Of a DNA stretch of 64,000 nucleotides, positions 1 to 64,000 are shown piece after piece. The position numbers were made by a program, and so were the translations under genes. The notes beneath the pieces are model-generated. The model saw only the letters and a list, made by a program, of their open reading frames with translations. It did no database searches and had not been told where the DNA came from. The stretch comes from a bacterium 1XD8-76 (GTDB lineage Bacteria; Bacillota; Clostridia; Lachnospirales; Lachnospiraceae): positions 310,001-374,000 of the forward strand of contig RAZE01000001.1 in assembly GCA_003611955.1 (NCBI GenBank), given 5' to 3'. Every line of letters starts with the position of its first letter. Position 1 is the first letter of the stretch.

Positions 1-808
1 GAATCTCGACAGATTTGCCCTTTCTCAGCAGAATATTGCGGATCCCGGCATACTGTAATGCATCGTTTTCCTCAAACGGATTGTTCAGCGCCGCCTCTCT
101 GCCGCTCGCTGCGCCTTCCATCAATTTATCGATATCTGCGCCGGAAACCGCGATCGGAAGCAGACCCACCGCCGTCAGAACGGAGAAACGTCCGCCCACG
201 TCATCGGGCACCACAAAGGTCTCATATCCTTCCTCCGTCGCAAGTTTCTTCAACGCACCCCGCGCCTTGTCGGTGGTCGCGTAAATTCTCTTCGCCGCTC
301 CCTCTTTCCCGTACTTTTTCTCGCACATCTCCTTAAAGATACGGAAAGCGATGGCCGGTTCCGTTGTTGTCCCTGACTTGGATATAATATTGATGGAGAA
401 ATCTCTCTCTCCGATCACATCCATCAGATCTTTCAGATAGGTGGAACTGATGGAGTTGCCGCAGAAATAAATTTCCGGCGTCTTCCGCACGGACTTGTCC
501 ACAGTATTGTAGAAACTGTGGCGCAAAAATTCAATCGCCGCCCTCGCCCCCAGATAGGAGCCTCCGATACCGATCACCAGAAGTACTTCGGAATCGCCCT
601 GGATCTTTTCCGCCGCTTTTTTAATTCTGGAAAACTCATCCTTGTCATAGTCCACGGGGAGATCGATCCAGCCCAGAAAATCATTTCCAGCCCCGGTTTT
701 ACTCGTCAGAACTTCTTTTGCATCCAGTACGGGCTTTTTTATATTTTCCACTTCATGCTCCGCAATAAAGGGTGCCGCTTTCGAATAATCAAATGTTACT
801 TTACTCAT
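1..808 (-). CDS. pgi: Glucose-6-phosphate isomerase, C-terminus cut by window edge
   Basis: Interconverts glucose 6-phosphate and fructose 6-phosphate in the cytoplasm (glycolysis and gluconeogenesis). The 269 visible residues start [13 protein letters not shown] and contain the sugar-phosphate isomerase (SIS) motifs [12 protein letters not shown] (about 80-91) and SKSGTTTEP (about 143-151), which bind the substrate phosphate. The frame is open to base 1, so only the N-terminal part is present; the usual length is about 450 residues. The start is preceded by an AAAGGAGC-type ribosome site. The gene is transcribed alone as far as visible, from a promoter just upstream. Identification is secure from the motifs. 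Confidence 0.95.
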
Positions 809-843
809 TTTCTCTGCTCCTTTTCTCAAGATTTATCAGTTTT

Positions 844-872
844 AGTTTAGCAAAGAACAGTTTTTCTTTCAA
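844..872 (-). promoter_or_regulatory. Promoter of pgi
   Basis: On the minus strand TTGAAA and TAAACT are separated by 17 bases, a sigma-A type promoter ending about 35 bases before the pgi start. It lies between the end of the upstream membrane-protein gene and pgi, so pgi probably has its own transcript. Confidence 0.5.
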
Positions 873-882
873 TAGCATTTCA

Positions 883-1569
883 TCAAGAATGATAAACAAA
901 TTCCAGTAAAAGCCCTTCCAGTTCCTCCGCTTCCTCCGGTTCCAGTTTTTTCTTCTCCTCCTTTGTTCTGTGGGCGGCAAAATCCGTGATCTCAGCCTGC
1001 TTTTTTTCCGTATTTCTCTCCAGCTCGTCAAGCCTCTCCTGCTCCTTTTTGGACTGTGGGATCCGGGCGCTGATATTGTTTTCCAGATAGTCGATCAGAT
1101 TTGTCTTTAAAATCTCCTTCTTTCCCTTGATATCCACCGCCGCGGAGATCGAAAAATATGCGTAGAGCATAATAAAAGAAAGTATGTAATAGGAAGAGAT
1201 CTCCCCCACGGTCTTCTCCTCTATAATCGCTCTGCACGCCCCCGCTCCCGCCAGAAAGACCGCCAGCAAAAGAAACTGTCCGCTGAGATGCTGCAAACTC
1301 CTCGCGGAAAACGGTCCGAATTTGATGCCGTAGAGGAACTTGTCCACGAAGACCGAAACATTCGCCACTTTCTCGTGCAGCTCATAGCAATTGGTAAATT
1401 TTAATTTGCATACCTTCAGCATTTTATTTTCCGTGGATGACATATTATATGTCTCTTTTATCATATTTTGGTAAAGAAAACCTGTTGTAATCTGGCATAA
1501 CAGGCTTAAAAAAAACAATAATAATACTGCGCCTGCAAGTATTTCATGTTCTGTAAAAAGGCTTTTCAT
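883..1569 (-). CDS. Membrane protein of unknown function
   Basis: I do not recognise this 228-residue protein. It has a hydrophobic N-terminal segment (about residues 11-31), then a soluble stretch of about 65 residues, then two more hydrophobic segments (about 95-113 and 122-143). The last 80 residues are a highly charged, Glu/Lys-rich region likely to form a cytoplasmic coiled coil (KKEQERLDELERNTEKKQ). The start follows an AAAGGAG ribosome site. It is transcribed toward pgi and diverges from the TSCPD gene. The layout of three membrane segments plus a charged tail gives no enzymatic hint. Confidence 0.7.
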   Translation of the reverse strand: MKSLFTEHEILAGAVLLLFFLSLLCQITTGFLYQNMIKETYNMSSTENKMLKVCKLKFTNCYELHEKVANVSVFVDKFLYGIKFGPFSARSLQHLSGQFLLLAVFLAGAGACRAIIEEKTVGEISSYYILSFIMLYAYFSISAAVDIKGKKEILKTNLIDYLENNISARIPQSKKEQERLDELERNTEKKQAEITDFAAHRTKEEKKKLEPEEAEELEGLLLEFVYHS

Positions 1570-1604
1570 ATTGCAAACTCCTTTCCTCTGATTGGATTTG
1601 TTCC

Positions 1605-1634
1605 AGTATAATCCGGAAAAACCTTTCCACTCAA
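1605..1634 (-). promoter_or_regulatory. Promoter of the membrane-protein gene
   Basis: Minus-strand TTGAGT and TATACT are spaced by 18 bases and lie about 35 bases upstream of the start at 1569. Confidence 0.45.
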
Positions 1635-1688
1635 CAGAAAAATCTCGTCAGACTTTTAGAAAATGTGACTTCTTTTTCTTTCTTTCTC

Positions 1689-1717
1689 TGGAAAGCGGCA
1701 TCTTTTTCTGCTATAAT
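1689..1717 (+). promoter_or_regulatory. Promoter of the TSCPD-murG operon
   Basis: Plus-strand TGGAAA, 17 bases, then TATAAT preceded by TGC, which forms an extended -10 element. It lies about 60 bases before the TSCPD start. Confidence 0.5.
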
Positions 1718-1775
1718 TCTTTTTTAGCAAAGAAATTTGTCAACCAAAACTTGTTTTCAGAAAGGAGAGAGGAAT

Positions 1776-2021
1776 ATGCACTACGCACCATCAGGAGTTT
1801 GTTCCAGAGGTATTGATTTTGAATTGGAAGACGGCATCGTAAAGAATGTCCGTTTCACAGGCGGCTGCAGCGGAAATACACAGGGTGTTGCGGCTCTCGT
1901 CGAGGGTATGTCCGCAGAGGAGGCTGTCAGACGGCTCAAAGGAATAAAATGCGGTTATAAGCCCACTTCCTGTCCCGATCAGTTAGCAAAAGCATTGGAA
2001 GCATCACTTGTCAGTCAGTAA
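1776..2021 (+). CDS. TSCPD-domain protein
   Basis: A small 81-residue protein with the TSCPD motif that names the domain (TSCPD near residue 68) and an upstream GGCSGN motif carrying a second cysteine. The conserved cysteines suggest a metal or redox role, but the stand-alone family has no settled function; the same domain occurs at the C-terminus of some class II ribonucleotide reductases. The start chosen (MHYAPSGVCSRG) sits 6 bases after an AAAGGAGAGAGG ribosome site. An in-frame ATG at 1737 lies upstream of that site and is unlikely to be used. murG follows after 17 bases, so the two are probably co-transcribed. Confidence 0.85.
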   Translation: MHYAPSGVCSRGIDFELEDGIVKNVRFTGGCSGNTQGVAALVEGMSAEEAVRRLKGIKCGYKPTSCPDQLAKALEASLVSQ

Positions 2022-2038
2022 ATGCGGAGGTAGGTTTC

Positions 2039-3109
2039 ATGTCAAAGAAAATTATTTTAACAGGCGGCGGGACTGCGGGTCACGTCACACCGAATATTGC
2101 CCTGATTCCACATCTGAGGAAAGCGGGCTATGAAATAGTTTACATTGGCTCCTATGAAGGTATTGAAAAAAAATTGATTTCCGATTTTCCGGAAATCCCC
2201 TACTACGGTATTGCAACCGGAAAACTCAGAAGATACCTCGATCTCAAAAATCTGACCGATCCGTTTCGCGTCATAAAAGGCTATGCGGAAGCCAAAAAGG
2301 CCCTGAAACGGGAGAAACCGGATGTGCTCTTTTCCAAGGGCGGTTTCGTCAGCGTTCCGGTGGTCAGGGCTGCCGCCTCCCTGCATATCCCCTGTATTAT
2401 CCACGAATCGGATATGACGCCGGGCCTTGCCAACAAGCTTTGCATTCCTACCGCGAAGAAAGTCTGCTGCAACTTTCCGGAAACGTTAAAAATGCTGCCG
2501 GAAGATAAAGCGGTGCTGACCGGCTCTCCGATCCGCGAAGAGCTTTCCGGCGGAAATAAAATTGCAGCCCTGGAACTCTGCAAATTCACCACATCAAAAC
2601 CTGTTATCATGGTGATCGGGGGTTCCCTCGGCGCGGCCAGCGTCAACCAGATCGTCCGAAAGTCTTTAGATCAGCTGCTGATAGACTTTCAGGTCGTTCA
2701 TATCTGTGGTAAGGGCAAAGTGGATGATCAGCTGTTAAACATCAGCGGTTATAAACAGTTTGAATACCTGAAAGCGGAATTGAAGGATATGTTTGCCATG
2801 GCGGATGTCATTATCTCCCGCGCCGGCGCCAACGCGATCTGTGAGCTTCTGGCCCTGAAAAAACCCAATCTGCTGGTTCCCCTTCCAGCGGGTTCCAGCC
2901 GCGGAGACCAGATCTTAAACGCGGCCTCCTTTGAATCTCAGGGGTTCAGTATGGTGGTTAAGGAGGAGGATCTGACACCGGAGCTGTTGGTAGAGAAAGT
3001 ACAGGAACTGTACTTCACACGTCAAATCTATATTGATGCGATGAACGCTTCCATGCAGATGAGTTCTATCAGTTCCATTATGAAGTTGATCGAAGAAGCG
3101 GTCTTATAA
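2039..3109 (+). CDS. murG: MurG, UDP-GlcNAc:lipid I N-acetylglucosaminyltransferase
   Basis: Makes lipid II by adding GlcNAc to undecaprenyl-pyrophosphoryl-MurNAc-pentapeptide on the inner face of the membrane. The 356 residues match the family length. Visible motifs are the N-terminal glycine-rich loop GGGTAGHVTP (about 9-17), HESDMTPGLANK (122-133), the second glycine loop GGSLGAASVNQIV (194-206), and the UDP-GlcNAc site RAGANAICEL (261-270) and PAGSSRGDQILNA (283-295). A GCGGAGG ribosome site precedes the ATG. The gene is outside any cell-division (dcw) cluster and follows the TSCPD gene in a two-gene operon, so the chromosome may hold another murG elsewhere. Confidence 0.93.
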   Translation: MSKKIILTGGGTAGHVTPNIALIPHLRKAGYEIVYIGSYEGIEKKLISDFPEIPYYGIATGKLRRYLDLKNLTDPFRVIKGYAEAKKALKREKPDVLFSKGGFVSVPVVRAAASLHIPCIIHESDMTPGLANKLCIPTAKKVCCNFPETLKMLPEDKAVLTGSPIREELSGGNKIAALELCKFTTSKPVIMVIGGSLGAASVNQIVRKSLDQLLIDFQVVHICGKGKVDDQLLNISGYKQFEYLKAELKDMFAMADVIISRAGANAICELLALKKPNLLVPLPAGSSRGDQILNAASFESQGFSMVVKEEDLTPELLVEKVQELYFTRQIYIDAMNASMQMSSISSIMKLIEEAVL

Positions 3110-3112
3110 TAG

Positions 3113-3162
3113 CAAAGAGCAGCTACTTTATGTTCTCATTCATAAAGTGACTGCTCTTTTCA
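3113..3162. terminator. Intrinsic terminator after murG
   Basis: A long stem (AGAGCAG then TACTTTATG pairing with CATAAAGTG and CTGCTCT) is followed by TTTT on the plus strand. It lies between the convergent murG and anti-sigma genes and probably serves both. Confidence 0.8.
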
Positions 3163-3184
3163 TTTTCCGCATTACGCTATTCCG

Positions 3185-4651
3185 CTACCGTTCCTTTATA
3201 TTTTCAAGCGTAAAGGAACCATTCTCCAAACAGACCTCAGCCTTCAAACCACGGTCTATCCCGAAAACTTCTTCCTCTCCATCCGCATTCAAAAAGGCCG
3301 CTTCCATCCGGAAATACAGGGAAAGCCCCTTTTCCGATACAAATTCTCTTTCCGGAGCGAGGTTTGCCGCTTCAAAAGTCAGTTTACCCCTGTCTCCATC
3401 CGAAAGCTTCACAGGTTCTCCAAAAGGCTCCTCCATCAGATAGAGCTGAACCGCATCCGCTCCCTCGTCGTATTCCGCTTTTAATTGATGCAGGATCTGA
3501 CTCTCATAATCGTTCACAGAGAGCATGTTTGCCGTCCAGTCTCCCTCCCCCGGCGAGATGACCCATATTTCGCCTGCCTTCTGCTCCACCGGTTCCGGTT
3601 TTTTCTCAGGTTCCGCAGGTTTTATATCATTCCCGGAAACCGTGGTTTTTTCCGTATCGTTCGCACCGTTCGTATCGTTCGCACTGTCCGCCGGCGTTTC
3701 GCTCTGATCGGACACGGTTGTTTCTGTTTCCTCCTCGATATCCGCCGGCTGTTCTTCCGGGGCAGTTTCTGTCTCGGTTCCGCCGTTTTGCCCTTTCTCT
3801 TTCTCTGTTCCCGGCTCCGCTATGTCTTCTTTTGAGATTTCTTTCTTCTGCGGCGCTCCATTGTACAGGAGAACAATGATCTCCTCTTCTCCGTCCTCAT
3901 TCACATCTGCGGTTGAAATATCCGGCAGTTTTCCGGTATGGTTCATATAATTCCAGTCAAAGTACTGAACACTGTCTTCCACCAGAAGCGCAACTCCCGT
4001 TATTTTTTTATCTTCATGGTAGCCGTAGAGAGAAACTCCTTTCTCCGGCATCTCCGCCAGCAGAATCGTCCGGAGTTTTTCCGGCGCATCCGCATACCGC
4101 TCTTCCATCTCCGGCGTATACCGCTCCGTGACCTCCCTGAATTTATCCACCGTCATCTCCGCTTTCCATGCGTCCATACCCTCGACCGGTTTCTCCGGCT
4201 GCTCTTCCGTCTTCTCCGGCTGTACGACATCCCCGGAGATAACATCGTTGCCGCTCTCCGTTGGCACCACCTCAGGCTGCGGCTGCTCCGTATTAGGCGC
4301 CTCCTCAGGCTCCCCGCTGTTTTTACTGTTTTTGCCGCTCTTATTCTGCTCATATACGGCAATAATCTCCGGCCTGTAACTCCTGACGACTACCGTCTTG
4401 GCTATACTTTTCACGACCGGTATTTTTACGGCGGTCTCCGCAAAGGCATAGGAAGTGTTCACCCCTATGGCCACACACAAAAACAGAACTGCCGCCACGC
4501 TGCCCACCGCTCTCAAAATACGGTTTCTCCGCACGGACGCCTTTTTTCGCCTGTCCTGTGCGACCGTCTGCCGCACCAACAGCAAAAGCTCGTCTGGTAT
4601 CTCTATATCCTCATATTTCCGTTTTTCGTCCTGAAAGTAATTATACTTCAT
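3185..4651 (-). CDS. Membrane-anchored anti-sigma-like protein with extracytoplasmic region
   Basis: Probable regulator of the ECF sigma factor encoded just upstream, whose stop codon it overlaps by 11 bases. The 488 residues begin with a short cytoplasmic region (1-45) ending in a basic patch, then one membrane helix (about 48-66, as in DUF4179-type anti-sigma proteins), then a long exported part. The exported part holds DVNEDGEEEIIVLL, which resembles a calcium-binding FG-GAP/VCBS-type loop, a low-complexity Glu/Thr/Pro-rich linker with an imperfect NDTNGANDT repeat, and a C-terminal domain I do not recognise. I see no ZAS-type zinc motif. The anti-sigma role is inferred from position and topology. 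Confidence 0.75.
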   Translation of the reverse strand: MKYNYFQDEKRKYEDIEIPDELLLLVRQTVAQDRRKKASVRRNRILRAVGSVAAVLFLCVAIGVNTSYAFAETAVKIPVVKSIAKTVVVRSYRPEIIAVYEQNKSGKNSKNSGEPEEAPNTEQPQPEVVPTESGNDVISGDVVQPEKTEEQPEKPVEGMDAWKAEMTVDKFREVTERYTPEMEERYADAPEKLRTILLAEMPEKGVSLYGYHEDKKITGVALLVEDSVQYFDWNYMNHTGKLPDISTADVNEDGEEEIIVLLYNGAPQKKEISKEDIAEPGTEKEKGQNGGTETETAPEEQPADIEEETETTVSDQSETPADSANDTNGANDTEKTTVSGNDIKPAEPEKKPEPVEQKAGEIWVISPGEGDWTANMLSVNDYESQILHQLKAEYDEGADAVQLYLMEEPFGEPVKLSDGDRGKLTFEAANLAPEREFVSEKGLSLYFRMEAAFLNADGEEEVFGIDRGLKAEVCLENGSFTLENIKER

Positions 4652-5204
4652 TCCGGCTTTCCCTCTCCGCCTTCTTCAACGATTTTCCATATCTTGTGAG
4701 AAGCTCCTCGTCCTCTTTTTCCAGCTCTTTCCCAAGCTTTTTGCAGGCCGCGTACAGTCTCGACTTCACCGTATTCAGGTTGGTATCTGTAATTTCAGCG
4801 ATCTCTTTCAACGTTTTTTCTTCAAAAAAGTGCAGCTGAATCACTATCTGCATGTCTGTCGGCAGTTCGGAAATCTTGGAAACCACCTCCAGTTTCGGCT
4901 CATAAGCCGGTTCCTCATAACTTCCTTCCAACAGGTCGTTGTCCGACTCGTCCCATGCTATGTATTTTTTCTCTTTTCGCAGATACATCAGACTTTCGTT
5001 GATCACAATCCGGTAAAACCAGCTTGCCATTGCCTCTTTGCTCTGCAGTTTTTCGTAATTTTCCAGTCCCTTACATATGGCATTCTGCACCACATCCAAC
5101 GCCGCTTCCCTGTTTTTCACATAATAATAGGCGGCACGGTAAAACTGGTTCTGGTTCTCCACAATATGCTTTACCAGAGAGTCATACAGTGCTTTTTTAG
5201 ACAT
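4641..5204 (-). CDS. ECF-type RNA polymerase sigma factor
   Basis: A small sigma-70 family factor of 187 residues. Region 2 is visible as AALDVVQNAICKGLENY followed by WFYRIVINESLMYLR, and region 4 as LPTDMQIVIQLHFFEEKTL and the helix-turn-helix LKEIAEITDTNLNTVKSRL. I chose the ATG at 5204 (MSKKALYD) because AGGAAGGA lies about 8 bases before it; an in-frame ATG at 5228 has no such site. The anti-sigma-like gene overlaps its 3' end, which suggests translational coupling, and the GH25 lysozyme gene lies 52 bases upstream on the same strand, so all three may be one transcript linked to the cell envelope. Confidence 0.88.
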   Translation of the reverse strand: MSKKALYDSLVKHIVENQNQFYRAAYYYVKNREAALDVVQNAICKGLENYEKLQSKEAMASWFYRIVINESLMYLRKEKKYIAWDESDNDLLEGSYEEPAYEPKLEVVSKISELPTDMQIVIQLHFFEEKTLKEIAEITDTNLNTVKSRLYAACKKLGKELEKEDEELLTRYGKSLKKAERESRNEV

Positions 5205-5256
5205 AGCTGTATTCCTTCCTACTTTCAAGATGCTCTTCTCTTAAGTTTTGTTTAAA

Positions 5257-6051
5257 TTATTTTATTCTTTTTTCACTATTTTGTATCATAGTTGTATCGT
5301 TCGCTCCGGAAACGGAATAATTTTCTAAAAATTTAATCCATTCTTCCTCCGAACCGTAAAAAACGTTGAGGTCAATATGCTCCTCCTCCCCGCTGTAACC
5401 CCGGAGCGTTGCCTCGCTGTCATACTGCCAGAAAGTCCATTTCCCGGGCATTCCCATATTCGGCGAAAAGTACACATTGCGGATCCAGAGCGGATACCCG
5501 TCAAAGGCCCCTCTGATGTAAGTACTGTAGGAACTCTCCGTGGCGTAGATCAGAGGTTTTACGCCGTAGTGCTCCTCCAGTTTATCCAGAAGGCTCTGCA
5601 GCTGTCGCCTCGTCTCCGCCACATCCGGCTTATTGTAGAAACGGTTTCCGTAAAATTCAATATCAACCACGGGCGAGAGCATTCCCTCTTCCCTCGGTAC
5701 AATGGAAATAAAATGCTCCGCCTGCGCTTCCCCCTCGCTCTCAAAGCTGAAAAAATGGTAAGCGCCCCTCTTCAGGTCTGTCTTTCCGGAATTCTCCCAG
5801 TTTTCCTGAAATTTTATATCGATATGACTGCTGCCTTCCGTCGCTTTGATAAAAGCAAAATCGATCCCCTCCCCCTCGAGAATCTCCCAGTCGATCTCTC
5901 CCTGATAATAAGAGACATCCACACCGCGGATCGGATAGTCTGTCTCTGACGGATGATTTATTGTGATCTTTTTCTGATATATCAGTACTCCAAACAACAC
6001 GACGTCCAGCAGCAGAAAGACTGCCGCCCCTATCCACAGTTTTTTCTTCAT
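5257..6051 (-). CDS. GH25 family lysozyme (muramidase), membrane anchored
   Basis: Predicted to hydrolyse the beta-1,4 bond between MurNAc and GlcNAc in peptidoglycan. The 264 residues start with a signal anchor (MKKKLWIGAAVFLLLDVV, membrane helix about 5-25), then one GH25 TIM-barrel domain. Catalytic features are VDVSYYQG (Asp at about 45), AFIKATEG (about 67-73) and the acidic pair in PVVDIEFYG (Asp130, Glu132). No cleavage motif or cell-wall-binding repeat is visible, so the enzyme is probably tethered with its catalytic domain outside. It precedes the ECF sigma and anti-sigma genes on the same strand. The ribosome site is weak (GGAGAATGTGAG). Confidence 0.88.
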   Translation of the reverse strand: MKKKLWIGAAVFLLLDVVLFGVLIYQKKITINHPSETDYPIRGVDVSYYQGEIDWEILEGEGIDFAFIKATEGSSHIDIKFQENWENSGKTDLKRGAYHFFSFESEGEAQAEHFISIVPREEGMLSPVVDIEFYGNRFYNKPDVAETRRQLQSLLDKLEEHYGVKPLIYATESSYSTYIRGAFDGYPLWIRNVYFSPNMGMPGKWTFWQYDSEATLRGYSGEEEHIDLNVFYGSEEEWIKFLENYSVSGANDTTMIQNSEKRIK

Positions 6052-6094
6052 CGTTTCTCACATTCTCCACACAGGCTTTTACACTTTCTCTACC

Positions 6095-6123
6095 ATAGTA
6101 TATGATAATCCGCTGAAACTCAA
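6095..6123 (-). promoter_or_regulatory. Promoter of the lysozyme/sigma operon
   Basis: Minus-strand TTGAGT, 17 bases, TACTAT, about 45 bases upstream of the lysozyme start. Confidence 0.45.
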
Positions 6124-6142
6124 TCCTTACACCTGTTTTTTA

Positions 6143-6182
6143 ATAAAAAAAACAGCATGGATGGAAGTCCCCCCACGCTGCC
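6143..6182 (-). terminator. Terminator after the antiporter gene
   Basis: On the minus strand a GCAGCGTGG/CCATGCTGT stem is followed by a run of T residues, 20-60 bases beyond the antiporter stop codon. Confidence 0.75.
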
Positions 6183-6200
6183 TTCTTTTCTCTGTAAATT

Positions 6201-7505
6201 CTATTCCGCCGGAGCGAACCTGGATCTGTCCTGCCCTTCCGGTCTCGGTGTGATCTCTCCCGCCTTTGTCAGCGAGATCTTTGTAAGCGTTGGGCCAAGG
6301 AGCTCATAGATCAGCACCGCAAACAGTACGATATTTCGGATGATCGCTCCCTCCTCCCCCAGTTCCTGGGCAACCGTGACCGACATGCCGAGCGCCACAC
6401 CCGCCTGAGGCAGAAGAGTAATTCCCAGATATTTGCAGACCTGAGGATCACATTTCATAGCCTTTGAACTGACAGAAGCACCTATATATTTCCCGGCGGA
6501 GCGGGTGATAATATAGACCACGCCTATCGCCACCACCGTCAGGTTGGAGAACACGCTCAGATCCAGCTCCGCTCCGCTGAGCACAAAGAATACCACAAAG
6601 AGCGGTGCCGTCCACTTATCCACACGATCCATAATATCCGCGGAAAAATCGCAGATATTGCAAAAGACCGTACCCAGCATCATACAAACCAGAAGACTGG
6701 AAAATCCCAGCTCGATCTCCGTCCCCGGAATCTCCATTCTCACCATCGAGAGCGCCACCGTAAACAGCACAAAGGTGATGGAAATGCCCATACGCCTTGT
6801 GTTGGAGTGGAACCATTTCTCCAGCATGGCAAAAATAACACCCATTGCAAACCCCAGCAGAAGCGATCCGAACACTTCCAGCATGGGATTTACAAGCACT
6901 GTGATCACGCTGATGGCGGCTCCGGAGTAAATCGCTTTCGCCACCCCGAAGGACACCGCAAACACCACCAGGCCCACCGCGTCATCCAGCGCCACGATCG
7001 GCAGCAGGATGCTGGTGAGAGGGCCCTTCGCCTTATATTGGTTGACGACCATCAATGTTGCCGCCGGAGCTGTCGCTGTTGCGATCGCGCCCAGACAGAT
7101 ACAGGTGGATATCCCGATACTGCTGCCGAGATCAAATATGTAATACATCGCAATAAGACTCACATCCACCAGCACCGTCGCCGCAAGCGCCTGTACCACC
7201 GCCACGACCGTCGCCTGTCTTCCGGTCTTTTTCAATTCCGCCAGCCGGAACTCGTTTCCGATGGAAAAGGCGATAAAGCCGAGCGCCACATCCGAGAGGA
7301 TCCCAAAATTTTCCACATCCTCAAAGGTGCGGAATCCGATCCCGAATCTCCCGATCAGGCTCGGACCGATCAAAAGTCCCGCTATCAGATAAGCCGTTAC
7401 CGCAGGGATTCCGAAATTTCTCAGCGCACGGGTCAGCATCAACCCGAGAAACATCGCAAACCCCAGCATCAAAAGCAGTGTCGCTGTTTCTGAAATCTGT
7501 ATCAT
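6201..7505 (-). CDS. CPA2-family cation:proton antiporter
   Basis: An integral membrane protein of 434 residues with about 12 hydrophobic segments and a Na+/H+ exchanger-type core. Signatures are the N-terminal LMLGFAMFLGLMLTRALRNF, AYLIAGLLIGPSLIG, the acidic transport-site region LPIVALDDAVGLVVFA (adjacent Asp residues expected in the ion-binding unwound helices) and the late ITLLPQAGVALGMSV. No C-terminal TrkA-N or universal-stress domain is present, so it is shorter than KefB/KefC types. The ion (Na+ or K+) cannot be told from sequence. It appears monocistronic, with its own strong promoter and terminator. Confidence 0.88.
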   Translation of the reverse strand: MIQISETATLLLMLGFAMFLGLMLTRALRNFGIPAVTAYLIAGLLIGPSLIGRFGIGFRTFEDVENFGILSDVALGFIAFSIGNEFRLAELKKTGRQATVVAVVQALAATVLVDVSLIAMYYIFDLGSSIGISTCICLGAIATATAPAATLMVVNQYKAKGPLTSILLPIVALDDAVGLVVFAVSFGVAKAIYSGAAISVITVLVNPMLEVFGSLLLGFAMGVIFAMLEKWFHSNTRRMGISITFVLFTVALSMVRMEIPGTEIELGFSSLLVCMMLGTVFCNICDFSADIMDRVDKWTAPLFVVFFVLSGAELDLSVFSNLTVVAIGVVYIITRSAGKYIGASVSSKAMKCDPQVCKYLGITLLPQAGVALGMSVTVAQELGEEGAIIRNIVLFAVLIYELLGPTLTKISLTKAGEITPRPEGQDRSRFAPAE

Positions 7506-7550
7506 CTTCTGCCTCCACTGGTCATTGTATTTTAATTTTTGACCTTACTT

Positions 7551-7579
7551 ATAATACTCTTCTCTTTTTTAAGTGTCAA
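7551..7579 (-). promoter_or_regulatory. Strong sigma-A promoter of the antiporter gene
   Basis: Minus-strand TTGACA, 17 bases, TATTAT, about 45 bases upstream of the antiporter start. A separate inverted repeat CTTAGCC/GGCTAAG lies at 7608-7624 just after the nrdG stop and may help end nrdG transcripts. Confidence 0.65.
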
Positions 7580-7627
7580 CAATTTTGTGTTCAGCTTTTA
7601 TGTCTTAGCCAACACAGGGCTAAGGTA

Positions 7628-8167
7628 TTAAAAAGCTTCCTCCATTCCGTCTGTCCACAAAACTGCTTTACCCTCCCGCAGGGATTCCTGCACGCAGATG
7701 ATCCTCTGGTTTGAGGAGCCACGGAAGCGAAGCCCCATTTCTTTTAATTCCTGCACAAATTCCCCATCCACAAGCACATCAAGATAGGACAGCAGTTCCT
7801 TCGTCTCCTGGTGTTCCGCGCACATTCTCCCAAGCACATCCGTCTCAAATGTATAACCCGTATAACACCAGATATCCTTTTCGGGAAGTTCTTTTCTCAC
7901 CCGGCGCACAAACGGCAAAAGCCCCTGCTGATTGCTGTACTCCAAAGGCTCTCCCCCCAGCAGCGTCAGCCCCTTTACATAGGCGGGCCGCAGGGCGTTT
8001 ATCAGGTCATTCCCGGTCTCCGCCGTAAACGGCTTCCCGTAATGAAAATCCCACGTCTCCTCGTTAAAACAGTTTTGACATCTGTGTGTGCACCCGCTGA
8101 CAAACAACGTCACTCTGACCCCCGGCCCATTGGCAATATCACAGGTCTTAATTTCCGCATAATGCAT
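7628..8167 (-). CDS. nrdG: Anaerobic ribonucleotide reductase activating protein NrdG
   Basis: A radical-SAM activase that installs the glycyl radical on NrdD under anaerobic conditions. The 179-residue protein carries the cluster motif CTHRCQNC (CxxxCxxC), preceded by GPGVRVTLFVSG, and later LLGGEPLEY, the GGE motif that binds S-adenosylmethionine. The ATG at 8167 (MHYAEIKTCDIANGPG) follows a GGGGGGAT ribosome site; an upstream ATG at 8206 would add 13 residues not typical of the family. It lies downstream of nrdD on the same strand, separated by nearly 300 bases that hold a large inverted-repeat structure. Confidence 0.95.
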   Translation of the reverse strand: MHYAEIKTCDIANGPGVRVTLFVSGCTHRCQNCFNEETWDFHYGKPFTAETGNDLINALRPAYVKGLTLLGGEPLEYSNQQGLLPFVRRVRKELPEKDIWCYTGYTFETDVLGRMCAEHQETKELLSYLDVLVDGEFVQELKEMGLRFRGSSNQRIICVQESLREGKAVLWTDGMEEAF

Positions 8168-8277
8168 AACCATCCCCCCAATCCTTCTATGAATAAGTAC
8201 ATACACAACCTCATTCTATAACAAAAGCGCAAGAAAGCAAACCCGTTTCCCGCGCCTTTATTTTTAAATTTATAAAT

Positions 8278-8476
8278 CTGCATCTTTAACTCATTTCGCC
8301 AACAGCCAACTCAAAATGATCTGATATTCCAAAAGGAGTCCCTTGAAAAACGTCGGCACTTGGCGAGGTCTTTTCGAGCCTGGTGTCCGCTACGTTTTTC
8401 ACGGAGCGAGAGCGCGGCGACGCTGGAATATCAGATCATTTTAAGTGTCTCTTCGCCAATATTTTTAAAGATGCAG
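8278..8476. repeat. Nested inverted-repeat element between nrdD and nrdG
   Basis: Three nested pairs of perfect inverted arms share one centre: CTGCATCTTTAA (8278-8289) with 8465-8476, AAAATGATCTGATATTCCA (8313-8331) with 8424-8442, and TGAAAAACGT (8344-8353) with 8392-8401. The middle adds an imperfect hairpin (GGCACTTGGC with GCCTGGTGTC). A direct repeat TTCGCCAA (8295-8302 and 8452-8459) also flanks the 19-base arms. The outer right arm overlaps the last codons and stop of nrdD. It fills most of the 297 bases between nrdG and nrdD. It could be a folded RNA controlling nrdG expression or a dispersed MITE-like repeat. Confidence 0.75.
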
Positions 8477-10666
8477 CACTCTCTCCTTGATCTCCTGCGT
8501 CCTGCCCTGATTCCAGTACTGGGTTCCGATATAACCGCAGGTTCTTCTCGCCACGTTCATCTTATCCTGATCCCTGTTCCCACAGTTGGGGCATTCCCAG
8601 ATCAGTTTGCCGTGTTTATCCGTAATGATCTGAATTTCTCCGGTATAGCCGCACTTCTGGCAGTAATCGCATTTTGTGTTCAGCTCCGCATACATGATAT
8701 TATCATAAATATACTGCATCACGGTCAGCACCGCCTCCAGATTGTCCTGCATGTTGGGCACTTCCACATAGCTAATCGCACCGCCCGGGGAGAGCGCCTG
8801 GAACTGCGCCTCAAATTTCAGCTTTTCAAAAGCGTTAATTTCCTCCGTCACATGCACATGGTAGCTGTTCGTGATATAGTTCTTGTCCGTCACGCCGGTG
8901 ATAACACCGAACCGTTTCTGCAATGCCTTCGCAAATTTATAGGTGGTGGACTCCAACGGCGTTCCGTACAGGCTGAAATCAATATTGGATTCCTCTTTCC
9001 ACTTTTTACATGCCGCATTGAGCTTTTCCATCACTTCCAGCGCAAAAGGCGTCGCCGTGGGATCCGTGTGGGAACGCCCCGTCATATAGCGTGTACATTC
9101 GCACAGTCCCGCATAACCCAGGGAAATAGTGGAATAGCCGTCGTACAGCAGTTTGTCTATCGTCTCTCCCTTTTTCAGCCTCGCCAGAGCCCCGTTCTGC
9201 CAGAGGATCGGCGCCACATCGGAGGGTGTTCCTTTCAGGCGTTCATGCCGGCACATCAGCGCCCTGTGACAGAGTGCCAGCCGCTCATCCATGATATTCC
9301 AGAACTTTTCCTTGTCGCCGCCCGAAGTACACGCGATATCTACCAGATTCAGCGTGACCACGCCCTGGTTGAACCTTCCGTAATATTTATGTCGGTTCGG
9401 ATCATAATTTCCCGCGTTTGCAAGGTTTCCGACGTTTTTATCCGTAAACCGGTCCGGCGTCAAAAAGCTTCTGCAGCCCATGCAGACGTATACATCACCC
9501 TTCAGCTCCAGCATTACCTTCTCGGAGATATAGTCAGGCACCATCCTCTTCGCCGTACATTTCGCGGCGAGTCTGGTCAGATACCAGTATTTGCTGTCCT
9601 CACGGATGTTGTCCTCCTCCAGAACATAGATCAGTTTCGGGAAAGCCGGGGTGATAAACACACCCTTCTCATTCTTAACGCCCTTGATCCGCTGGTTTAA
9701 CATCTCCTCGATGATCGACGCGAGGTCATCTCTCGTCTGCCCTTCCGGCACCTCGTCCAGATACATGAACACCGTGATGAACGGCGCCTGCCCGTTGGTG
9801 GTCATCAGAGTGATCACCTGATACTGGATCATCTGCACACCGCGGTTGATCTCCTCCTTCACGCGCATCTCCGCGATCTGGTTGATTTTCTCCTCATCCA
9901 TCGGAAGATCCGCCCGGTCAAACTCCAGCCTTACCTGCTTTCTGAGTTTCTCACGGCTCACCTGCACAAAAGGCGCAAGATGAGATAAAGAAATGCTCTG
10001 TCCGCCGTACTGGGAGCTGGCGATCTGGGCGATCGCCTGCGTCGCGATATTACATGCCGTGGAAAAGCTCTTCGGTTTGTCGATCATCGTCTCGCTGATC
10101 ACCGTGCTGTTCTGCAGCATGTCCTCCAAATTGACAAGACAGCAGTTGTGCATATGCTGCGCAAAATAATCCGCGTCGTGGAAATGAATAATACCCTTCT
10201 CATGGGCTTCCACGATATCCGCCGGCAGTAAAAACCGTTTTGTGATATCCTTGCTGACTTCCCCCGCCATATAGTCGCGCTGTACGCTGTTCACGGTCGG
10301 GTTCTTATTGGAGTTCTCCTGTTTTACCTCTTCGTTGCTGCACTCCAAAAGGCTTAATATCTGCTCGTCGGTGGAATTTGCCTTTCTGACAAGCGCTCTT
10401 CTGTAGCGATAGGTGATATAGCTTCTGGCCACAGTGAACGCGCGCTGGTTCATGATCTCGTTCTCCACCATATCCTGAATCTCCTCCACGGAGAGAGAGC
10501 GGTTCATCTTCTCGCACTGGCGGATCATATTGTCGGCGATCACATCGATCTGCCGGTCCGTCATTTTTTCGGTATCCACCACACTGTTGTTTGCTTTTCT
10601 GACTGCCGCAATAATCTTGGAAATATCATAGGCTACTTCCTGGCCGCTTCTTTTAATAATTTTCAT
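8465..10666 (-). CDS. nrdD: Anaerobic ribonucleoside-triphosphate reductase NrdD
   Basis: Class III reductase that converts ribonucleoside triphosphates to deoxy forms with a glycyl radical, needing NrdG for activation. The 733 residues begin with an ATP-cone allosteric domain (MKIIKRSGQEVAYDISKI, about 1-95), followed by the large barrel domain. Near the C-terminus are a four-cysteine zinc site (CDYCQKCGYTG and CPNCGNRD) and the radical motif RRTCGYIG, with Gly as the radical site. An AAGGAT ribosome site lies about 12 bases before the ATG. A promoter, an NrdR-like box and a structured leader lie upstream. It is the first gene of an nrdD-nrdG unit. Confidence 0.96.
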   Translation of the reverse strand: MKIIKRSGQEVAYDISKIIAAVRKANNSVVDTEKMTDRQIDVIADNMIRQCEKMNRSLSVEEIQDMVENEIMNQRAFTVARSYITYRYRRALVRKANSTDEQILSLLECSNEEVKQENSNKNPTVNSVQRDYMAGEVSKDITKRFLLPADIVEAHEKGIIHFHDADYFAQHMHNCCLVNLEDMLQNSTVISETMIDKPKSFSTACNIATQAIAQIASSQYGGQSISLSHLAPFVQVSREKLRKQVRLEFDRADLPMDEEKINQIAEMRVKEEINRGVQMIQYQVITLMTTNGQAPFITVFMYLDEVPEGQTRDDLASIIEEMLNQRIKGVKNEKGVFITPAFPKLIYVLEEDNIREDSKYWYLTRLAAKCTAKRMVPDYISEKVMLELKGDVYVCMGCRSFLTPDRFTDKNVGNLANAGNYDPNRHKYYGRFNQGVVTLNLVDIACTSGGDKEKFWNIMDERLALCHRALMCRHERLKGTPSDVAPILWQNGALARLKKGETIDKLLYDGYSTISLGYAGLCECTRYMTGRSHTDPTATPFALEVMEKLNAACKKWKEESNIDFSLYGTPLESTTYKFAKALQKRFGVITGVTDKNYITNSYHVHVTEEINAFEKLKFEAQFQALSPGGAISYVEVPNMQDNLEAVLTVMQYIYDNIMYAELNTKCDYCQKCGYTGEIQIITDKHGKLIWECPNCGNRDQDKMNVARRTCGYIGTQYWNQGRTQEIKERVLHL

Positions 10667-10701
10667 ATTCTGTTCATATCCTTTTTACGCCCGTTTCCTT
10701 T

Positions 10702-10772
10702 AAAAACCCTGCGTCGGGCTTCTCCGCAGGACTCCCCCAGTAACAGACGCCTCTTTCCAAATTTGAGGCGCC
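10702..10772 (-). promoter_or_regulatory. Structured nrdD leader with terminator-like stem (possible attenuator)
   Basis: In the predicted nrdD leader on the minus strand there is first a stem GGCGCCTC/GAGGCGTC (10765-10772 with 10746-10753), then CTGGGGGAGTCC, then a stem CCTGCG/CGCAGG (10725-10730 with 10708-10713) followed by TTTTT. The second stem has the shape of an intrinsic terminator 40-60 bases before the start codon. It may be an attenuator; I do not recognise a known riboswitch. Confidence 0.5.
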
Positions 10773-10808
10773 TACTATATATTGTATCATTGTTTTTTCT
10801 ATTGTCAA
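10772..10808 (-). promoter_or_regulatory. nrdD promoter with overlapping NrdR-like box
   Basis: Minus-strand TTGACA (10803-10808), 16 bases, TACAAT (10781-10786). The -10 overlaps ATACAATATATAGTAG (10772-10787), close to the NrdR box consensus acaCwATATaTwGtgt. NrdR normally binds paired boxes; I see no clear second copy. The rest of the 334-base gap up to the PilZ gene holds the PilZ promoter. Confidence 0.65.
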
Positions 10809-10933
10809 GATTTTGTAGCCCTGAATAACTTCTCAAAATCGGTATCCAAATTTAGGAGATTTGCACAAAATGTTTTCTGTACGTCATATCGCCGCTCCGG
10901 GATATGATTCAAAGGAAATGCGCAGACAGGAAC

Positions 10934-10962
10934 TTGCGAAAAAGAAAAAGCCGATGTATAAT
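10934..10962 (+). promoter_or_regulatory. Promoter of the PilZ gene
   Basis: Plus-strand TTGCGA, 17 bases, TATAAT, about 40 bases upstream of the start codon. Confidence 0.55.
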
Positions 10963-11000
10963 TTTCATGTAACCAGAATTTCAGTGGAGGTTATTTGTCG

Positions 11001-11579
11001 ATGGTTGATAAGGAAGTTAAAAATCGCAGAATTATCATCAAGGACGCAGAAGATGACCGGACTATCGCAGACACAGATATCATCAGTTACGACAGCGCCA
11101 CCCATTCCATCCTTATTTCTGCAGACAGCATACGGGATAAAAGGTTTCACCGGATATGCGCCATCATTTTTGCGGAAAACGGCCTGTATAAATTTCATGG
11201 AACCATAAGAGGAACCATGAGGCGTCAGGGAATAGAAGTCTTTTTGAGCAAACGGGAAACGAAAAAGGAACGCCGGGCGGTCAGATATCCCGTCGATTTG
11301 GAGGGAAAAATAGAAGGGATCTATTCCGATGAAAATATAAAGATGTTTCACAGAGCAGTACCTGTCCATGCGGTCAATATGAGTTCAAACGGTATTCTGC
11401 TGAAAACCGAGACAAGATTTCTTAACATAGGCGAAGTATATTCTCTGCTCCTCAAGACAGATGCAGGCACATTGAAAATGCAGTGCGAGGTCGTAAGAAT
11501 ACAGGAAACCGGCTTCTTTTCAAGGGACTACGGATGCCGGATCGCCAACTTACAGTGGACGGAAAAGAAAAGAGGTTAG
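11001..11579 (+). CDS. PilZ-domain protein, probable c-di-GMP effector
   Basis: A 192-residue protein with a YcgR-like layout: an N-terminal beta-rich region (about 1-85) and a C-terminal PilZ domain. The c-di-GMP-binding signature is complete: RRAVR (RxxxR, 91-95) and NMSSNG (NxSxxG, 126-131). I prefer the ATG at 11001 with a GTGGAGG ribosome site 10 bases upstream; a TTG at 10995 would add two residues. It is a single gene with its own promoter, divergent from nrdD and convergent with the FGGY kinase. No motility or polysaccharide gene is nearby, so its output is unknown. Confidence 0.87.
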   Translation: MVDKEVKNRRIIIKDAEDDRTIADTDIISYDSATHSILISADSIRDKRFHRICAIIFAENGLYKFHGTIRGTMRRQGIEVFLSKRETKKERRAVRYPVDLEGKIEGIYSDENIKMFHRAVPVHAVNMSSNGILLKTETRFLNIGEVYSLLLKTDAGTLKMQCEVVRIQETGFFSRDYGCRIANLQWTEKKRG

Positions 11580-11589
11580 ACATCAAAAA

Positions 11590-11634
11590 GGAGCTGCCGC
11601 AACGAAAACTTCATCGGTGCGGCAGCTCCCATTA
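11590..11634. terminator. Bidirectional terminator
   Basis: A perfect 12-base stem GGAGCTGCCGCA/TGCGGCAGCTCC between convergent genes. On the minus strand it is followed by TTTTTG and on the plus strand by an AT-rich run, so it can end both transcripts. Confidence 0.88.
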
Positions 11635-11641
11635 TTTTACT

Positions 11642-13240
11642 TTAGTTCTTCATATGATCCACTGCCGCTCTCTCGATCGCCAGCCCTGCGCTGTAGCGCT
11701 CCATAAACTTCTCAAAACCTGCCACATCTGCAGCATCCGGTTCCATCACATACGCCTCGGACTCTCCAAACACCTTCTTCTCCAGATAAACACCCAGATC
11801 CTCGCCCTCTTCCTTCTGTATCATATAGGACGCTAAGAGCGCCATACCCCACGCGCCGCCTTCACCCGCTGTGGCCATAACGGATACCGGCGTGTTCGTC
11901 GCCGCCGCCAGATAGCTCTGTGCCACGCCCTTCGTCTTAAACAGTCCGCCGTGTCCCTGCAGCTTATCCAGGGTTACGCCCTCCTTCTTTGTCAGGATAT
12001 CAAATCCGGTCTTCAAAGCGCCCATTGTCGTATAGAGATTCGCGCGCATAAAATTTGCCAGATTGAATTTGCTGTCGGGCTTCCGGACCAGCAGAGGTCT
12101 CCCCTCGTCAAACCCGGTAATATGTTCTCCCGAGTAATAGTTGTAGGCGAGCACATCGCCGCAGTCCTTATCCCCCTCCAGGGACTTGTTGAACAGCACG
12201 CCGAACAGTTTACCCATATCCACTTCCATGCCGTAACTCTCGGCAAACTCCTTAAAAATACCCACCCATGCGTTCAGATCGGAAGAGCAGTTGTTGCAGT
12301 GCACCATCGCCACCGCGTCACCGCTGGGCGTCGTCACGATATCGAGCTCCTCGTAAGGTCTGGACAGATCGTTCTCCAGCACCGCCATCCCGAAAATGGA
12401 GGTTCCGGCGGATACGTTGCCGGTGCGCCTCGCCACGCTGTCGGTAGCCGCCATGCCTGTCCCCGCGTCGCCCTCCGGCGGACACATCGGGATCCCCGCC
12501 TGCAGAGCGCCGGTAGGATCCAGCAGTTTCGCCCCTTCTTCCGTCAATGTTCCCGCATTTTCACCCGCCACGAGCACCTCCGGCAGGATATCTCCCAGCT
12601 TCCAGTCAAATCCCCTCGACTCCGTCAGCGCGTCAAACTGTGCGATCATATTTCTGTTGAACTTCTTTGTCGCAATATCGATCGGGAACATACCGGACGC
12701 TTCGCCCACGCCCAACACTTTACTGCCGGTCAGTTTCCAGTGAATATATCCCGCCAGCGTCGTGAAAAACGTCACTTTGGAGACATGTTCCTCCCCGTTC
12801 AGGATCGCCTGATACAGGTGGGCAATACTCCATCTCTGGGGAATGTGGAAGCCGAACAGCTCACTCAGCTCCTCGCTCGCCTGCCCCGTGATCGTATTTC
12901 TCCATGTCCGGAACGGCACCAGCAGGTTATCCTCGCTGTCAAACGCCATATAGCCGTGCATCATACCGGAAAACCCGATCGCCGCAAAACGGTTCACCGC
13001 CACACCGTACTGTTTCTTCACATCCTCCACAAGACTTCTATAGCAGTCCTGCACCCCCGCCCAGACCGCATCCAGAGAGTAAGTCCAGATACCGTCCACA
13101 AGCTGATTCTCCCAGTCATGTCCGCCTGAGGCGATGGGCTGGTTTTTCTCGTCCACCAGCACCGCCTTGATCCGCGTGGAACCAAACTCGATACCCAGCA
13201 CCGCCTTTCCGCTCTCGATCAGTTCTTTTGCATTGCCCAT
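11642..13240 (-). CDS. FGGY-family carbohydrate kinase
   Basis: Predicted ATP-dependent kinase for a ketose or polyol released from the imported sugar. The 532 residues have the two-domain FGGY fold: a phosphate-1 loop [15 protein letters not shown] (16-30, with Glu where most members have Asp), [40 protein letters not shown] and a late [17 protein letters not shown] segment. It resembles xylulokinase and ribulokinase types, but the substrate cannot be fixed. It is the last gene of the LacI-regulated ABC operon, 142 bases after the hydrolase, and ends at a strong terminator. A ribosome site AACGGAGGGAATTC precedes it. Confidence 0.85.
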
Positions 13241-13382
13241 AATGAATTCCCTCCGTTTTTACTTTATGACAGCCCTGATACGTGAACGGACTGTCACTTA
13301 TTTTTACTTCTGTTCTTATCATAAATCCTGGAGGGAAATCTTACAAGATATTTTTGTCCTCAATTTATGTATTCCTGTCGGT

Positions 13383-14843
13383 TTACAGATACTTCCGCGC
13401 CGCTTTTCTTGACCACTCCTTCATCTTTTCCGCATCCGTCTTCGTCAGCCATCCCTCCGCCGCCTGTCTGTCCGTATACTCCGCAAATCTCTCCAGGTAT
13501 CCGTCCACGCCGCCGTAGAGTTCTTCCACTTTTTCCCTGCTGAAATAGGTCATTGCCCCGCAGATCCCCTCCGGATCTTCGGGATTGCTCGCCACATATC
13601 CAGCGATGGGAACATCCACATAGGGGCTCCTGAGTCCGCCCAGCGCATTCCCGTGCTCATCCCGCTCCAGATCGTCCCCTTTCCTCGTCAGAGGTGCACG
13701 CTCTTCCGGCGTTTTTTTCTCCGTAGACCATTCATGCAGTTTTTCCAACAGCCCGCAGATATAGTATTCCACATGCATATCGTTGATATTTTCAAGCAGA
13801 CAGGGATTCAGGTTCGGCGCTCTCCCTCCCGCCCTCTCAATTTCTGACAGAGATGTCAGTATCGGGCAGACGATATCCGTGTGCGGCGCCCCCGGTATCT
13901 CATAATAGCGGCACTTATTCTCCGCGGTATCCGCATTTTCTATCTTCATCTGCATCAGATTTCCCTCTACAAACAGATTAAACAGATAGAGATCCGCCTC
14001 GCTGGAAACACAGATATAGGGCGTTGCACAGGCGTGCATGTCTCGTTTCAGAAGCCGCAGATTTCCAATTGTTTCACTCTGCCTGATGCTCCGCTGGACA
14101 AGAGCCCCGACAATGTTCATATAACCGTCGTAAATGCTCTGTCCGTTTTTCTGTCTGGCATATCGGTCAAAGTAACTCACATAAGTATTCAGGTATGCTC
14201 CGCTCTGGCTTTGTCCCGTCAGATAAACGTTTTTTACCTGATAGCCTCCCAGACAGTTATTTTCGTCCCGGCGAAGCAGGAGCCCAAGCTGGCTGAGCAT
14301 ATCCCAGAACAGCCCTTCCTCCGTTCCCGGAATCGTCGCTGACTTACTGATCACCGGCGCCGCAACGAGCTCGCCGTTGGACCAGTTTAAATCCCCGTAC
14401 CTGTCGTAATCGAAATTTTTAAGACTCAGCACATTGACCGGCTTGCTTGTAATTCCCACGTAGGCGTGTCCCTTCTCCATACACCAGAGATAGATCCTGT
14501 GCCACAGATCTTCAATATCATAGCCCTGTGTCGCATTCATGATATCCACATATACCCTGCCGGAAAAGTCCTTCTCCGATGCCGGTCTCCTGACCAGAAT
14601 CCTGTTTTTGTAGGGAAGTTCTCTTTTCGCTACGACCGGCATATCCTCCTCATTCGTGTCATAGACGTTTGCACTACCAGTCAGAAAGAATTCTTCTTCC
14701 AGATAGTGAAAACAGCTCAGGTCTAACGGTTCACGGGAGTATTCCATCGCGCAAAACGGATGCGAACTTTCTGTCACAGCGATCGGTCCTTCCACTGCCG
14801 GCAATTTGTTTATCACGTCATAAATCATAGATGCATTGTCCAT
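13383..14843 (-). CDS. Alpha/beta hydrolase domain protein, probable esterase
   Basis: A 486-residue protein resembling the alpha/beta-hydrolase domain family Abhydrolase_10. The nucleophile elbow is GQSQSG (about 210-215, nucleophile likely Ser212), and a candidate catalytic His lies in YEIPGAPHTD in the second half, after an acidic region. No signal peptide is visible, so it acts in the cytoplasm. It sits 18 bases after the ABC ATPase and before the FGGY kinase, so it probably cleaves an ester or lactone on the imported sugar before phosphorylation. That link is inferred from position. Confidence 0.75.
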   Translation of the reverse strand: MDNASMIYDVINKLPAVEGPIAVTESSHPFCAMEYSREPLDLSCFHYLEEEFFLTGSANVYDTNEEDMPVVAKRELPYKNRILVRRPASEKDFSGRVYVDIMNATQGYDIEDLWHRIYLWCMEKGHAYVGITSKPVNVLSLKNFDYDRYGDLNWSNGELVAAPVISKSATIPGTEEGLFWDMLSQLGLLLRRDENNCLGGYQVKNVYLTGQSQSGAYLNTYVSYFDRYARQKNGQSIYDGYMNIVGALVQRSIRQSETIGNLRLLKRDMHACATPYICVSSEADLYLFNLFVEGNLMQMKIENADTAENKCRYYEIPGAPHTDIVCPILTSLSEIERAGGRAPNLNPCLLENINDMHVEYYICGLLEKLHEWSTEKKTPEERAPLTRKGDDLERDEHGNALGGLRSPYVDVPIAGYVASNPEDPEGICGAMTYFSREKVEELYGGVDGYLERFAEYTDRQAAEGWLTKTDAEKMKEWSRKAARKYL

Positions 14844-14861
14844 CCTTTTCTCACCCCTTTT

Positions 14862-16376
14862 CTACTTTATTGCCGCCCGCATAACGGCCTCCTCCGACAT
14901 CTTGTCCCGGTCAAACTCCCCGGTGATTTTTCCGTTGCTGACGACAAGCACTCTGTCGCTGATCGCAAGCAATTCCGGCAGGTCCGAAGATACCATCACA
15001 ATAGAGATACCGCTCTCTACCAGTTCTCCCATCAGGGAATATATCTCTGCCTTGGCCCCCACGTCAACGCCTTTTGTCGGCTCATCCACAAACAGGATCT
15101 TCGGCGATTTCACCAGCCATTTTGACAGAACCACTTTCTGCTGATTTCCTCCGGAAAGCGTATTGACGATAGTATGGATCGACGGCGCCTTGATTCGCAG
15201 GCGGTCAAACATTACCTGGCTCCTGCTGTTTTCTTCCTTCGCATCGACAAAGGGCCCTTTCACCGGAAGTTCCTTCAGACTTGCCAGATACATATTGTCG
15301 CGGATGGACAGCATCCAGATAAAGCCGTTCAGCTTCCTCTCCTCCGTCACAAAGCCCAGCCCCGCCTTTATCGCGTCCGCCGGATTTTTGATCGTCGTCC
15401 TCTGGCCTTCTATGTATACTTCCTTCGTCACGCCCTTGAACAGCTGTCCGAACACCGCGCCCAGTATCTCGCTTCTGCCTGCTCCAACCAGTCCGCCGAT
15501 TCCCAGTATCTCCCCTCTGTTCAAATGGAACGTAACGTCGTCCACAATATTTTTTCCTTTCATAGTGGGATGCGGCACACTCAAATGTTCTACCCGCAAT
15601 ACTTCCTCTCCTATGGCGACTTTCGTCTTCGGATAGAGATTTTCTATCTTCCGGCCAACCATCTCCTCGATAAGCGTCTCTTCCTTCACCTGATCTGTCT
15701 CATGACAGCCGATCGTCTGTCCGTCGCGGAGCACCAGCACTCTGTCACAGATCCGGTAGATCTCCTCCATCTTATGAGAGATATAGATACAGGAGATACC
15801 CTTATCCCTGAGCTCTTTCAAAATGCCCATCAGCTGGTCCACCTCGCTGTTTGTCAGCGCGGAAGTCGGCTCATCCAGCACCAGTATCCTGGGATTTTTG
15901 ATGTAAGTCCGCATCAGCGCCAGCATCTGCATCTGCCCGCTGTTCAGCTTTGCCACTTTATCGGTGGGTTTTGCGTCGATTCCCACCCGCTCCAGTATGC
16001 TTTTCGTCCCCGCGTACAGACTCTTAAAATCTACGCGCTGACCCCTTCCGGGCAGATTCCCCAGATACAGATTCTCGGCTATGCTGGAGTGCAGCACCAT
16101 ATTGATCTCCTGGTAGATCATCTCGATCCCATACTTCTGGGCAACGGCCACATCCGTGAGCTGAATGGTCTTTCCCTCGTACAGAATCTCCCCCTCATAT
16201 GTGCCGAACGGGTAAGTTCCGCTCAATATTTTCATCAGTGTGGATTTTCCGGCTCCATTCTCCCCGCAGACACCCAGTATTTCCCCTTTCTTCAGCTGCA
16301 GCATAACCTTATTCAACGCCAGAACGCCGGGAAACTTTTTGGTGACATTTTTCATTTCCAATAAATATTCCGCCAT
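14862..16376 (-). CDS. Sugar ABC transporter, duplicated ATP-binding subunit
   Basis: Energises import of the sugar bound by the neighbouring lipoprotein. The 504 residues contain two ABC domains as in RbsA, MglA and XylG. The first has Walker A GENGAGKST (about 37-45), an LNSGQMQ signature and Walker B RILVLDEPTSAL. The second has a degenerate Walker A GLVGAGRSE, signature LSGGNQQKV and Walker B ILFVDEPTKGVDVG. The degenerate second site is normal for this family. It lies 15 bases after the permease gene and is best placed in the monosaccharide (xylose/galactose-type) group. Confidence 0.93.
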   Translation of the reverse strand: MAEYLLEMKNVTKKFPGVLALNKVMLQLKKGEILGVCGENGAGKSTLMKILSGTYPFGTYEGEILYEGKTIQLTDVAVAQKYGIEMIYQEINMVLHSSIAENLYLGNLPGRGQRVDFKSLYAGTKSILERVGIDAKPTDKVAKLNSGQMQMLALMRTYIKNPRILVLDEPTSALTNSEVDQLMGILKELRDKGISCIYISHKMEEIYRICDRVLVLRDGQTIGCHETDQVKEETLIEEMVGRKIENLYPKTKVAIGEEVLRVEHLSVPHPTMKGKNIVDDVTFHLNRGEILGIGGLVGAGRSEILGAVFGQLFKGVTKEVYIEGQRTTIKNPADAIKAGLGFVTEERKLNGFIWMLSIRDNMYLASLKELPVKGPFVDAKEENSRSQVMFDRLRIKAPSIHTIVNTLSGGNQQKVVLSKWLVKSPKILFVDEPTKGVDVGAKAEIYSLMGELVESGISIVMVSSDLPELLAISDRVLVVSNGKITGEFDRDKMSEEAVMRAAIK

Positions 16377-16391
16377 ATTCTCACCACCATT

Positions 16392-17354
16392 CTACGCAGC
16401 GCTGCTGAGTTTCTGTCTGTATTTGTCGATCGCAACGGAAATGAGCAGGATCACTCCAAAGATAAGATTCTGCCAGAAACTGTCCACGCGGATGAGCACC
16501 AGTCCGTTGCTTATCACCGCCAGAAGCAGACATCCCAGGATACTGCCGACCACGGAACCGCTTCCGCCGAACATGCTGGTTCCGCCGATGATCACTGCCG
16601 CCATCACCGTGAGCTCCGTTCCCGATCCCGCTGTCGTCTGTGCGCTGGCAAACCTGGATGCCATCAAAATTCCTGCCAGTGCGGCGAAAACCGACACCAG
16701 AATATGCACCTCGCGGCGTCTCTTTTTCACGGGTATCCCAGCCAGCCTGGCCGTCTCCGGGTTTCCTCCAACCGCAAAGAGGGAACGCCCGTACTTTGTG
16801 TAGGATAAGATCAACTGGAAGACAACGGCGATCACAAGCGCGATCACGATCGTGATGTAGACGCTCCCGAAAATTCTGCCCTGTCCCAGCACCTTAAATC
16901 CTTCCGTCGCGCCGCTCACCGACATTCCCTTTGTCGTGATGGATACGATCCCGTTTACGGCATACTGAATGCCGAGCGTCACGATCAGCGCCGGCAGTTC
17001 ACAGTCCACAATAATCCACGCCTTAAAAATTCCCACGGCGGCTCCCGCCAGCAGTCCGATGACAATGCAGAGAGCAGCCGGAACGCCGGCTTTCATCGCA
17101 AACATGCACGCCACGCCGCCCAGAGCAGTCACCGCGCCGATCGACAGATCCAGATCGGATGCCACCAGCAGAAAAGTCAGAGCTGCTCCCACGATCAGAT
17201 AAAAGCTGGTCGTTCTGAAAATGTCCATCAAATTACTGAAGGAAATGAAATTAGGATTGACTAACGTGACTACTATACACATGATGACTAACGGAAGCAG
17301 CGTCCCTATTTCATTTTTTGTTGCAAGTACCTGAATCCATCGATTCTTTTTCAT
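16392..17354 (-). CDS. Sugar ABC transporter permease (RbsC/XylH type)
   Basis: A 320-residue membrane protein with about 8-10 hydrophobic segments and the family features TLVNPNFISFSNLMDIFR near the N-terminus, LGGVACMFAMKAG, ALIVTLGIQYAVNGIVS, the cytoplasmic GRSLFAVGGNPETARLAGI (coupling region) and AAVIIGGTSMFGGSGSVVG. The ATG at 17354 (MKKNRWIQVLATKNEIG) follows an AGAGGAGAG ribosome site; a start at 17414 would have no such site and would nearly abut the binding-protein gene. It is the second gene of the operon. Confidence 0.92.
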   Translation of the reverse strand: MKKNRWIQVLATKNEIGTLLPLVIMCIVVTLVNPNFISFSNLMDIFRTTSFYLIVGAALTFLLVASDLDLSIGAVTALGGVACMFAMKAGVPAALCIVIGLLAGAAVGIFKAWIIVDCELPALIVTLGIQYAVNGIVSITTKGMSVSGATEGFKVLGQGRIFGSVYITIVIALVIAVVFQLILSYTKYGRSLFAVGGNPETARLAGIPVKKRRREVHILVSVFAALAGILMASRFASAQTTAGSGTELTVMAAVIIGGTSMFGGSGSVVGSILGCLLLAVISNGLVLIRVDSFWQNLIFGVILLISVAIDKYRQKLSSAA

Positions 17355-17422
17355 TATACTCTCCTCTTTTGAAAAATAAATGGGACCCACCCTCAGACAG
17401 GCCCCATTTGTCATTTTTACGC

Positions 17423-18505
17423 TTATAAAAGTCCGCGCTCCTCCAAAATCTTCAGATGCTCTTCCACATCGCCCTCCTTGATGACGATCGTGCCGGAGTC
17501 ATTTGCGAATGCAGGCTTATTTCCTTCCTTGATGTCCTTGATATAGTGTACGGATTCATAAGCCATCTTGTAGAAGTCCTGCGCGATCGTGCAATCCAGC
17601 GCGCCGCTCGTCACATAATTCAGAATCTCCTCGGAGTCATCGATACCGACTACGATCAGTTTATCGCTGAGATTTTCGCTCTCCACATAGTTTGCGATAC
17701 CGGGGCATCCATACCCGTCCTGACTCACCACAACGTTGAGGTCGGGATAGCTCTTCAGCAAAGCAGCCAGTTTGTCCGACGCCACAGCCGCATCCGAATT
17801 ACATTCTTCCTGGATCAGCGTCGCATCCGGATACTCCTTCTGAATCGTCTCACAGAACGCTTTATACTGAAGATTCTGAGTCTCTGTCTCCAGAGTCGTC
17901 TGGATATAACATGCTGTCACATGGTCGAAAGAACTGTACTTTTCTTCTTTCAGGTAGGACAGAACCGTCTCCGCCTGCGTCACACCCATGTTCACGGGAT
18001 CCGTGCCGATCCAGCAGTCCTGCAGTTCTTCTGTCGTGTATGTATTGCAGGTAACCACCGGTATCTCCGCTTCTCTGGCCTTCGTCAGCACATCGGTAGC
18101 CTGATCCGTGTCCAGAATAACGGTGATAATGCCGTCCGCCTTATTGGTCACCGCCGTGTCCAAAAGGGTGATAACCCCGGCTGTGTCGTTCGGAGTTGTG
18201 GGTGATACATACTGTCCTGTCCAGCCGACCTCGGCCAGTGCATCTTCAAAACCTTTCTGAGCAGATCCCCACGCAACGCCGCCCGTAACGATGCTGACAA
18301 ACATGATATCCTGTGATTCCCCTGATGTTTCAGCTGCCTCCGCATTCTCTTCCTGCGCCGGTTCCGGAGCCTCCGTCTCCTCTTCCGTATTTTCCTGTGT
18401 CTCAGCCGGCTCCGTCGTCGCCTGCGGTTCCTCCGCACTGCTGCCGCACCCGGTGAGCACAAGCGCGCTTACCAGTAACAGTCCGATTAATTTTTTCAAC
18501 TTCAT
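17423..18505 (-). CDS. Sugar ABC transporter substrate-binding lipoprotein
   Basis: A periplasmic-binding-protein-like type I lipoprotein of 360 residues. It has a lipobox (ALVLTGC), then a Glu/Thr/Pro-rich tether of about 50 residues, then the two-lobe sugar-binding domain (QDIMFVSIVTGGVAWGSAQK, VNMGVTQAETVLSYL, DLNVVVSQDGYGCPG, LIVVGIDDSEEILNYV). The ATG at 18505 (MKLKKLIGLL) follows a GGGAGG ribosome site; an ATG at 18553 lies inside the operator region. It is the first gene of the operon. The ligand is unknown but is probably a pentose or similar sugar. Confidence 0.92.
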   Translation of the reverse strand: MKLKKLIGLLLVSALVLTGCGSSAEEPQATTEPAETQENTEEETEAPEPAQEENAEAAETSGESQDIMFVSIVTGGVAWGSAQKGFEDALAEVGWTGQYVSPTTPNDTAGVITLLDTAVTNKADGIITVILDTDQATDVLTKAREAEIPVVTCNTYTTEELQDCWIGTDPVNMGVTQAETVLSYLKEEKYSSFDHVTACYIQTTLETETQNLQYKAFCETIQKEYPDATLIQEECNSDAAVASDKLAALLKSYPDLNVVVSQDGYGCPGIANYVESENLSDKLIVVGIDDSEEILNYVTSGALDCTIAQDFYKMAYESVHYIKDIKEGNKPAFANDSGTIVIKEGDVEEHLKILEERGLL

Positions 18506-18547
18506 TTTTAGACCTCCCTTTTCATCTGAATCTGAATTATTGTTTAT

Positions 18548-18597
18548 GAGCACGTGCTCGATAACAAAAACATATCATTATTTCTTGTATTTTGCAA
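18548..18597 (-). promoter_or_regulatory. Sugar operon promoter and LacI operator
   Basis: Minus-strand TTGCAA (18592-18597), 17 bases, TATGTT (18569-18574). A perfect 12-base palindrome GAGCACGTGCTC (18548-18559) lies about 10 bases after the -10, where a repressor would block initiation. It is probably the operator for the divergent LacI regulator. A related half-site GAGCACG is at 18700-18706. Confidence 0.65.
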
Positions 18598-18699
18598 TAT
18601 ATTTTTACTTATTTTTATGATTTCTACAAATTTAAATCTCAATTTATGGCTATTTTGTATATTAATTTTTTTGTGTCATCTATAATTATTTATTTTTAT

Positions 18700-18747
18700 G
18701 AGCACGAGACCATTTTCTTTGACACAAAAATATAACTATGCTAAAAT
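18700..18747 (+). promoter_or_regulatory. Promoter and second operator-like site of the LacI gene
   Basis: Plus-strand TTGACA (18719-18724), 17 bases, TAAAAT (18742-18747). Just upstream GAGCACGAGACC (18700-18711) shares the half-site GAGCACG with the sugar operon operator, which suggests autoregulation or looping. Confidence 0.6.
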
Positions 18748-18794
18748 TATAGGCAGATAACGCTTTTTCATATTTTCACCTCAGGAGTATATAT

Positions 18795-19826
18795 ATGATC
18801 ACACAAATTCAGATCGCCGAGATGGCCGGCGTTTCCCGGTCTACGGTTGGCCGGGTCCTCAACCACTGTGAGGACGTAAACGAAGAGACCCGTAAAAAAG
18901 TTACGGATATTATCGAGAGAATGGACTATCATCCCAATCGTGCCGGAAAGGCTCTCGCCATCAAGCAAAAGAATCTCAAGATCGGCTGCATCATCATACA
19001 GGCGGACAATCCGTTTTATGCTGAATTGAACAAGGGCATTCAGGAAAAGGCAGAAGAATTTAAGACTTACGGCATCAGCGTTATCGTGGAGAGTGTTGTT
19101 TTTCGGACGAAAGATCAGATTCAGAAAATCGATGAACTGCTGGCCCAAAACATCACCGCCCTGGTCATCCAGCCCACCAACGAGACCGCCATAGCGGAAA
19201 AACTGCTGGAGGTGGAAAAGTCCGGTATCCCCATCGTGACGGTCAACACGGATCTCCCCGACTTTCACTCTACTTTCTGTTATGTCGGGAACGATTTCTA
19301 TTTATGCGGAAAGACGGCGGCCAATCTGATGGAGATGATAACGGACGGTCCCTGTAATATCGGCGTCATCACAGGTTTTTTCAAAGCGAAATCCCACGCC
19401 GACAGGATCAGGGGTTTCCAGGATTATATCCGGAATGTGCCCAGGATGTCCATCGCCGCCATAGCGGAAAATATGGACGATGAAATGGAATCTTACTTCG
19501 TCACAAAGACAATGTTGAAGGAACATCCCGAGATCAACACAATGTTTCTCGTCGCCGGCGGCGTACACGGAGCGGGTACCGCCATCAAGAGCGTGGAGGA
19601 GGAACAGAACCGCCATATCAGGACGATCTCCTTTGACGATGTGCCGACCACGCGCAGCCTGGTGCGGGACGGCACAATACAGGCCACCATCTGCCAGCAG
19701 CCCATCCGCCAGGGGCAGATGGCGCTCGCGGTTCTCTTTGAATATTTTGTCGATGGAAAACTACCTGACAGCAAACGTCTGTACACAGATATTCAGATAA
19801 AAATACAGGCAAATATTGATACTTAA
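18795..19826 (+). CDS. LacI-family regulator of the sugar ABC operon
   Basis: A 343-residue transcription factor. The N-terminal helix-turn-helix is QIAEMAGVSRSTVGRVLN with the hinge helix region DYHPNRAGKALA, followed by a periplasmic-binding-protein-like sensor domain (IGCIIIQADNPFYAELNKGI and the later TISFDDVPTTRSLVRDG). The effector is probably the imported sugar or its phosphate. It diverges from the ABC operon, and operator-like palindromes lie in the shared 289-base gap. It converges on the second FGGY kinase gene. Repression is inferred from operator position. Confidence 0.92.
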   Translation: MITQIQIAEMAGVSRSTVGRVLNHCEDVNEETRKKVTDIIERMDYHPNRAGKALAIKQKNLKIGCIIIQADNPFYAELNKGIQEKAEEFKTYGISVIVESVVFRTKDQIQKIDELLAQNITALVIQPTNETAIAEKLLEVEKSGIPIVTVNTDLPDFHSTFCYVGNDFYLCGKTAANLMEMITDGPCNIGVITGFFKAKSHADRIRGFQDYIRNVPRMSIAAIAENMDDEMESYFVTKTMLKEHPEINTMFLVAGGVHGAGTAIKSVEEEQNRHIRTISFDDVPTTRSLVRDGTIQATICQQPIRQGQMALAVLFEYFVDGKLPDSKRLYTDIQIKIQANIDT

Positions 19827-19851
19827 AAAGACGGGCTTAATGCCCGTCTTT
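19827..19851. terminator. Bidirectional terminator
   Basis: A perfect stem AAAGACGGGC/GCCCGTCTTT with loop TTAAT lies between the convergent LacI and FGGY kinase genes. It overlaps the last codons and stop of the kinase gene. Confidence 0.88.
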
Positions 19852-21369
19852 ATATTCCTGTATCGAATCCCAAAGCCCGTCCAAAGCCTCAATCGTCTTG
19901 CAATACAGTTCATATTTCTTATCATAGACAGCCGCTCTCTCCATATCCGGAAGAACCGGCGCCGAGATCCGGCACATATCCTTCGCCGCGCCCGCGATAT
20001 CCGAATAAGCCCCACAGGCCGCCGCGCCGATCAGGGCGCACCCAAACGCCCCCGTCTCGTTCACCTGTACGCTCTCCACCGGCAGCTTCATGATATCCGC
20101 AAACATCCGGGTCCACATGGAAGACCGCGCAGCGCCGCCGGCAAGCCGGATCGATTTCACAGGTGTTTTTCTGGTCTTTAAAAGTTTTTCCAGATGATAT
20201 CTGTGACAGAAAGTGACTCCCTCATACACACTTCTCAATAAATGCTTTCTGGTGTGGAAGTTACTGATTCCCACAAAGCTTCCGCTGGCGTTGGGATGTA
20301 CATTACTCGCCATCAGGAACGGCAGATATACCGGACAAAATTCTTCCGCCGGAATCTCCTCCACCCAGGCATTCATCTGCTCATAGATGTTTGTTCCGTT
20401 CTTTTTACTTTCCTCCCGCAGTTCCGGCAGCAATGATTTCATAAACCATTCGTTGTTCCCGGCTGAAGTCGGACTGCATTCCTCCACGAGATAATATCCC
20501 GGCAGGCAGAAGAAGGAATTCATCATGACGCTGCCGTCCGTAACCGGTTTTCGGCCGATGTATTCGTTGATGCTCCAGGTTCCCGCAATCATACAGATGT
20601 TCTCTTCATCCGTGACGCCCACCGCCACGGCGCAGGCATCGATATCAAAAGCTCCTCCCGCCACAGGCGTCCCCGCTTTTAATCCTGTCTTCTCTGCCGC
20701 TTCCGGCGTGATATATCCGCAGATGTCTGTGGAATACCGAAGAGGCGGCAGTTTATCCATACACTCGGACAGTCCAAACAGTGCAAGCAGCTCCGGATCA
20801 TATTCCCCGGTGTGCAGATTCACCAGATTACACCCCGAATAATCCGTGCGTTCCGCAAAGGCTTCGCCTGTCAGACGAAATCTCACATAGTCCTTACAGG
20901 CGAAGATCCACTGCGTCCTCTCCAGAGTCTCCGGCTCGTTGTCTTTCAGCCAGGCGAGCAGGGATACCGGCTGACTGCTCAGAATGTGCTGGCAGGACCG
21001 CTCAAATACTTTCTCCTCCGTCCCGTCTTTTTTCCACTTTACAGGATAGCTCCAGGCACGATTGTCTGTAGAAATGATCCCATTCCTCACCGGTCGATCA
21101 TCTTTTCCCCAGAGGTACAACCCCTTTCCATGGCCGCATACTGCCACACAGACGATTTCCTCCCCTGTAATTCCAGCCTTTTCAACAGCCTTCCGGATCA
21201 CCTCGCAGTTGGCCTCCCACATCTCGTCCATATCCCGCTCCGTAAAACCGGGCTTCGGCACCAGCATAGCCGTATCCATGCCGGCAACCGCCACCTCCCT
21301 TCCCGTCTCGTCAAAAACGGCGGCTTTTGTAGATGTTCCACCGTTGTCCAAACCAAGATAATACCTCAT
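19837..21369 (-). CDS. FGGY-family carbohydrate kinase (L-xylulokinase-like)
   Basis: A 510-residue kinase with the phosphate-1 motif YLGLDNGGTSTKAAVFD (4-20), VAVCGHGKGLYLWG, GAFDIDACAVAVGV, MIAGTWSINEYIG and the ATP-site segment SIRLAGGAARSSMWTRMFAD. The set resembles LyxK-type L-xylulose kinases more than glycerol kinase; the substrate is not certain. An AAGGAGGT ribosome site precedes the ATG, and the gene has its own promoter. It converges on the LacI gene, so this regulator is flanked by two FGGY kinase genes that may act on related sugars. The last codons form part of the shared terminator hairpin. Confidence 0.85.
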   Translation of the reverse strand: MRYYLGLDNGGTSTKAAVFDETGREVAVAGMDTAMLVPKPGFTERDMDEMWEANCEVIRKAVEKAGITGEEIVCVAVCGHGKGLYLWGKDDRPVRNGIISTDNRAWSYPVKWKKDGTEEKVFERSCQHILSSQPVSLLAWLKDNEPETLERTQWIFACKDYVRFRLTGEAFAERTDYSGCNLVNLHTGEYDPELLALFGLSECMDKLPPLRYSTDICGYITPEAAEKTGLKAGTPVAGGAFDIDACAVAVGVTDEENICMIAGTWSINEYIGRKPVTDGSVMMNSFFCLPGYYLVEECSPTSAGNNEWFMKSLLPELREESKKNGTNIYEQMNAWVEEIPAEEFCPVYLPFLMASNVHPNASGSFVGISNFHTRKHLLRSVYEGVTFCHRYHLEKLLKTRKTPVKSIRLAGGAARSSMWTRMFADIMKLPVESVQVNETGAFGCALIGAAACGAYSDIAGAAKDMCRISAPVLPDMERAAVYDKKYELYCKTIEALDGLWDSIQEYKDGH

Positions 21370-21425
21370 AATACCTCCTTCTTTTCCCTTCTCTAAACTC
21401 CCTCTTTCCGTATATTCTCTGTTAC

Positions 21426-21454
21426 ATCATAACATAGAAAAAATGCCTTGTCAT
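21426..21454 (-). promoter_or_regulatory. Promoter of the second FGGY kinase gene
   Basis: Minus-strand ATGACA, 17 bases, TATGAT, about 55 bases upstream of the kinase start. Confidence 0.55.
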
Positions 21455-21468
21455 TAATTCAATAATCA

Positions 21469-21490
21469 GCGCCAGGGTTTTCCCCGGCGC
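21469..21490 (-). terminator. Terminator of the hydroxyacid/GntP operon
   Basis: A GC-rich stem GGCGCCGGGG/CCCTGGCGC with an AAAA loop, just after the lyase gene, followed on the minus strand by an AT-rich stretch. It separates this operon from the kinase gene. Confidence 0.65.
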
Positions 21491-21503
21491 CTGAAAGACA
21501 TTG

Positions 21504-22475
21504 TCACTGTTTATTATATTTTTCCGCCATTTTATTAAACTCCTCTTCGATTCCGATATAGTAGTTTAATCCCATATCGATCCAGTTCGGTATCTCTTCC
21601 GCCGGAATCCCCCCCATGTCATGTTCATCATGGAAAACAGTCGTGCGGTCTTTCAATGTCTCTTTTCCGTACACATACATGCCAAACATGGATGCTTTCT
21701 CAAAAACATGGCAGGTTACAAAATTGAAACCGTAGGGTATCACATCATCCAGATCGATATCAGCCTTACCATTCTTGCTCATGACATCCGGCCACATCTT
21801 CCAACCACTGACTTCCCTGCTTACTTTCTCCGCTTCCTCAATAGTTTTCAGTCCGATAATCAGCGTCATTACATCCACGTCCATATCCTTTGCCATTGCT
21901 TCGGCCGCCTTACAACGCTCGATCGCCTCATCTATACCGTATTCCAGTTTGCACTCGGTGCGTGCAATGACAAGGAAATCTGTTCCTTTCGCTGCTTCCA
22001 GGCTCGCTGCAACTTTCGCCAGCCAGTTTTCTCTGGAAACTACTTCATGCTTGATATCACCATCTTTATAGCCATTCATCATGGCAAATCCCCAACGATT
22101 CCAGCCCCGGATACCTGTCGTATCATCGATGGTACACCCCTTTGCCCCTGCCGCGATCAGCCTTTTGATCAAGCGATAAGTCGTGAGTGGCGTTTCACCA
22201 AATCCGTCATCGGCATCCACGATCAGCGGAAGTGATGAGTAGTTGCAGATTCTTTCCGTGGACTGTACCAGATCATCCGCCGTAATGAGACCGATATCCG
22301 GAAGCCCCGCGACACTTTCCGCCAACTGTCCGCCGCTCAACATCAACGCTTTATAACCACATAACTCTGCTGCCCTGGCCGTACGGCAATCCCATACACA
22401 GGGTGCAAAAATCTGTTCTTTCTGTACTAACTCCTTAAAAGATGCCGTTTCTTTTTTTCTGTATTCTGCTTTCAT
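21504..22475 (-). CDS. PEP mutase/isocitrate lyase superfamily enzyme
   Basis: A cytoplasmic TIM-barrel enzyme of 323 residues from the superfamily that includes methylisocitrate lyase, 2,3-dimethylmalate lyase, oxaloacetate decarboxylase and PEP mutase. Visible are WDCRTARAAELCGYKALMLSG, the Mg-binding DADDGFGE motif, GCTIDDTTGIRG (Asp-Asp where many members have Glu-Asp) and LVIARTE. The KKCGH-type catalytic motif of isocitrate lyase is absent, so it is probably a C-C lyase or decarboxylase for another 2-oxo or hydroxy acid. It is the third gene after a 2-hydroxyacid dehydrogenase and a GntP permease. A GAAAGGA ribosome site precedes the ATG. Confidence 0.8.
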   Translation of the reverse strand: MKAEYRKKETASFKELVQKEQIFAPCVWDCRTARAAELCGYKALMLSGGQLAESVAGLPDIGLITADDLVQSTERICNYSSLPLIVDADDGFGETPLTTYRLIKRLIAAGAKGCTIDDTTGIRGWNRWGFAMMNGYKDGDIKHEVVSRENWLAKVAASLEAAKGTDFLVIARTECKLEYGIDEAIERCKAAEAMAKDMDVDVMTLIIGLKTIEEAEKVSREVSGWKMWPDVMSKNGKADIDLDDVIPYGFNFVTCHVFEKASMFGMYVYGKETLKDRTTVFHDEHDMGGIPAEEIPNWIDMGLNYYIGIEEEFNKMAEKYNKQ

Positions 22476-22528
22476 ATTTCTCTTTTCCTTTCTCCTGATA
22501 AAATGATATGTTATTTATATTTTCTTCT

Positions 22529-23842
22529 TTATACCGCGATCGGGTACATAATATTTCCGAGCATCAGCGCCAGCGCCAACGCCAAAAGCGTAATGACAAC
22601 CGTCACCATAAACAGATGTTTGTAACCTTCCTTGTACGACACTCCTGAAATCTGCAGCACCGCCACGATACCGCCGCTGTGCGGCAGACTGTCCAGCCCT
22701 ACCGACGCTATAACGCCTATCCTGTGCATAATTTCCGCATTGACGCCCATCGCCATGAAGGGCTCCGCAAGCACCAACAAAGTAGTGGATATGCCGCCTG
22801 TACCGGAAGCATTCAATCCACATAAGAGAGTCGTCGCAATACCGAAAATGATAAGCGGATTGCCGCCGGATTTGCTGAAATCCAGAATACCGTTCACCAT
22901 CTTTTCAAAACCGGGCGCAGCCTTTACCACAGCGCCGATAGCAACGATCGCGGACGCGTTGATCGTCGTCACCGCCGCGCTGCTTATGGAATCTGTAAGA
23001 ATCTGCGGGATACCGGTCAGATTTTTATAGCAGAGCACTCCGCAGAGAACAATCCCCGACAAAAGAGCGACCGAAATATCCAGCTTGAACACATTCAATA
23101 CCACCGCTACACATACGATAGGAAGAACCGCAAATACAACGTGAGGAAGGTTTCCGTTTTCTTCCAGTTCATCCGCCTTCTTAAGGACTTTCAGCGTATC
23201 CTCGTCTGCTACAAAGCCAATCTCATTCTTCTTCGCTTTATTTGACTCATAGCTGAGATAGAGCAGTATCATTACAAGTGTAAAAATACCGCAGACCGTT
23301 CCCACTACCGGAGCTGCCATGGCGTTTGTCGGCAGGAAAGACGACGGGATGATGTTCTGTACCTGCGGGTTCCCCGGAAGCATCGTCACCCAGGTGAAGA
23401 TTCCGGCGCCGATCGTCGCCGGAATCAGATATCTCGGCAAATTGGCCTTTTTAAACACCGCCAGCGTAATCGGATATAAGGCAAAACAGGAAACGAAAGA
23501 TGATACGCCGCCGTATGTCAAAAGACCGCCGGCAATGACAACCGCAGGAATCGCAAATTTTGCTCCAAACTTACCGATGATAAAAGAAGCGATAGATCTC
23601 GCCGCACCCGTCACATCCATAACCTTTGAAAGAATCGCACCGAGCAAAAGCATCAGCCAGGCACTTTTCACAAACCCGGAAAATCCTGTCATATATGTAT
23701 CCGTCACCGTGGAAATCACCGGAAGTCTGCTGAACAGAGCAATAAAAATCACACTGACCGCCGCAGCGTATACCACTGGAACTTTTTTAAGCGTCAGGAA
23801 CAGCAAAATTACAAGTCCCAACAAAATAACAATCATATCCAT
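22529..23842 (-). CDS. GntP-family organic acid permease
   Basis: A secondary transporter of 437 residues with about 12 membrane segments, resembling GntP-type gluconate and hydroxyacid:H+ symporters. Typical features are the hydrophobic N-terminus, GAILSKVMDVTGAARSIASF, GGLLTYGGVSSFVSCFALYP, GAGIFTWVTMLPGNPQ and, near the end, GVIASVGLDSLPHSGGIVAV. It lies between the hydroxyacid dehydrogenase (30 bases upstream) and the lyase (53 bases downstream). It probably imports the substrate of those enzymes. A ribosome site GGAGGAG precedes the ATG. Confidence 0.88.
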   Translation of the reverse strand: MDMIVILLGLVILLFLTLKKVPVVYAAAVSVIFIALFSRLPVISTVTDTYMTGFSGFVKSAWLMLLLGAILSKVMDVTGAARSIASFIIGKFGAKFAIPAVVIAGGLLTYGGVSSFVSCFALYPITLAVFKKANLPRYLIPATIGAGIFTWVTMLPGNPQVQNIIPSSFLPTNAMAAPVVGTVCGIFTLVMILLYLSYESNKAKKNEIGFVADEDTLKVLKKADELEENGNLPHVVFAVLPIVCVAVVLNVFKLDISVALLSGIVLCGVLCYKNLTGIPQILTDSISSAAVTTINASAIVAIGAVVKAAPGFEKMVNGILDFSKSGGNPLIIFGIATTLLCGLNASGTGGISTTLLVLAEPFMAMGVNAEIMHRIGVIASVGLDSLPHSGGIVAVLQISGVSYKEGYKHLFMVTVVITLLALALALMLGNIMYPIAV

Positions 23843-23872
23843 ATATTTCTCCTCCTTAAAGTATTCTATAAG

Positions 23873-24844
23873 CTAATTCAGCAGATCTCCTCTCCCGAGC
23901 TCTTTTCCCGCAAAGAAATCAGCTACAATATCTACACCTTTTTTATACGTATTCCAGATAGACTCATAGGTCTGGCTGGACACATGGGGCATCAAAATAA
24001 TGTTGTCAAGCTCGATCAGTTTTGATTTCACAGGCAAAGGCTCTATCCCATAGACATCCAGACCAGCCGCCGCAATTTTTTTGTTCACCAATGCGTCATA
24101 GAGAGCATCTTCATCTATAATATTCCCTCTGGCAGTACAGACCAGAATCGCATTTTTTTTCATCTTATCAAATGCGCCCGCATCAATCAGATGGTCTGTA
24201 TCCCTATTGTAAGGCAGATGCACGCTGATCGCATCACAGGTTGTAAAAATCTCTTCCAGATCCGTAAACCTCACATGATAAGCCTGAGCTGCTTCTTCGT
24301 TCCGATACACATCATAAGCGACCACTTCACAGTCAAAACCTGTCAGAAGTTTCGCGAAAGTGATGCCGATACTGCCAAATCCCAGAATTCCAACCTTTTT
24401 TCCGATCAGTTCACTGCCGATATTTTTTACCCAGTTACCTGATTCCACTACTTTTCGATTGATCATTACCTGCCGACCCGCCGCTAACAACATCATCATA
24501 GCCATATCCGCCACACCGGTTTTATTGGCGCCTGTCGTCCTTGCCACACGGATATTGTGAGCAGAAGCAGCATTCAGATCCACTTTATCATACCCCACTC
24601 CGAATCGAACAAGCAATTTACACCGATCGTTCATGCGGGTAAATATCTTTTCATCATAAGGCTCCACATCGATCATACCAGCATCCGCATCATTCAGATT
24701 TTTTATTATTTCTTCTACATTGTATGGCGTCTGGGGTCTCCAGATATATTCGATTCCTTTTTCCGCAGCATACTGCCTCGTTTTCTCGTTTAATTCTTCA
24801 AATACCGAAGAGTTTTCCCCATAAAACGAAACAAATTTAATCAT
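23873..24844 (-). CDS. D-2-hydroxyacid dehydrogenase
   Basis: An NAD(P)-dependent oxidoreductase of 323 residues from the SerA/LdhA/GyaR superfamily. The Rossmann motif is GILGFGSIGITFA; the catalytic set is Arg in VCTARGNIID, Glu in DVYGIEPLP and His in LMPHVSSQT. The ATG at 24844 (MIKFVSFYGENSS) follows GGAAGTGGGG; the longer frame to 24937 would run through the promoter and operators. It is the first gene of the LacI-regulated operon with GntP and the lyase. The substrate is probably the imported acid or a product of the lyase. Confidence 0.87.
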   Translation of the reverse strand: MIKFVSFYGENSSVFEELNEKTRQYAAEKGIEYIWRPQTPYNVEEIIKNLNDADAGMIDVEPYDEKIFTRMNDRCKLLVRFGVGYDKVDLNAASAHNIRVARTTGANKTGVADMAMMMLLAAGRQVMINRKVVESGNWVKNIGSELIGKKVGILGFGSIGITFAKLLTGFDCEVVAYDVYRNEEAAQAYHVRFTDLEEIFTTCDAISVHLPYNRDTDHLIDAGAFDKMKKNAILVCTARGNIIDEDALYDALVNKKIAAAGLDVYGIEPLPVKSKLIELDNIILMPHVSSQTYESIWNTYKKGVDIVADFFAGKELGRGDLLN

Positions 24845-24880
24845 TTCCCCACTTCCTTTCTCTTGTTTTGACAAAAAACT

Positions 24881-24937
24881 GCAATCGATTGCCATTTCTG
24901 ACACCATCATAATATCAATAATTGACATCGATTTCAA
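24881..24937 (-). promoter_or_regulatory. Hydroxyacid operon promoter with two LacI-type operators
   Basis: Minus-strand TTGAAA (24932-24937), 17 bases, TATTAT (24909-24914). One operator-like site, GACATCGATTTC (24924-24935), lies between -35 and -10. A perfect palindrome GCAATCGATTGC (24881-24892) lies about 17 bases after the -10. Both share the core ATCGATT and would place a repressor across the initiation region. Confidence 0.7.
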
Positions 24938-25056
24938 TTGTGTTTATAAACAAAATTGCTACAACTTTTTTGTGCAATACTCCTATTTTTGTATTTTTTA
25001 TCCATACGAATCATTTTTTATATGCCTTCTCAGCAATTAATTCTTGGAATTTTATC

Positions 25057-25132
25057 GCAATCGATTTCCTTATGGTTCTGAAAACAAGAAGTATATTTTT
25101 AATTGCTCAATTACCTATGGTTCGTGTATAAT
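25057..25132 (+). promoter_or_regulatory. LacI gene promoter with third operator-like site
   Basis: GCAATCGATTTC (25057-25068) matches the two sites at the divergent operon. It lies upstream of a plus-strand promoter TTGCTC (25103-25108), 18 bases, TATAAT (25127-25132). The 366-base gap therefore holds two divergent promoters and three related sites. Confidence 0.6.
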
Positions 25133-25210
25133 AAAAACAGCAGACCGATGAAACCTGTCCGCGAGAGAATCAGGTCTTAGAAAAGCAAGTATAATCAAGA
25201 GGGATCAACA

Positions 25211-26206
25211 ATGACCATCTACGATATCGCTCAGGAAGCCGGTGTCTCCGCCAGTACCGTCTCCCGCGTCATCAACAAGAAAAAAGGTGTCAATAAGCAA
25301 AACCGCATTTTAGTGGAAGCACTTCTCAAAAAATATAATTTTGAACCCAATGCTTCAGCCCGCGGACTTGTACAGCAGTCTACAAAGATCATTGGCATTC
25401 TGATGTCAGATATACGCACTTCCCACCATGCGGAAGGCGCTTATTTTATGGAACAGGAACTGAAAAAATATGGCTACAACTGTATCATCATCAATTCCGG
25501 ATTTTCAGACAGTGCCAGGGAAGAAAGTATCCGCACCCTGTTTTCCCGCAGGGTGGAAGCCATCGTTTTAGTCGGTTCTACCTTTCAGTCGGAAAACACA
25601 AAAAGAGCCATACAGGAATATCTGAACGGGCTTCCTGTTATTATTGAAAATGGATATATCAACCTGCCAAATGTCTACGGTGTCCTGGCGGATGAGCAAA
25701 ATGGCATTTCAGATTGCGTCAGACTTTTGCACACAAAAGGAAAACGACATCCGGTCTTTATCAACAGAGGAGATACCCCCAGCAATAATTTGAAGATTCT
25801 GGGATTTCAGAACGCCCTGAAAGAGCTTTCTGTCTGTGAAAACCCCCCTGTCCTCTGGCTTGACATCGAAAAAGAAGAGTGGCAGAGCAGTTACGATGCA
25901 ACTCAAAAATTGCTGAAAGACTTTCCCGACATGGACAGCATTATCTATGCCACAGATTTTCTTGCCCATGCGGGTATCCAGGCTTTAAAAGATGCAGGGG
26001 TGTGTATTCCCGATCAGGTGGCAGTCATAGGTGTGGATAATTCCACTTATGCCAGAATATCTTCTCCAGGAATCACTTCTCTGGATAACAAGCTTGAGCA
26101 GCTCAGCATCACCTGTGCGGATATTCTTGTCAAGGTTTTACAGGGGGAGAAAGTTGCCAATAAAATGATGCTCTTTTCGGATATTGTGGAACGGGAAAGT
26201 ACCTGA
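25211..26206 (+). CDS. LacI-family regulator of the hydroxyacid operon
   Basis: A 331-residue LacI/GalR-type protein. The DNA-binding part reads IYDIAQEAGVSASTVSRVIN with hinge NFEPNASARGL; the sensor domain includes IGILMSDIRTSHHAEGAYFM and VAVIGVDNSTYARISSPGIT. It diverges from the hydroxyacid/GntP/lyase operon, and three copies of an ATCGATT-core palindrome lie between them. Repressor action on that operon and on itself is inferred. mtnN follows on the same strand after 64 bases but is functionally unrelated. Confidence 0.92.
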   Translation: MTIYDIAQEAGVSASTVSRVINKKKGVNKQNRILVEALLKKYNFEPNASARGLVQQSTKIIGILMSDIRTSHHAEGAYFMEQELKKYGYNCIIINSGFSDSAREESIRTLFSRRVEAIVLVGSTFQSENTKRAIQEYLNGLPVIIENGYINLPNVYGVLADEQNGISDCVRLLHTKGKRHPVFINRGDTPSNNLKILGFQNALKELSVCENPPVLWLDIEKEEWQSSYDATQKLLKDFPDMDSIIYATDFLAHAGIQALKDAGVCIPDQVAVIGVDNSTYARISSPGITSLDNKLEQLSITCADILVKVLQGEKVANKMMLFSDIVEREST

Positions 26207-26270
26207 TATCAATATAGCTATATAAACTTTCAAAATGGATTTTCATTTATACGAAAAAGGAGATAATATT

Positions 26271-26981
26271 ATGATAAAAACAGGTATCATAGGGGCAATG
26301 GAACTGGAAGTGGCTACCCTGAAAAATTTGATGACTGTCCGCACGGTCACCACAAAGGCCGGTATGGATTTCTACGACGGCACTCTGGAAGGACATCCTG
26401 TAGTCATCGTGCGGTGCGGTATCGGCAAGGTAAACGCTGCCATGTGCGTACAGATTCTGACTGATTTGTTCGAAGTGACCCATATCATCAATACCGGCGT
26501 AGCCGGTTCCTTAAATCCAAAGCTGGACATCGGCGATATTCTCATCTCCGAAAAAGCGCTGCAGCATGACATGGACTCCTCTCCCATAGGCTTCGCACCC
26601 GGTCAGATTCCGGACATTGATGTGCTCGCCTTTCCCGCAGACCGGGCAATGATCGATACTGCCGTCGCCGCCTGCAGGAGGGTAAATCCTGATATCCACG
26701 TGCTCACCGGACTTGTGGTAACGGGAGACCAGTTTATTTCAAACAGGGAAGCGAAAGAACGGCTTGTCTCCGTATTTCAAGGAGACTGCGCAGAGATGGA
26801 GGGCGGGGCTATCGCACAGGCTTCCTACTTAAATAAGCTGCCCTTTCTCATCATTCGCGCTATATCCGACAAAGCCGACGATTCTGCAGGCGGAATAGAT
26901 TTTCCGACTTTTGAAAGACAGGCCGCAGAACATTGCGCGAAATTGACTGTGGAATTTGTCAGAAATTTTGAATCTATCTGA
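26271..26981 (+). CDS. mtnN: 5'-methylthioadenosine/S-adenosylhomocysteine nucleosidase
   Basis: Cleaves MTA and SAH to adenine plus methylthioribose or S-ribosylhomocysteine; the latter feeds LuxS. The 236 residues carry KTGIIGAMELEV at the N-terminus, VRCGIGKVNAAM, INTGVAGSLNPKLDIGD, VVTGDQFIS and the substrate-binding CAEMEGGAIAQ near the end, with Asp in ISDKADDSAG as general acid. The ATG at 26271 follows AAAAGGAG; the in-frame ATG at 26235 lies before that site. It lies near ahcY and a SAH/MTA deaminase on the opposite strand, so several enzymes for SAH disposal cluster here. Confidence 0.93.
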   Translation: MIKTGIIGAMELEVATLKNLMTVRTVTTKAGMDFYDGTLEGHPVVIVRCGIGKVNAAMCVQILTDLFEVTHIINTGVAGSLNPKLDIGDILISEKALQHDMDSSPIGFAPGQIPDIDVLAFPADRAMIDTAVAACRRVNPDIHVLTGLVVTGDQFISNREAKERLVSVFQGDCAEMEGGAIAQASYLNKLPFLIIRAISDKADDSAGGIDFPTFERQAAEHCAKLTVEFVRNFESI

Positions 26982-26982
26982 A

Positions 26983-27028
26983 AAACCGCCGAAGCAGCTT
27001 TTCTGTTTTCTGCTTCGGCGGTTTCTTT
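26983..27028. terminator. Strong intrinsic terminator
   Basis: A 15-base stem AAACCGCCGAAGCAG/CTGCTTCGGCGGTTT with a short loop is followed by CTTTT on the plus strand. It lies between mtnN and the convergent Rpn gene. Confidence 0.9.
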
Positions 27029-27891
27029 TAGTCACTTTGAAGTCGCATCTGTAATTCGGCAACCTGTGCTTCTAATGAGGCAATGAGATTGTCTTTTTTC
27101 TCAATAACTGCAATTTTTTCCTCATTCGATGATCTTAGCTCATCCATCTCCTGCTTCACACCCTCCCATGTACGGCGGTAATCCTCCCTCGCCTCACACA
27201 GATCACGGATCCTGTCATCCTCGTTGAGAGTAAAAAGTGTTTCTCCTGCTTCCTGCATGCTTTTATTTCCCTCTGAGATCATCTTAAAATCCTCCCACGT
27301 CAATGCTCTGAACAACTTTGCCCATTTATCGAGATCATAATTTTTATCCTCTCTGTCCGCCAGATGAATCTGAGTTAAGTCTAGCACATGTATAGTAAAC
27401 TTGTCACTATATTTATAATAGTTTTTTATATTCATCATTTTATACGTGGAGAAAAACTCCGGGTGTCCTGGAAACGGTGTAAAATTCAAAATTCCGATCT
27501 GAAATGCCGGTTTCACAGCCCTGTATGATTCTCCGGCATTCAAGCCGTCAAAGAGACGGGATAAGTAGACCAACGACCTCTCAGGCCAGTTATATTGATT
27601 ATTTATCTGCATTTCCAGATTTATGGCAGTATTATCATTCATCAATACCTTGATGTCCAGAATAAACTCCTTATCGCTGATCTTCTTTCCCAGCTCAATT
27701 GGATTGAGTATCTGCACCGTTTGAACATTATTCGGATCCAGGCGCAACAGGGAACACAGAAGCCCCTTCAATACATTTTCATTGCTCTGCATAACGCTCC
27801 GAAACATATAGTCATTCATGAGAGGGTAGTCGATCGTGCCGGTGAATGATGCCAGTTTAAGCATGCTGTCAGAATTTTTCAGATGATTCAT
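27028..27891 (-). CDS. Rpn-family recombination-promoting nuclease
   Basis: A 287-residue member of the PD-(D/E)XK nuclease/transposase-like Rpn group, once annotated as putative transposases. The N-terminal region includes YPLMNDYMFRSVMQSNENVLKGLL; the catalytic motif is visible as Asp in FILDIKVLMND and the ExQ pair in INLEMQINNQ. The C-terminal 40 residues form a short coiled coil (EEKIAVIEKKDNLIASLEAQ). No terminal inverted repeats flank it, so it is not an insertion sequence. Such genes are common and variable in Clostridia. It is monocistronic and convergent with mtnN. The 238 bases between it and ahcY show only a weak hairpin. Confidence 0.83.
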   Translation of the reverse strand: MNHLKNSDSMLKLASFTGTIDYPLMNDYMFRSVMQSNENVLKGLLCSLLRLDPNNVQTVQILNPIELGKKISDKEFILDIKVLMNDNTAINLEMQINNQYNWPERSLVYLSRLFDGLNAGESYRAVKPAFQIGILNFTPFPGHPEFFSTYKMMNIKNYYKYSDKFTIHVLDLTQIHLADREDKNYDLDKWAKLFRALTWEDFKMISEGNKSMQEAGETLFTLNEDDRIRDLCEAREDYRRTWEGVKQEMDELRSSNEEKIAVIEKKDNLIASLEAQVAELQMRLQSD

Positions 27892-28129
27892 AAGATATGC
27901 TCCTTTGTGATGTGATTTGAGAAAGAAATCATATTTTGATTTGTATACTTATTTTTTATCATAAAACGCTGTGGAAAAACAAGTACAAAGTGAAGAGAGC
28001 AATAGAGAAAAAGAAAAACGAGCCTCAGAGAAAATCAAAGGAAAAGCTACATGATATAGTTCCAATGATTCCTCTCAGGCCCAAATGCAATACTAAATCT
28101 TGTATTGTGCAATTTTTTGGCAGATCACT

Positions 28130-29380
28130 TTACGCCAACGTATAGCTGTTCAGATATTTCTCCTGCTCCGGTGTCAGAACATCGATCTCCTTGCCGAGGA
28201 ACGCCAGTTTCCTCTTTGCCACATCGATATCCACTTCTCTCGGCACATCGATCAGTTTCTCCGTGAGCTCGCTGCCGTGTTCTACCAGATACTTCGCCGA
28301 CAGCGCCTGGATCGCGAAACTCATATCCATGATCTCCGCCGGGTGCCCGTCGCCTGCTGCCAGATTTACTAACCTTCCTTCCGCCAGCACAAAGATCCAC
28401 TGACCGGTGGGAAGTTTATAGCCCATGATATTCTTTCTCTGCTCTCTGGTCTCCAGAGCAATCTCCCTCAGGCGCGCCATGTCGATCTCACAGTCGAAAT
28501 GTCCCGCATTGCAGAGGATCGCGCCGTCTTTCATCACCGCGAAGTCTTCCTCGTCGATGACTTTGTCGCAGCCGGTAACCGTCACAAAGAAATCACCGAT
28601 CCTGGCCGCCTCATTCATCGGCATCACATCGAACCCGTCCATCACCGCTTCGATCGCCTTGATGGGATCGATCTCCGTGACGATAACCCGTGCACCGAGT
28701 CCCTTTGCTCTCATGGCAGTTCCTTTGCCGCACCAGCCGTAGCCGGCCACCACCACGATCTTTCCCGCCACGATCAGATTGGTCGTGCGGTTGATTCCGT
28801 CCCACACGGACTGTCCCGTGCCGTAACGATTGTCAAAAAAATGTTTGCAGTCCGCATTATTCACGCGAACCATCGGGAACTTCAATTCACCGGCCTGGTT
28901 CATCGCCTCCAACCGGATAATGCCGGTGGTAGTCTCCTCGCAGCCGCCGATGATCGCCGGGATCAGCTCCGGCATCTTTGTATGTACCATATTGACCAGA
29001 TCCCCGCCGTCGTCGATGATGATATTGGGGCCTGCCTCCAACACATGTTTAATATGGGATTCGTACTCTTCCGGCGTGCTGTCATACCACGCATGAACTT
29101 CCAGCCCGTCTTTCACCAGCGCCGCCGCCACATCGTCCTGGGTGGAGAGGGGATTGGACCCGGTCACATACATGTCGGCTCCGCCTGCTTTCAATACTTT
29201 GCACAGATAAGCCGTCTTTGCCTCCAGATGCACGGAGAGAGCGATCTTTTTTCCTGCAAAGGGTTTTGTCTCCGAAAACTCTTTTTCCAGAGTGCGCAGC
29301 AGATCGCAGTTCCGTTTTACCCATTCAATTTTTCTCTCGCCGGATTCGGCTAAATGGATGTCTCTGATTTCACTGTTCAT
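28130..29380 (-). CDS. ahcY: Adenosylhomocysteinase (or S-inosylhomocysteine hydrolase)
   Basis: Hydrolyses S-adenosylhomocysteine to adenosine and homocysteine using tightly bound NAD. The 416 residues contain KKIALSVHLEAKTAYL near the N-terminus, the NAD-binding VVVAGYGWCGKGTAMRAKG and the substrate-side GHFDCEID and AAGDGHPAEIMDMSFAIQ. It lacks the roughly 40-residue insert of many bacterial and eukaryotic forms. The gene directly follows a SAH/MTA deaminase gene. In the methanogen pathway an AhcY homologue acts on S-inosylhomocysteine after such a deaminase, so this enzyme could be either. Confidence 0.88.
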   Translation of the reverse strand: MNSEIRDIHLAESGERKIEWVKRNCDLLRTLEKEFSETKPFAGKKIALSVHLEAKTAYLCKVLKAGGADMYVTGSNPLSTQDDVAAALVKDGLEVHAWYDSTPEEYESHIKHVLEAGPNIIIDDGGDLVNMVHTKMPELIPAIIGGCEETTTGIIRLEAMNQAGELKFPMVRVNNADCKHFFDNRYGTGQSVWDGINRTTNLIVAGKIVVVAGYGWCGKGTAMRAKGLGARVIVTEIDPIKAIEAVMDGFDVMPMNEAARIGDFFVTVTGCDKVIDEEDFAVMKDGAILCNAGHFDCEIDMARLREIALETREQRKNIMGYKLPTGQWIFVLAEGRLVNLAAGDGHPAEIMDMSFAIQALSAKYLVEHGSELTEKLIDVPREVDIDVAKRKLAFLGKEIDVLTPEQEKYLNSYTLA

Positions 29381-29429
29381 TTCTTTTCCTCCAATAAAAT
29401 GATGAGATATTCAGCCGAATTTTTATTAT

Positions 29430-29457
29430 AGTGATGGTCGTCTGTCCTGTCATCACT
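29430..29457 (-). other. Intercistronic stem-loop between the deaminase gene and ahcY
   Basis: AGTGATG pairs with CATCACT across a 14-base loop in the 84-base gap between the deaminase and ahcY genes on the minus strand. It is followed by an AT-rich stretch. It may tune relative expression of the two genes. Confidence 0.45.
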
Positions 29458-29464
29458 GGAATGG

Positions 29465-30766
29465 CTAGTACTCTTTTTTATCAAGTCCCATCCGGACGAT
29501 TATTTCGTCTATCTTTTTATACACCAATTCCTCGTCCATCGTCAATATCTTTCTGTCCTCCATCGTAATTTCTCCGTCGATGATCACTGTCTCCACCTCG
29601 GAGCCATTGGCGGAGTAGGAGAGTCCAGCGATCAGATTGTTCCGCGGTGTCAAAGACGCCTTATTCAGATTAAGGATTGCGATGTCCGCCTTCTTTCCCT
29701 CCTCCAGAGAGCCGATCTCTCTCTCCAGACCGAGCGCCTTCGCGCCGTTTATCGTGGCGATGCGGATCGTCTCCCCCGCGCTGATGCACTGGGGCGTTCT
29801 CTTTACTCCCTTGTGGATCAGGGCGAGCAGGCTCATCTCGTGAAAGAGGTTCAGACTGTTGTTGGAAGCGGCGCCGTCCGTGCCGATACATACGTTGATC
29901 CCTTTTTCCAACATCTCGGGAACCGGCGCGAAACCGTTCCCCAGCTTCATGTTGCTGGCGGGATTTGTCACCACGCTGACATCTTTCCGCTTCAGAATGT
30001 CCATGTCGCTCTCCGTGATCTGCACGCAGTGGGCAGCCACCGCCGGCACATCGAACAGCCCGTTTTTCTCCGCCATCTCGATCGGCGTACAGTGATATTT
30101 CTCTCTGATCTGTTCTATCTCGCTCTCGCTCTCGGAGAGATGCACGTGGATCCTCATATTGTTTTTCTTTGCTTCCTCCGACACGATGCGCATAAATCCG
30201 TCATCACAGGTATACGGAGCGTGGGGGCCGAGCATAAAGGTCAGTCTGTCGCAGTCTGCCGCCGCGTCTCTCTCCTCGTACGCCTGTCTAAGACGCATCT
30301 GACCCGCTTCATCGCTGCCGCTTCCCACCAGCCCTCTGCTGATCACGGCGCGCATGCCGGATTCTTTGACCGCCCTGGTGGTCTGATGGATATTCATCTG
30401 CATATCGTTAAAACAGGTCGTGCCGCTCTTCATCATCTCGATGATGGCGAGGCAGGCGCCCCAGTAGGTATCCTCGTCCGTCATCTTCTGCTCGATGGGG
30501 TCGATCGTCCCAAACAGCCAGTCCATGAAGCTCAGATCATCCGCCACGTTCCGCATGAAAGACATGTAGGAATGTGTATGGCAGTTTACAAGCCCCGGTA
30601 TAGCGAGTCTGTCCTTTCCGTCGATCACCTTGTCCTCCGAAAAGCCCTCCGGCTTTTTTCCTATCGAAGCGATTCGGCTTCCTTCGATATAGATATCCGT
30701 CTCGTGAATGACATCTCTGTCACCTTCCGGCAAGAGCGCCAAAATATTTTTCAATACGATTCCCAT
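29465..30766 (-). CDS. mtaD: 5'-methylthioadenosine/S-adenosylhomocysteine deaminase (MtaD type)
   Basis: An amidohydrolase-superfamily deaminase of 433 residues that converts MTA and SAH, and in some relatives adenosine, to the inosine forms. The metal site shows HxH in NCHTHSYMSF, a His in RIHVHLSESESE, a His in VAAHCVQI and Asp in CIGTDGAASNNSLNLF, with the C-terminal EIGSLEEGKKADIAIL typical of the family. ahcY follows 84 bases downstream on the same strand. It has a promoter of its own in the gap shared with the aldo/keto reductase gene. The pairing with ahcY supports a route through S-inosylhomocysteine. Confidence 0.88.
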   Translation of the reverse strand: MGIVLKNILALLPEGDRDVIHETDIYIEGSRIASIGKKPEGFSEDKVIDGKDRLAIPGLVNCHTHSYMSFMRNVADDLSFMDWLFGTIDPIEQKMTDEDTYWGACLAIIEMMKSGTTCFNDMQMNIHQTTRAVKESGMRAVISRGLVGSGSDEAGQMRLRQAYEERDAAADCDRLTFMLGPHAPYTCDDGFMRIVSEEAKKNNMRIHVHLSESESEIEQIREKYHCTPIEMAEKNGLFDVPAVAAHCVQITESDMDILKRKDVSVVTNPASNMKLGNGFAPVPEMLEKGINVCIGTDGAASNNSLNLFHEMSLLALIHKGVKRTPQCISAGETIRIATINGAKALGLEREIGSLEEGKKADIAILNLNKASLTPRNNLIAGLSYSANGSEVETVIIDGEITMEDRKILTMDEELVYKKIDEIIVRMGLDKKEY

Positions 30767-30813
30767 GATATTTCCTTTCTCCTGTTATGATTAAATGGCC
30801 TGTTGATATATTC

Positions 30814-30842
30814 ATTCTGCTGGTTTTTTTTTTAGATGTCAA
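30814..30842 (-). promoter_or_regulatory. Promoter of the deaminase-ahcY operon
   Basis: Minus-strand TTGACA (30837-30842), 17 bases, CAGAAT (30814-30819), about 50 bases upstream of the deaminase start. Confidence 0.5.
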
Positions 30843-30862
30843 GTGGGACTGACAAGTTTTTC

Positions 30863-30891
30863 TTTCCACCTATCATTTCCCATGCTACAAT
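30863..30891 (+). promoter_or_regulatory. Weak promoter of the aldo/keto reductase gene
   Basis: Plus-strand TTTCCA, 17 bases, TACAAT, ending about 50 bases before the start codon. The -35 is poor, so this is tentative. Confidence 0.35.
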
Positions 30892-30940
30892 AAGGGGAAC
30901 CATTTATAAAATTTCATGTGAACAGGAGAAGGAATACCAT

Positions 30941-31933
30941 ATGTACAGAGCAGCACAGACAAGATACGATTTTATGCAGTACCCGCACTGTGGAGACAGC
31001 GGGCTCAGACTTCCCGCCGTTTCACTGGGTTTCTGGCACAACTTCGGCAGCACCGGCAGTTATGATAATATGCGGAATATGTGCTTTACCGCCTTCGACA
31101 ACGGCATCACGCATTTTGACCTGGCGAACAATTACGGACCGGAAGACGGCAGCGCCAAAACAAACACCGGACGCATTTTAAAGGAAAACTTTTCCGCCTA
31201 TCGGGATGAGCTTGTGATCAGCACAAAGGCCGGTTATTATATGTGGCCGGGCCCCTATGGAGAGTGGGGAAGCCGCAAATATCTGCTCGCAAGCCTCGAC
31301 CAGAGTCTAAAACGCCTGCAGCTCGATTATGTAGATATTTTTTACCATCATCGCATGGACCCGAATACTCCGCTGGAGGAAACTATGGGGGCTCTCGACC
31401 AGGCGGTAAAGAGCGGCAAAGCTCTTTACGCGGGACTTTCCAATTATGACGGGCCTACTCTTGAAAAAGCGACAGCTATACTGAATTCCCTGCACTGTCC
31501 TTTTATCATCAATCAAAACCGGTATTCCATCTTTGACCGTACGATCGAGGAAAACGGACTGAAAGAGACCTCTGCCAGACTGAAAAAAGGTATTATCGCC
31601 TTTAGTCCTCTGGCACAGGGTATGCTGACGGACCGTTATCTGCACGGGATCCCGGACGATTCCCGCGTGAAAACGGACGGCCGATTTTTAAAGGCGGATT
31701 CCGTCACGGAAGAAAAGCTGGCAAAAGTGCGCGCTCTGCACAATCTCGCCGCAGAACGCGGACAGACGCTGGCGGAGATGGCTCTCGCATGGGTTCTGAA
31801 GGACGGTATGGTGACAAGTGTTCTGATCGGCGCCTCAAAACCGGAACAGATTCTGGAAAATATGAAAGCCATCCGGAATACAAAGTTCTCGGAGGAGGAA
31901 CTTCGGAAGATCGATGATATCTGCGGGATTTAA
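30941..31933 (+). CDS. Aldo/keto reductase (L-glyceraldehyde-3-phosphate reductase-like)
   Basis: An NAD(P)H-dependent TIM-barrel oxidoreductase of 330 residues. The catalytic tetrad shows Asp in ITHFDLANNYG, Tyr in NNYG, Lys in VISTKAGYY and His in IFYHHRMDP. FSPLAQGMLTDRYL and VLIGASKPEQILENM form the cofactor site. It resembles YghZ/Gpr-type enzymes that reduce glyceraldehyde 3-phosphate, methylglyoxal and related aldehydes. The ATG at 30941 follows an AGGAGAAGG ribosome site; an ATG at 30836 would lie upstream of the predicted promoter. It is followed by a terminator. Confidence 0.88.
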   Translation: MYRAAQTRYDFMQYPHCGDSGLRLPAVSLGFWHNFGSTGSYDNMRNMCFTAFDNGITHFDLANNYGPEDGSAKTNTGRILKENFSAYRDELVISTKAGYYMWPGPYGEWGSRKYLLASLDQSLKRLQLDYVDIFYHHRMDPNTPLEETMGALDQAVKSGKALYAGLSNYDGPTLEKATAILNSLHCPFIINQNRYSIFDRTIEENGLKETSARLKKGIIAFSPLAQGMLTDRYLHGIPDDSRVKTDGRFLKADSVTEEKLAKVRALHNLAAERGQTLAEMALAWVLKDGMVTSVLIGASKPEQILENMKAIRNTKFSEEELRKIDDICGI

Positions 31934-31950
31934 TATTTTACAGGATTAAA

Positions 31951-31985
31951 AAAACTGTCGTGGGCAATCTCCCCGCGGCAGTTTT
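31951..31985. terminator. Bidirectional terminator
   Basis: AAAACTGTCGTGGG pairs with CCCGCGGCAGTTTT, allowing one G-T pair, between convergent genes; the arms end in A and T runs. Confidence 0.8.
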
Positions 31986-31999
31986 CATCTTATCACATT

Positions 32000-32962
32000 T
32001 TATCCGTTTACCACATTGCTCGGCGTCCCTTCGATGAAATTTTTGATATTCCGGTAAACGCCGTCCACACAGCGCTCTCTCGCCTCCAGGCTCGCCCATG
32101 CCATATGAGGCGTGATGATCAGCCGTCTGCTGTCCGTAAACCTGCTCAGGGGATTTTCCGCTGTGATCGGTTCTTTCTCCAGCACATCCAGACCTGCCGC
32201 CGCGATCTCGCCTTCTGTGAGAGCAGTATATAGATCTCCGCTGTTTACCACAGGTCCCCTCGCCACGTTGATCAGAACGGCAGATTTTTTCATCTTCTTC
32301 ATCGCTGCCAGATCGATCAGATTCCTTGTCCGGTCACTCAGAGGACAGTGCAGAGAGAGCACATCCGACTGTTCCAGCAGAGTGTCAAAATCTACCCGCT
32401 CATAATCTGTACAGGTGCTGTTTCCGGAGGCGGAATAGAAGATCACCCTGCAGCCGAAGCTCTCCGCGATCTTTGCCACGCTTCTTCCGATGTTGCCCAT
32501 GCCTACTATACCCCATATTTTCCCATCCAACTCCCAGAAAGACTCATCAAAATGGGAAAATCGACTCTGTGCCATGTAGGCGCCGGATTTTACATACTCA
32601 TCATAATAGTGCAGCTTCTCTATCAGAAACAGCGCCATCGCTATACTGTGCTGCGCCACCATCGCTGTGGAATAGTTTCTCACGTTGCAGACAAGGATCC
32701 CTCTGTTTTTACAATATTCAATATCCACATTGTCGTATCCTGTGGCAAATTCACAGATCAGTTTTAAATTTTTTGCATCTTTAAGAGATTCTTCCCGCAT
32801 CAGCGCTTTATTGGATACCACAATATCAGCATCCTTTACTCTCTCAGCAACTTCTTCCAGCGTTACGGTATTCGGATATATATCCACTTCCCCCAGCTCC
32901 CGGATGCGCTCCACATCGATATCAAGCCCTACGCTGTTTCTCTCCAAAATGACGATCTTCAA
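32000..32962 (-). CDS. D-2-hydroxyacid dehydrogenase (hydroxypyruvate reductase-like)
   Basis: A 320-residue NAD-dependent dehydrogenase. The Rossmann motif is GIVGMGNIGRSVA; catalytic residues are Arg in INVARGPVVNS, Glu in DVLEKEPI and His in ITPHMAWAS. The HMAWAS form of the last motif is seen in HprA-type glycerate/hydroxypyruvate dehydrogenases. It is monocistronic and divergent from the FucO-like gene; the gap shows no clear promoter on this strand. It is a different gene from the dehydrogenase at 23.9-24.8 kb and is not closely similar to it. Confidence 0.87.
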   Translation of the reverse strand: MKIVILERNSVGLDIDVERIRELGEVDIYPNTVTLEEVAERVKDADIVVSNKALMREESLKDAKNLKLICEFATGYDNVDIEYCKNRGILVCNVRNYSTAMVAQHSIAMALFLIEKLHYYDEYVKSGAYMAQSRFSHFDESFWELDGKIWGIVGMGNIGRSVAKIAESFGCRVIFYSASGNSTCTDYERVDFDTLLEQSDVLSLHCPLSDRTRNLIDLAAMKKMKKSAVLINVARGPVVNSGDLYTALTEGEIAAAGLDVLEKEPITAENPLSRFTDSRRLIITPHMAWASLEARERCVDGVYRNIKNFIEGTPSNVVNG

Positions 32963-33124
32963 TTTTTCCTCCGTTCTGCTGCCTCTGACAGCTAATGCTT
33001 TTTCTTTTCAATAGCATATCATGGCATCCTGAAAAACTCAAGATTTCCTTTTCTCTTATCTATTCCCGTGTTACAATTAAAACAGCGAAAGCAAAATAAT
33101 TTATCACAGAGAAGGAGCTTTTTC

Positions 33125-34270
33125 ATGGCAAACAGAATTATGCTCAACGAAACTTCCTACCATGGGGCAGGAGCGATCACGGAGATCGTAAACGAGGCGA
33201 AGGCAAGAGCTTTTGAAAAAGCTTTTGTATGTTCCGATCCCGATCTCATCAAGTTTAATGTGACCGGTAAGGTGACAGACCTTCTGGAACAGAACGGGCT
33301 TGCATACGAAATTTATTCCGACATCAAGGCAAATCCGACCATCCAGAACGTACAGAGCGGCGTAGCTGCTTTCAAGGCTTCCGGCGCGGATTATATCATC
33401 GCGATCGGCGGCGGTTCCTCCATGGATACCGCAAAGGCCATCGGTATCATCATTGCCAATCCCGAATTTGAGGACGTCCGTTCCTTAGAGGGCGTTGCTC
33501 CCACCAAAAAACCCTGCGTACCGATCATCGCGGTTCCGACCACGGCGGGTACAGCAGCGGAAGTGACGATCAACTATGTTATCACGGATGTGGAAAAGAA
33601 ACGGAAATTTGTGTGCGTGGATCCGCATGACATGCCGATCATCGCTGTCGTCGATCCCGATATGATGGCTTCCATGCCCAAAGGGCTTACCGCTTCCACC
33701 GGTATGGACGCTCTGACACATGCCATCGAAGGCTACACCACCAAAGGCGCATGGGAAATGACGGATATGTTCCACTTAAAAGCGATCGAGATCATTTCAA
33801 AATCTCTCCGCGGCGCCGTTGACAACACAAAAGAGGGACGTGAAGGTATGGCTCTCGGACAGTATATCGCAGGTATGGGCTTCTCCAACGTGGGACTCGG
33901 TATCGCTCATTCCATGGCGCACACTTTGGGCGCTGTCTACGATACGCCCCACGGCGTTGCCTGCGCTATGATGCTTCCCATCGTTATGGACTACAATGCG
34001 GACTGTACCGGCGAAAAATATCGTGAGATTGCAAGAGCAATGGGCCTGAAAGATGTGGATTCCATGGATCAGGAGACTTACCGCAAAGCTGCTGTCGATG
34101 CCGTCCGCAAGCTTTCCGACGATGTAGGAATCCCTTCCAAACTGGAAGCACTGAAAGAAGAAGACTTGCAGTTCCTGGCGGAATCCGCCTATGCGGACGC
34201 CTGTGCGCCGGGCAATCCGAAGAATGCCAGCGTGGAGGATCTGAAAGATCTGTTCCGAAAATTGATGTAA
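33125..34270 (+). CDS. fucO: Iron-containing alcohol dehydrogenase (FucO, lactaldehyde reductase)
   Basis: Reduces L-lactaldehyde to 1,2-propanediol (or the reverse) with NADH. The 381 residues begin MANRIMLNETSYHGAGAI and show the NAD-binding GGGSSMDTAKAIG and iron ligands in MDALTHAIEGY and in AHSMAHTLGAVYDTPHG. The sequence reads as a close FucO relative, although no fucose or rhamnose pathway gene lies nearby. The ATG at 33125 follows an AGAAGGAGC ribosome site; the frame's earlier ATG at 33068 is unlikely. A TACAAT element lies about 50 bases upstream without a good -35. Confidence 0.9.
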   Translation: MANRIMLNETSYHGAGAITEIVNEAKARAFEKAFVCSDPDLIKFNVTGKVTDLLEQNGLAYEIYSDIKANPTIQNVQSGVAAFKASGADYIIAIGGGSSMDTAKAIGIIIANPEFEDVRSLEGVAPTKKPCVPIIAVPTTAGTAAEVTINYVITDVEKKRKFVCVDPHDMPIIAVVDPDMMASMPKGLTASTGMDALTHAIEGYTTKGAWEMTDMFHLKAIEIISKSLRGAVDNTKEGREGMALGQYIAGMGFSNVGLGIAHSMAHTLGAVYDTPHGVACAMMLPIVMDYNADCTGEKYREIARAMGLKDVDSMDQETYRKAAVDAVRKLSDDVGIPSKLEALKEEDLQFLAESAYADACAPGNPKNASVEDLKDLFRKLM

Positions 34271-34377
34271 TTAATTCTTTTTTAAACAGATGGGCACTAC
34301 GTTTTATGAACTATCTAGTCATGACAAAGATTTACTGTCATATTACAACGTACTGATTACTTGCCATATACTATTTT

Positions 34378-34422
34378 TTAACCAATCTGGCTTGTTTCAA
34401 CAAGGATAGTCAGATTGGTTAA
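34378..34422. terminator. Stem-loop between fucO and the M24-family gene
   Basis: A perfect 12-base inverted repeat TTAACCAATCTG/CAGATTGGTTAA with a 22-base loop between convergent genes. The T-run is weak, so termination is inferred from shape and place. Confidence 0.6.
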
Positions 34423-34439
34423 TTTATGGAGAAATTTGT

Positions 34440-35825
34440 TTAATTGTAATTTTCATTTTGTATCAGTGCACTTTCCTTATTCAATAAAAATGGTCGACAA
34501 AAAGCTGTCGCCGCACTGGTTGGAATAATTTCTTCAGATATTCTGATTCCAAGCACTTCTTTCATATATTTTTGTCTCTTTTGAATCCTTTTCCACATCG
34601 CTGGATATTTTTCCTGAATCTCCTGTCGAAGTTCTTCATCTGCTAACATAATTCCACTTTCGCAACTAATTCCTGCATATCCCGGCACAGATGGAATAAT
34701 ATCTATTTGAAACAGCATCCCGCTTTTTAACTTTTCTTGGGATTCCGGACAAACAGGACTACATAGCCACTCTTCCTCTGCACAAAGATGCCCCGGATTT
34801 AATTTCCAATGATACTTTTCTTTCGGAAGTACTTCTTCTATTAAGTTATATAAATCCTTTCCAGTCATGCCGATCCTGATTTTCTCAAGCCAGGCAACAA
34901 TTGCTTTATAATAAGGAATTGCCACTTTTTCCAAATAATCCCTCTGTCCTTCCGGTAATTCTTCAGCAACAGAAACCGCATAACCACTTCTGCTCTGTAA
35001 CCCACCTCGAAAGCCAGTTGTAATAGAAATGGAATCTCCTCTTTTAATTTTATTATAGGAAGGATACATATTTGCTTTTACAAAACGAGGGCCAGAAGCC
35101 ATAATTGTAACTACACTGTGCCTCTGTCCTCCGGCAGAAAGGTAAGAAGCAACTTCCATTTCTGTCATTCCCTCCTGAATGGCAGCCATAGCTTCCAAAA
35201 TACAATTTCCAGCGAGCGCTGCTCCAAACTCATAATGAGCAAATTCATCTGCATCATTCGTCTTACGCACGCCATCCTCTCCAATAAATAAATCTATGGC
35301 ATTTATAAATTCCGCATGAGGCGCCGCTTTTTTCAATGCCTCAACCAGATAACTCGGCAAATCAAACATTTTTCCGTTTTCTTCAACTGAGGAAGTAAAC
35401 TTTTTCCATCCCGCCAAACCAATAGTTTTTTTATCTTTTATACATATCTGTCCCAAAATTTGTGATACACTTTTTTTTGTCTGCATAGGTTGATCAGGCA
35501 ATGAAAAATGAGGCAGACATATGGCAGATGCTGAAATTCTTGCCTTTTCAGCTTTATTATAATTTTCATTTCCCAACACTAAAAATGCTTTGCCATCTGC
35601 ATGTAAAACCAACAAAGCTTCTTCAAACCTGGGCAAAAATCCAATAAGATATTCAAAATTTCCTCCATGTTCCAGATCGGCATATATTATCAGTGTATCC
35701 AAACCCATAGATTCCATTTTCCTTAAAACTTTCTTTTTTCTTTTTATTATCGTTTCATCAGGCAGCGCTATTGGAAAAATATCTGCCTCCCTTTCCGGCA
35801 ATATAACTTTTTTAAGTTTTATCAT
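34440..35825 (-). CDS. M24-family (pita-bread fold) protein lacking first metal ligands
   Basis: A 461-residue protein with an N-terminal creatinase/prolidase domain (about 1-185) and a C-terminal M24 pita-bread domain. Active M24 peptidases use Asp, Asp, His, Glu, Glu as metal ligands. Aligned here, the first Asp becomes Thr (GDSISITTG, about 263-271), the second becomes Val or Ser (SGYAVSV, about 280-286), His is kept (LNPGH, 346), the first Glu is Asp (FQIDIIPS, 375) and the last Glu is kept (CESG, 389). This pattern resembles metal-free creatinase more than an aminopeptidase. It is the last gene of an ABC operon. Function unknown. Confidence 0.78.
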   Translation of the reverse strand: MIKLKKVILPEREADIFPIALPDETIIKRKKKVLRKMESMGLDTLIIYADLEHGGNFEYLIGFLPRFEEALLVLHADGKAFLVLGNENYNKAEKARISASAICLPHFSLPDQPMQTKKSVSQILGQICIKDKKTIGLAGWKKFTSSVEENGKMFDLPSYLVEALKKAAPHAEFINAIDLFIGEDGVRKTNDADEFAHYEFGAALAGNCILEAMAAIQEGMTEMEVASYLSAGGQRHSVVTIMASGPRFVKANMYPSYNKIKRGDSISITTGFRGGLQSRSGYAVSVAEELPEGQRDYLEKVAIPYYKAIVAWLEKIRIGMTGKDLYNLIEEVLPKEKYHWKLNPGHLCAEEEWLCSPVCPESQEKLKSGMLFQIDIIPSVPGYAGISCESGIMLADEELRQEIQEKYPAMWKRIQKRQKYMKEVLGIRISEEIIPTSAATAFCRPFLLNKESALIQNENYN

Positions 35826-35840
35826 ATTTTTTCCCTTTAC

Positions 35841-36782
35841 TTATTTATGTAGTACCTGCAGACAGGCACCTGTGATACCAGCATCATTTCCCAGCTGTGC
35901 AATTACAATATCCGCACCCTTTTCGATTAAATGAAGTTTTTCACTGTATGCTTTTTGTATGATCGGTAAAATTAATTCTGAGGATCTGGATACTCCACCG
36001 CCAATAACAAATGCTTCCGGATCAAATGCATGTGTAAACTCTGCCATAGCATGTCCCAAATTTCCCATACATATTTCAAGACATTTTATACAAAGTTTAT
36101 CTCCCTGTCCAGCTAATCCGCATATCTCCTTTGCAGTAAAATTTTTTATATTCTGCAACGGGGACTCTGTTTTCCTTTCTTTCGTCAGCCGGTTTGCAAT
36201 ACGTACCAGGCCATTTGCAGATGCAAACTGATCAAGGCAGCCATGATTACCACAATTACAGGCATCTGACTCCCCCGGGTCTACAGTTATATGTCCTATT
36301 TCCCCTGCAATTCCATTTGCACCGAGCAGAACATTTCCATTTAATATAATGCCTCCTCCTACCCCAGTGCCAAGTGTAATCAGCATCATACTGCTATATT
36401 TTTTTCCTCCTCCAGCATAATACTCTCCTAAAGCTGCCACATTTGCATCATTCCCTGCTTCAACAGTGACACCTGGAAATTCCTGTCGCAGAATTTCAAC
36501 CGGATTAAAATCATACCAATGAAGATTTACACTTTTTTTCACATATCCATTCTTGTCTACAGGTCCCGGAATTCCCATTCCAATTCCGCTTATCTCTGTA
36601 CTATCAATTTTTTTCCTTTTGCAAAAATCCCTAATTTCTTCCGCAACCTGCGGAATAATACGATTACCTGCTTCTGTCAGATCTGTATCTGCTATCCACT
36701 TTTCAAGCAGTATACCTTCTTTAGAAAAATGACCGAATTTAATCTGTGTTCCACCGACATCCACCCCAAAATATAATCCCAT
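35841..36782 (-). CDS. ROK-family sugar kinase
   Basis: An ATP-dependent sugar kinase of 313 residues of the glucokinase/N-acetylhexosamine kinase type. It has the phosphate motif GVDVGGTQIKFGHF near the N-terminus, the sugar-binding EAGNDANVAALGE, ITLGTGVGGGIIL, and the zinc motif in GEIGHITVDPG followed by CNCGNHGCLDQ, the ROK CxCGxxGCxE signature with Asp in the last place. The ribosome site is GAGGAG. It lies 15 bases before the M24-family gene in the A+T-rich operon, so it probably phosphorylates a sugar released from the imported compound. Confidence 0.9.
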   Translation of the reverse strand: MGLYFGVDVGGTQIKFGHFSKEGILLEKWIADTDLTEAGNRIIPQVAEEIRDFCKRKKIDSTEISGIGMGIPGPVDKNGYVKKSVNLHWYDFNPVEILRQEFPGVTVEAGNDANVAALGEYYAGGGKKYSSMMLITLGTGVGGGIILNGNVLLGANGIAGEIGHITVDPGESDACNCGNHGCLDQFASANGLVRIANRLTKERKTESPLQNIKNFTAKEICGLAGQGDKLCIKCLEICMGNLGHAMAEFTHAFDPEAFVIGGGVSRSSELILPIIQKAYSEKLHLIEKGADIVIAQLGNDAGITGACLQVLHK

Positions 36783-36801
36783 TATTTACTCCTCTAAAAT
36801 T

Positions 36802-36831
36802 TCCTGCCGGGAAATATTTTCACCGACAGGA
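36802..36831 (-). other. Intercistronic stem-loop upstream of the ROK gene
   Basis: An imperfect stem TCCTGTCGG/CCGGCAGGA lies in the 96 bases between the amidohydrolase and ROK genes. It is likely an RNA stabiliser or partial terminator. Confidence 0.5.
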
Positions 36832-36878
36832 TTTTCTTTTGAATATAAAGATAATTTATAAAACCTGCTATCTATTAT

Positions 36879-37775
36879 CTATAAATTATAAAGCCTTGCC
36901 GCATTATCATGTAATATACCGTTAATTTCTTTTTCCGTAAACTCAGGCCATCCTGATCCCCTGCATATTTTATTCATACCATTTTGAACCAGATCAATCC
37001 ATTTCAGTAAATCCTGAGTTGGATTAGAGCCAAATAAATCATTATCAGCAGCTACAAAATCTGATGCAAACATTACACGATCCAAAACTCCAAGTTCTTT
37101 GGCCATAACCATATTCCATGTCATCCAAACAGGCCGTTTATATAGCATAGCCAGATCGGTCCACAGATTTTCATCATTAACCATCATTGTAAATAAATAC
37201 TCGCTAAATGGATAGCCTATATGTTCTACAACTATCTTCATATCAGGAAAATCAAATGTTACATCATTCAAATTCTCCATTTTAGCATATTTTGTATGAG
37301 CTAACACTGTAGGTCCCCCGGCTGCGGAATGATGATATTGAACTACAATACCCTGCTTATTTGCAAATTCATAAAAAGGATACATACTCCTGTCATTGGA
37401 ATTAAACTGTCCATATGGCGGAGTAAAAAGAATTCCTTTATATCCACAATTTACAATCTTATCTACTACATAATCATAGTTTTTCTGAGAAAAACGGCCA
37501 GCCGCATCAATGGGCTCCACGCTGCAAAAAGGAATAAAAAAATCTGGATAGGCTTTATAAGCCTTTTCTACTGCAATCTCACCAAATTCAGAATGCCATA
37601 TTCTGTGCATATCCTGTGCCATGCTAACACAATGCTCTATGCCTGCCGCTTTCATCCAGCCTACCAGTTGATGAATATCCGTATCATTTGGAATACTCTG
37701 ACCTAAATCATCATAAGTAGGTTTATCAAAACATTTAGAATTTATCAAATGCATATGTGAATCAATAACTGCCAT
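36879..37775 (-). CDS. TIM-barrel amidohydrolase (amidohydrolase_2 type)
   Basis: A metal-dependent hydrolase or decarboxylase of 298 residues. The N-terminal HxH motif is MAVIDSHMHLINS; further ligands are probably His in YHHSAAGG and HIGYPF and the catalytic Asp in VMFASDFVAADN near the end. This family includes lactonases, decarboxylases and amide hydrolases, so the reaction is open. I chose the ATG at 37775 because GGAGG lies 7 bases before it; the ATG at 37781 touches that site. It follows the binding-protein gene in the operon. Confidence 0.82.
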   Translation of the reverse strand: MAVIDSHMHLINSKCFDKPTYDDLGQSIPNDTDIHQLVGWMKAAGIEHCVSMAQDMHRIWHSEFGEIAVEKAYKAYPDFFIPFCSVEPIDAAGRFSQKNYDYVVDKIVNCGYKGILFTPPYGQFNSNDRSMYPFYEFANKQGIVVQYHHSAAGGPTVLAHTKYAKMENLNDVTFDFPDMKIVVEHIGYPFSEYLFTMMVNDENLWTDLAMLYKRPVWMTWNMVMAKELGVLDRVMFASDFVAADNDLFGSNPTQDLLKWIDLVQNGMNKICRGSGWPEFTEKEINGILHDNAARLYNL

Positions 37776-37819
37776 TTTCATGCCTCCGATAGTTTTTATG
37801 TATCACCCGCAGTATCTGT

Positions 37820-37843
37820 CGAAGCCAGGTTTCCCTGCCTTCG
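37820..37843 (-). other. Stem-loop between binding-protein and amidohydrolase genes
   Basis: CGAAGGCAGG pairs with CCTGGCTTCG, one mismatch, just after the binding-protein stop. Such hairpins often protect the abundant binding-protein mRNA from 3' decay. Confidence 0.5.
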
Positions 37844-37879
37844 GCTGTCTATCTGCGAAAATTAAATTATCATTACGTT

Positions 37880-38923
37880 CTACTTATTAATATCGAAATC
37901 AGCCGCATTGTGTACTGTCAAAAGTTCCGGCTGCATCTCATAAATATCATCCGGTCCAGATCTCGTATAAGAACCATCAAAAATCTGTTCCATAAATTCT
38001 ACACATTTCCTGCCCATTTTTTCAGGAGACATTCCAGGAGATGCATACAATTTACAATTTTCCCCCTCCTCCTGCATAACAGCCTGTTGTTCAGGAGTCG
38101 CATCATAACCAATTACATATACATCATCTCTTCCGGCATCCTGGAGCGCATTATATGTTCCCATAACACATTCATTCCAGTACAGGAAAAAAGCATCTGC
38201 ATCCGGGTATGCTGTAATCATATCAGTAGCCCAGATATAACAACCATCTGTTGTTCTGTCCGTAGACCGATTTTTTACAATCGTCACATTCGGGTAATTT
38301 TCATCCATCCAATCACTAAACCCATTGACACGAAGGCCGCTGGATGCAATGGAAGGTTCTTCCTCAAATATAATAATACTTGCATCTTCTTTGCCCTCCA
38401 ATGCTTCCATACACATTTCTGCGGCCATCTGACCTCCTGCATAATCGTTATATCTCACTGATGCATCTGCACCGCCTTCTGAAGCCAGACAGTCAAAATC
38501 AACAATTGGAATACCTGCTTCATGCGCAAGAGCAACTGCATCATTTGCACCATCTGTATCAATAGCGGTATAAATAATGCCATCTACACCTTGTGTTACC
38601 AAATTCTCAATAATAGTATACATTTGTGCCCAATCGCCTTTTGGATCCATCACCACGCTGTCCCAGCCTCTTGCCTCAATTTCTTCTTCTGCTACAGCTG
38701 CAAGATCTGCTTCAAAAGCTTGCGCCATATCCCACGGAACAATACCTATCATCTTTTTATCTTCGGATGTTTCCTCTGCAGAAGCTGTTTCTTCTTCTTT
38801 TGCTACAGTATTTTCTTCCGTAGGAGTTGCTTCCTGCGGATCTGCATTTGAGCTGCCACAACCTATAAGCATAGTTGCCGTCATACAGCCAACTAAAAAA
38901 ATACTTAATAATTTCTTTTTCAT
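37880..38923 (-). CDS. ABC transporter substrate-binding lipoprotein (ribose type)
   Basis: A 347-residue type I periplasmic-binding lipoprotein. The signal ends with lipobox ATMLIGC, followed by an acidic tether (EENTVAKEEETASAEE) and the ligand domain, including IGIVPWDMAQAFEADLAAV, TAIDTDGANDAVALAHEAGI and DVYVIGYDATPEQQAV. The ligand is not known. It follows the permease gene, an order (ATPase, permease, binding protein) that differs from the operon at 11.6-18.5 kb. The ribosome site is AAAAGGAG. Confidence 0.9.
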   Translation of the reverse strand: MKKKLLSIFLVGCMTATMLIGCGSSNADPQEATPTEENTVAKEEETASAEETSEDKKMIGIVPWDMAQAFEADLAAVAEEEIEARGWDSVVMDPKGDWAQMYTIIENLVTQGVDGIIYTAIDTDGANDAVALAHEAGIPIVDFDCLASEGGADASVRYNDYAGGQMAAEMCMEALEGKEDASIIIFEEEPSIASSGLRVNGFSDWMDENYPNVTIVKNRSTDRTTDGCYIWATDMITAYPDADAFFLYWNECVMGTYNALQDAGRDDVYVIGYDATPEQQAVMQEEGENCKLYASPGMSPEKMGRKCVEFMEQIFDGSYTRSGPDDIYEMQPELLTVHNAADFDINK

Positions 38924-39012
38924 ACTTTTCTCCTTTTCATATTTTATTATTTATAATTACCATCCAACCTCGTGGCCACAAAAGGTTAGTGGAAACTATT
39001 CTGGGTTAAACC

Positions 39013-40029
39013 TTATTTTTTTCTTGCTATCGCCTTATTTGATATTTTATTAAACCATTGCGCATAAAATACAGCAATGATCATCAGAGCACCTCTTACC
39101 ACCAACTGCCAGTTAGAACCAATAAACATAAGATTCATACCATTTGTAATCATTCCCATCATCAAAGCTCCTAAAAATACTCCTATTGTCAATCCTTTTC
39201 CGCCTGACAGAGATACACCGCCTATTGCACATGCTGAAATTGCGATTGTGGCATAGCCGCTTGCAGCATTCGGAGTTGCTGATCCCACACGAGCAGTTGA
39301 GAGAATACCTGCAAGCGCAGAAAGTCCTGCTGCTATTACATAAGTAGAAAAACGTACCCTTTTTACATTAACTCCTGAATTATACGCCGCCTGATAATTG
39401 CCACCAGTAGCATAAATTTTCCTTCCATATGAAGTTTTTCCTAAAACAAGAGCCATTCCAACAAAAACAAGAATTAGTATCCATACTGATACAGAAACTC
39501 CAAACACAGTTCCAACACTCAAATTTTTAAATTCTGATGGCAGCTGCGTTACAGCCGTATTATCGCTAACAATATAAACTATACCTCTTACTGCAGTCTG
39601 CGTGCCTAATGTAACAATAAAAGGATCTATCTTTGTCCTAGAAACAATTATCCCGTTCACAATACCAACAATACAGCAAAGCAACACAGAAATAATAATC
39701 GCTGCACCAAGTCCTGTTTTTAATCCATACAGACCATCTGTCACCAATAAACCACATAATGTCCCTCCCAATGCACAGGTAGATTCAATGGAAAGGTCAA
39801 AAGTCCCATTTAGAACTGGAAACGCCAATACACAGGAAAGAATTCCATATACAACGATCTCTTTCAGAATATTTCCCATATTGCCAAGAGATAAGAATTT
39901 TCCACTATTACTTTGTACGATAATAGAATATACAATAATTAGACAGACCAATCCTACCAGTTCAAAATATTTTGACTGCATTAATTTGTTCCAAAAGTTT
40001 AACTCATCTTTGCTCTTTTTAGAACTCAT
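39013..40029 (-). CDS. ABC transporter permease (RbsC type)
   Basis: A 338-residue membrane protein with about 8-10 hydrophobic segments. Family features are GILSCVLAFPVLNGTFDLS, DPFIVTLGTQTAVRGIVYI, the cytoplasmic GRKIYATGGNYQAAYNSGV (coupling region) and ISACAIGGVSLSGGKG. The start has an excellent ACGGAGG ribosome site. It is the second gene of the A+T-rich operon, 37 bases after the ATPase gene. Confidence 0.92.
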   Translation of the reverse strand: MSSKKSKDELNFWNKLMQSKYFELVGLVCLIIVYSIIVQSNSGKFLSLGNMGNILKEIVVYGILSCVLAFPVLNGTFDLSIESTCALGGTLCGLLVTDGLYGLKTGLGAAIIISVLLCCIVGIVNGIIVSRTKIDPFIVTLGTQTAVRGIVYIVSDNTAVTQLPSEFKNLSVGTVFGVSVSVWILILVFVGMALVLGKTSYGRKIYATGGNYQAAYNSGVNVKRVRFSTYVIAAGLSALAGILSTARVGSATPNAASGYATIAISACAIGGVSLSGGKGLTIGVFLGALMMGMITNGMNLMFIGSNWQLVVRGALMIIAVFYAQWFNKISNKAIARKK

Positions 40030-40066
40030 ATTATTACCTCCGTTTTATCTTCTCACACATATTTTA

Positions 40067-41545
40067 TTAATGTGAAATTGCTAATTTCATAATAGCTTCT
40101 TCGCTTGCTTCTTCTATAGAAAGTTCTCCCGATAAATGTCCTTCATGCATTACCAGAATCCGATCGCTAATTCCCAACAATTCAGTCATCTCAGAAGAAA
40201 CCACAATAATTGACATACCTTCGCTTGCCAATTCGTTGATTATTTTATAAATCTCAGCCTTAGCACCCACATCAACCCCTCTGGTCGGCTCATCCAGCAA
40301 AAGTACTTTAGGTTCTGAAGCCAGGCATTTTCCTAAAACAACTTTCTGCTGATTACCTCCGCTGAGCATACGAACCATCATATTTCCTCCTGAACATCGT
40401 ATCTTCAACTTTTGAATATAATCATTACAAATCGTATTTTCTTTCCTTGCATTCATAAAATTAAGAACAGATAATTTTTTTAAAACACTGAGCACCATAT
40501 TTTGTAAGATAGACTGTTCTAAAATTAACCCCTGATCTTTACGGTCTTCTGGTACAAATGCAAATCCTCTTTTCAGCCCCTCCATGGGCGTCCTGTTCAT
40601 AATCTTTTTTCCCTCAAGTTTTATCTCACCGTTACAGTGATCCAATCCATAAATAGCTCTGAGAAGCTCAGTTCTTCCTGCTCCTACCAGTCCTCCTATA
40701 CCAAGTATTTCCCCTTTACGTAATTCAAAAGAAATATTATAAATATTATCATTGTCAAGATGATTCACCGTCATCAATACTTCTCCCTGACGGTTGGTTT
40801 TTTCAGGAAACTGCTGTGTGATCTGGCGTCCCACCATAAGCCTGACAATATCATCTACTGACAATTCAGAAACTTCTCCTTCTCCTGATACCTCCCCATC
40901 TCTTAGTACTTGTACCCTGTCCCCTACCGCATAAATATCTTCCATACGATGAGAAATTAAAATAACAGCTATTTTCTCTTCTCTCAATTGTCTGATGATT
41001 TTGTATAATGTCTCTGTTTCCTCTAGCGTTAATGCCGCTGTCGGCTCATCAAAAATAATTATAGATGCTTCATGAGAAAGTGCCTTTACAATTTCTATCA
41101 ACTGTCTGTGAGCAACACTATACTGCCTTACCAGTGAGTCCGGTTCAAATTTTATATTTAGACGTTCCATCAGCTTTAAAGTTCTACTGCGCAATGCTTT
41201 TTCATCAATAAAACCATTTTTAGTTTCATAACGCCCGATAAAAATATTTTCAGCTATAGACATATCCTCTATTTGCACTAACTCCTGATGTACCATGCTG
41301 ATTCCTAAATGTATAGCATCAATAGGTTTTGCAATATGAACTTGCTTTCCGTCAATGAATATCTCTCCTGATGTCGGTGTTTCTACCCCGGCAAGAATTT
41401 TCATCAATGTAGATTTACCTGCTCCATTCTCTCCGCAAAGACAGAGAACTTCTCCTTTTTTCAATGACAGGCTTACATCATTCAATGCATGGATTCCGCC
41501 ATAAACTTTGCTAATATGACTCATTTCCAAGATATAATCACTCAT
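40067..41545 (-). CDS. ABC transporter duplicated ATP-binding subunit (RbsA type)
   Basis: Two fused ABC domains in 492 residues. The first has GENGAGKST, SVAHRQLIEIVKAL as its degenerate signature region and IIFDEPTAAL; the second has GLVGAGRTE, LSGGNQQKVVLGKCL and LLLDEPTRGVDVG. It energises uptake by the following permease and binding protein. It is the first gene of the A+T-rich operon, and diverges from a LacI gene across a 344-base, very A+T-rich gap. The ribosome site is AAAGGAGGGG. Confidence 0.93.
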   Translation of the reverse strand: MSDYILEMSHISKVYGGIHALNDVSLSLKKGEVLCLCGENGAGKSTLMKILAGVETPTSGEIFIDGKQVHIAKPIDAIHLGISMVHQELVQIEDMSIAENIFIGRYETKNGFIDEKALRSRTLKLMERLNIKFEPDSLVRQYSVAHRQLIEIVKALSHEASIIIFDEPTAALTLEETETLYKIIRQLREEKIAVILISHRMEDIYAVGDRVQVLRDGEVSGEGEVSELSVDDIVRLMVGRQITQQFPEKTNRQGEVLMTVNHLDNDNIYNISFELRKGEILGIGGLVGAGRTELLRAIYGLDHCNGEIKLEGKKIMNRTPMEGLKRGFAFVPEDRKDQGLILEQSILQNMVLSVLKKLSVLNFMNARKENTICNDYIQKLKIRCSGGNMMVRMLSGGNQQKVVLGKCLASEPKVLLLDEPTRGVDVGAKAEIYKIINELASEGMSIIVVSSEMTELLGISDRILVMHEGHLSGELSIEEASEEAIMKLAISH

Positions 41546-41591
41546 ATCACCCCTCCTTTCACAAAGTACCTTTTATTGTTTGTCGCTTTTG

Positions 41592-41620
41592 ATGTTATAA
41601 ACACTTTACCATTGATACAA
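41592..41620 (-). promoter_or_regulatory. Candidate promoter of the A+T-rich ABC operon
   Basis: Minus-strand TTGTAT, 17 bases, TAACAT, about 45 bases upstream of the ATPase gene start. A direct repeat TTTACCA with an 18-base period (41605-41630 region) lies beside it. The call is tentative in such A+T-rich DNA. Confidence 0.4.
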
Positions 41621-41837
41621 TGTTTACCACAAGAAGATTTTAATTGTAATTTTTTCCAAAATACCATCTCTATTTTTGTATAACTTGCATATTTTTTATT
41701 ATTTATTCTATATTTTCGAAATAATTTTAGTTATTTTTTTGTTTTTTATTACTGATTATTATATTTTTTGTTTTCTATTTGTGCTATATTTTAAAACTGG
41801 TTATTGACTTTATTCCCAAAATTGATAAACTTATATT

Positions 41838-41855
41838 ATGATAAATATTTATCAT
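41838..41855. promoter_or_regulatory. 18-base palindrome, possible LacI operator
   Basis: ATGATAAATATTTATCAT is a perfect palindrome 35 bases before the LacI start in the otherwise featureless 344-base gap. It lacks the central CG of most LacI-family operators, so it may bind the regulator or be a chance A+T feature. Confidence 0.45.
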
Positions 41856-41889
41856 TTATTATTGTCACAAATTTATTATGGAGGTAAAT

Positions 41890-42933
41890 ATGAAGAGAAA
41901 ACGCGTGACCCTAGATGATATTGCCGATAGAGCCTATGTTTCAAAATCACTTGTCTCTAAAGTGTTAAACAACCGTCCCGTAAGAGTTTCTGAAGAAAAA
42001 CGTTTAGAAATTCTTAATCTTGCGAATATGATGGACTATATACCCAGTGGAAAAATTTTACAAAATGATTCTATTCCCAAATTAAATAAAACAATCGCTC
42101 TGTTTTTACCACATCTTAACACAAATTTTATGATGACCCTCTGTGATACAATCACTCGAAAAGCCTATCGCAATGGCTATTCTGTCATTGTTTTTAACAG
42201 TATTGAAAATACTTCTCTAGAATTGAAATATATAGATCTATGTTATACTTTGAATGTATCAGGAATTATTTTTGATTCTTATTCCAATGCCAGCAATAAA
42301 AAATATCTGGAAAAGCTTGAGCAGAATCAGATTCCTTTTGTTTTTATAGACTGTTATCCCACCGATACATCCTATTCTTTTATTACTTCCGAAAATAAAA
42401 AAGCCATGAAGGAGCTCACAGAAAGTCTGATCCGACGTGGGCATAAAAATATACTCAGTTTTATTCAGAATAAATCTACTCTTACAAACGTTTCCATGCA
42501 AAGAATTGCTGGCTACTATGAAGCAATGAGTCAGTATAACCTCAGAGGAACCAATGAAATAATTTATCCTGAACGTGATTATCGACAGCAGCCTATTTAT
42601 TCTTTATTAGAATCTTCCGCAGAGTTTTCTGCTTTTATCATTCATACTGGAGATGATATCAAACACTTTTTTGATTTGATTTCTTACACAAAATATGCTC
42701 ACAGACAAAACTTTGAAGTAGCTGTATTCGATGACTTTGATCTTTCGTTTACCGAATACAGCTCTGGAACACATAAAGATATATGCCAAAAAATTGTCAG
42801 CATTATGGCACAGCGCCCGAAAGAAATTGCTGAACGGGCTCTGGATGTACTGTTTGGTCAGATTAAACAGCCTGATAATTTTCAACATATACAGGAATTT
42901 ATCGATTGTGATCTGATAGAAATCAATAATTAA
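41890..42933 (+). CDS. LacI-family regulator of the A+T-rich operon
   Basis: A 347-residue LacI/GalR-type protein. The DNA-binding helices read TLDDIADRAYVSKSLVSKVL with hinge DYIPSGKILQND; the sensor domain begins NKTIALFLPHLNTNFMMTLC. The ATG at 41890 follows a GGAGGT ribosome site. It diverges from the ABC operon and is followed 36 bases later by the arginase-like gene on the same strand, so both sides of the gap are probably one regulon. The sensor half is unusual in the lineup, and the effector is unknown. Confidence 0.88.
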   Translation: MKRKRVTLDDIADRAYVSKSLVSKVLNNRPVRVSEEKRLEILNLANMMDYIPSGKILQNDSIPKLNKTIALFLPHLNTNFMMTLCDTITRKAYRNGYSVIVFNSIENTSLELKYIDLCYTLNVSGIIFDSYSNASNKKYLEKLEQNQIPFVFIDCYPTDTSYSFITSENKKAMKELTESLIRRGHKNILSFIQNKSTLTNVSMQRIAGYYEAMSQYNLRGTNEIIYPERDYRQQPIYSLLESSAEFSAFIIHTGDDIKHFFDLISYTKYAHRQNFEVAVFDDFDLSFTEYSSGTHKDICQKIVSIMAQRPKEIAERALDVLFGQIKQPDNFQHIQEFIDCDLIEINN

Positions 42934-42969
42934 TTTATAAATATTTCTCAATTGGAGGTTAAACTCAAA

Positions 42970-43914
42970 ATGAACACAAAAAAAGTAAGCAAACTCAGCA
43001 TTATAGAAATACCCTATGGAGATTTAAATTGGGGACCAGACCCTGAACATATCAGACCCGGTATCTTTTCAGATATTCAGCACTGGAAAAAATATCGTGA
43101 ACTGGATGATTATCATCTATGTGGAATTTATGGAAAAGCAGGGGTTCCATATTCCGTGGAGGAGATTGTTTATCAGAAAGAGGAGGAGGAGGTTTATCTT
43201 ACACTGACAAAGCAGGTATCTGATGCCGTGTACCAGAGTGTGAAAAGCGGCGCGGCGTTGCTGCTGACAGGCGGCTATTGCAAGGATGCGGTTGCTGTGT
43301 GCGGCGGAATACAGCGGGCTGTCGGTACAGATAAAAGGGTTGGAATCATATATCTTGATGCCCACAGTGATATGTCAACTCCTGCGGTAACACATACAGG
43401 AATTCTTGGCGGGATGGATATGGCCTGTATTATGGGTGTTGATATGGAAGAGTGGCGGAAGGCTGCCGGTTTAGAGGTTCCGTTTGATGATAAACTTGTT
43501 TTACTGAGCGATTTCAGGGAAGCGGAAGTGGAAGATGACGGCGCTCTGGAAATTATTAAAAATTTGCAGATAAATTGGCTAAAATCAGAAGCCTTCGATA
43601 AAACAGAAGTGTGGGAGAAAGAAGTCCGGAAGCTGGCCGATCAGGCAGATGCGATATATCTCCACATCGATGCGGATATCCTGAATCATAAACATGTGCC
43701 GAATGCTGCATGTATGGCTTTAGGAGGACCTTCCATTCATACTCTGATGCACAATATCCGTATCATAATGGAAACAGGCAAAGTTCTTGTCTATGGTTCT
43801 TACGGATTTTATTTTGATACAAATATCCCTGGACAAGATTCTCTTACATTAAGCGGTCTGCGATCTGTATCCGCAGGACTGGAAAGTTGGAAAGAAATGC
43901 CAGACATTATTTAA
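42970..43914 (+). CDS. Arginase/ureohydrolase-family protein with altered metal motif
   Basis: A 314-residue protein of the arginase-agmatinase-formimidoylglutamase superfamily. Two of the three metal motifs are clear: DAHSD (130-134) and DAD in LHIDADILN (234-236). The first motif, normally GGDH, reads GGYC (101-104), so the usual His ligand is replaced by Cys. The start at 42970 has GGAGGT 10 bases upstream. The first 180 or so bases are A+T-rich like the LacI gene before it, and the rest is G+C-richer. It probably hydrolyses a C-N bond in a guanidino-, amidino- or formimino-like group, or has lost activity. Confidence 0.75.
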   Translation: MNTKKVSKLSIIEIPYGDLNWGPDPEHIRPGIFSDIQHWKKYRELDDYHLCGIYGKAGVPYSVEEIVYQKEEEEVYLTLTKQVSDAVYQSVKSGAALLLTGGYCKDAVAVCGGIQRAVGTDKRVGIIYLDAHSDMSTPAVTHTGILGGMDMACIMGVDMEEWRKAAGLEVPFDDKLVLLSDFREAEVEDDGALEIIKNLQINWLKSEAFDKTEVWEKEVRKLADQADAIYLHIDADILNHKHVPNAACMALGGPSIHTLMHNIRIIMETGKVLVYGSYGFYFDTNIPGQDSLTLSGLRSVSAGLESWKEMPDII

Positions 43915-43925
43915 AAATTAGAAAT

Positions 43926-43985
43926 ATGCGCCGCAAAGCGCGCATTCAAAAAACCCCCGCATCTTTCAAGATGCGGGGGTTTTTA
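43926..43985. terminator. Double hairpin and bidirectional terminator
   Basis: ATGCGC/GCGCAT (43926-43945) is followed by a perfect stem CCCCCGCATCTT/AAGATGCGGGGG (43954-43979) flanked by AAAAA and TTTTT, so it ends both the arginase-like gene and oppA. Confidence 0.9.
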
Positions 43986-44013
43986 TATACTTTATCTTAT
44001 TACATTCTGTGCC

Positions 44014-45717
44014 TTATTCAGCAATATCAGCGTACATGAAGTACCAGTAGCCATATGCGGAATGCCACATACCTGTGATCTTGCTGCTCTGCAGCCAGAA
44101 GTCATTGTAGTAAGCAACGGGCACACAGCCTGCCTGATCCATCAGGATATCCTCTGCTTTGTGCAGTGCCTCGGAACGCTCTGCAGCGTCCAGAGTCGTT
44201 CTGGAGATATCCATAGCAGCATCGTACTCAGCGTTGTTGAACTTACCGTCGTTGTTGCCGTTTGTGGAGTAGAGCAGATCCAGCATGTTGGAAGGATCGG
44301 AGTAGTCGCCCACCCAGCCGTTACGGGATGCTTCATAATCGCCATTACGTCTCATCGGTGTGAAGCTTGCCCACTCAACGATATCTACGTCGAGAGTGAT
44401 ACCAAGCTCAGCCCATGCCTGCTGCAGATACTCAGCAACTACTTTGTGGTAACCTGCATCGTTTGTGCTGTAAGTGATAGCCGGGAAACCTTCGCCGTCA
44501 GGATAGCCTGCTTCTGCGAGAAGTTTCTTTGCCTCTTCCACGTTTGCTTCATGATTTGCAATATCAATGTAGGGCTGTCCGCCGTTTGCATTGTCGATGA
44601 ACTGAGAACCGTCTGTGTCAACCCAGCCCGGACCCATGAAGTTGGATGCTGCGGAATAAGTTCCCTGCATCAGGGTACCGGCAACATATTCACGATCGAT
44701 TGCAAGGCTTAATGCTTTACGAACGTTAGCATCGTCAAAAGGTGCTTTCTGAGTATTCAGGCTCAGGTAGTAAGTTCCGATGATCGGATCAACATAGAAC
44801 TCAGGGTTGCCTTCCAGAGAAGGAATCTCTTCTGTCGGAACGTCCTTGATGAACAGAACTTCGCCTGTCTGGTATGCGCTGTAGGAAGCGTTTGCATCCT
44901 CGATCAGGTTGAACTTGATCGCATCCAGTTTTACGGCATCTGCATTCCAGTAGTTGGGGTTCTTTGTGCACATAATGTAAGAACCGGGAACCCACTCGGA
45001 AATGTAGAAGGAACCGTTGGAAATATAAGTGCTGGCATCTACTGCCCAGGCGTCGCCGTTTGCTTCGATTGTTGCCTGCTGTACAGGGCTCAGGGTAGCA
45101 AATGCTGCCAGAGAACCAAAGTAAGAACATGCGGAAGACAGATGTACTTCCAGTGTCTTGTCATCTACAGCTACCACGTTCAGCTTCGTGATATCGCCTG
45201 CAATTGCCTCGTCATAACCCTCTACCATGCTGAGAACTGTCTCTGCATAGGGAGCTGCCGTATTGGGATCGCAGACACGCTGCCAGCTGTATACGAAATC
45301 GTTAGCTGTCAGGTCGGAACCGTCAGACCATTTCAGGCCGTCTCTCAAATGGAATGTCCATGTCAGGCCATCCTCAGATGTCTCCCAGCTCTCAGCCTGT
45401 CCGGGAGCAAGTTTGCCCTCCTCGTCAACTGTCAGAAGACACTCAAAAGTGTGTAAGATCATGTTGCCGCCGTCAACTGCGCTGTTCAGTGCGGGATCCA
45501 GTGTCTCAGGGTTAGGTCCGATCTGTACGGAAAGAACCTTCCCACCTGTGGAAGCTGCCCCCCCGTCAGATTCTGCTGCCGCATCATCGCCGGTTTCTGC
45601 TGCTTCTTCTGTGCTCTCGCCCGGTGTTGCGGATTCTTCACCTGAAGAATTGCCACATGCCGTCACGCTGACAACCATAACTGCTGCCAGGAAAAGAGCT
45701 GCTACTCTTTTTTTCAT
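44014..45717 (-). CDS. oppA: Oligopeptide ABC transporter substrate-binding lipoprotein
   Basis: A 567-residue family 5 extracellular solute-binding lipoprotein that captures oligopeptides. It has a lipobox (VVSVTAC), a Ser/Glu-rich tether of about 30 residues, and the family landmarks LSVQIGPNPETLDPALNSA, AESWETSEDGLTWTFHLRDG, LKWSDGSDLTANDFVYSWQR and, in the C-terminal half, VRKALSLAIDREYV. It is last in the oppBCDF-oppA order. The 86-base gap after oppF contains a good promoter, so oppA can be made separately and in excess, as binding proteins usually are. Confidence 0.93.
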   Translation of the reverse strand: MKKRVAALFLAAVMVVSVTACGNSSGEESATPGESTEEAAETGDDAAAESDGGAASTGGKVLSVQIGPNPETLDPALNSAVDGGNMILHTFECLLTVDEEGKLAPGQAESWETSEDGLTWTFHLRDGLKWSDGSDLTANDFVYSWQRVCDPNTAAPYAETVLSMVEGYDEAIAGDITKLNVVAVDDKTLEVHLSSACSYFGSLAAFATLSPVQQATIEANGDAWAVDASTYISNGSFYISEWVPGSYIMCTKNPNYWNADAVKLDAIKFNLIEDANASYSAYQTGEVLFIKDVPTEEIPSLEGNPEFYVDPIIGTYYLSLNTQKAPFDDANVRKALSLAIDREYVAGTLMQGTYSAASNFMGPGWVDTDGSQFIDNANGGQPYIDIANHEANVEEAKKLLAEAGYPDGEGFPAITYSTNDAGYHKVVAEYLQQAWAELGITLDVDIVEWASFTPMRRNGDYEASRNGWVGDYSDPSNMLDLLYSTNGNNDGKFNNAEYDAAMDISRTTLDAAERSEALHKAEDILMDQAGCVPVAYYNDFWLQSSKITGMWHSAYGYWYFMYADIAE

Positions 45718-45765
45718 AATGTTTCCTCCTTATCATTTATTATTAAAAAAGTGTATCACTTTTCA

Positions 45766-45794
45766 GTGTTACCATATTTCATCGCGTTTGTCAA
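45766..45794 (-). promoter_or_regulatory. Internal promoter of oppA
   Basis: Minus-strand TTGACA (45789-45794), 17 bases, TAACAC (45766-45771), about 50 bases upstream of oppA. A small hairpin AAAAGTG/CACTTTT lies at 45747-45763, within the leader. Confidence 0.55.
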
Positions 45795-45803
45795 TCCTGT
45801 TTT

Positions 45804-46793
45804 TCAGTTTATTTTATCTATATTATGACAAGCCGCAAAATGATCCTTCTCAATTTCTTTCCATTCCGGCACCCTCTCCGCGCATTCCGCGGTGGCATAA
45901 GGGCATCTGGTTCGGAACGTACAGCCGGAAGGCGGATTTAACGGACTCGGCACATCGCCCTCCAAAACAATACGGTTGCTCTTTCTCGCCTGCTTCGGAT
46001 CAGCGATCGGAATAGCCGAGATCAGGCTCTTTGTGTAGGGGTGAAGCGGCCTGTCGATCAGCTCGTAACTGTCCGCAAGCTCCACCATTCTGCCCAGATA
46101 CATCACACCGATACGGTTCGATATATGTTTTACGGCCGAGAGGTCATGAGCGATAAACAGATATGTCAGCCCCATCTGTTCCTGCAGGTCTTCAAACATA
46201 TTGATCACCTGCGCCTGGATCGATACGTCCAGCGCCGAGATCGGTTCATCACAGACAATAAATTCCGGATTGACCGCAAGCGCCCTCGCAATGCCGACAC
46301 GCTGTCTCTGTCCGCCGGAAAACTCGTGGGGATAACGGTTCGCATGTTCGGAGTTGAGCCCTACCCTTTCCAGCATGTGAATGATCATGTCATAGCGCTC
46401 TTTCTCATCCTTTGCGAGTTTATGCACATCGATCGCTTCCCCTACGATATCACCCACCGTCATACGGGGATCAAGGCTTGCATAAGGATCCTGGAATACG
46501 ATCTGCATCCGTTTCCGAAAAGGCAGCATATTCGGAAATTCCTTTTTATCCACATCAAAGACCGTTTCACCGTCAAATGTGAATTTTCCGCCCGTGGGAT
46601 CGTAGAGCCGCAGCATCGTACGTCCTGTAGTTGTCTTTCCGCAGCCGGATTCTCCCACCAGTCCCAGGGTTTCCCCTTTATTGATAAAAAAGGAAACATC
46701 ATCCACCGCGCGCACATATTTTTTTCTGCTGCCGAAACCGCCCGCAGGAAAATACTGACGAAGATGTTCTACTTCAATAAAATGTTCACTCAT
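45804..46793 (-). CDS. oppF: Oligopeptide ABC transporter ATP-binding protein OppF
   Basis: An ABC ATPase of 329 residues in the peptide-transport (OppF/DppF) group. Walker A is GESGCGKTT, the signature is [15 protein letters not shown], Walker B is [12 protein letters not shown], and the typical C-terminal [16 protein letters not shown] cysteine cluster (iron-sulphur-like in some family members) is present. It overlaps oppD by 8 bases on the same strand, a sign of translational coupling. It works with OppD to drive OppBC. Confidence 0.94.
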
Positions 46794-47787
46794 GGGATGC
46801 TCCTTTCTCCATTTCTTCTTTCTGGTTCAGCCAGCACTGTGTATAATGCACTTCCCCGAATTCCGTAACAGGCGGCATCTCACGAAGACAGATCTTCATC
46901 GCTTCATCACATCTCGGCGCGAAAGGGCAGCCCTTCGGCGGGTTCAGCATATCCACAGGCGTTCCCTCGATAGGGACGAGCCTCTCATGCTCTTTTGTAT
47001 CCAGTCTCGGAATGGAACGGATCAACCCCTTCGTGTACTGGTGTTTCGGATGGTAGAAAATATCGTCAGCCGTACCGTACTCCACGATCTTACCGGCATA
47101 CATGACCGCAATCCTCTCGCACATGCTTGCAACCACGCCCAGGTCATGGGTAATCATAATGATTGCCATGCCGAGTTTTTCTTTCAGTTCCATCATCAGT
47201 TCCAGAATCTGCGCCTGAATCGTCACATCCAGCGCCGTTGTCGGCTCATCCGCGATCAGGAGCTTTGGTTCACATGCAAGTGCGATGGCGATCATCACAC
47301 GCTGCCGCATACCGCCGGATAATTCATGAGGATACTGTTTCAGACGTTTTTCAGGTTCATTGATGCCTACCAGCTCAAGCAGTTCCTTCGCCCGCTCTTT
47401 TGCCTCCTGTTTTGTCTTATCCGTATGGAGACGGATTACTTCCATGATCTGATTGCCAACCGTATAAACCGGATTTAAGCTTGTCATAGGATCCTGAAAG
47501 ATAATGGATATCTCATTACCCCGGATCTTACGCATCTCTTTCTCCGTCATATTTTCAATCTGATGTCCGTTGAAGTTCAGGTTGCCTCCCAGAAGTTTTC
47601 CGGGATGCGCCGTCAGTCCCATCAGAGAATATGCGGTAACGGACTTACCCGATCCGCTCTCTCCTACAATACCCAGCACTTCTCCTTCTTTCAGATGGAT
47701 GGAAACATCATTTAATGCCTTTACTTCTCCCGCAGGAGTAAAGAAAGAAAGCCGTTCATTTTTTATATCAACAAGATATTCCGCCAT
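46786..47787 (-). CDS. oppD: Oligopeptide ABC transporter ATP-binding protein OppD
   Basis: A 333-residue ABC ATPase with Walker [10 protein letters not shown], signature [15 protein letters not shown], Walker [13 protein letters not shown] and the C-terminal cysteine-rich oligopeptide-transporter motif ([19 protein letters not shown]). It lies 17 bases after oppC and overlaps oppF. It powers peptide import with OppF. Confidence 0.94.
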
Positions 47788-47804
47788 TTTTCACTTTCCT
47801 CCTT

Positions 47805-48851
47805 TTAATTTTTCAGCTTCGGATCGAATGCATCACGCAGGCCGTCACCAAACAGGTTAAAGCTCAGAATGATCAGACTGATCAGAATTGCCGGAATAAA
47901 CAACAGATGCGGATAAGTACCCATACCGTTGATCGCATCGGAGGCAAGGGAACCGAGGGAAGGAAGCGGCACCGCCACACCCATACCGAGGAAACTTAAG
48001 AAACTCTCCGTAAAAATAGAAGACGGAATCTGCAGAGTCGTCGTCACGATCAAGGTACCGATACAGTTAGTCAGCAGGTGCTTTTTAATGATCCTGCCGT
48101 TGCCCACACCCAGCGCCCTTGCCGCCGTGACATACTCACTCTCTTTTAATGTCAGTATCTGGCTTCGCACCATTCTCGCCATACCAACCCAGTAGAGCAG
48201 TGCGAACACCAGGAAGATGCTGATCAGGTTACTTCCCACCACATTGATCCAGCTAAAGCCCGGCACCGTTGCAAGCCGGGTAAGAGGATCATCCAATGCA
48301 AATTTTAACAGGACGATCAGCAGAATATCCGGAATCGTGTAGATAATATCCACGATACGCATCATGATAAGATCCACCCAGCCGCCGAAAAACGCCGCCA
48401 CGGAACCATAGATGGAACCGATGATCAGAATGATCCCCGTCGCGATCAGTCCTACCAGCAGGGAAATACGGCTTCCCATCATCACACGGATCGCATAGTC
48501 ACGTCCCATTTTGTCCGTCCCGAAAATATGGGGAAATACTTTTTCGCCGGCGTCGATCCTCGCCTGTTCCTCCGCCGAGTATTCCATCGGTCCCAGATTG
48601 TTTGCCTTCTTGATCTGTTCCTTATAACTGTAAGGATAAAACATCGGGACAATAAAAGAAAAGATCATAACCAAAATAATAACCACTAAAGAGACCATTG
48701 CCACTTTATTTTTGCGCAGGCGCCGCATACCGTCCTTCCAGAAGCTCACGCTCTCACGCATGATGACCTGACTTTGTTTTTCTTCCTCCGTAGCGGGAAT
48801 GAAATCTTCAGGTTTTAGTTTTAACTGAAAACTTAAAGCATTCTCTTTCAT
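47805..48851 (-). CDS. oppC: Oligopeptide ABC transporter permease OppC
   Basis: A 348-residue permease with an N-terminal cytoplasmic segment of about 55 residues, a first helix (VAMVSLVVIILVMIFSFIV), a large external loop and the remaining membrane helices in the second half. The coupling EAA-like region is VTAARALGVGNGRIIKKHLL, and the C-terminus LSFNLFGDGLRDAFDPKL is typical of OppC/DppC. It lies 22 bases after oppB. Confidence 0.93.
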   Translation of the reverse strand: MKENALSFQLKLKPEDFIPATEEEKQSQVIMRESVSFWKDGMRRLRKNKVAMVSLVVIILVMIFSFIVPMFYPYSYKEQIKKANNLGPMEYSAEEQARIDAGEKVFPHIFGTDKMGRDYAIRVMMGSRISLLVGLIATGIILIIGSIYGSVAAFFGGWVDLIMMRIVDIIYTIPDILLIVLLKFALDDPLTRLATVPGFSWINVVGSNLISIFLVFALLYWVGMARMVRSQILTLKESEYVTAARALGVGNGRIIKKHLLTNCIGTLIVTTTLQIPSSIFTESFLSFLGMGVAVPLPSLGSLASDAINGMGTYPHLLFIPAILISLIILSFNLFGDGLRDAFDPKLKN

Positions 48852-48873
48852 TTTATCATTGTGCCTTTCTACT

Positions 48874-49791
48874 TTATTTCAATTTTATCCGCGGATCGAC
48901 GATCTTGTAAGCGATATCCACAAACACATTCATAATGATCACGAGGGTAGCTAAGAAGATCGTGGTTCCCATGATCATCGTGTAGTCACGCCCGTTGATC
49001 GCCTTGATAAACTCTCCGCCAAGTCCCGGAATAACAAAGATCTTCTCCACCACAAAACTTCCGGTGATCGTGTAGGCAAGCATCGGCCCCACATAAGTTA
49101 TGACAGGAAGGATCGCGTTGCGCAGCGCATGTTTAAACAGGATAACGCCGCCCGCAAGTCCCTTCGCCCGCGCTGTCCGCATATAATCCTGCCCCAGCAC
49201 ATCCAGCATGGAAGAACGCATCAGCCTCATGATGTAAGCCGTGGGATAGAAAGAAAGCGCTGCCACCGGCATGATATAATGTTTTACACTGTCAAGCCCG
49301 ATGGTCGGCAAAATCGCCAGTTTTACACCCAAAAAGTACATAAGCACCGTACAGATCACGAAACTCGGCACCGCGATACCGCAGGTAGCCACCACGCTGA
49401 TCAGCGAATCCGCAAATTTACCTCTCTTTAATGCTGCAATACACCCAAGCGGGATACCGAGAATCATAGAAACCAGAACACAGGAACCGCCAAGCCTTGC
49501 GGATACCGGAAATCTTGATGTAATGATAGATGTAACCGTACGCCCCCTCTGTTTTAAACTGTCACCGAAATCTCCCTTCAGGGCGTCTGTCATATAAGTA
49601 AAATATCTCTGTGACATCGGCTTATCCAGGCCGTACTTCGCCTCCAATGCAGCCGTCGCCTGGGGACTTATCGCTTTCTCTGACAGAAACGGACCACCCG
49701 GTACCATGTTCATCAGAAAGAAGGTCAGTGTTGCGACCGCCCAGATCGTCACGATCCCCAGAACAATTCTTTTAACGATGTACTTAAACAT
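48874..49791 (-). CDS. oppB: Oligopeptide ABC transporter permease OppB
   Basis: A 305-residue permease of the OppB/DppB type. It has the family N-terminus FKYIVKRIVLGIVTIWAVAT, the external NMVPGGPF motif, DYMRTARAKGLAGGVILFKH (coupling region) and the terminal VDIAYKIVDPRIKL. It is the first gene of the opp operon, with a ribosome site AGGAGTTTTAACT before the ATG. Together with OppC it forms the membrane channel. The 306-base gap upstream separates it from the divergent response-regulator gene. Confidence 0.93.
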   Translation of the reverse strand: MFKYIVKRIVLGIVTIWAVATLTFFLMNMVPGGPFLSEKAISPQATAALEAKYGLDKPMSQRYFTYMTDALKGDFGDSLKQRGRTVTSIITSRFPVSARLGGSCVLVSMILGIPLGCIAALKRGKFADSLISVVATCGIAVPSFVICTVLMYFLGVKLAILPTIGLDSVKHYIMPVAALSFYPTAYIMRLMRSSMLDVLGQDYMRTARAKGLAGGVILFKHALRNAILPVITYVGPMLAYTITGSFVVEKIFVIPGLGGEFIKAINGRDYTMIMGTTIFLATLVIIMNVFVDIAYKIVDPRIKLK

Positions 49792-50020
49792 AGTTAAAAC
49801 TCCTTTACTCTTAAAAAGATGTTATATTTATGACGTATACATACTTTATCACATTAATCTACGATAGCACAAAAATCAAACAATGTCCAATGTTTCGTAG
49901 GTTTTCCAGAAATTTTCTGCAAATTTTTACTATAAACGGAAAATGGCAGGCAGTTTTATTATGTAAATTTATGCAGAATTTTGGAGGATAACAAACGCTG
50001 CGCTTCAAAATATGGAGCAG

Positions 50021-50050
50021 TTGACCGTTCTTTTAAAAATATGTTATCGT
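50021..50050 (+). promoter_or_regulatory. Promoter of the response-regulator gene
   Basis: Plus-strand TTGACC, 18 bases, TATCGT preceded by TGT (extended -10). The rest of the 306-base gap upstream of oppB shows a weak minus-strand TTGGAC/TATCGT pair around 49870-49898 and no other clear feature. Confidence 0.45.
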
Positions 50051-50097
50051 TATAAGAGCGTTTGTTTCACTTTTATGGAAAGGCAAAGATCATCGTT

Positions 50098-50775
50098 ATG
50101 AAGAATATTCTCATTATTGAAGACGATTCCGCTCTGACGGCGGGACTCTGCAGAGCTCTCGCATCCGACGAATGTCGCTGCGCAGGATGCCCCTGTCTCC
50201 ACGAGGCAAGATCACTCCTAAAGGACAATTCTTATGATCTTGTCGTTCTGGACGTAAATCTTCCGGACGGAAACGGCTTTGATTTTTTACAGGAAATAAA
50301 ATGCGTCTGCTCTACTCCGGTCATCCTGCTGACCGCCAACGATATGGAAACCGATATTGTGACAGGACTGGAACTCGGCGCCGAGGACTACATCACAAAA
50401 CCCTTTTCCCTCGCTGTCCTGCGTGCCAGGGTAAACGCCGTCCTGCGCAGAAATCTTTCTGGAAAATCGGCATCTTTCTTTCAGATGAACAGTTATCTTT
50501 TTGATTTTGATAAAATGGAATTTTTCTGCGGGGATGAGAAAGTGGAACTGAGTAAAACGGAACAAAAACTTCTCCGTCTTCTGGTGGAGAATCCCGGCAT
50601 CACATTAAGCCGGGACAGACTGATCGATTCCGTATGGACCGACGGGGCGGAATATGTGGATGAAAATGCTCTCTCTGTGACAATAAAACGTCTCCGGGAT
50701 AAGCTGAATGCCCAGGAGAATATCAAAACGGTCTACGGCATCGGGTACATCTGGAAAAATGAAGCGGACTGCTGA
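50098..50775 (+). CDS. OmpR-family response regulator
   Basis: A 225-residue DNA-binding regulator with an N-terminal receiver (IIEDDSALTAG; phospho-acceptor Asp52 in VVLDVNLPDGNGF; LTAND and TKPFSLAVLRARV for the switch residues) and a C-terminal winged-helix domain (LSKTEQKLLRLLVENPGITL and TVYGIGYIW). The ATG at 50098 (MKNILIIEDD) is chosen as the natural receiver start; the ribosome site is weak. It precedes a sensor kinase and an ABC transporter in an order typical of antimicrobial-peptide-sensing (BceRS-like) modules. Confidence 0.93.
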   Translation: MKNILIIEDDSALTAGLCRALASDECRCAGCPCLHEARSLLKDNSYDLVVLDVNLPDGNGFDFLQEIKCVCSTPVILLTANDMETDIVTGLELGAEDYITKPFSLAVLRARVNAVLRRNLSGKSASFFQMNSYLFDFDKMEFFCGDEKVELSKTEQKLLRLLVENPGITLSRDRLIDSVWTDGAEYVDENALSVTIKRLRDKLNAQENIKTVYGIGYIWKNEADC

Positions 50776-50805
50776 CTTTTCACAAAAGTTCAGGGAGATT
50801 TTCAA

Positions 50806-51717
50806 ATGAAAGAATTTGTTTTTATCATGTTGTTCCTGTGCACTATTCTGTCGCTTTTCGGCATTTTTCTTTATCATTGCCACACTCTGCGGATCATGCG
50901 CCGTCTGGAGGAGATGATAGACGCTGCCATCGACGGTTCTTTTTCAGAGCATACCTTTGACGAAAGCAGGCTTTCCGCCCTGGAGAGCCGTTTTGCGAAA
51001 TATCTGTCCGCGTCCGAAACTTCCTTCAAAAACACGACCATGGAAAAGAACAAGATCAAGACACTGATCTCCGATATCTCCCATCAGACGAAGACTCCTG
51101 TCTCCAACATTCTTCTGTATTCCGAACTGCTGGCCGAGCAGGATCTCCCGGAGGAATCGAGACAGTATATCTCCGCCCTCACCGTCCAGGCGGAAAAGCT
51201 GAAATTTCTGATCATCTCGCTGGTAAAACTTTCCCGTCTGGAGACGGGAATCCTCACTCTGTCTCCCCAAAAAACCCCCGTTCTCCCGATGTTGGAGGAT
51301 CTCGCCGCCCAGTACGTCCATTCTGCGAAGGAAAAGGGGCTCACTCTGTCCATATCGGAGCCGGAAAGTCTGCATAATCTGTCCGCCGTATTCGATGAGA
51401 AATGGACCGCAGAAGCTGTCGGCAACCTTATCGACAACGCCGTAAAGTATACAGAACAGGGCAAGATTACCATCTCTGTCATTCCCTACGAGATATTCCT
51501 CTGCATCCGGATCGGGGACACCGGCGTTGGCATACCTGAGAAAGAACATACAAAGATATTTTCCCGCTTTTACCGTTCCGAATCTGTCCATGAAAAACCT
51601 GGTGTCGGCATCGGCCTCTTTCTCGCCAGGGAAATCGTCACACTGGAAGGCGGTTATATGAAGGTCTCCTCCAGGCCGGGAAAAGGTTCTGTCTTTTCCG
51701 TATACCTGCCTTTATAA
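50806..51717 (+). CDS. Sensor histidine kinase with a single membrane helix
   Basis: A 303-residue kinase. It has one N-terminal membrane helix (about 4-24) and no extracellular sensor domain, unlike BceS, which has two helices. The phospho-acceptor His93 lies in ISDISHQTKTPVSN. Catalytic features are NLIDNAVKYT (N box), GDTGVGIPEKEHTKIFSRFY and GVGIGLFLAREIV. A ribosome site (AGGGAG) precedes it, 30 bases after the regulator gene. It probably depends on the transporter encoded downstream for input, which is an inference from the family. Confidence 0.92.
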   Translation: MKEFVFIMLFLCTILSLFGIFLYHCHTLRIMRRLEEMIDAAIDGSFSEHTFDESRLSALESRFAKYLSASETSFKNTTMEKNKIKTLISDISHQTKTPVSNILLYSELLAEQDLPEESRQYISALTVQAEKLKFLIISLVKLSRLETGILTLSPQKTPVLPMLEDLAAQYVHSAKEKGLTLSISEPESLHNLSAVFDEKWTAEAVGNLIDNAVKYTEQGKITISVIPYEIFLCIRIGDTGVGIPEKEHTKIFSRFYRSESVHEKPGVGIGLFLAREIVTLEGGYMKVSSRPGKGSVFSVYLPL

Positions 51718-51734
51718 TGTTTTATTTCTAAAAA

Positions 51735-51784
51735 CTTACAAAACTGTCATAATTTCTTTTCTTTTGGAAAGAATCTGGTAAGAT
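51735..51784 (+). promoter_or_regulatory. Regulated promoter of the ABC transporter genes
   Basis: TAAGAT (51779-51784) has no good -35, and CTTACAAAACTGTCAT (51735-51750), an imperfect inverted repeat TTACA/TGTCA, lies about 50 bases before the expected start point. This is a plausible activator site for the response regulator encoded upstream. Confidence 0.5.
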
Positions 51785-51834
51785 TGTTATGAAAAAATAG
51801 TACTTAACATAAAAGAAAAGGAGACTATTTTTCT

Positions 51835-52512
51835 ATGGCTATCTTGTCAACAACAAACCTCAAAAAAATTTACGGAAACGGCGAGAACGCGGTACATGCC
51901 CTCGACGGCGTAACTCTCTCTATTGAACCGGGAGAGTTTACGGCGATTATCGGCACTTCCGGCAGCGGTAAATCCACACTTCTGCATATGCTGGGAGGGC
52001 TGGACAGACCTACTTCGGGTAGCGTAACCGTGGACGGAAAAGATATCTTTTCTCTAAAAGACGAAGCTCTGACCATATTCAGACGGCGTAAGATCGGTTT
52101 TGTATTCCAGAATTACAATCTGGTACCGGTGTTAAATGTTTACGAAAACATCGTGCTGCCGATCCAGTTGGACGGCAACGAACCGGACGCCGCTTACATC
52201 GACAATATCATCGAGACACTGGGGCTTTCCGAAAAGCTCTCCAATCTTCCTAATAACCTCTCCGGCGGTCAGCAGCAGAGAGTGGCGATCGCCAGAGCCA
52301 TCGCCTCCAAACCTGCTATCATTTTAGCGGATGAACCCACCGGTAATCTGGACAGCAAGACTTCCCAGGATGTTCTCGGCCTGTTAAAGCTGACCAGCAA
52401 GAAATTCTCCCAGACTATCGTTATGATCACCCACAATGAGGAGATCGCCCAGCTCGCCGACCGGATCATCCGCATTGAGGACGGCAAAATCGTAACCAGA
52501 GAGAATATGTGA
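51835..52512 (+). CDS. ABC transporter ATP-binding protein (MacB/BceA type)
   Basis: A 225-residue ATPase with Walker A GTSGSGKST, signature LSGGQQQRVAIARAI and Walker B IILADEPTGNLD, typical of the LolD/MacB/BceA group that works with FtsX-like permeases. The ribosome site AAAGGAG precedes the ATG. It lies 15 bases before the permease gene. It is a probable partner in antimicrobial-peptide or antibiotic resistance or in a lipoprotein or peptide signal. Confidence 0.93.
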   Translation: MAILSTTNLKKIYGNGENAVHALDGVTLSIEPGEFTAIIGTSGSGKSTLLHMLGGLDRPTSGSVTVDGKDIFSLKDEALTIFRRRKIGFVFQNYNLVPVLNVYENIVLPIQLDGNEPDAAYIDNIIETLGLSEKLSNLPNNLSGGQQQRVAIARAIASKPAIILADEPTGNLDSKTSQDVLGLLKLTSKKFSQTIVMITHNEEIAQLADRIIRIEDGKIVTRENM

Positions 52513-52526
52513 GAGGAGGCGTACCA

Positions 52527-55214
52527 ATGAGAGTAGCAAACAGAAAATGTATCTACAGGCTTGCCTTTAAAAATCTGCAGGCTGCAAAACTCCGCAACCT
52601 GATCACAGTCCTTGCCGTGGCCCTGACCACAATCCTCTTTACAACGCTTTTTACGATCGCTCTGTCCATGGTGGAAAATTTTCAGCAGAGCAATTTCAGG
52701 CAGGTGGGCACTTACGCCCACGGAATTTTTAAGGAGCTTACAAAAGAACAGTTTGATGAACTGAAGGACGACCCCCTTATTAAGGAATGGGGACTGCGCC
52801 GCATAGCAGGTCTGGCGACAGACGACGTCTTCAATAAATCCCAGGTGGAAGTCAGCTATATGGACGAAAATTACGCAAAATTCGGCTTTACTACCCCCGC
52901 TGTGGGACATCTTCCCGAGGAGGGAACCAACCAGGCGGCAACAGATCTGAAATTATTATCGTTGCTCGGAGTGGAGCCTGAACTTGGAAACGAATTCACC
53001 GTCACTATCGATGTGGACGGCACCGAGACGACGGAAACCTTCACCCTCTGCGGCTACTGGGAGTATGATGAAGTCACGGTGGCAAACCATATCATCATGG
53101 CGGAAAGCCGTCTGGATGAGATTCTCGAAAAATGCAACAATCAGAATCGCAACGGCAGAACCGGATCTTATCAGCTCAATGTCATGTTCCGGAACGCCTC
53201 TTCCATTGAAAACGACTTAAAAACTGTTCTGAAAAAACATGGATTTCAAAATGATGAAGTGGGAAAAGACAATTATATCAAACTCGGCATCAACTGGGGT
53301 TATGTGGGAGCGCAGCTTTTTGATTCCATAGATTTTTCCGTTATCCTTGGCATCATAGTGGTGGTCATTCTGATCATTTTCACCGGATATCTGATCATTT
53401 ACAATATTTTTCAGATCTCGGTAGCGGGAGACATCCGCCATTACGGTCTTTTAAAGACCATCGGTACAACAGGAAAACAAATCAAAAAGATCGTGAGAAT
53501 TCAATCTCTGCTGCTCTCGGGGATCGGTATCCCCATAGGGCTCCTTCTCGGCTATGGAACCGGCGTGCTTCTTGCACCTGTCGTCATAGGAGCGGTATCG
53601 AACAACGACAGCATTTATTACGCCTCCGTTTCCGCAAATCCGGCTATCTTTATCGGTGCGGCACTCTTTTCTGTCATCACAGTGCTGATTTCCTGCAGGA
53701 AGCCGAGCAAAATGGCGGGAAAAGTCTCTCCGATCGAAGCGTTGCGCTACACGGAGTCGGACAGTCTCTCTAAAAAGAGAAAGGTTAAAAAAGTATCAAG
53801 AAAAGGGATTTCCATTTTTTCCATGGCATTTGCCAATATGGGCAGAAACCGAAAAAAAACATTTGTCACAGTATTATCTATGTCCCTGTCCATCGTACTT
53901 TTCACTCTGACGGTCATCCTGTCAAACGGCTTCAGCATGGAAAAATATCTAAGTAATATGATCAGCACGGATTTTATAGTCGCGGATGCCAGCTATTTCA
54001 ATGTGAGGATGCACTGGGGAGACAGGACGCCTGTGTCGGACGATATCGTCGCACTGTTAGAAAATATGGACGGTATCACAGGTGCTGGAAAAACTTATGG
54101 GGAAGCAGATTTTTTTGTCTACGATTTTATTGAGGAAGATTATATCAGAAGCGGCCATCTGTCGAGATATTACAGTGCAGAAGATATTGAGCACTACATC
54201 AGTTCCATGCCAAGAGAAGGAAACCAGATTTTAAACGAGATAGACATCTATGGAATGGATGAGTTCTGTCTGGACGAACTGAAAGTGTGGGATGGAGATA
54301 TCTCCCGCCTTAAAACCGAAGAAAATGTGATAGCCGCCGTCTATTTCGAGGACGACTACGGCAATATGGAAAACTGGACGAACTGGGCGAAAGTCGGCGA
54401 CACGGTTAAGATCCGATACAGCAGGGAGACCGAATATTATGATACACAGACAGGAGAAATATACGAGGCGGACAATTTAGACAGCCTGCCCGCAACCGCT
54501 TCCATATCCAAGCGCCCCAAGGAAGGGACATTTAAGGACATGGAATACGAGGTCGCCGCTGTCGTCTCCATACCAACCAGCCTGAATTATCGCTTCTACG
54601 CCAATGAGCAGTTTGTCCTAAACTCCGAGCAGTTCATCAGAGATACCGGGACTTCCGTGCCGATGTACTATACCTTTGATATGGTGGACGATGAGGCCGT
54701 CAAACAGGACATGGAACATTTTATGGCAGACTATACGAACAATGTGGATCCCTCTCTGGACTATGAGAGCCGTTATACTTACGCTGGGGAATTTGAATCC
54801 TTCCGCAATATGTTTCTGCTGATGGGAAGCATTCTGAGCTTTATCGTGGGACTGATCGGCATTCTGAACTTCTTAAACGCTGTTCTCACCGGCATTATCA
54901 CCCGCCACAGGGAATTTGCCATGCTGCAGTCTATCGGTATGACCGGAAAACAGTTAAAAAAGATGCTGGTACTGGAAGGACTTTACTATACTCTGGGTTC
55001 CGTTGTCATCTCCTTTATTCTGGCGGTCACAATAAGCCCCTCCGCCGCGAATGTGGTAGAGAATATGTTCTGGTTTTTTGAGTACCATTTCATGATAACG
55101 CCCCTCTTTATCACAGTACCGATCTTCGCACTGCTCGGCATCCTGCTGCCGTTGATCAGCTATTGGTTTTTGGCGAAGAAGTCCATCGTGGAAAGGCTGC
55201 GGGAAACGGAGTAA
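52527..55214 (+). CDS. FtsX-family ABC transporter permease, large
   Basis: An 895-residue permease with two FtsX-like parts. An N-terminal helix (about 20-45) and an extracellular region (about 50-255) precede three helices (about 265-390). The second half repeats this: one helix (about 450-470), a longer extracellular domain (about 480-760), and three helices (about 765-885). FtsX motifs ATGKQIK-like (GTTGKQIKKIVRIQSLL; SIGMTGKQLKKMLVLEG) occur in each half. It is longer than BceB (about 650). The start at 52527 follows GAGAGGAGG; a GTG at 52509 is inside the ATPase stop region. Its substrate is unknown. Confidence 0.88.
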   Translation: MRVANRKCIYRLAFKNLQAAKLRNLITVLAVALTTILFTTLFTIALSMVENFQQSNFRQVGTYAHGIFKELTKEQFDELKDDPLIKEWGLRRIAGLATDDVFNKSQVEVSYMDENYAKFGFTTPAVGHLPEEGTNQAATDLKLLSLLGVEPELGNEFTVTIDVDGTETTETFTLCGYWEYDEVTVANHIIMAESRLDEILEKCNNQNRNGRTGSYQLNVMFRNASSIENDLKTVLKKHGFQNDEVGKDNYIKLGINWGYVGAQLFDSIDFSVILGIIVVVILIIFTGYLIIYNIFQISVAGDIRHYGLLKTIGTTGKQIKKIVRIQSLLLSGIGIPIGLLLGYGTGVLLAPVVIGAVSNNDSIYYASVSANPAIFIGAALFSVITVLISCRKPSKMAGKVSPIEALRYTESDSLSKKRKVKKVSRKGISIFSMAFANMGRNRKKTFVTVLSMSLSIVLFTLTVILSNGFSMEKYLSNMISTDFIVADASYFNVRMHWGDRTPVSDDIVALLENMDGITGAGKTYGEADFFVYDFIEEDYIRSGHLSRYYSAEDIEHYISSMPREGNQILNEIDIYGMDEFCLDELKVWDGDISRLKTEENVIAAVYFEDDYGNMENWTNWAKVGDTVKIRYSRETEYYDTQTGEIYEADNLDSLPATASISKRPKEGTFKDMEYEVAAVVSIPTSLNYRFYANEQFVLNSEQFIRDTGTSVPMYYTFDMVDDEAVKQDMEHFMADYTNNVDPSLDYESRYTYAGEFESFRNMFLLMGSILSFIVGLIGILNFLNAVLTGIITRHREFAMLQSIGMTGKQLKKMLVLEGLYYTLGSVVISFILAVTISPSAANVVENMFWFFEYHFMITPLFITVPIFALLGILLPLISYWFLAKKSIVERLRETE

Positions 55215-55232
55215 AATTTTATGACATGAAAA

Positions 55233-55262
55233 CAGGCAGTTACTTTGTATGGTAACTGCCTG
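55233..55262 (-). terminator. Terminator after the fructokinase gene
   Basis: A perfect 11-base stem CAGGCAGTTAC/GTAACTGCCTG followed on the minus strand by TTTTC, just past the fructokinase stop. It may also end the converging permease transcript. Confidence 0.8.
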
Positions 55263-55276
55263 AAAATCGTCCGTCT

Positions 55277-56260
55277 TTATCTGCTCTCAATCAGTTTTTC
55301 CACTTCTTCCCTTCCGGGCATCACTCTCAGAGCACCTTTCCTCGTAGTGATGATCGAAGCAGCTCCGTTGGCAAAAGTCAACATATCTCTCAGATCATCT
55401 TCCGACAGATTATTCAGTCCCTTATCCAGTATATAATTCAACACACATCCGCCAAAGGTATCTCCGGCACCTGTTGTCTCGATCGTATTCTCCTGCAGGA
55501 AAGGCATAACCTCCACCATGATCTCTTCTCCGCCGCCCGGTTTTTTATAATATGCCCTGCTGCCTTCTCTTCCGAGGGAAACCAGAATAAGAGGAATAAC
55601 ATTTTCTTCCCTGATCTTCTTTACTCCTGCTGTATAATCTTCCTCCCCTGTCAGCCACTGGATCTCATTATCCGAAATTTTCAGAACATCACACTTTGTA
55701 AGCCCATAAAGTACCTGCTCCTTCGCGTCATCCAGACTGTTCCAGAGAGGCTCCCGCAGATTCGGATCAAAAGAGATAATCGCTCCCGCTTTTTTTGCCT
55801 CATCGATTCCAAACTTTGTCGCTTCCCTCACCCCGGGATGAGTCATGGAGAGTGTACCAAAATGGAAAATCGTTGTATCCTGCAGCAGTGATACATCCAC
55901 TTCCTCTTTTTTCAGCATCATATCCGCACCGGGATTCCTGTAGAACGAGAAATCTCTGTCCCCATCCTCAAAAGTCTGTACAAAGGCGAGCGTTGTCCGG
56001 GCTTCCTTATCGATGATCAGATTACCCGTATCGATTCCCACTTCATCCAATACTTTTTTCAGCTTATGACCGAAAATATCATCGCCGACTTTTCCGATAA
56101 ATCCCACCTTGCGGCCCAGTTTATTCAACATTGCAAGCACATTGCAGGGTGCTCCTCCCGGATTTGCCTCGAACAGCGTATTTCCCTGACCGGACACGCC
56201 GTTATCTGTCATATCGATCAGCAATTCTCCAAGTGCGATCACATCAAATTTTTTACCCAT
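55277..56260 (-). CDS. scrK: PfkB-family fructokinase
   Basis: Phosphorylates fructose at C6 for glycolysis. The 327 residues have the PfkB opening ALGELLIDM, the sugar-binding NPGGAPCNVLAMLNKLG, and the catalytic ATP/phosphate motif TTGAGDTFGGCVL. A ribosome site AAGGAGGGAAAG precedes the ATG. It lies 20 bases after gyrA on the same strand with no terminator between, so it is probably transcribed with the replication genes, an unusual pairing. Other PfkB sugar kinases remain possible; fructokinase is the best match. Confidence 0.87.
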   Translation of the reverse strand: MGKKFDVIALGELLIDMTDNGVSGQGNTLFEANPGGAPCNVLAMLNKLGRKVGFIGKVGDDIFGHKLKKVLDEVGIDTGNLIIDKEARTTLAFVQTFEDGDRDFSFYRNPGADMMLKKEEVDVSLLQDTTIFHFGTLSMTHPGVREATKFGIDEAKKAGAIISFDPNLREPLWNSLDDAKEQVLYGLTKCDVLKISDNEIQWLTGEEDYTAGVKKIREENVIPLILVSLGREGSRAYYKKPGGGEEIMVEVMPFLQENTIETTGAGDTFGGCVLNYILDKGLNNLSEDDLRDMLTFANGAASIITTRKGALRVMPGREEVEKLIESR

Positions 56261-56280
56261 TCCTCTTTCCCTCCTTATTT

Positions 56281-58755
56281 TTATTTTTCGGAATTTTCTT
56301 CCTCTTCAACTTCCTCGCGTACTTTCGCTATCTTGGCTACTTTTACACCCTTCTCCAGATTGATCAACTTCACACCGGAGGTAATTCTTCCCAGAACGGA
56401 AACATCGCTCATTCTGATCTGAATGATAATGCCTTCCGTTGTGATCATCATGATCTCATGCTCTTCGCTCACAGCCTTCACGCCGACCACATTGCCGGTC
56501 TTTTCCACGATCTTATAACATTTTATTCCCTTACCGCCGCGGCGCTGTACCGTAAACTCATTGATATTCGTCCGTTTCCCCATACCGTTCTCGGAGACGA
56601 TCAGCAGTTCATCTCCCTGCGTGTTGAGCTGCATGCCGATCACCTCATCTCTGTCGGCAAGATTCATACCGATCACACCCATAGAACTTCTGCCGGTTCC
56701 CCTGACGTCGGTCTCTTTAAAGCGGATGCACATACCAAATTTTGTCACAAGAAGGATATCGGTATCTTTGTTGGTTGTCTTGACTTCGATCAGTTCATCG
56801 TCATCCCGCAGATTGATGGCTATCAATCCGTTTTTCCGCACATTGCTGTATTCTACGATGGATGTCTTTTTCACGATACCTTTCTTTGTCACCATAAACA
56901 GATTCTGGTCGTCATCGTAGGTCATAACAGGAATCATAGCGGAAATCTTTTCCCCGGGGTTCAGCTGCAGCAGATTGATGATCGCCGTCCCCCTCGCTGT
57001 TCTGCCGGCTTCCGGAATCTCGTAAGCTTTCATCCGGTAGACCCTGCCCATATTGGTGAAGAACATCACATATTGATGGGTATCCATCATAAGAAGATCT
57101 TCAATATAATCCTCCTCAATGGTGGTCATTCCTTTGATGCCTTTTCCACCCCTGTTCTGCGTTTTAAAGTTATCCACTGTCATGCGCTTGATATAGCCGA
57201 GACTCGTCATCGCGATGACGGTATTCCCCCTGGGGATGAGATCCTCCATATTGATATCGTATACGTCATATCCGATCTTACTTCTCCTGTCATCGCCGTA
57301 CTTATCGGCTATCACCTGGATCTCCGTCCTTATCACACCGAGAAGCAGTTTTTCATCGGCAAGTATCGCTTTCAATTCCTTGATCTTTGCCATCAACTCT
57401 CTGTGTTCGTTCTCCAGTTTTTCCCGTTCCAGACCTGTCAGAGCGCGCAGTCTCATATCCACGATCGCCTGCGCCTGTATATCGGTAAACTCAAATCTTT
57501 CTATCAGGTTCAATTTCGCTTCCGCGGTGGAAGCGCTGGCACGGATAATGCGGATCACTTCATCGATATGATCCAAAGCTTTCAAAAGTCCCTGCAAAAT
57601 ATGATCCCGCTCCTCCGCCTTGTTCAGATCATATTTTGTTCTTCTCGTCACGACATCTTTCTGGTGTTCCAGATAATAATTCAACATATCCAGAAGATTC
57701 ATAACTTTGGGCTGATTATCCACAAGGGCGAGCATAATCACACCGAAGGAATCCTGCAGCTGAGTATGTTTGTAAAGCTGATTCAAAACGACATTGGCAT
57801 TCACATCTTTTCTCAACTCTATCACGACTCTCATACCTTCCCTGCTGGACTCGTCCCGCAGGTCTGTGATACCTTCGATTTTTTTGTTTTTGACAAGATC
57901 GGCAATCTTCAACACCAGATTTGCCTTGTTCACCATATAGGGGAGTTCCGATACCACGATACGGGTTTTTCCGTTGCTCATGGTCTCCATATCCGTCACG
58001 GCGCGCACCCTCACTTTTCCTCTTCCTGTGCGGTAAGCCTCCTCGCTTCCCCTTGTGCCCAGGATCACGCCGCCGGTAGGGAAATCCGGTGCTTTCACAA
58101 GCTGCAGGATCTCATCTATATCGGTCTTTCTGTCCTCGTTCACCTGGTTGTCAATGATTCTCACCACAGCACCTACGATCTCCCGGAGATTGTGGGGAGG
58201 TATATTTGTCGCCATACCGACCGCGATACCGGAAGTACCATTCACCAGAAGATTCGGATAACGGCTGGGAAGCACCACAGGTTCCTTCTCGGTATTATCA
58301 AAGTTCGGCACAAAGTCCACGGTATTTTTATTGATATCCGCCAACAGTTCCATGGAAATTTTAGACAGCCTCGCCTCCGTATAACGCATGGCGGCAGCGC
58401 CGTCTCCGTCCATAGAACCAAAGTTTCCGTGTCCATCCACAAGAGGATATCTTGTAGACCAGTCCTGAGCCATATTGACCAGAGCTCCGTAGATAGAACT
58501 GTCCCCGTGAGGATGGTATTTACCCATCGTATCACCGACGATACGGGCACTTTTTCTGTGCGGTTTATCAGGTCCGTTGTTCAATTCGATCATAGAATAA
58601 AGCACGCGCCTCTGCACCGGCTTTAATCCATCCTTTACATCGGGAAGCGCGCGAGCTGCGATAACGCTCATCGCGTAATCGATGTAGGAATCTTCCATTT
58701 TTTTCTTCAGGTCAACTTCTTCTATTTTGTCAAAATCGAAGATCTTGTCATCCAT
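56281..58755 (-). CDS. gyrA: DNA gyrase subunit A
   Basis: The breakage-reunion subunit of type II topoisomerase, which introduces negative supercoils. The 824 residues show [20 protein letters not shown] at the N-terminus, HPHGDSSIY (about 81-89) with the catalytic Tyr in [10 protein letters not shown], and two GyrA-box-like motifs, NRGGKG and QRRGGKG, in the C-terminal wrapping domain. The ATG at 58755 ([10 protein letters not shown]) follows AGAGGAAAT; an earlier ATG at 58788 is less likely. The position equal to E. coli Asp87 is Gly here. It follows gyrB by 66 bases. Confidence 0.96.
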
Positions 58756-58821
58756 ATTTCCTCTCATTCTGCCGTTATCAAACGACACTGAAACCCACTA
58801 TTGTTCCAAAGCCTGCAAAAA

Positions 58822-60753
<1,932 letters not shown>

Positions 60754-60768
60754 CTAAAATGTCCTTTC

Positions 60769-61848
60769 TCAACTTTCTATAGCTCCATTTACCACTTTAA
60801 AAACTTTGTTAATTTCAAAACGATTCTTCACAAACTCGTCAAGCCCCGTACAGGTTATAATCGTCTGAATATCTCCGATACTGTTCAACAGATAATTCTG
60901 TCTGTTGCTGTCGAGTTCCGACAACACATCGTCGAGAAGCAATACCGGCGTATCTTTTATCGACTTTTTCACAAGCTCTATCTCCGATAATTTCAGAGAA
61001 AGAGCCGCTGTCCTCTGCTGTCCCTGGGATCCAAACTTACGGATATCTACATCATTTACTATAAAAACTATATCATCTCTGTGAGGACCTACTGTGGTCT
61101 GCTTTAAAATAATATCTTTTTCCCTGTTTTTCTTCAATCTTTCTTCCAGATCATCTATCTCCGCATTCTTCTCATAGACGATCTTAATTTTTTCTTTCCC
61201 GCCGGACAGCTTTGCGTGCAGCTCGCCGATAATCTCAGAGAGCTGATCTATAAAAATCTCACGCCTCTCAATCAGTTTACTTCCGAAAGAAGCGAGCTGA
61301 GAATCCCAGATGGAAAGAGTTTCCTTTAAACTGGGATTCAGATGAAGATCCTTCAATAATTTATTTCTCTGATTTATAATTTTATTATAATGATTCAAAT
61401 TATACAGATAAAAGGCATCCAGCTGACACAGCTCCATATCTATGAAACGTCTTCTCTCGGAAGGGCCATTCTTGATAATACTCATATCTTCCGGAGAAAA
61501 AAACACAACATTCAAAAGTCCCATCAGCTCAGCCGCTTTTTTTATCCTCTGGGAATCTATCGCGATACCTTTCGTCTTCCCTTTTCTCAAATGCATATCT
61601 ATCTGTCTTGTTATCTCTTCCCTGTACAGACAGCTCCTGATATGCGCCTCATCGCATCCGAACCGAATAATATCCTGATCTTTGCTTCCCTTGTGGGATT
61701 TCGTGGTAGCTGTCATAAAAATAGCTTCCAGAATATTTGTCTTTCCCTGGGCATTGTCACCGTAAAAAATATTGGTGCCGCTGTCAAAATAAATCTCCAG
61801 AGCGTTATAATTTCTGAAATTTAGAAGTTCCAGATATTTAATGATCAT
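60769..61848 (-). CDS. recF: RecF DNA repair protein
   Basis: Loads RecA at gapped DNA and acts in recombination and repair. The 359 residues have Walker A GDNAQGKTN (about 31-39), the N-terminal FRNYNALEIYFD, the signature SQGQQRTAALSLKL and a Walker B DTPVLLLDDVLSELD, as in SMC-like RecF proteins. It overlaps the S4-domain gene by 4 bases and precedes gyrB. Confidence 0.95.
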   Translation of the reverse strand: MIIKYLELLNFRNYNALEIYFDSGTNIFYGDNAQGKTNILEAIFMTATTKSHKGSKDQDIIRFGCDEAHIRSCLYREEITRQIDMHLRKGKTKGIAIDSQRIKKAAELMGLLNVVFFSPEDMSIIKNGPSERRRFIDMELCQLDAFYLYNLNHYNKIINQRNKLLKDLHLNPSLKETLSIWDSQLASFGSKLIERREIFIDQLSEIIGELHAKLSGGKEKIKIVYEKNAEIDDLEERLKKNREKDIILKQTTVGPHRDDIVFIVNDVDIRKFGSQGQQRTAALSLKLSEIELVKKSIKDTPVLLLDDVLSELDSNRQNYLLNSIGDIQTIITCTGLDEFVKNRFEINKVFKVVNGAIES

Positions 61849-62078
61849 AAATAATTGTTTTCCTGCTTTTCCTGTTTTATTATAAACTCTTTTCCATCAT
61901 AAGAAAAGATATCGTCCCTGTAGAGTTTTCTCCCACGACGCGTCTCCGTCTCATCATTTACTTTCACTTTTCCGTCCTGGATCAAAAATTTTGCATCTAT
62001 ACCGGAATCTGCTTCCCCGGAGAGCTTCAACGCCTGTCCCAGTTTTATAAACTCATCTTTTATTTTTATTTCTTTCAT
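61845..62078 (-). CDS. yaaA: S4-domain RNA-binding protein YaaA/RlbA
   Basis: A 77-residue S4-like RNA-binding protein found between dnaN and recF in most Firmicutes. The core reads IKLGQALKLSGEADSGIDAK and VKVNDETETRRGRKLYRDD. It probably binds ribosomal RNA; the family role in ribosome assembly is not settled. It is 30 bases after dnaN and overlaps recF by 4 bases. Confidence 0.9.
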   Translation of the reverse strand: MKEIKIKDEFIKLGQALKLSGEADSGIDAKFLIQDGKVKVNDETETRRGRKLYRDDIFSYDGKEFIIKQEKQENNYL

Positions 62079-62108
62079 ATCAAAAACTCCTCAATCCATC
62101 AACACATC

Positions 62109-63215
62109 CTATGAGACTGTCGTAAAGTTGACCGGCAGGATCATATAGACATAGCTGTCCTCAGAATCTTTGATAAAGCAGGGAGCTTTCGGATTGACAA
62201 GATAGATATCCACTTCCTCCTCATCGATAACCCGCAGCGCATCAATCAAAAACTTCGGATTAAAACCGATCATCAGATCCTTACCATTCTTGCTGATATC
62301 GATCTCCTCCCGCATGCTGCCCAGCGTGGAATTAATTTTTAACTCCATATTTTCATCTGTGATATTGATGATGATAGGTTTCTTATCCCCCTCTTTTACA
62401 AGGACGGTAGCCCGCCCGATACCGTCGAGGAATTTCCGCTTATTCACTGTCACTTTCGTCTCATAGTCTGAAGAAAGCATCTGATCGATATTAAAATAGT
62501 CGCCCTCTATCAATCTGGAAACCACAGTCGTATTATCGAACTCAAACACAATATGCTTATTCGTAAAGAAAATAACCACATCTTTGTCCGTTTCACCCGG
62601 CAATATCTTACTTATCTCATTCAATGTCTTTCCCGGGACCACCACTTTTTTCCTCGGATAGGCATTTTTCAGGTAAACTTTCCTGATGGAAATGCGATGG
62701 CCATCCAGAGAAGCGACTCTGAGTTTATCTTCGTTGATTTCAAACAGCTCACCTGTCATCAGTTTATTCGTATCGTTATCAGCGATCGAAAAGATCGTCT
62801 GGCGGATCAGTTCGCGCAGCGTAAACTGAGATAAGATAATGGAATCCAGTTTTTCAATACTCGGAAGATTGGAAAAATCTTCTCCCGATTTTCCAACGAT
62901 CTTATAATTTGCCTTCTCACATCTCAATATTGTCTCATAGGAAGAATTTGTTTCTATTGTAATTTCATCACCGGTAAAACTTCGTACAATATCGAGAAAC
63001 GTCTTGGCGTCCAACGCAACCGTTCCCGGTTCAATAATATCGCCTTCCACTATCGTCTCAATTCCAAGTTCCATATCGTTTGCTGTCAATCTTATCTCTT
63101 TGGAGGCATTCACCAGAATGCACTGCAAAATAGACATCGTCGTTTTATTTGGGACAGCTTTTGACACTGTCTGAACACCGTTTAAAAGATTTGATTTGGA
63201 ACATACTAATTTCAT
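62109..63215 (-). CDS. dnaN: DNA polymerase III beta clamp
   Basis: The ring-shaped sliding clamp that tethers DNA polymerase III. The 368 residues begin MKLVCSKSNLLNGVQTVSKA and end with the canonical YMILPVNF motif region that binds partners; three tandem clamp domains are implied by the length. It lies downstream of dnaA across the likely origin. The AAAGGA ribosome site is about 12 bases before the ATG. Confidence 0.96.
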   Translation of the reverse strand: MKLVCSKSNLLNGVQTVSKAVPNKTTMSILQCILVNASKEIRLTANDMELGIETIVEGDIIEPGTVALDAKTFLDIVRSFTGDEITIETNSSYETILRCEKANYKIVGKSGEDFSNLPSIEKLDSIILSQFTLRELIRQTIFSIADNDTNKLMTGELFEINEDKLRVASLDGHRISIRKVYLKNAYPRKKVVVPGKTLNEISKILPGETDKDVVIFFTNKHIVFEFDNTTVVSRLIEGDYFNIDQMLSSDYETKVTVNKRKFLDGIGRATVLVKEGDKKPIIINITDENMELKINSTLGSMREEIDISKNGKDLMIGFNPKFLIDALRVIDEEEVDIYLVNPKAPCFIKDSEDSYVYMILPVNFTTVS

Positions 63216-63519
63216 CTGTGCATAATCCTTTCTTTTGAATTTCGTGTTGTGTGGTTATCTGGTCGTCTGACAATAATTATATATATACAATGAATTTCAT
63301 AATACATCTTAGTAAAGGATGTTGAAATGTCCATAAGTCAAAAATGCTGCGTTGATAAGCCTTAAAAGGAAAAGAATAAACCCATGGATAACGACGGAAA
63401 AACTTTGGATAAACTGCCTGTTATACACTTTCTCTTTTTCTGATACCAAAACTTTTTGGAGAACTTAACAATGAATTTTTAAGTTGTACACAGGGGATGT
63501 CTATAAAATTGTGGAAATA
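63216..63519. other. dnaA-dnaN intergenic region with DnaA-box-like sites (part of oriC)
   Basis: Several near matches to the DnaA box TTATCCACA occur in 304 bases: TTATCCATG (minus, 63383-63391), TTATCCAAA (minus, 63404-63412), TTATACACT (63421-63429), TTGTACACA (63484-63492) and TTTCCACAA (minus, 63509-63517). The left half is A+T-rich (ATTATATATATAC near 63275), as in an unwinding element. In Firmicutes the origin commonly flanks dnaA, so this is likely one part of oriC. No perfect box is present. Confidence 0.6.
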
Positions 63520-64000
63520 TCAGGAGGGGCTTAAAATGTTTTTTATGATGTTGATCCTGTTTTTCAGCTCCTCGTTGTATTCTATTTCCTCTTCTATCTT
63601 TTTGATGCCGTGGATGATCGTAGTGTGATCTTTTTTTCCGATGGTTTTTGCTATACTGGTGAGCGGAGTATCTATCAGTTCTCTGCAAAGGTACATGTAG
63701 ACCTGTCTCGGCATGACAAACTCAGCGTTTCTTTTTTTAGATCGGATATCATCAGGTGAAACTTCAAAATGTTCCGCTACAATATTGATGATGAGATCTG
63801 TTGTGATCTCTTTTGATGCGGAGGGATATATAATATCCTTCAGGGCATCTTTTGCGTGATCCATGGTCAGCTCATCGAGAGGTATTTTGTTGATCTTGGA
63901 GAAGGCGATTATCTTGTTGAAAGCGCCTTCCAGTTCTCTGATATTTGACTGGATATTGTTGGCGATGTATTCAAAGATAGCGTTGTCTATCTTTCTTTCA
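63520..64000 (-). CDS. dnaA: Chromosomal replication initiator DnaA, C-terminal part
   Basis: The frame is open to the window edge, so only about 160 C-terminal residues are present. The end of the AAA+ domain shows ANNIQSNIRELEGAFNKI, and domain IV shows the DnaA signature KKDHTTIIHGIKKIE and PRQVYMYLCRELIDTPL, which bind DnaA boxes. It is transcribed leftward into the likely origin and dnaN. Only the missing N-terminus is uncertain. Confidence 0.96.
   Translation of the reverse strand, partial: ERKIDNAIFEYIANNIQSNIRELEGAFNKIIAFSKINKIPLDELTMDHAKDALKDIIYPSASKEITTDLIINIVAEHFEVSPDDIRSKKRNAEFVMPRQVYMYLCRELIDTPLTSIAKTIGKKDHTTIIHGIKKIEEEIEYNEELKNRINIIKNILSPS

Follow-up and report, generated by a model that had tools for sequence, protein, structure and literature searches.

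Judged by its sequence, the 461-amino-acid protein encoded on the (−) strand at positions 34440–35825 of the stretch of DNA analysed here (64,000 nucleotides, hereafter the window) belongs to a distinct and widespread subfamily of the M24 fold that has lost the Asp pair of the dimetal centre and may work without that centre. M24-fold enzymes without the metal-binding Asp pair are already known, EutD and creatinase being examples; what sets this subfamily apart is its own residue signature, together with a distinct module of sugar-related and hydrolase genes that holds the M24 gene in some of its members. The open reading frame begins with ATG and is preceded by a putative ribosome-binding site (AAAGGG, read by eye). 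Pfam places a Creatinase_N domain at residues 29–176 (28.2 bits, cut-off 22) and a Peptidase_M24 domain at residues 202–387 (50.7 bits, cut-off 23). NCBIfam yields nothing beyond a weak match with archaeal PepQ (34.7 bits; cut-off 630), and the nearest PDB sequence matches are prolidases. An AlphaFold2 model based on 58 aligned sequences (pLDDT 95.3, pTM 0.92) has the pita-bread fold with an N-terminal creatinase/prolidase domain as assessed with VIA-align, and Foldseek agrees.

Relatives were found in Bacillota, Enterobacterales, rhizobia and actinobacteria. Scanning a species-genome collection gave 390 pattern matches, 336 of which encode a relative, and the best 80 of these 336 were used; relatives are also present in 67 plasmid records, in eight of 299 genomes of the same taxonomic family (E up to 1e-20) and in two of 96 genomes of the order, the window's own genome being counted in both of these sets. 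No match was obtained in 5,426 Escherichia coli genomes by blastn with one Kluyvera gene (L086) as query. The alignment used throughout comprises 97 proteins, namely the window protein, those of 78 loci and 18 others, and leaves out L052 and L100, for which no ORF was kept, as well as L027, where the ORF is split; it includes closely related proteins, such as those of 10 Yersinia loci, while identity to the window protein falls as low as 28%. The relative from Breznakia pachnodae is 64% identical to the window protein, and the Breznakia operon includes an M81 gene; Oceanobacillus is another carrier. The excluded relative in L027 (8935–10345), from Rhizobium sp. T1470, is divided between two overlapping ORFs and is therefore frameshifted or misassembled. 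In a tree of 35 proteins the subfamily forms a clade with 100/100 support on a long stem (4.3), and its place among other M24 groups is unsure owing to the long branches. Two isolated observations concern individual relatives: one (L023, 8962–10374), which has Crp/Fnr and ribH genes upstream of it, is carried by an Enterococcus faecium plasmid classed as conjugative, and one ribose-type ABC locus (L123) carries two diverged subfamily copies at 7086–8540 and 14963–16351, whose identity to the window protein is 38% and 44%.

The five ligands of M24 metallopeptidases are D, D, H, E and E; the window protein does not have this full set, its corresponding residues being T, S (or a deletion), H, D and E. 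Both an alignment to Pyrococcus prolidase and a profile alignment to a canonical M24 protein (L113) put Thr269 in place of the first metal Asp, whereas the second metal Asp is matched by Ser280 when no gap is opened, or else is lost to a deletion, with Arg279 on the Arg that comes next. These residues lie in the hairpin that holds both Asp in canonical M24 proteins (codons 269–280, positions 34986–35021, (−) strand; strands 265–272 and 275–282 in the model). Further along the gene on the same strand are the codons of H346, the metal His (34788–34790, followed by E352-W353), of D375 at the place of the first Glu (34701–34703) and of E389, the last Glu (34659–34661). Across the 97 proteins position 269 is T in 91, A in four, C in one and S in one; position 279 is R in 96 and H in one; and position 280 is A in 45, T in 19, S in 16, G in 15 and V in two. 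H346, D375 and E389 are each present in 97/97. No Asp occurs at any of positions 265–284 in any of the 97 proteins and none has an insertion there, so that loss of the Asp pair does not depend on the exact register, and since the loss is common to all 97 it is a family trait and not a chance event. The original prediction that the Asp pair is gone, with the His and last Glu kept and the first Glu changed to Asp, therefore extends to the whole alignment, and none of the alignments tried restored Asp residues to the metal site. As for Thr269, its candidacy as a universal nucleophile was discarded because four of the 97 proteins have Ala at this position.

Conservation is equally strict in a subfamily-specific motif of the N-terminal domain, Y48-x-D50-x-E52-H53-xx-N56 followed by R66-F67-E68-E69 (codons 48–69, positions 35619–35684, (−) strand), in which Y48, D50, E52, H53, N56, F67, E68 and E69 are found in 97/97 and R66 in 96/97. 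N86, E87, Q112, K141, R187, E352, W353 and Q373 are likewise present in every protein, and 38 positions in all are invariant. Since one His and two carboxylates are fixed, a single metal might be held by H346, D375 and E389, which would make the protein a metalloenzyme after all; the title of one report calls the M24-fold DMSP lyase DddP a metalloenzyme (PMC4108388). We think this distinctly unlikely given that both metal Asp are gone and that the conserved Arg beside the site would be expected to repel a cation. Loss of the Asp pair would also fit a ligand-binding pseudoenzyme that serves the module as a sensor, chaperone or regulatory subunit. M24-fold non-enzymes exist, with Spt16 among the fold matches of the model, and the abstract of another report describes an Ebp1 homologue as a pseudoenzyme (PMC3888471). 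Arguing against such a role are the 38 fixed residues themselves, many of them polar or charged and retained in every protein down to the most divergent, and the LacI regulator that the window operon already has; on balance we consider it unlikely.

Prolidases (Xaa-Pro dipeptidases; 1wy2, 1pv9) are the best PDB matches of the window protein in both fold and sequence. In contrast to the window protein, with no Asp pair and with Asp in place of the first Glu, prolidase has both metal Asp and the first Glu. The Asp pair is missing from every family member examined, and, in line with the original prediction, aminopeptidase activity is unlikely for this protein. It had also been proposed that the protein resembles creatinase, and here the evidence divides. 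Structural alignment with creatinase and prolidase bears out a common M24 fold; in this model, however, the fold scores single out no creatinase kinship (VIA-align Z 30.2, rmsd 2.9 and 334 residues aligned for prolidase 1wy2; Z 28.2, rmsd 2.8 and 350 residues for EutD 6twj; Z 27.9, rmsd 2.8 and 352 residues for creatinase 1chm). The creatinase comparison used the sequence of 1chm (401 residues) together with 7yto, and the PDB search also returned 1kp0. Creatinase is like the window protein in fold, in its two-domain plan and in having no canonical metal Asp pair, and unlike it in the residues of its active site. In creatinase His232 is catalytic, and Glu262 and Glu358 also have roles of their own. 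His232 aligns with Asn252, a position which in the 97 proteins is N in 84, L in five, V in four, and R, E, T and G in one each, with no His (a His two residues earlier, at position 250, occurs in 7/97). Glu262 aligns with Gln277, where S is found in 67, Q in 19, T in five, E in three, A in two and C in one, and Glu358 aligns with Asp375.

Profile comparisons agree with the residues. Matches to the subfamily, made with profiles of only one to four sequences each so that only large gaps carry meaning, were 6.9% (E 0.005) for creatinase, 88.5% for one canonical M24 protein, 92.6% for the M24 protein encoded on plasmid pTi15955, 97.8% for EutD and its relatives, and 99.7% (E 7e-26) for three metal-less M24 proteins of the window's own genome. 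With His232 and Glu262 not conserved, Glu358 replaced by Asp and the weakest of the five profile matches, membership of the creatinase group was rejected, and the specific likeness to creatinase fails with it. The same residue and profile evidence weighs against a creatinase-like C–N hydrolase of a guanidino or ureido compound, a reading for which the common fold can be cited and to which two features of gene context, taken up below, also pertain.

EutD (DoeA; 6twj, 6twk) offers a closer parallel. A passage of one report places it in the M24 family and likens it to creatinase (PMC3187862), and part of another states that efficient ectoine degradation requires both EutD and the deacetylase EutE (PMC8739950). 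EutD shares the fold of the window protein and also lacks both metal Asp, having E and P in their places. The hydrolase that acts alongside EutD is EutE, a zinc enzyme, and the window operon has a candidate for such a partner in its Amidohydrolase-2 enzyme. Catalysis by EutD passes through a covalent intermediate, with a covalent role for one of its Glu residues. The differences are that Glu occupies the first metal place of EutD, where the window subfamily has Thr269, that EutD is without the metal His, which the window protein keeps as H346, and that the N-domain motifs differ. Membership of the EutD group was rejected, given the Thr269 and the absence of any TIGR02993 match for the window protein at E up to 0.001 (cut-off 613 bits; a true EutD, L110, scores 832).

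The best profile match of the subfamily is thus the metal-less M24 group of the window's own genome. This genome has eight M24 matches, of which MetAP (L001) and PepP (L002) keep the Asp pair and six do not. These six genes lie in four loci, each with a sugar-type ABC importer, three of the ribose type and one of the SBP_bac_1 type, which is often, though not always, for sugars; the comparison covers the contexts of the six genes without the pair. In L128 a tandem metal-less pair (5924–8327) lies between ribose-type ABC genes upstream and, downstream, genes for an FGGY kinase and a protein of the fucose-isomerase type; in L129 a second tandem pair (4296–6799) follows SBP_bac_1-type ABC genes; and in L130 a single gene (6228–7397) is preceded by a LacI gene and ABC genes of the ribose type and followed by FGGY, PfkB and aldolase genes. 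No M81, M20 or Amidohydrolase-2 gene was found among the scanned neighbours of these other loci. Three proteins of the genome (L003, L004 and L005) resemble the window protein in lacking the Asp pair, in keeping the His and last Glu, in having a related N-domain motif and in being encoded in ribose-type ABC loci. At the first-Glu position L004 and L005 have D, as does the window protein, while L003 has C; all three are only 22–24% identical to it and fall outside the subfamily clade.

Two other proteins, agropine synthase and mannopine cyclase, are described as M24-fold enzymes that act on sugar–amino acid conjugates. The M24 protein of pTi15955 (L116, 2542–3792) lies in an opine-catabolism stretch and is without the Asp pair, the metal His and the last Glu; its gene adjoins SIS-domain, fructoselysine 6-kinase-like and ABC genes and may encode mannopine cyclase or a related opine enzyme. 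Its likeness to the window subfamily lies in the absence of the Asp pair and in the profile match of 92.6% given above.

In the window the M24 gene lies in an operon on the (−) strand. From upstream to downstream this encodes a ribose/xylose-type ABC ATPase (40067–41545), a ribose/arabinose-type ABC permease (39013–40029) and a sugar-type ABC substrate-binding lipoprotein (Peripla_BP_4; 37880–38923), all three identified with Pfam and NCBIfam, then an Amidohydrolase-2 enzyme (PF04909 in Pfam; 36879–37781), the proposed partner hydrolase, and a ROK kinase of the glucokinase type (35841–36782; TIGR00744 at 260.9 bits against a cut-off of 260.35, with glucokinases as PDB matches), 15 bp after which the M24 gene starts. 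A divergent gene for a LacI-type regulator (41878–42933, (+) strand; Pfam, NCBIfam) is followed by one for an arginase/ureohydrolase-family protein (42952–43914, (+) strand; PF00491, 54.7 bits) with a DAHSD motif, whose link to the operon is possible and to the module uncertain. This neighbour favours the guanidino or ureido reading introduced above, as does the M20 gene beside five of 78 relatives, which in the one examined is of the allantoate/N-carbamoyl amidohydrolase type and would suit a ring-opened ureide. The arginase-like gene has no relative in eight related loci, however, and the window context points to sugar-type uptake and amidohydrolase partners over guanidino compounds. We regard a guanidino or ureido substrate as very improbable; of the prediction of a C–N hydrolase of this kind, a metal-free catabolic role remains reasonable and the guanidino chemistry is not favoured.

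Two lines of evidence suggest that the pairing of the M24 gene with a second hydrolase is real in part of the subfamily. First, neighbourhoods of relatives were compared. An M81 gene is present in 16 of 78 loci, in 15 of the 16 on the same strand within 3 kb and in nine within 30 bp of the M24 gene (P = 6e-12 for this closeness under uniform placement, with the relatedness of loci ignored); the representative scanned is MlrC-like (PF07364 and PF07171). Beta-glucoside-type PTS permease genes occur in 13/78 loci and GH1 genes in 12/78, only seven and four of them, respectively, being on the same strand within 3 kb. When the window is included, 30 of 98 loci carry a co-oriented M81, M20 or Amidohydrolase-2 gene no farther than 6 kb from the M24 gene. 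Genes for a sugar permease, a beta-glucoside PTS or GH1 are found over the same distance in 28 loci, made up of 19 of the 30 with a partner hydrolase and nine of the 68 others. Neither kind of gene is found within 6 kb in 59/98 loci; fewer than 6 kb were available on one side in 20 loci, and among PTS genes the count covers the beta-glucoside type, L062 having one of another type. In the 10 Yersinia loci the M24 gene lies between cation-efflux and ABC-F genes, with no partner or sugar gene. Among distant relatives, ribose-type ABC importers adjoin the M24 gene in L122–L125 and M81 accompanies it in L118, L120, L122 and L125; L124 has the same Amidohydrolase-2 enzyme as the window (50% identity) and L122 has the ROK gene (43%). 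On Agrobacterium and Pantoea vagans plasmids the M24 gene is found with carbohydrate ABC genes, a ROK regulator and M20 or M81. With 30 of 98 loci having a partner, 59 having neither kind of gene and the Yersinia loci bare, the sugar/hydrolase module is real in part of the subfamily and is not general.

Some loci have further peculiarities. L118 (8793–15564) contains a cluster of four M81 ORFs with a metal-less M24 gene, and at least two M81 copies are also present in some others, such as L030, L050 and L074. A gene for an AbrB-type membrane protein (PF05145), possibly an extra transporter of the module, lies near M81 and M24 in some loci (L074, 8828–9898; L050, 14411–15472).

Second, co-occurrence was assessed over whole genomes, with p values that ignore shared ancestry. 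Among the 299 genomes of the taxonomic family the M24 subfamily is present in eight, M81 in 16 and both in four (p = 3e-4). Two of the 299 encode the Amidohydrolase-2 enzyme (E up to 1e-20), and both are M24 carriers in which it lies 1.1 and 4.6 kb, respectively, from the M24 gene; since the query came from one of these two genomes, the independent case is a single genome among the other 298. One or other partner, M81 or the Amidohydrolase-2 enzyme, occurs in 18 of the 299 genomes and in six of the eight M24 carriers (p = 5e-7). With one carrier from another family added to these eight, five of the nine carriers have M81 (11 copies, eight of them within about 8 kb of the M24 gene), two others have the Amidohydrolase-2 enzyme without M81, and two (G033 and G063) have neither. 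In this search of the nine carriers no M81 was found in the window's own genome. The partner hydrolase thus seems to be exchangeable among M24 carriers. The many loci with neither partner nor sugar gene could be taken to mean that the role of the M24 protein is unconnected with the operon and its context incidental. M81 and the Amidohydrolase-2 enzyme nevertheless co-occur with the M24 gene and sit close to it, and with only eight carriers among 299 genomes of its taxonomic family the subfamily is scarcer than a housekeeping gene would be; we give an incidental context little credence.

Taken together, these observations lead us to favour, tentatively and at somewhat less than an even chance, a metal-independent enzyme of a sugar-conjugate catabolic module that has a metal amidohydrolase as partner, by analogy with EutD and EutE. 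The residue roles that follow rest on alignment. In creatinase, residues 62 and 64 of one subunit extend into the active site of its partner, and by likeness to them the N-domain motif of the subfamily may do the same, so that one subunit's motif and the other's R279, H346, D375 and E389 would form a pocket in the dimer. We infer that the protein acts as an enzyme, and its polar pocket might then accept a sugar-containing amide, lactam or lactone. The conserved Arg279 could supply the charge that the lost metals once provided, and H346, together with either D375 or E389, would serve as acid/base and open or cut an acyl C–N (or C–O) bond. The partner amidohydrolase would then cleave the product, and the ROK kinase or a PTS may phosphorylate the sugar part.

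More broadly, metal-free M24-fold proteins, among them this subfamily with its conserved Arg in the former metal site and the other metal-less groups encoded beside sugar-type importers in the window's own genome, could constitute a large unrecognised class of sugar-conjugate enzymes that use charged residues in place of metals to open lactams, lactones or amides and that, in this subfamily, have exchangeable M81, M20 or Amidohydrolase-2 partners; we regard this wider proposal as possible and somewhat doubtful. In the literature covered, which leaves out most subscription journals, we found nothing on this M24 subfamily or on its pairing with M81. Public records name relatives "aminopeptidase P family protein", "Xaa-Pro aminopeptidase" or "M24 family metallopeptidase", names which imply a metal and a peptide bond. 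Should the members prove to be metal-free enzymes of sugar-conjugate breakdown, the public peptidase names of the subfamily would be wrong, and the pairing with a second hydrolase in part of the subfamily makes their chemistry open to test.
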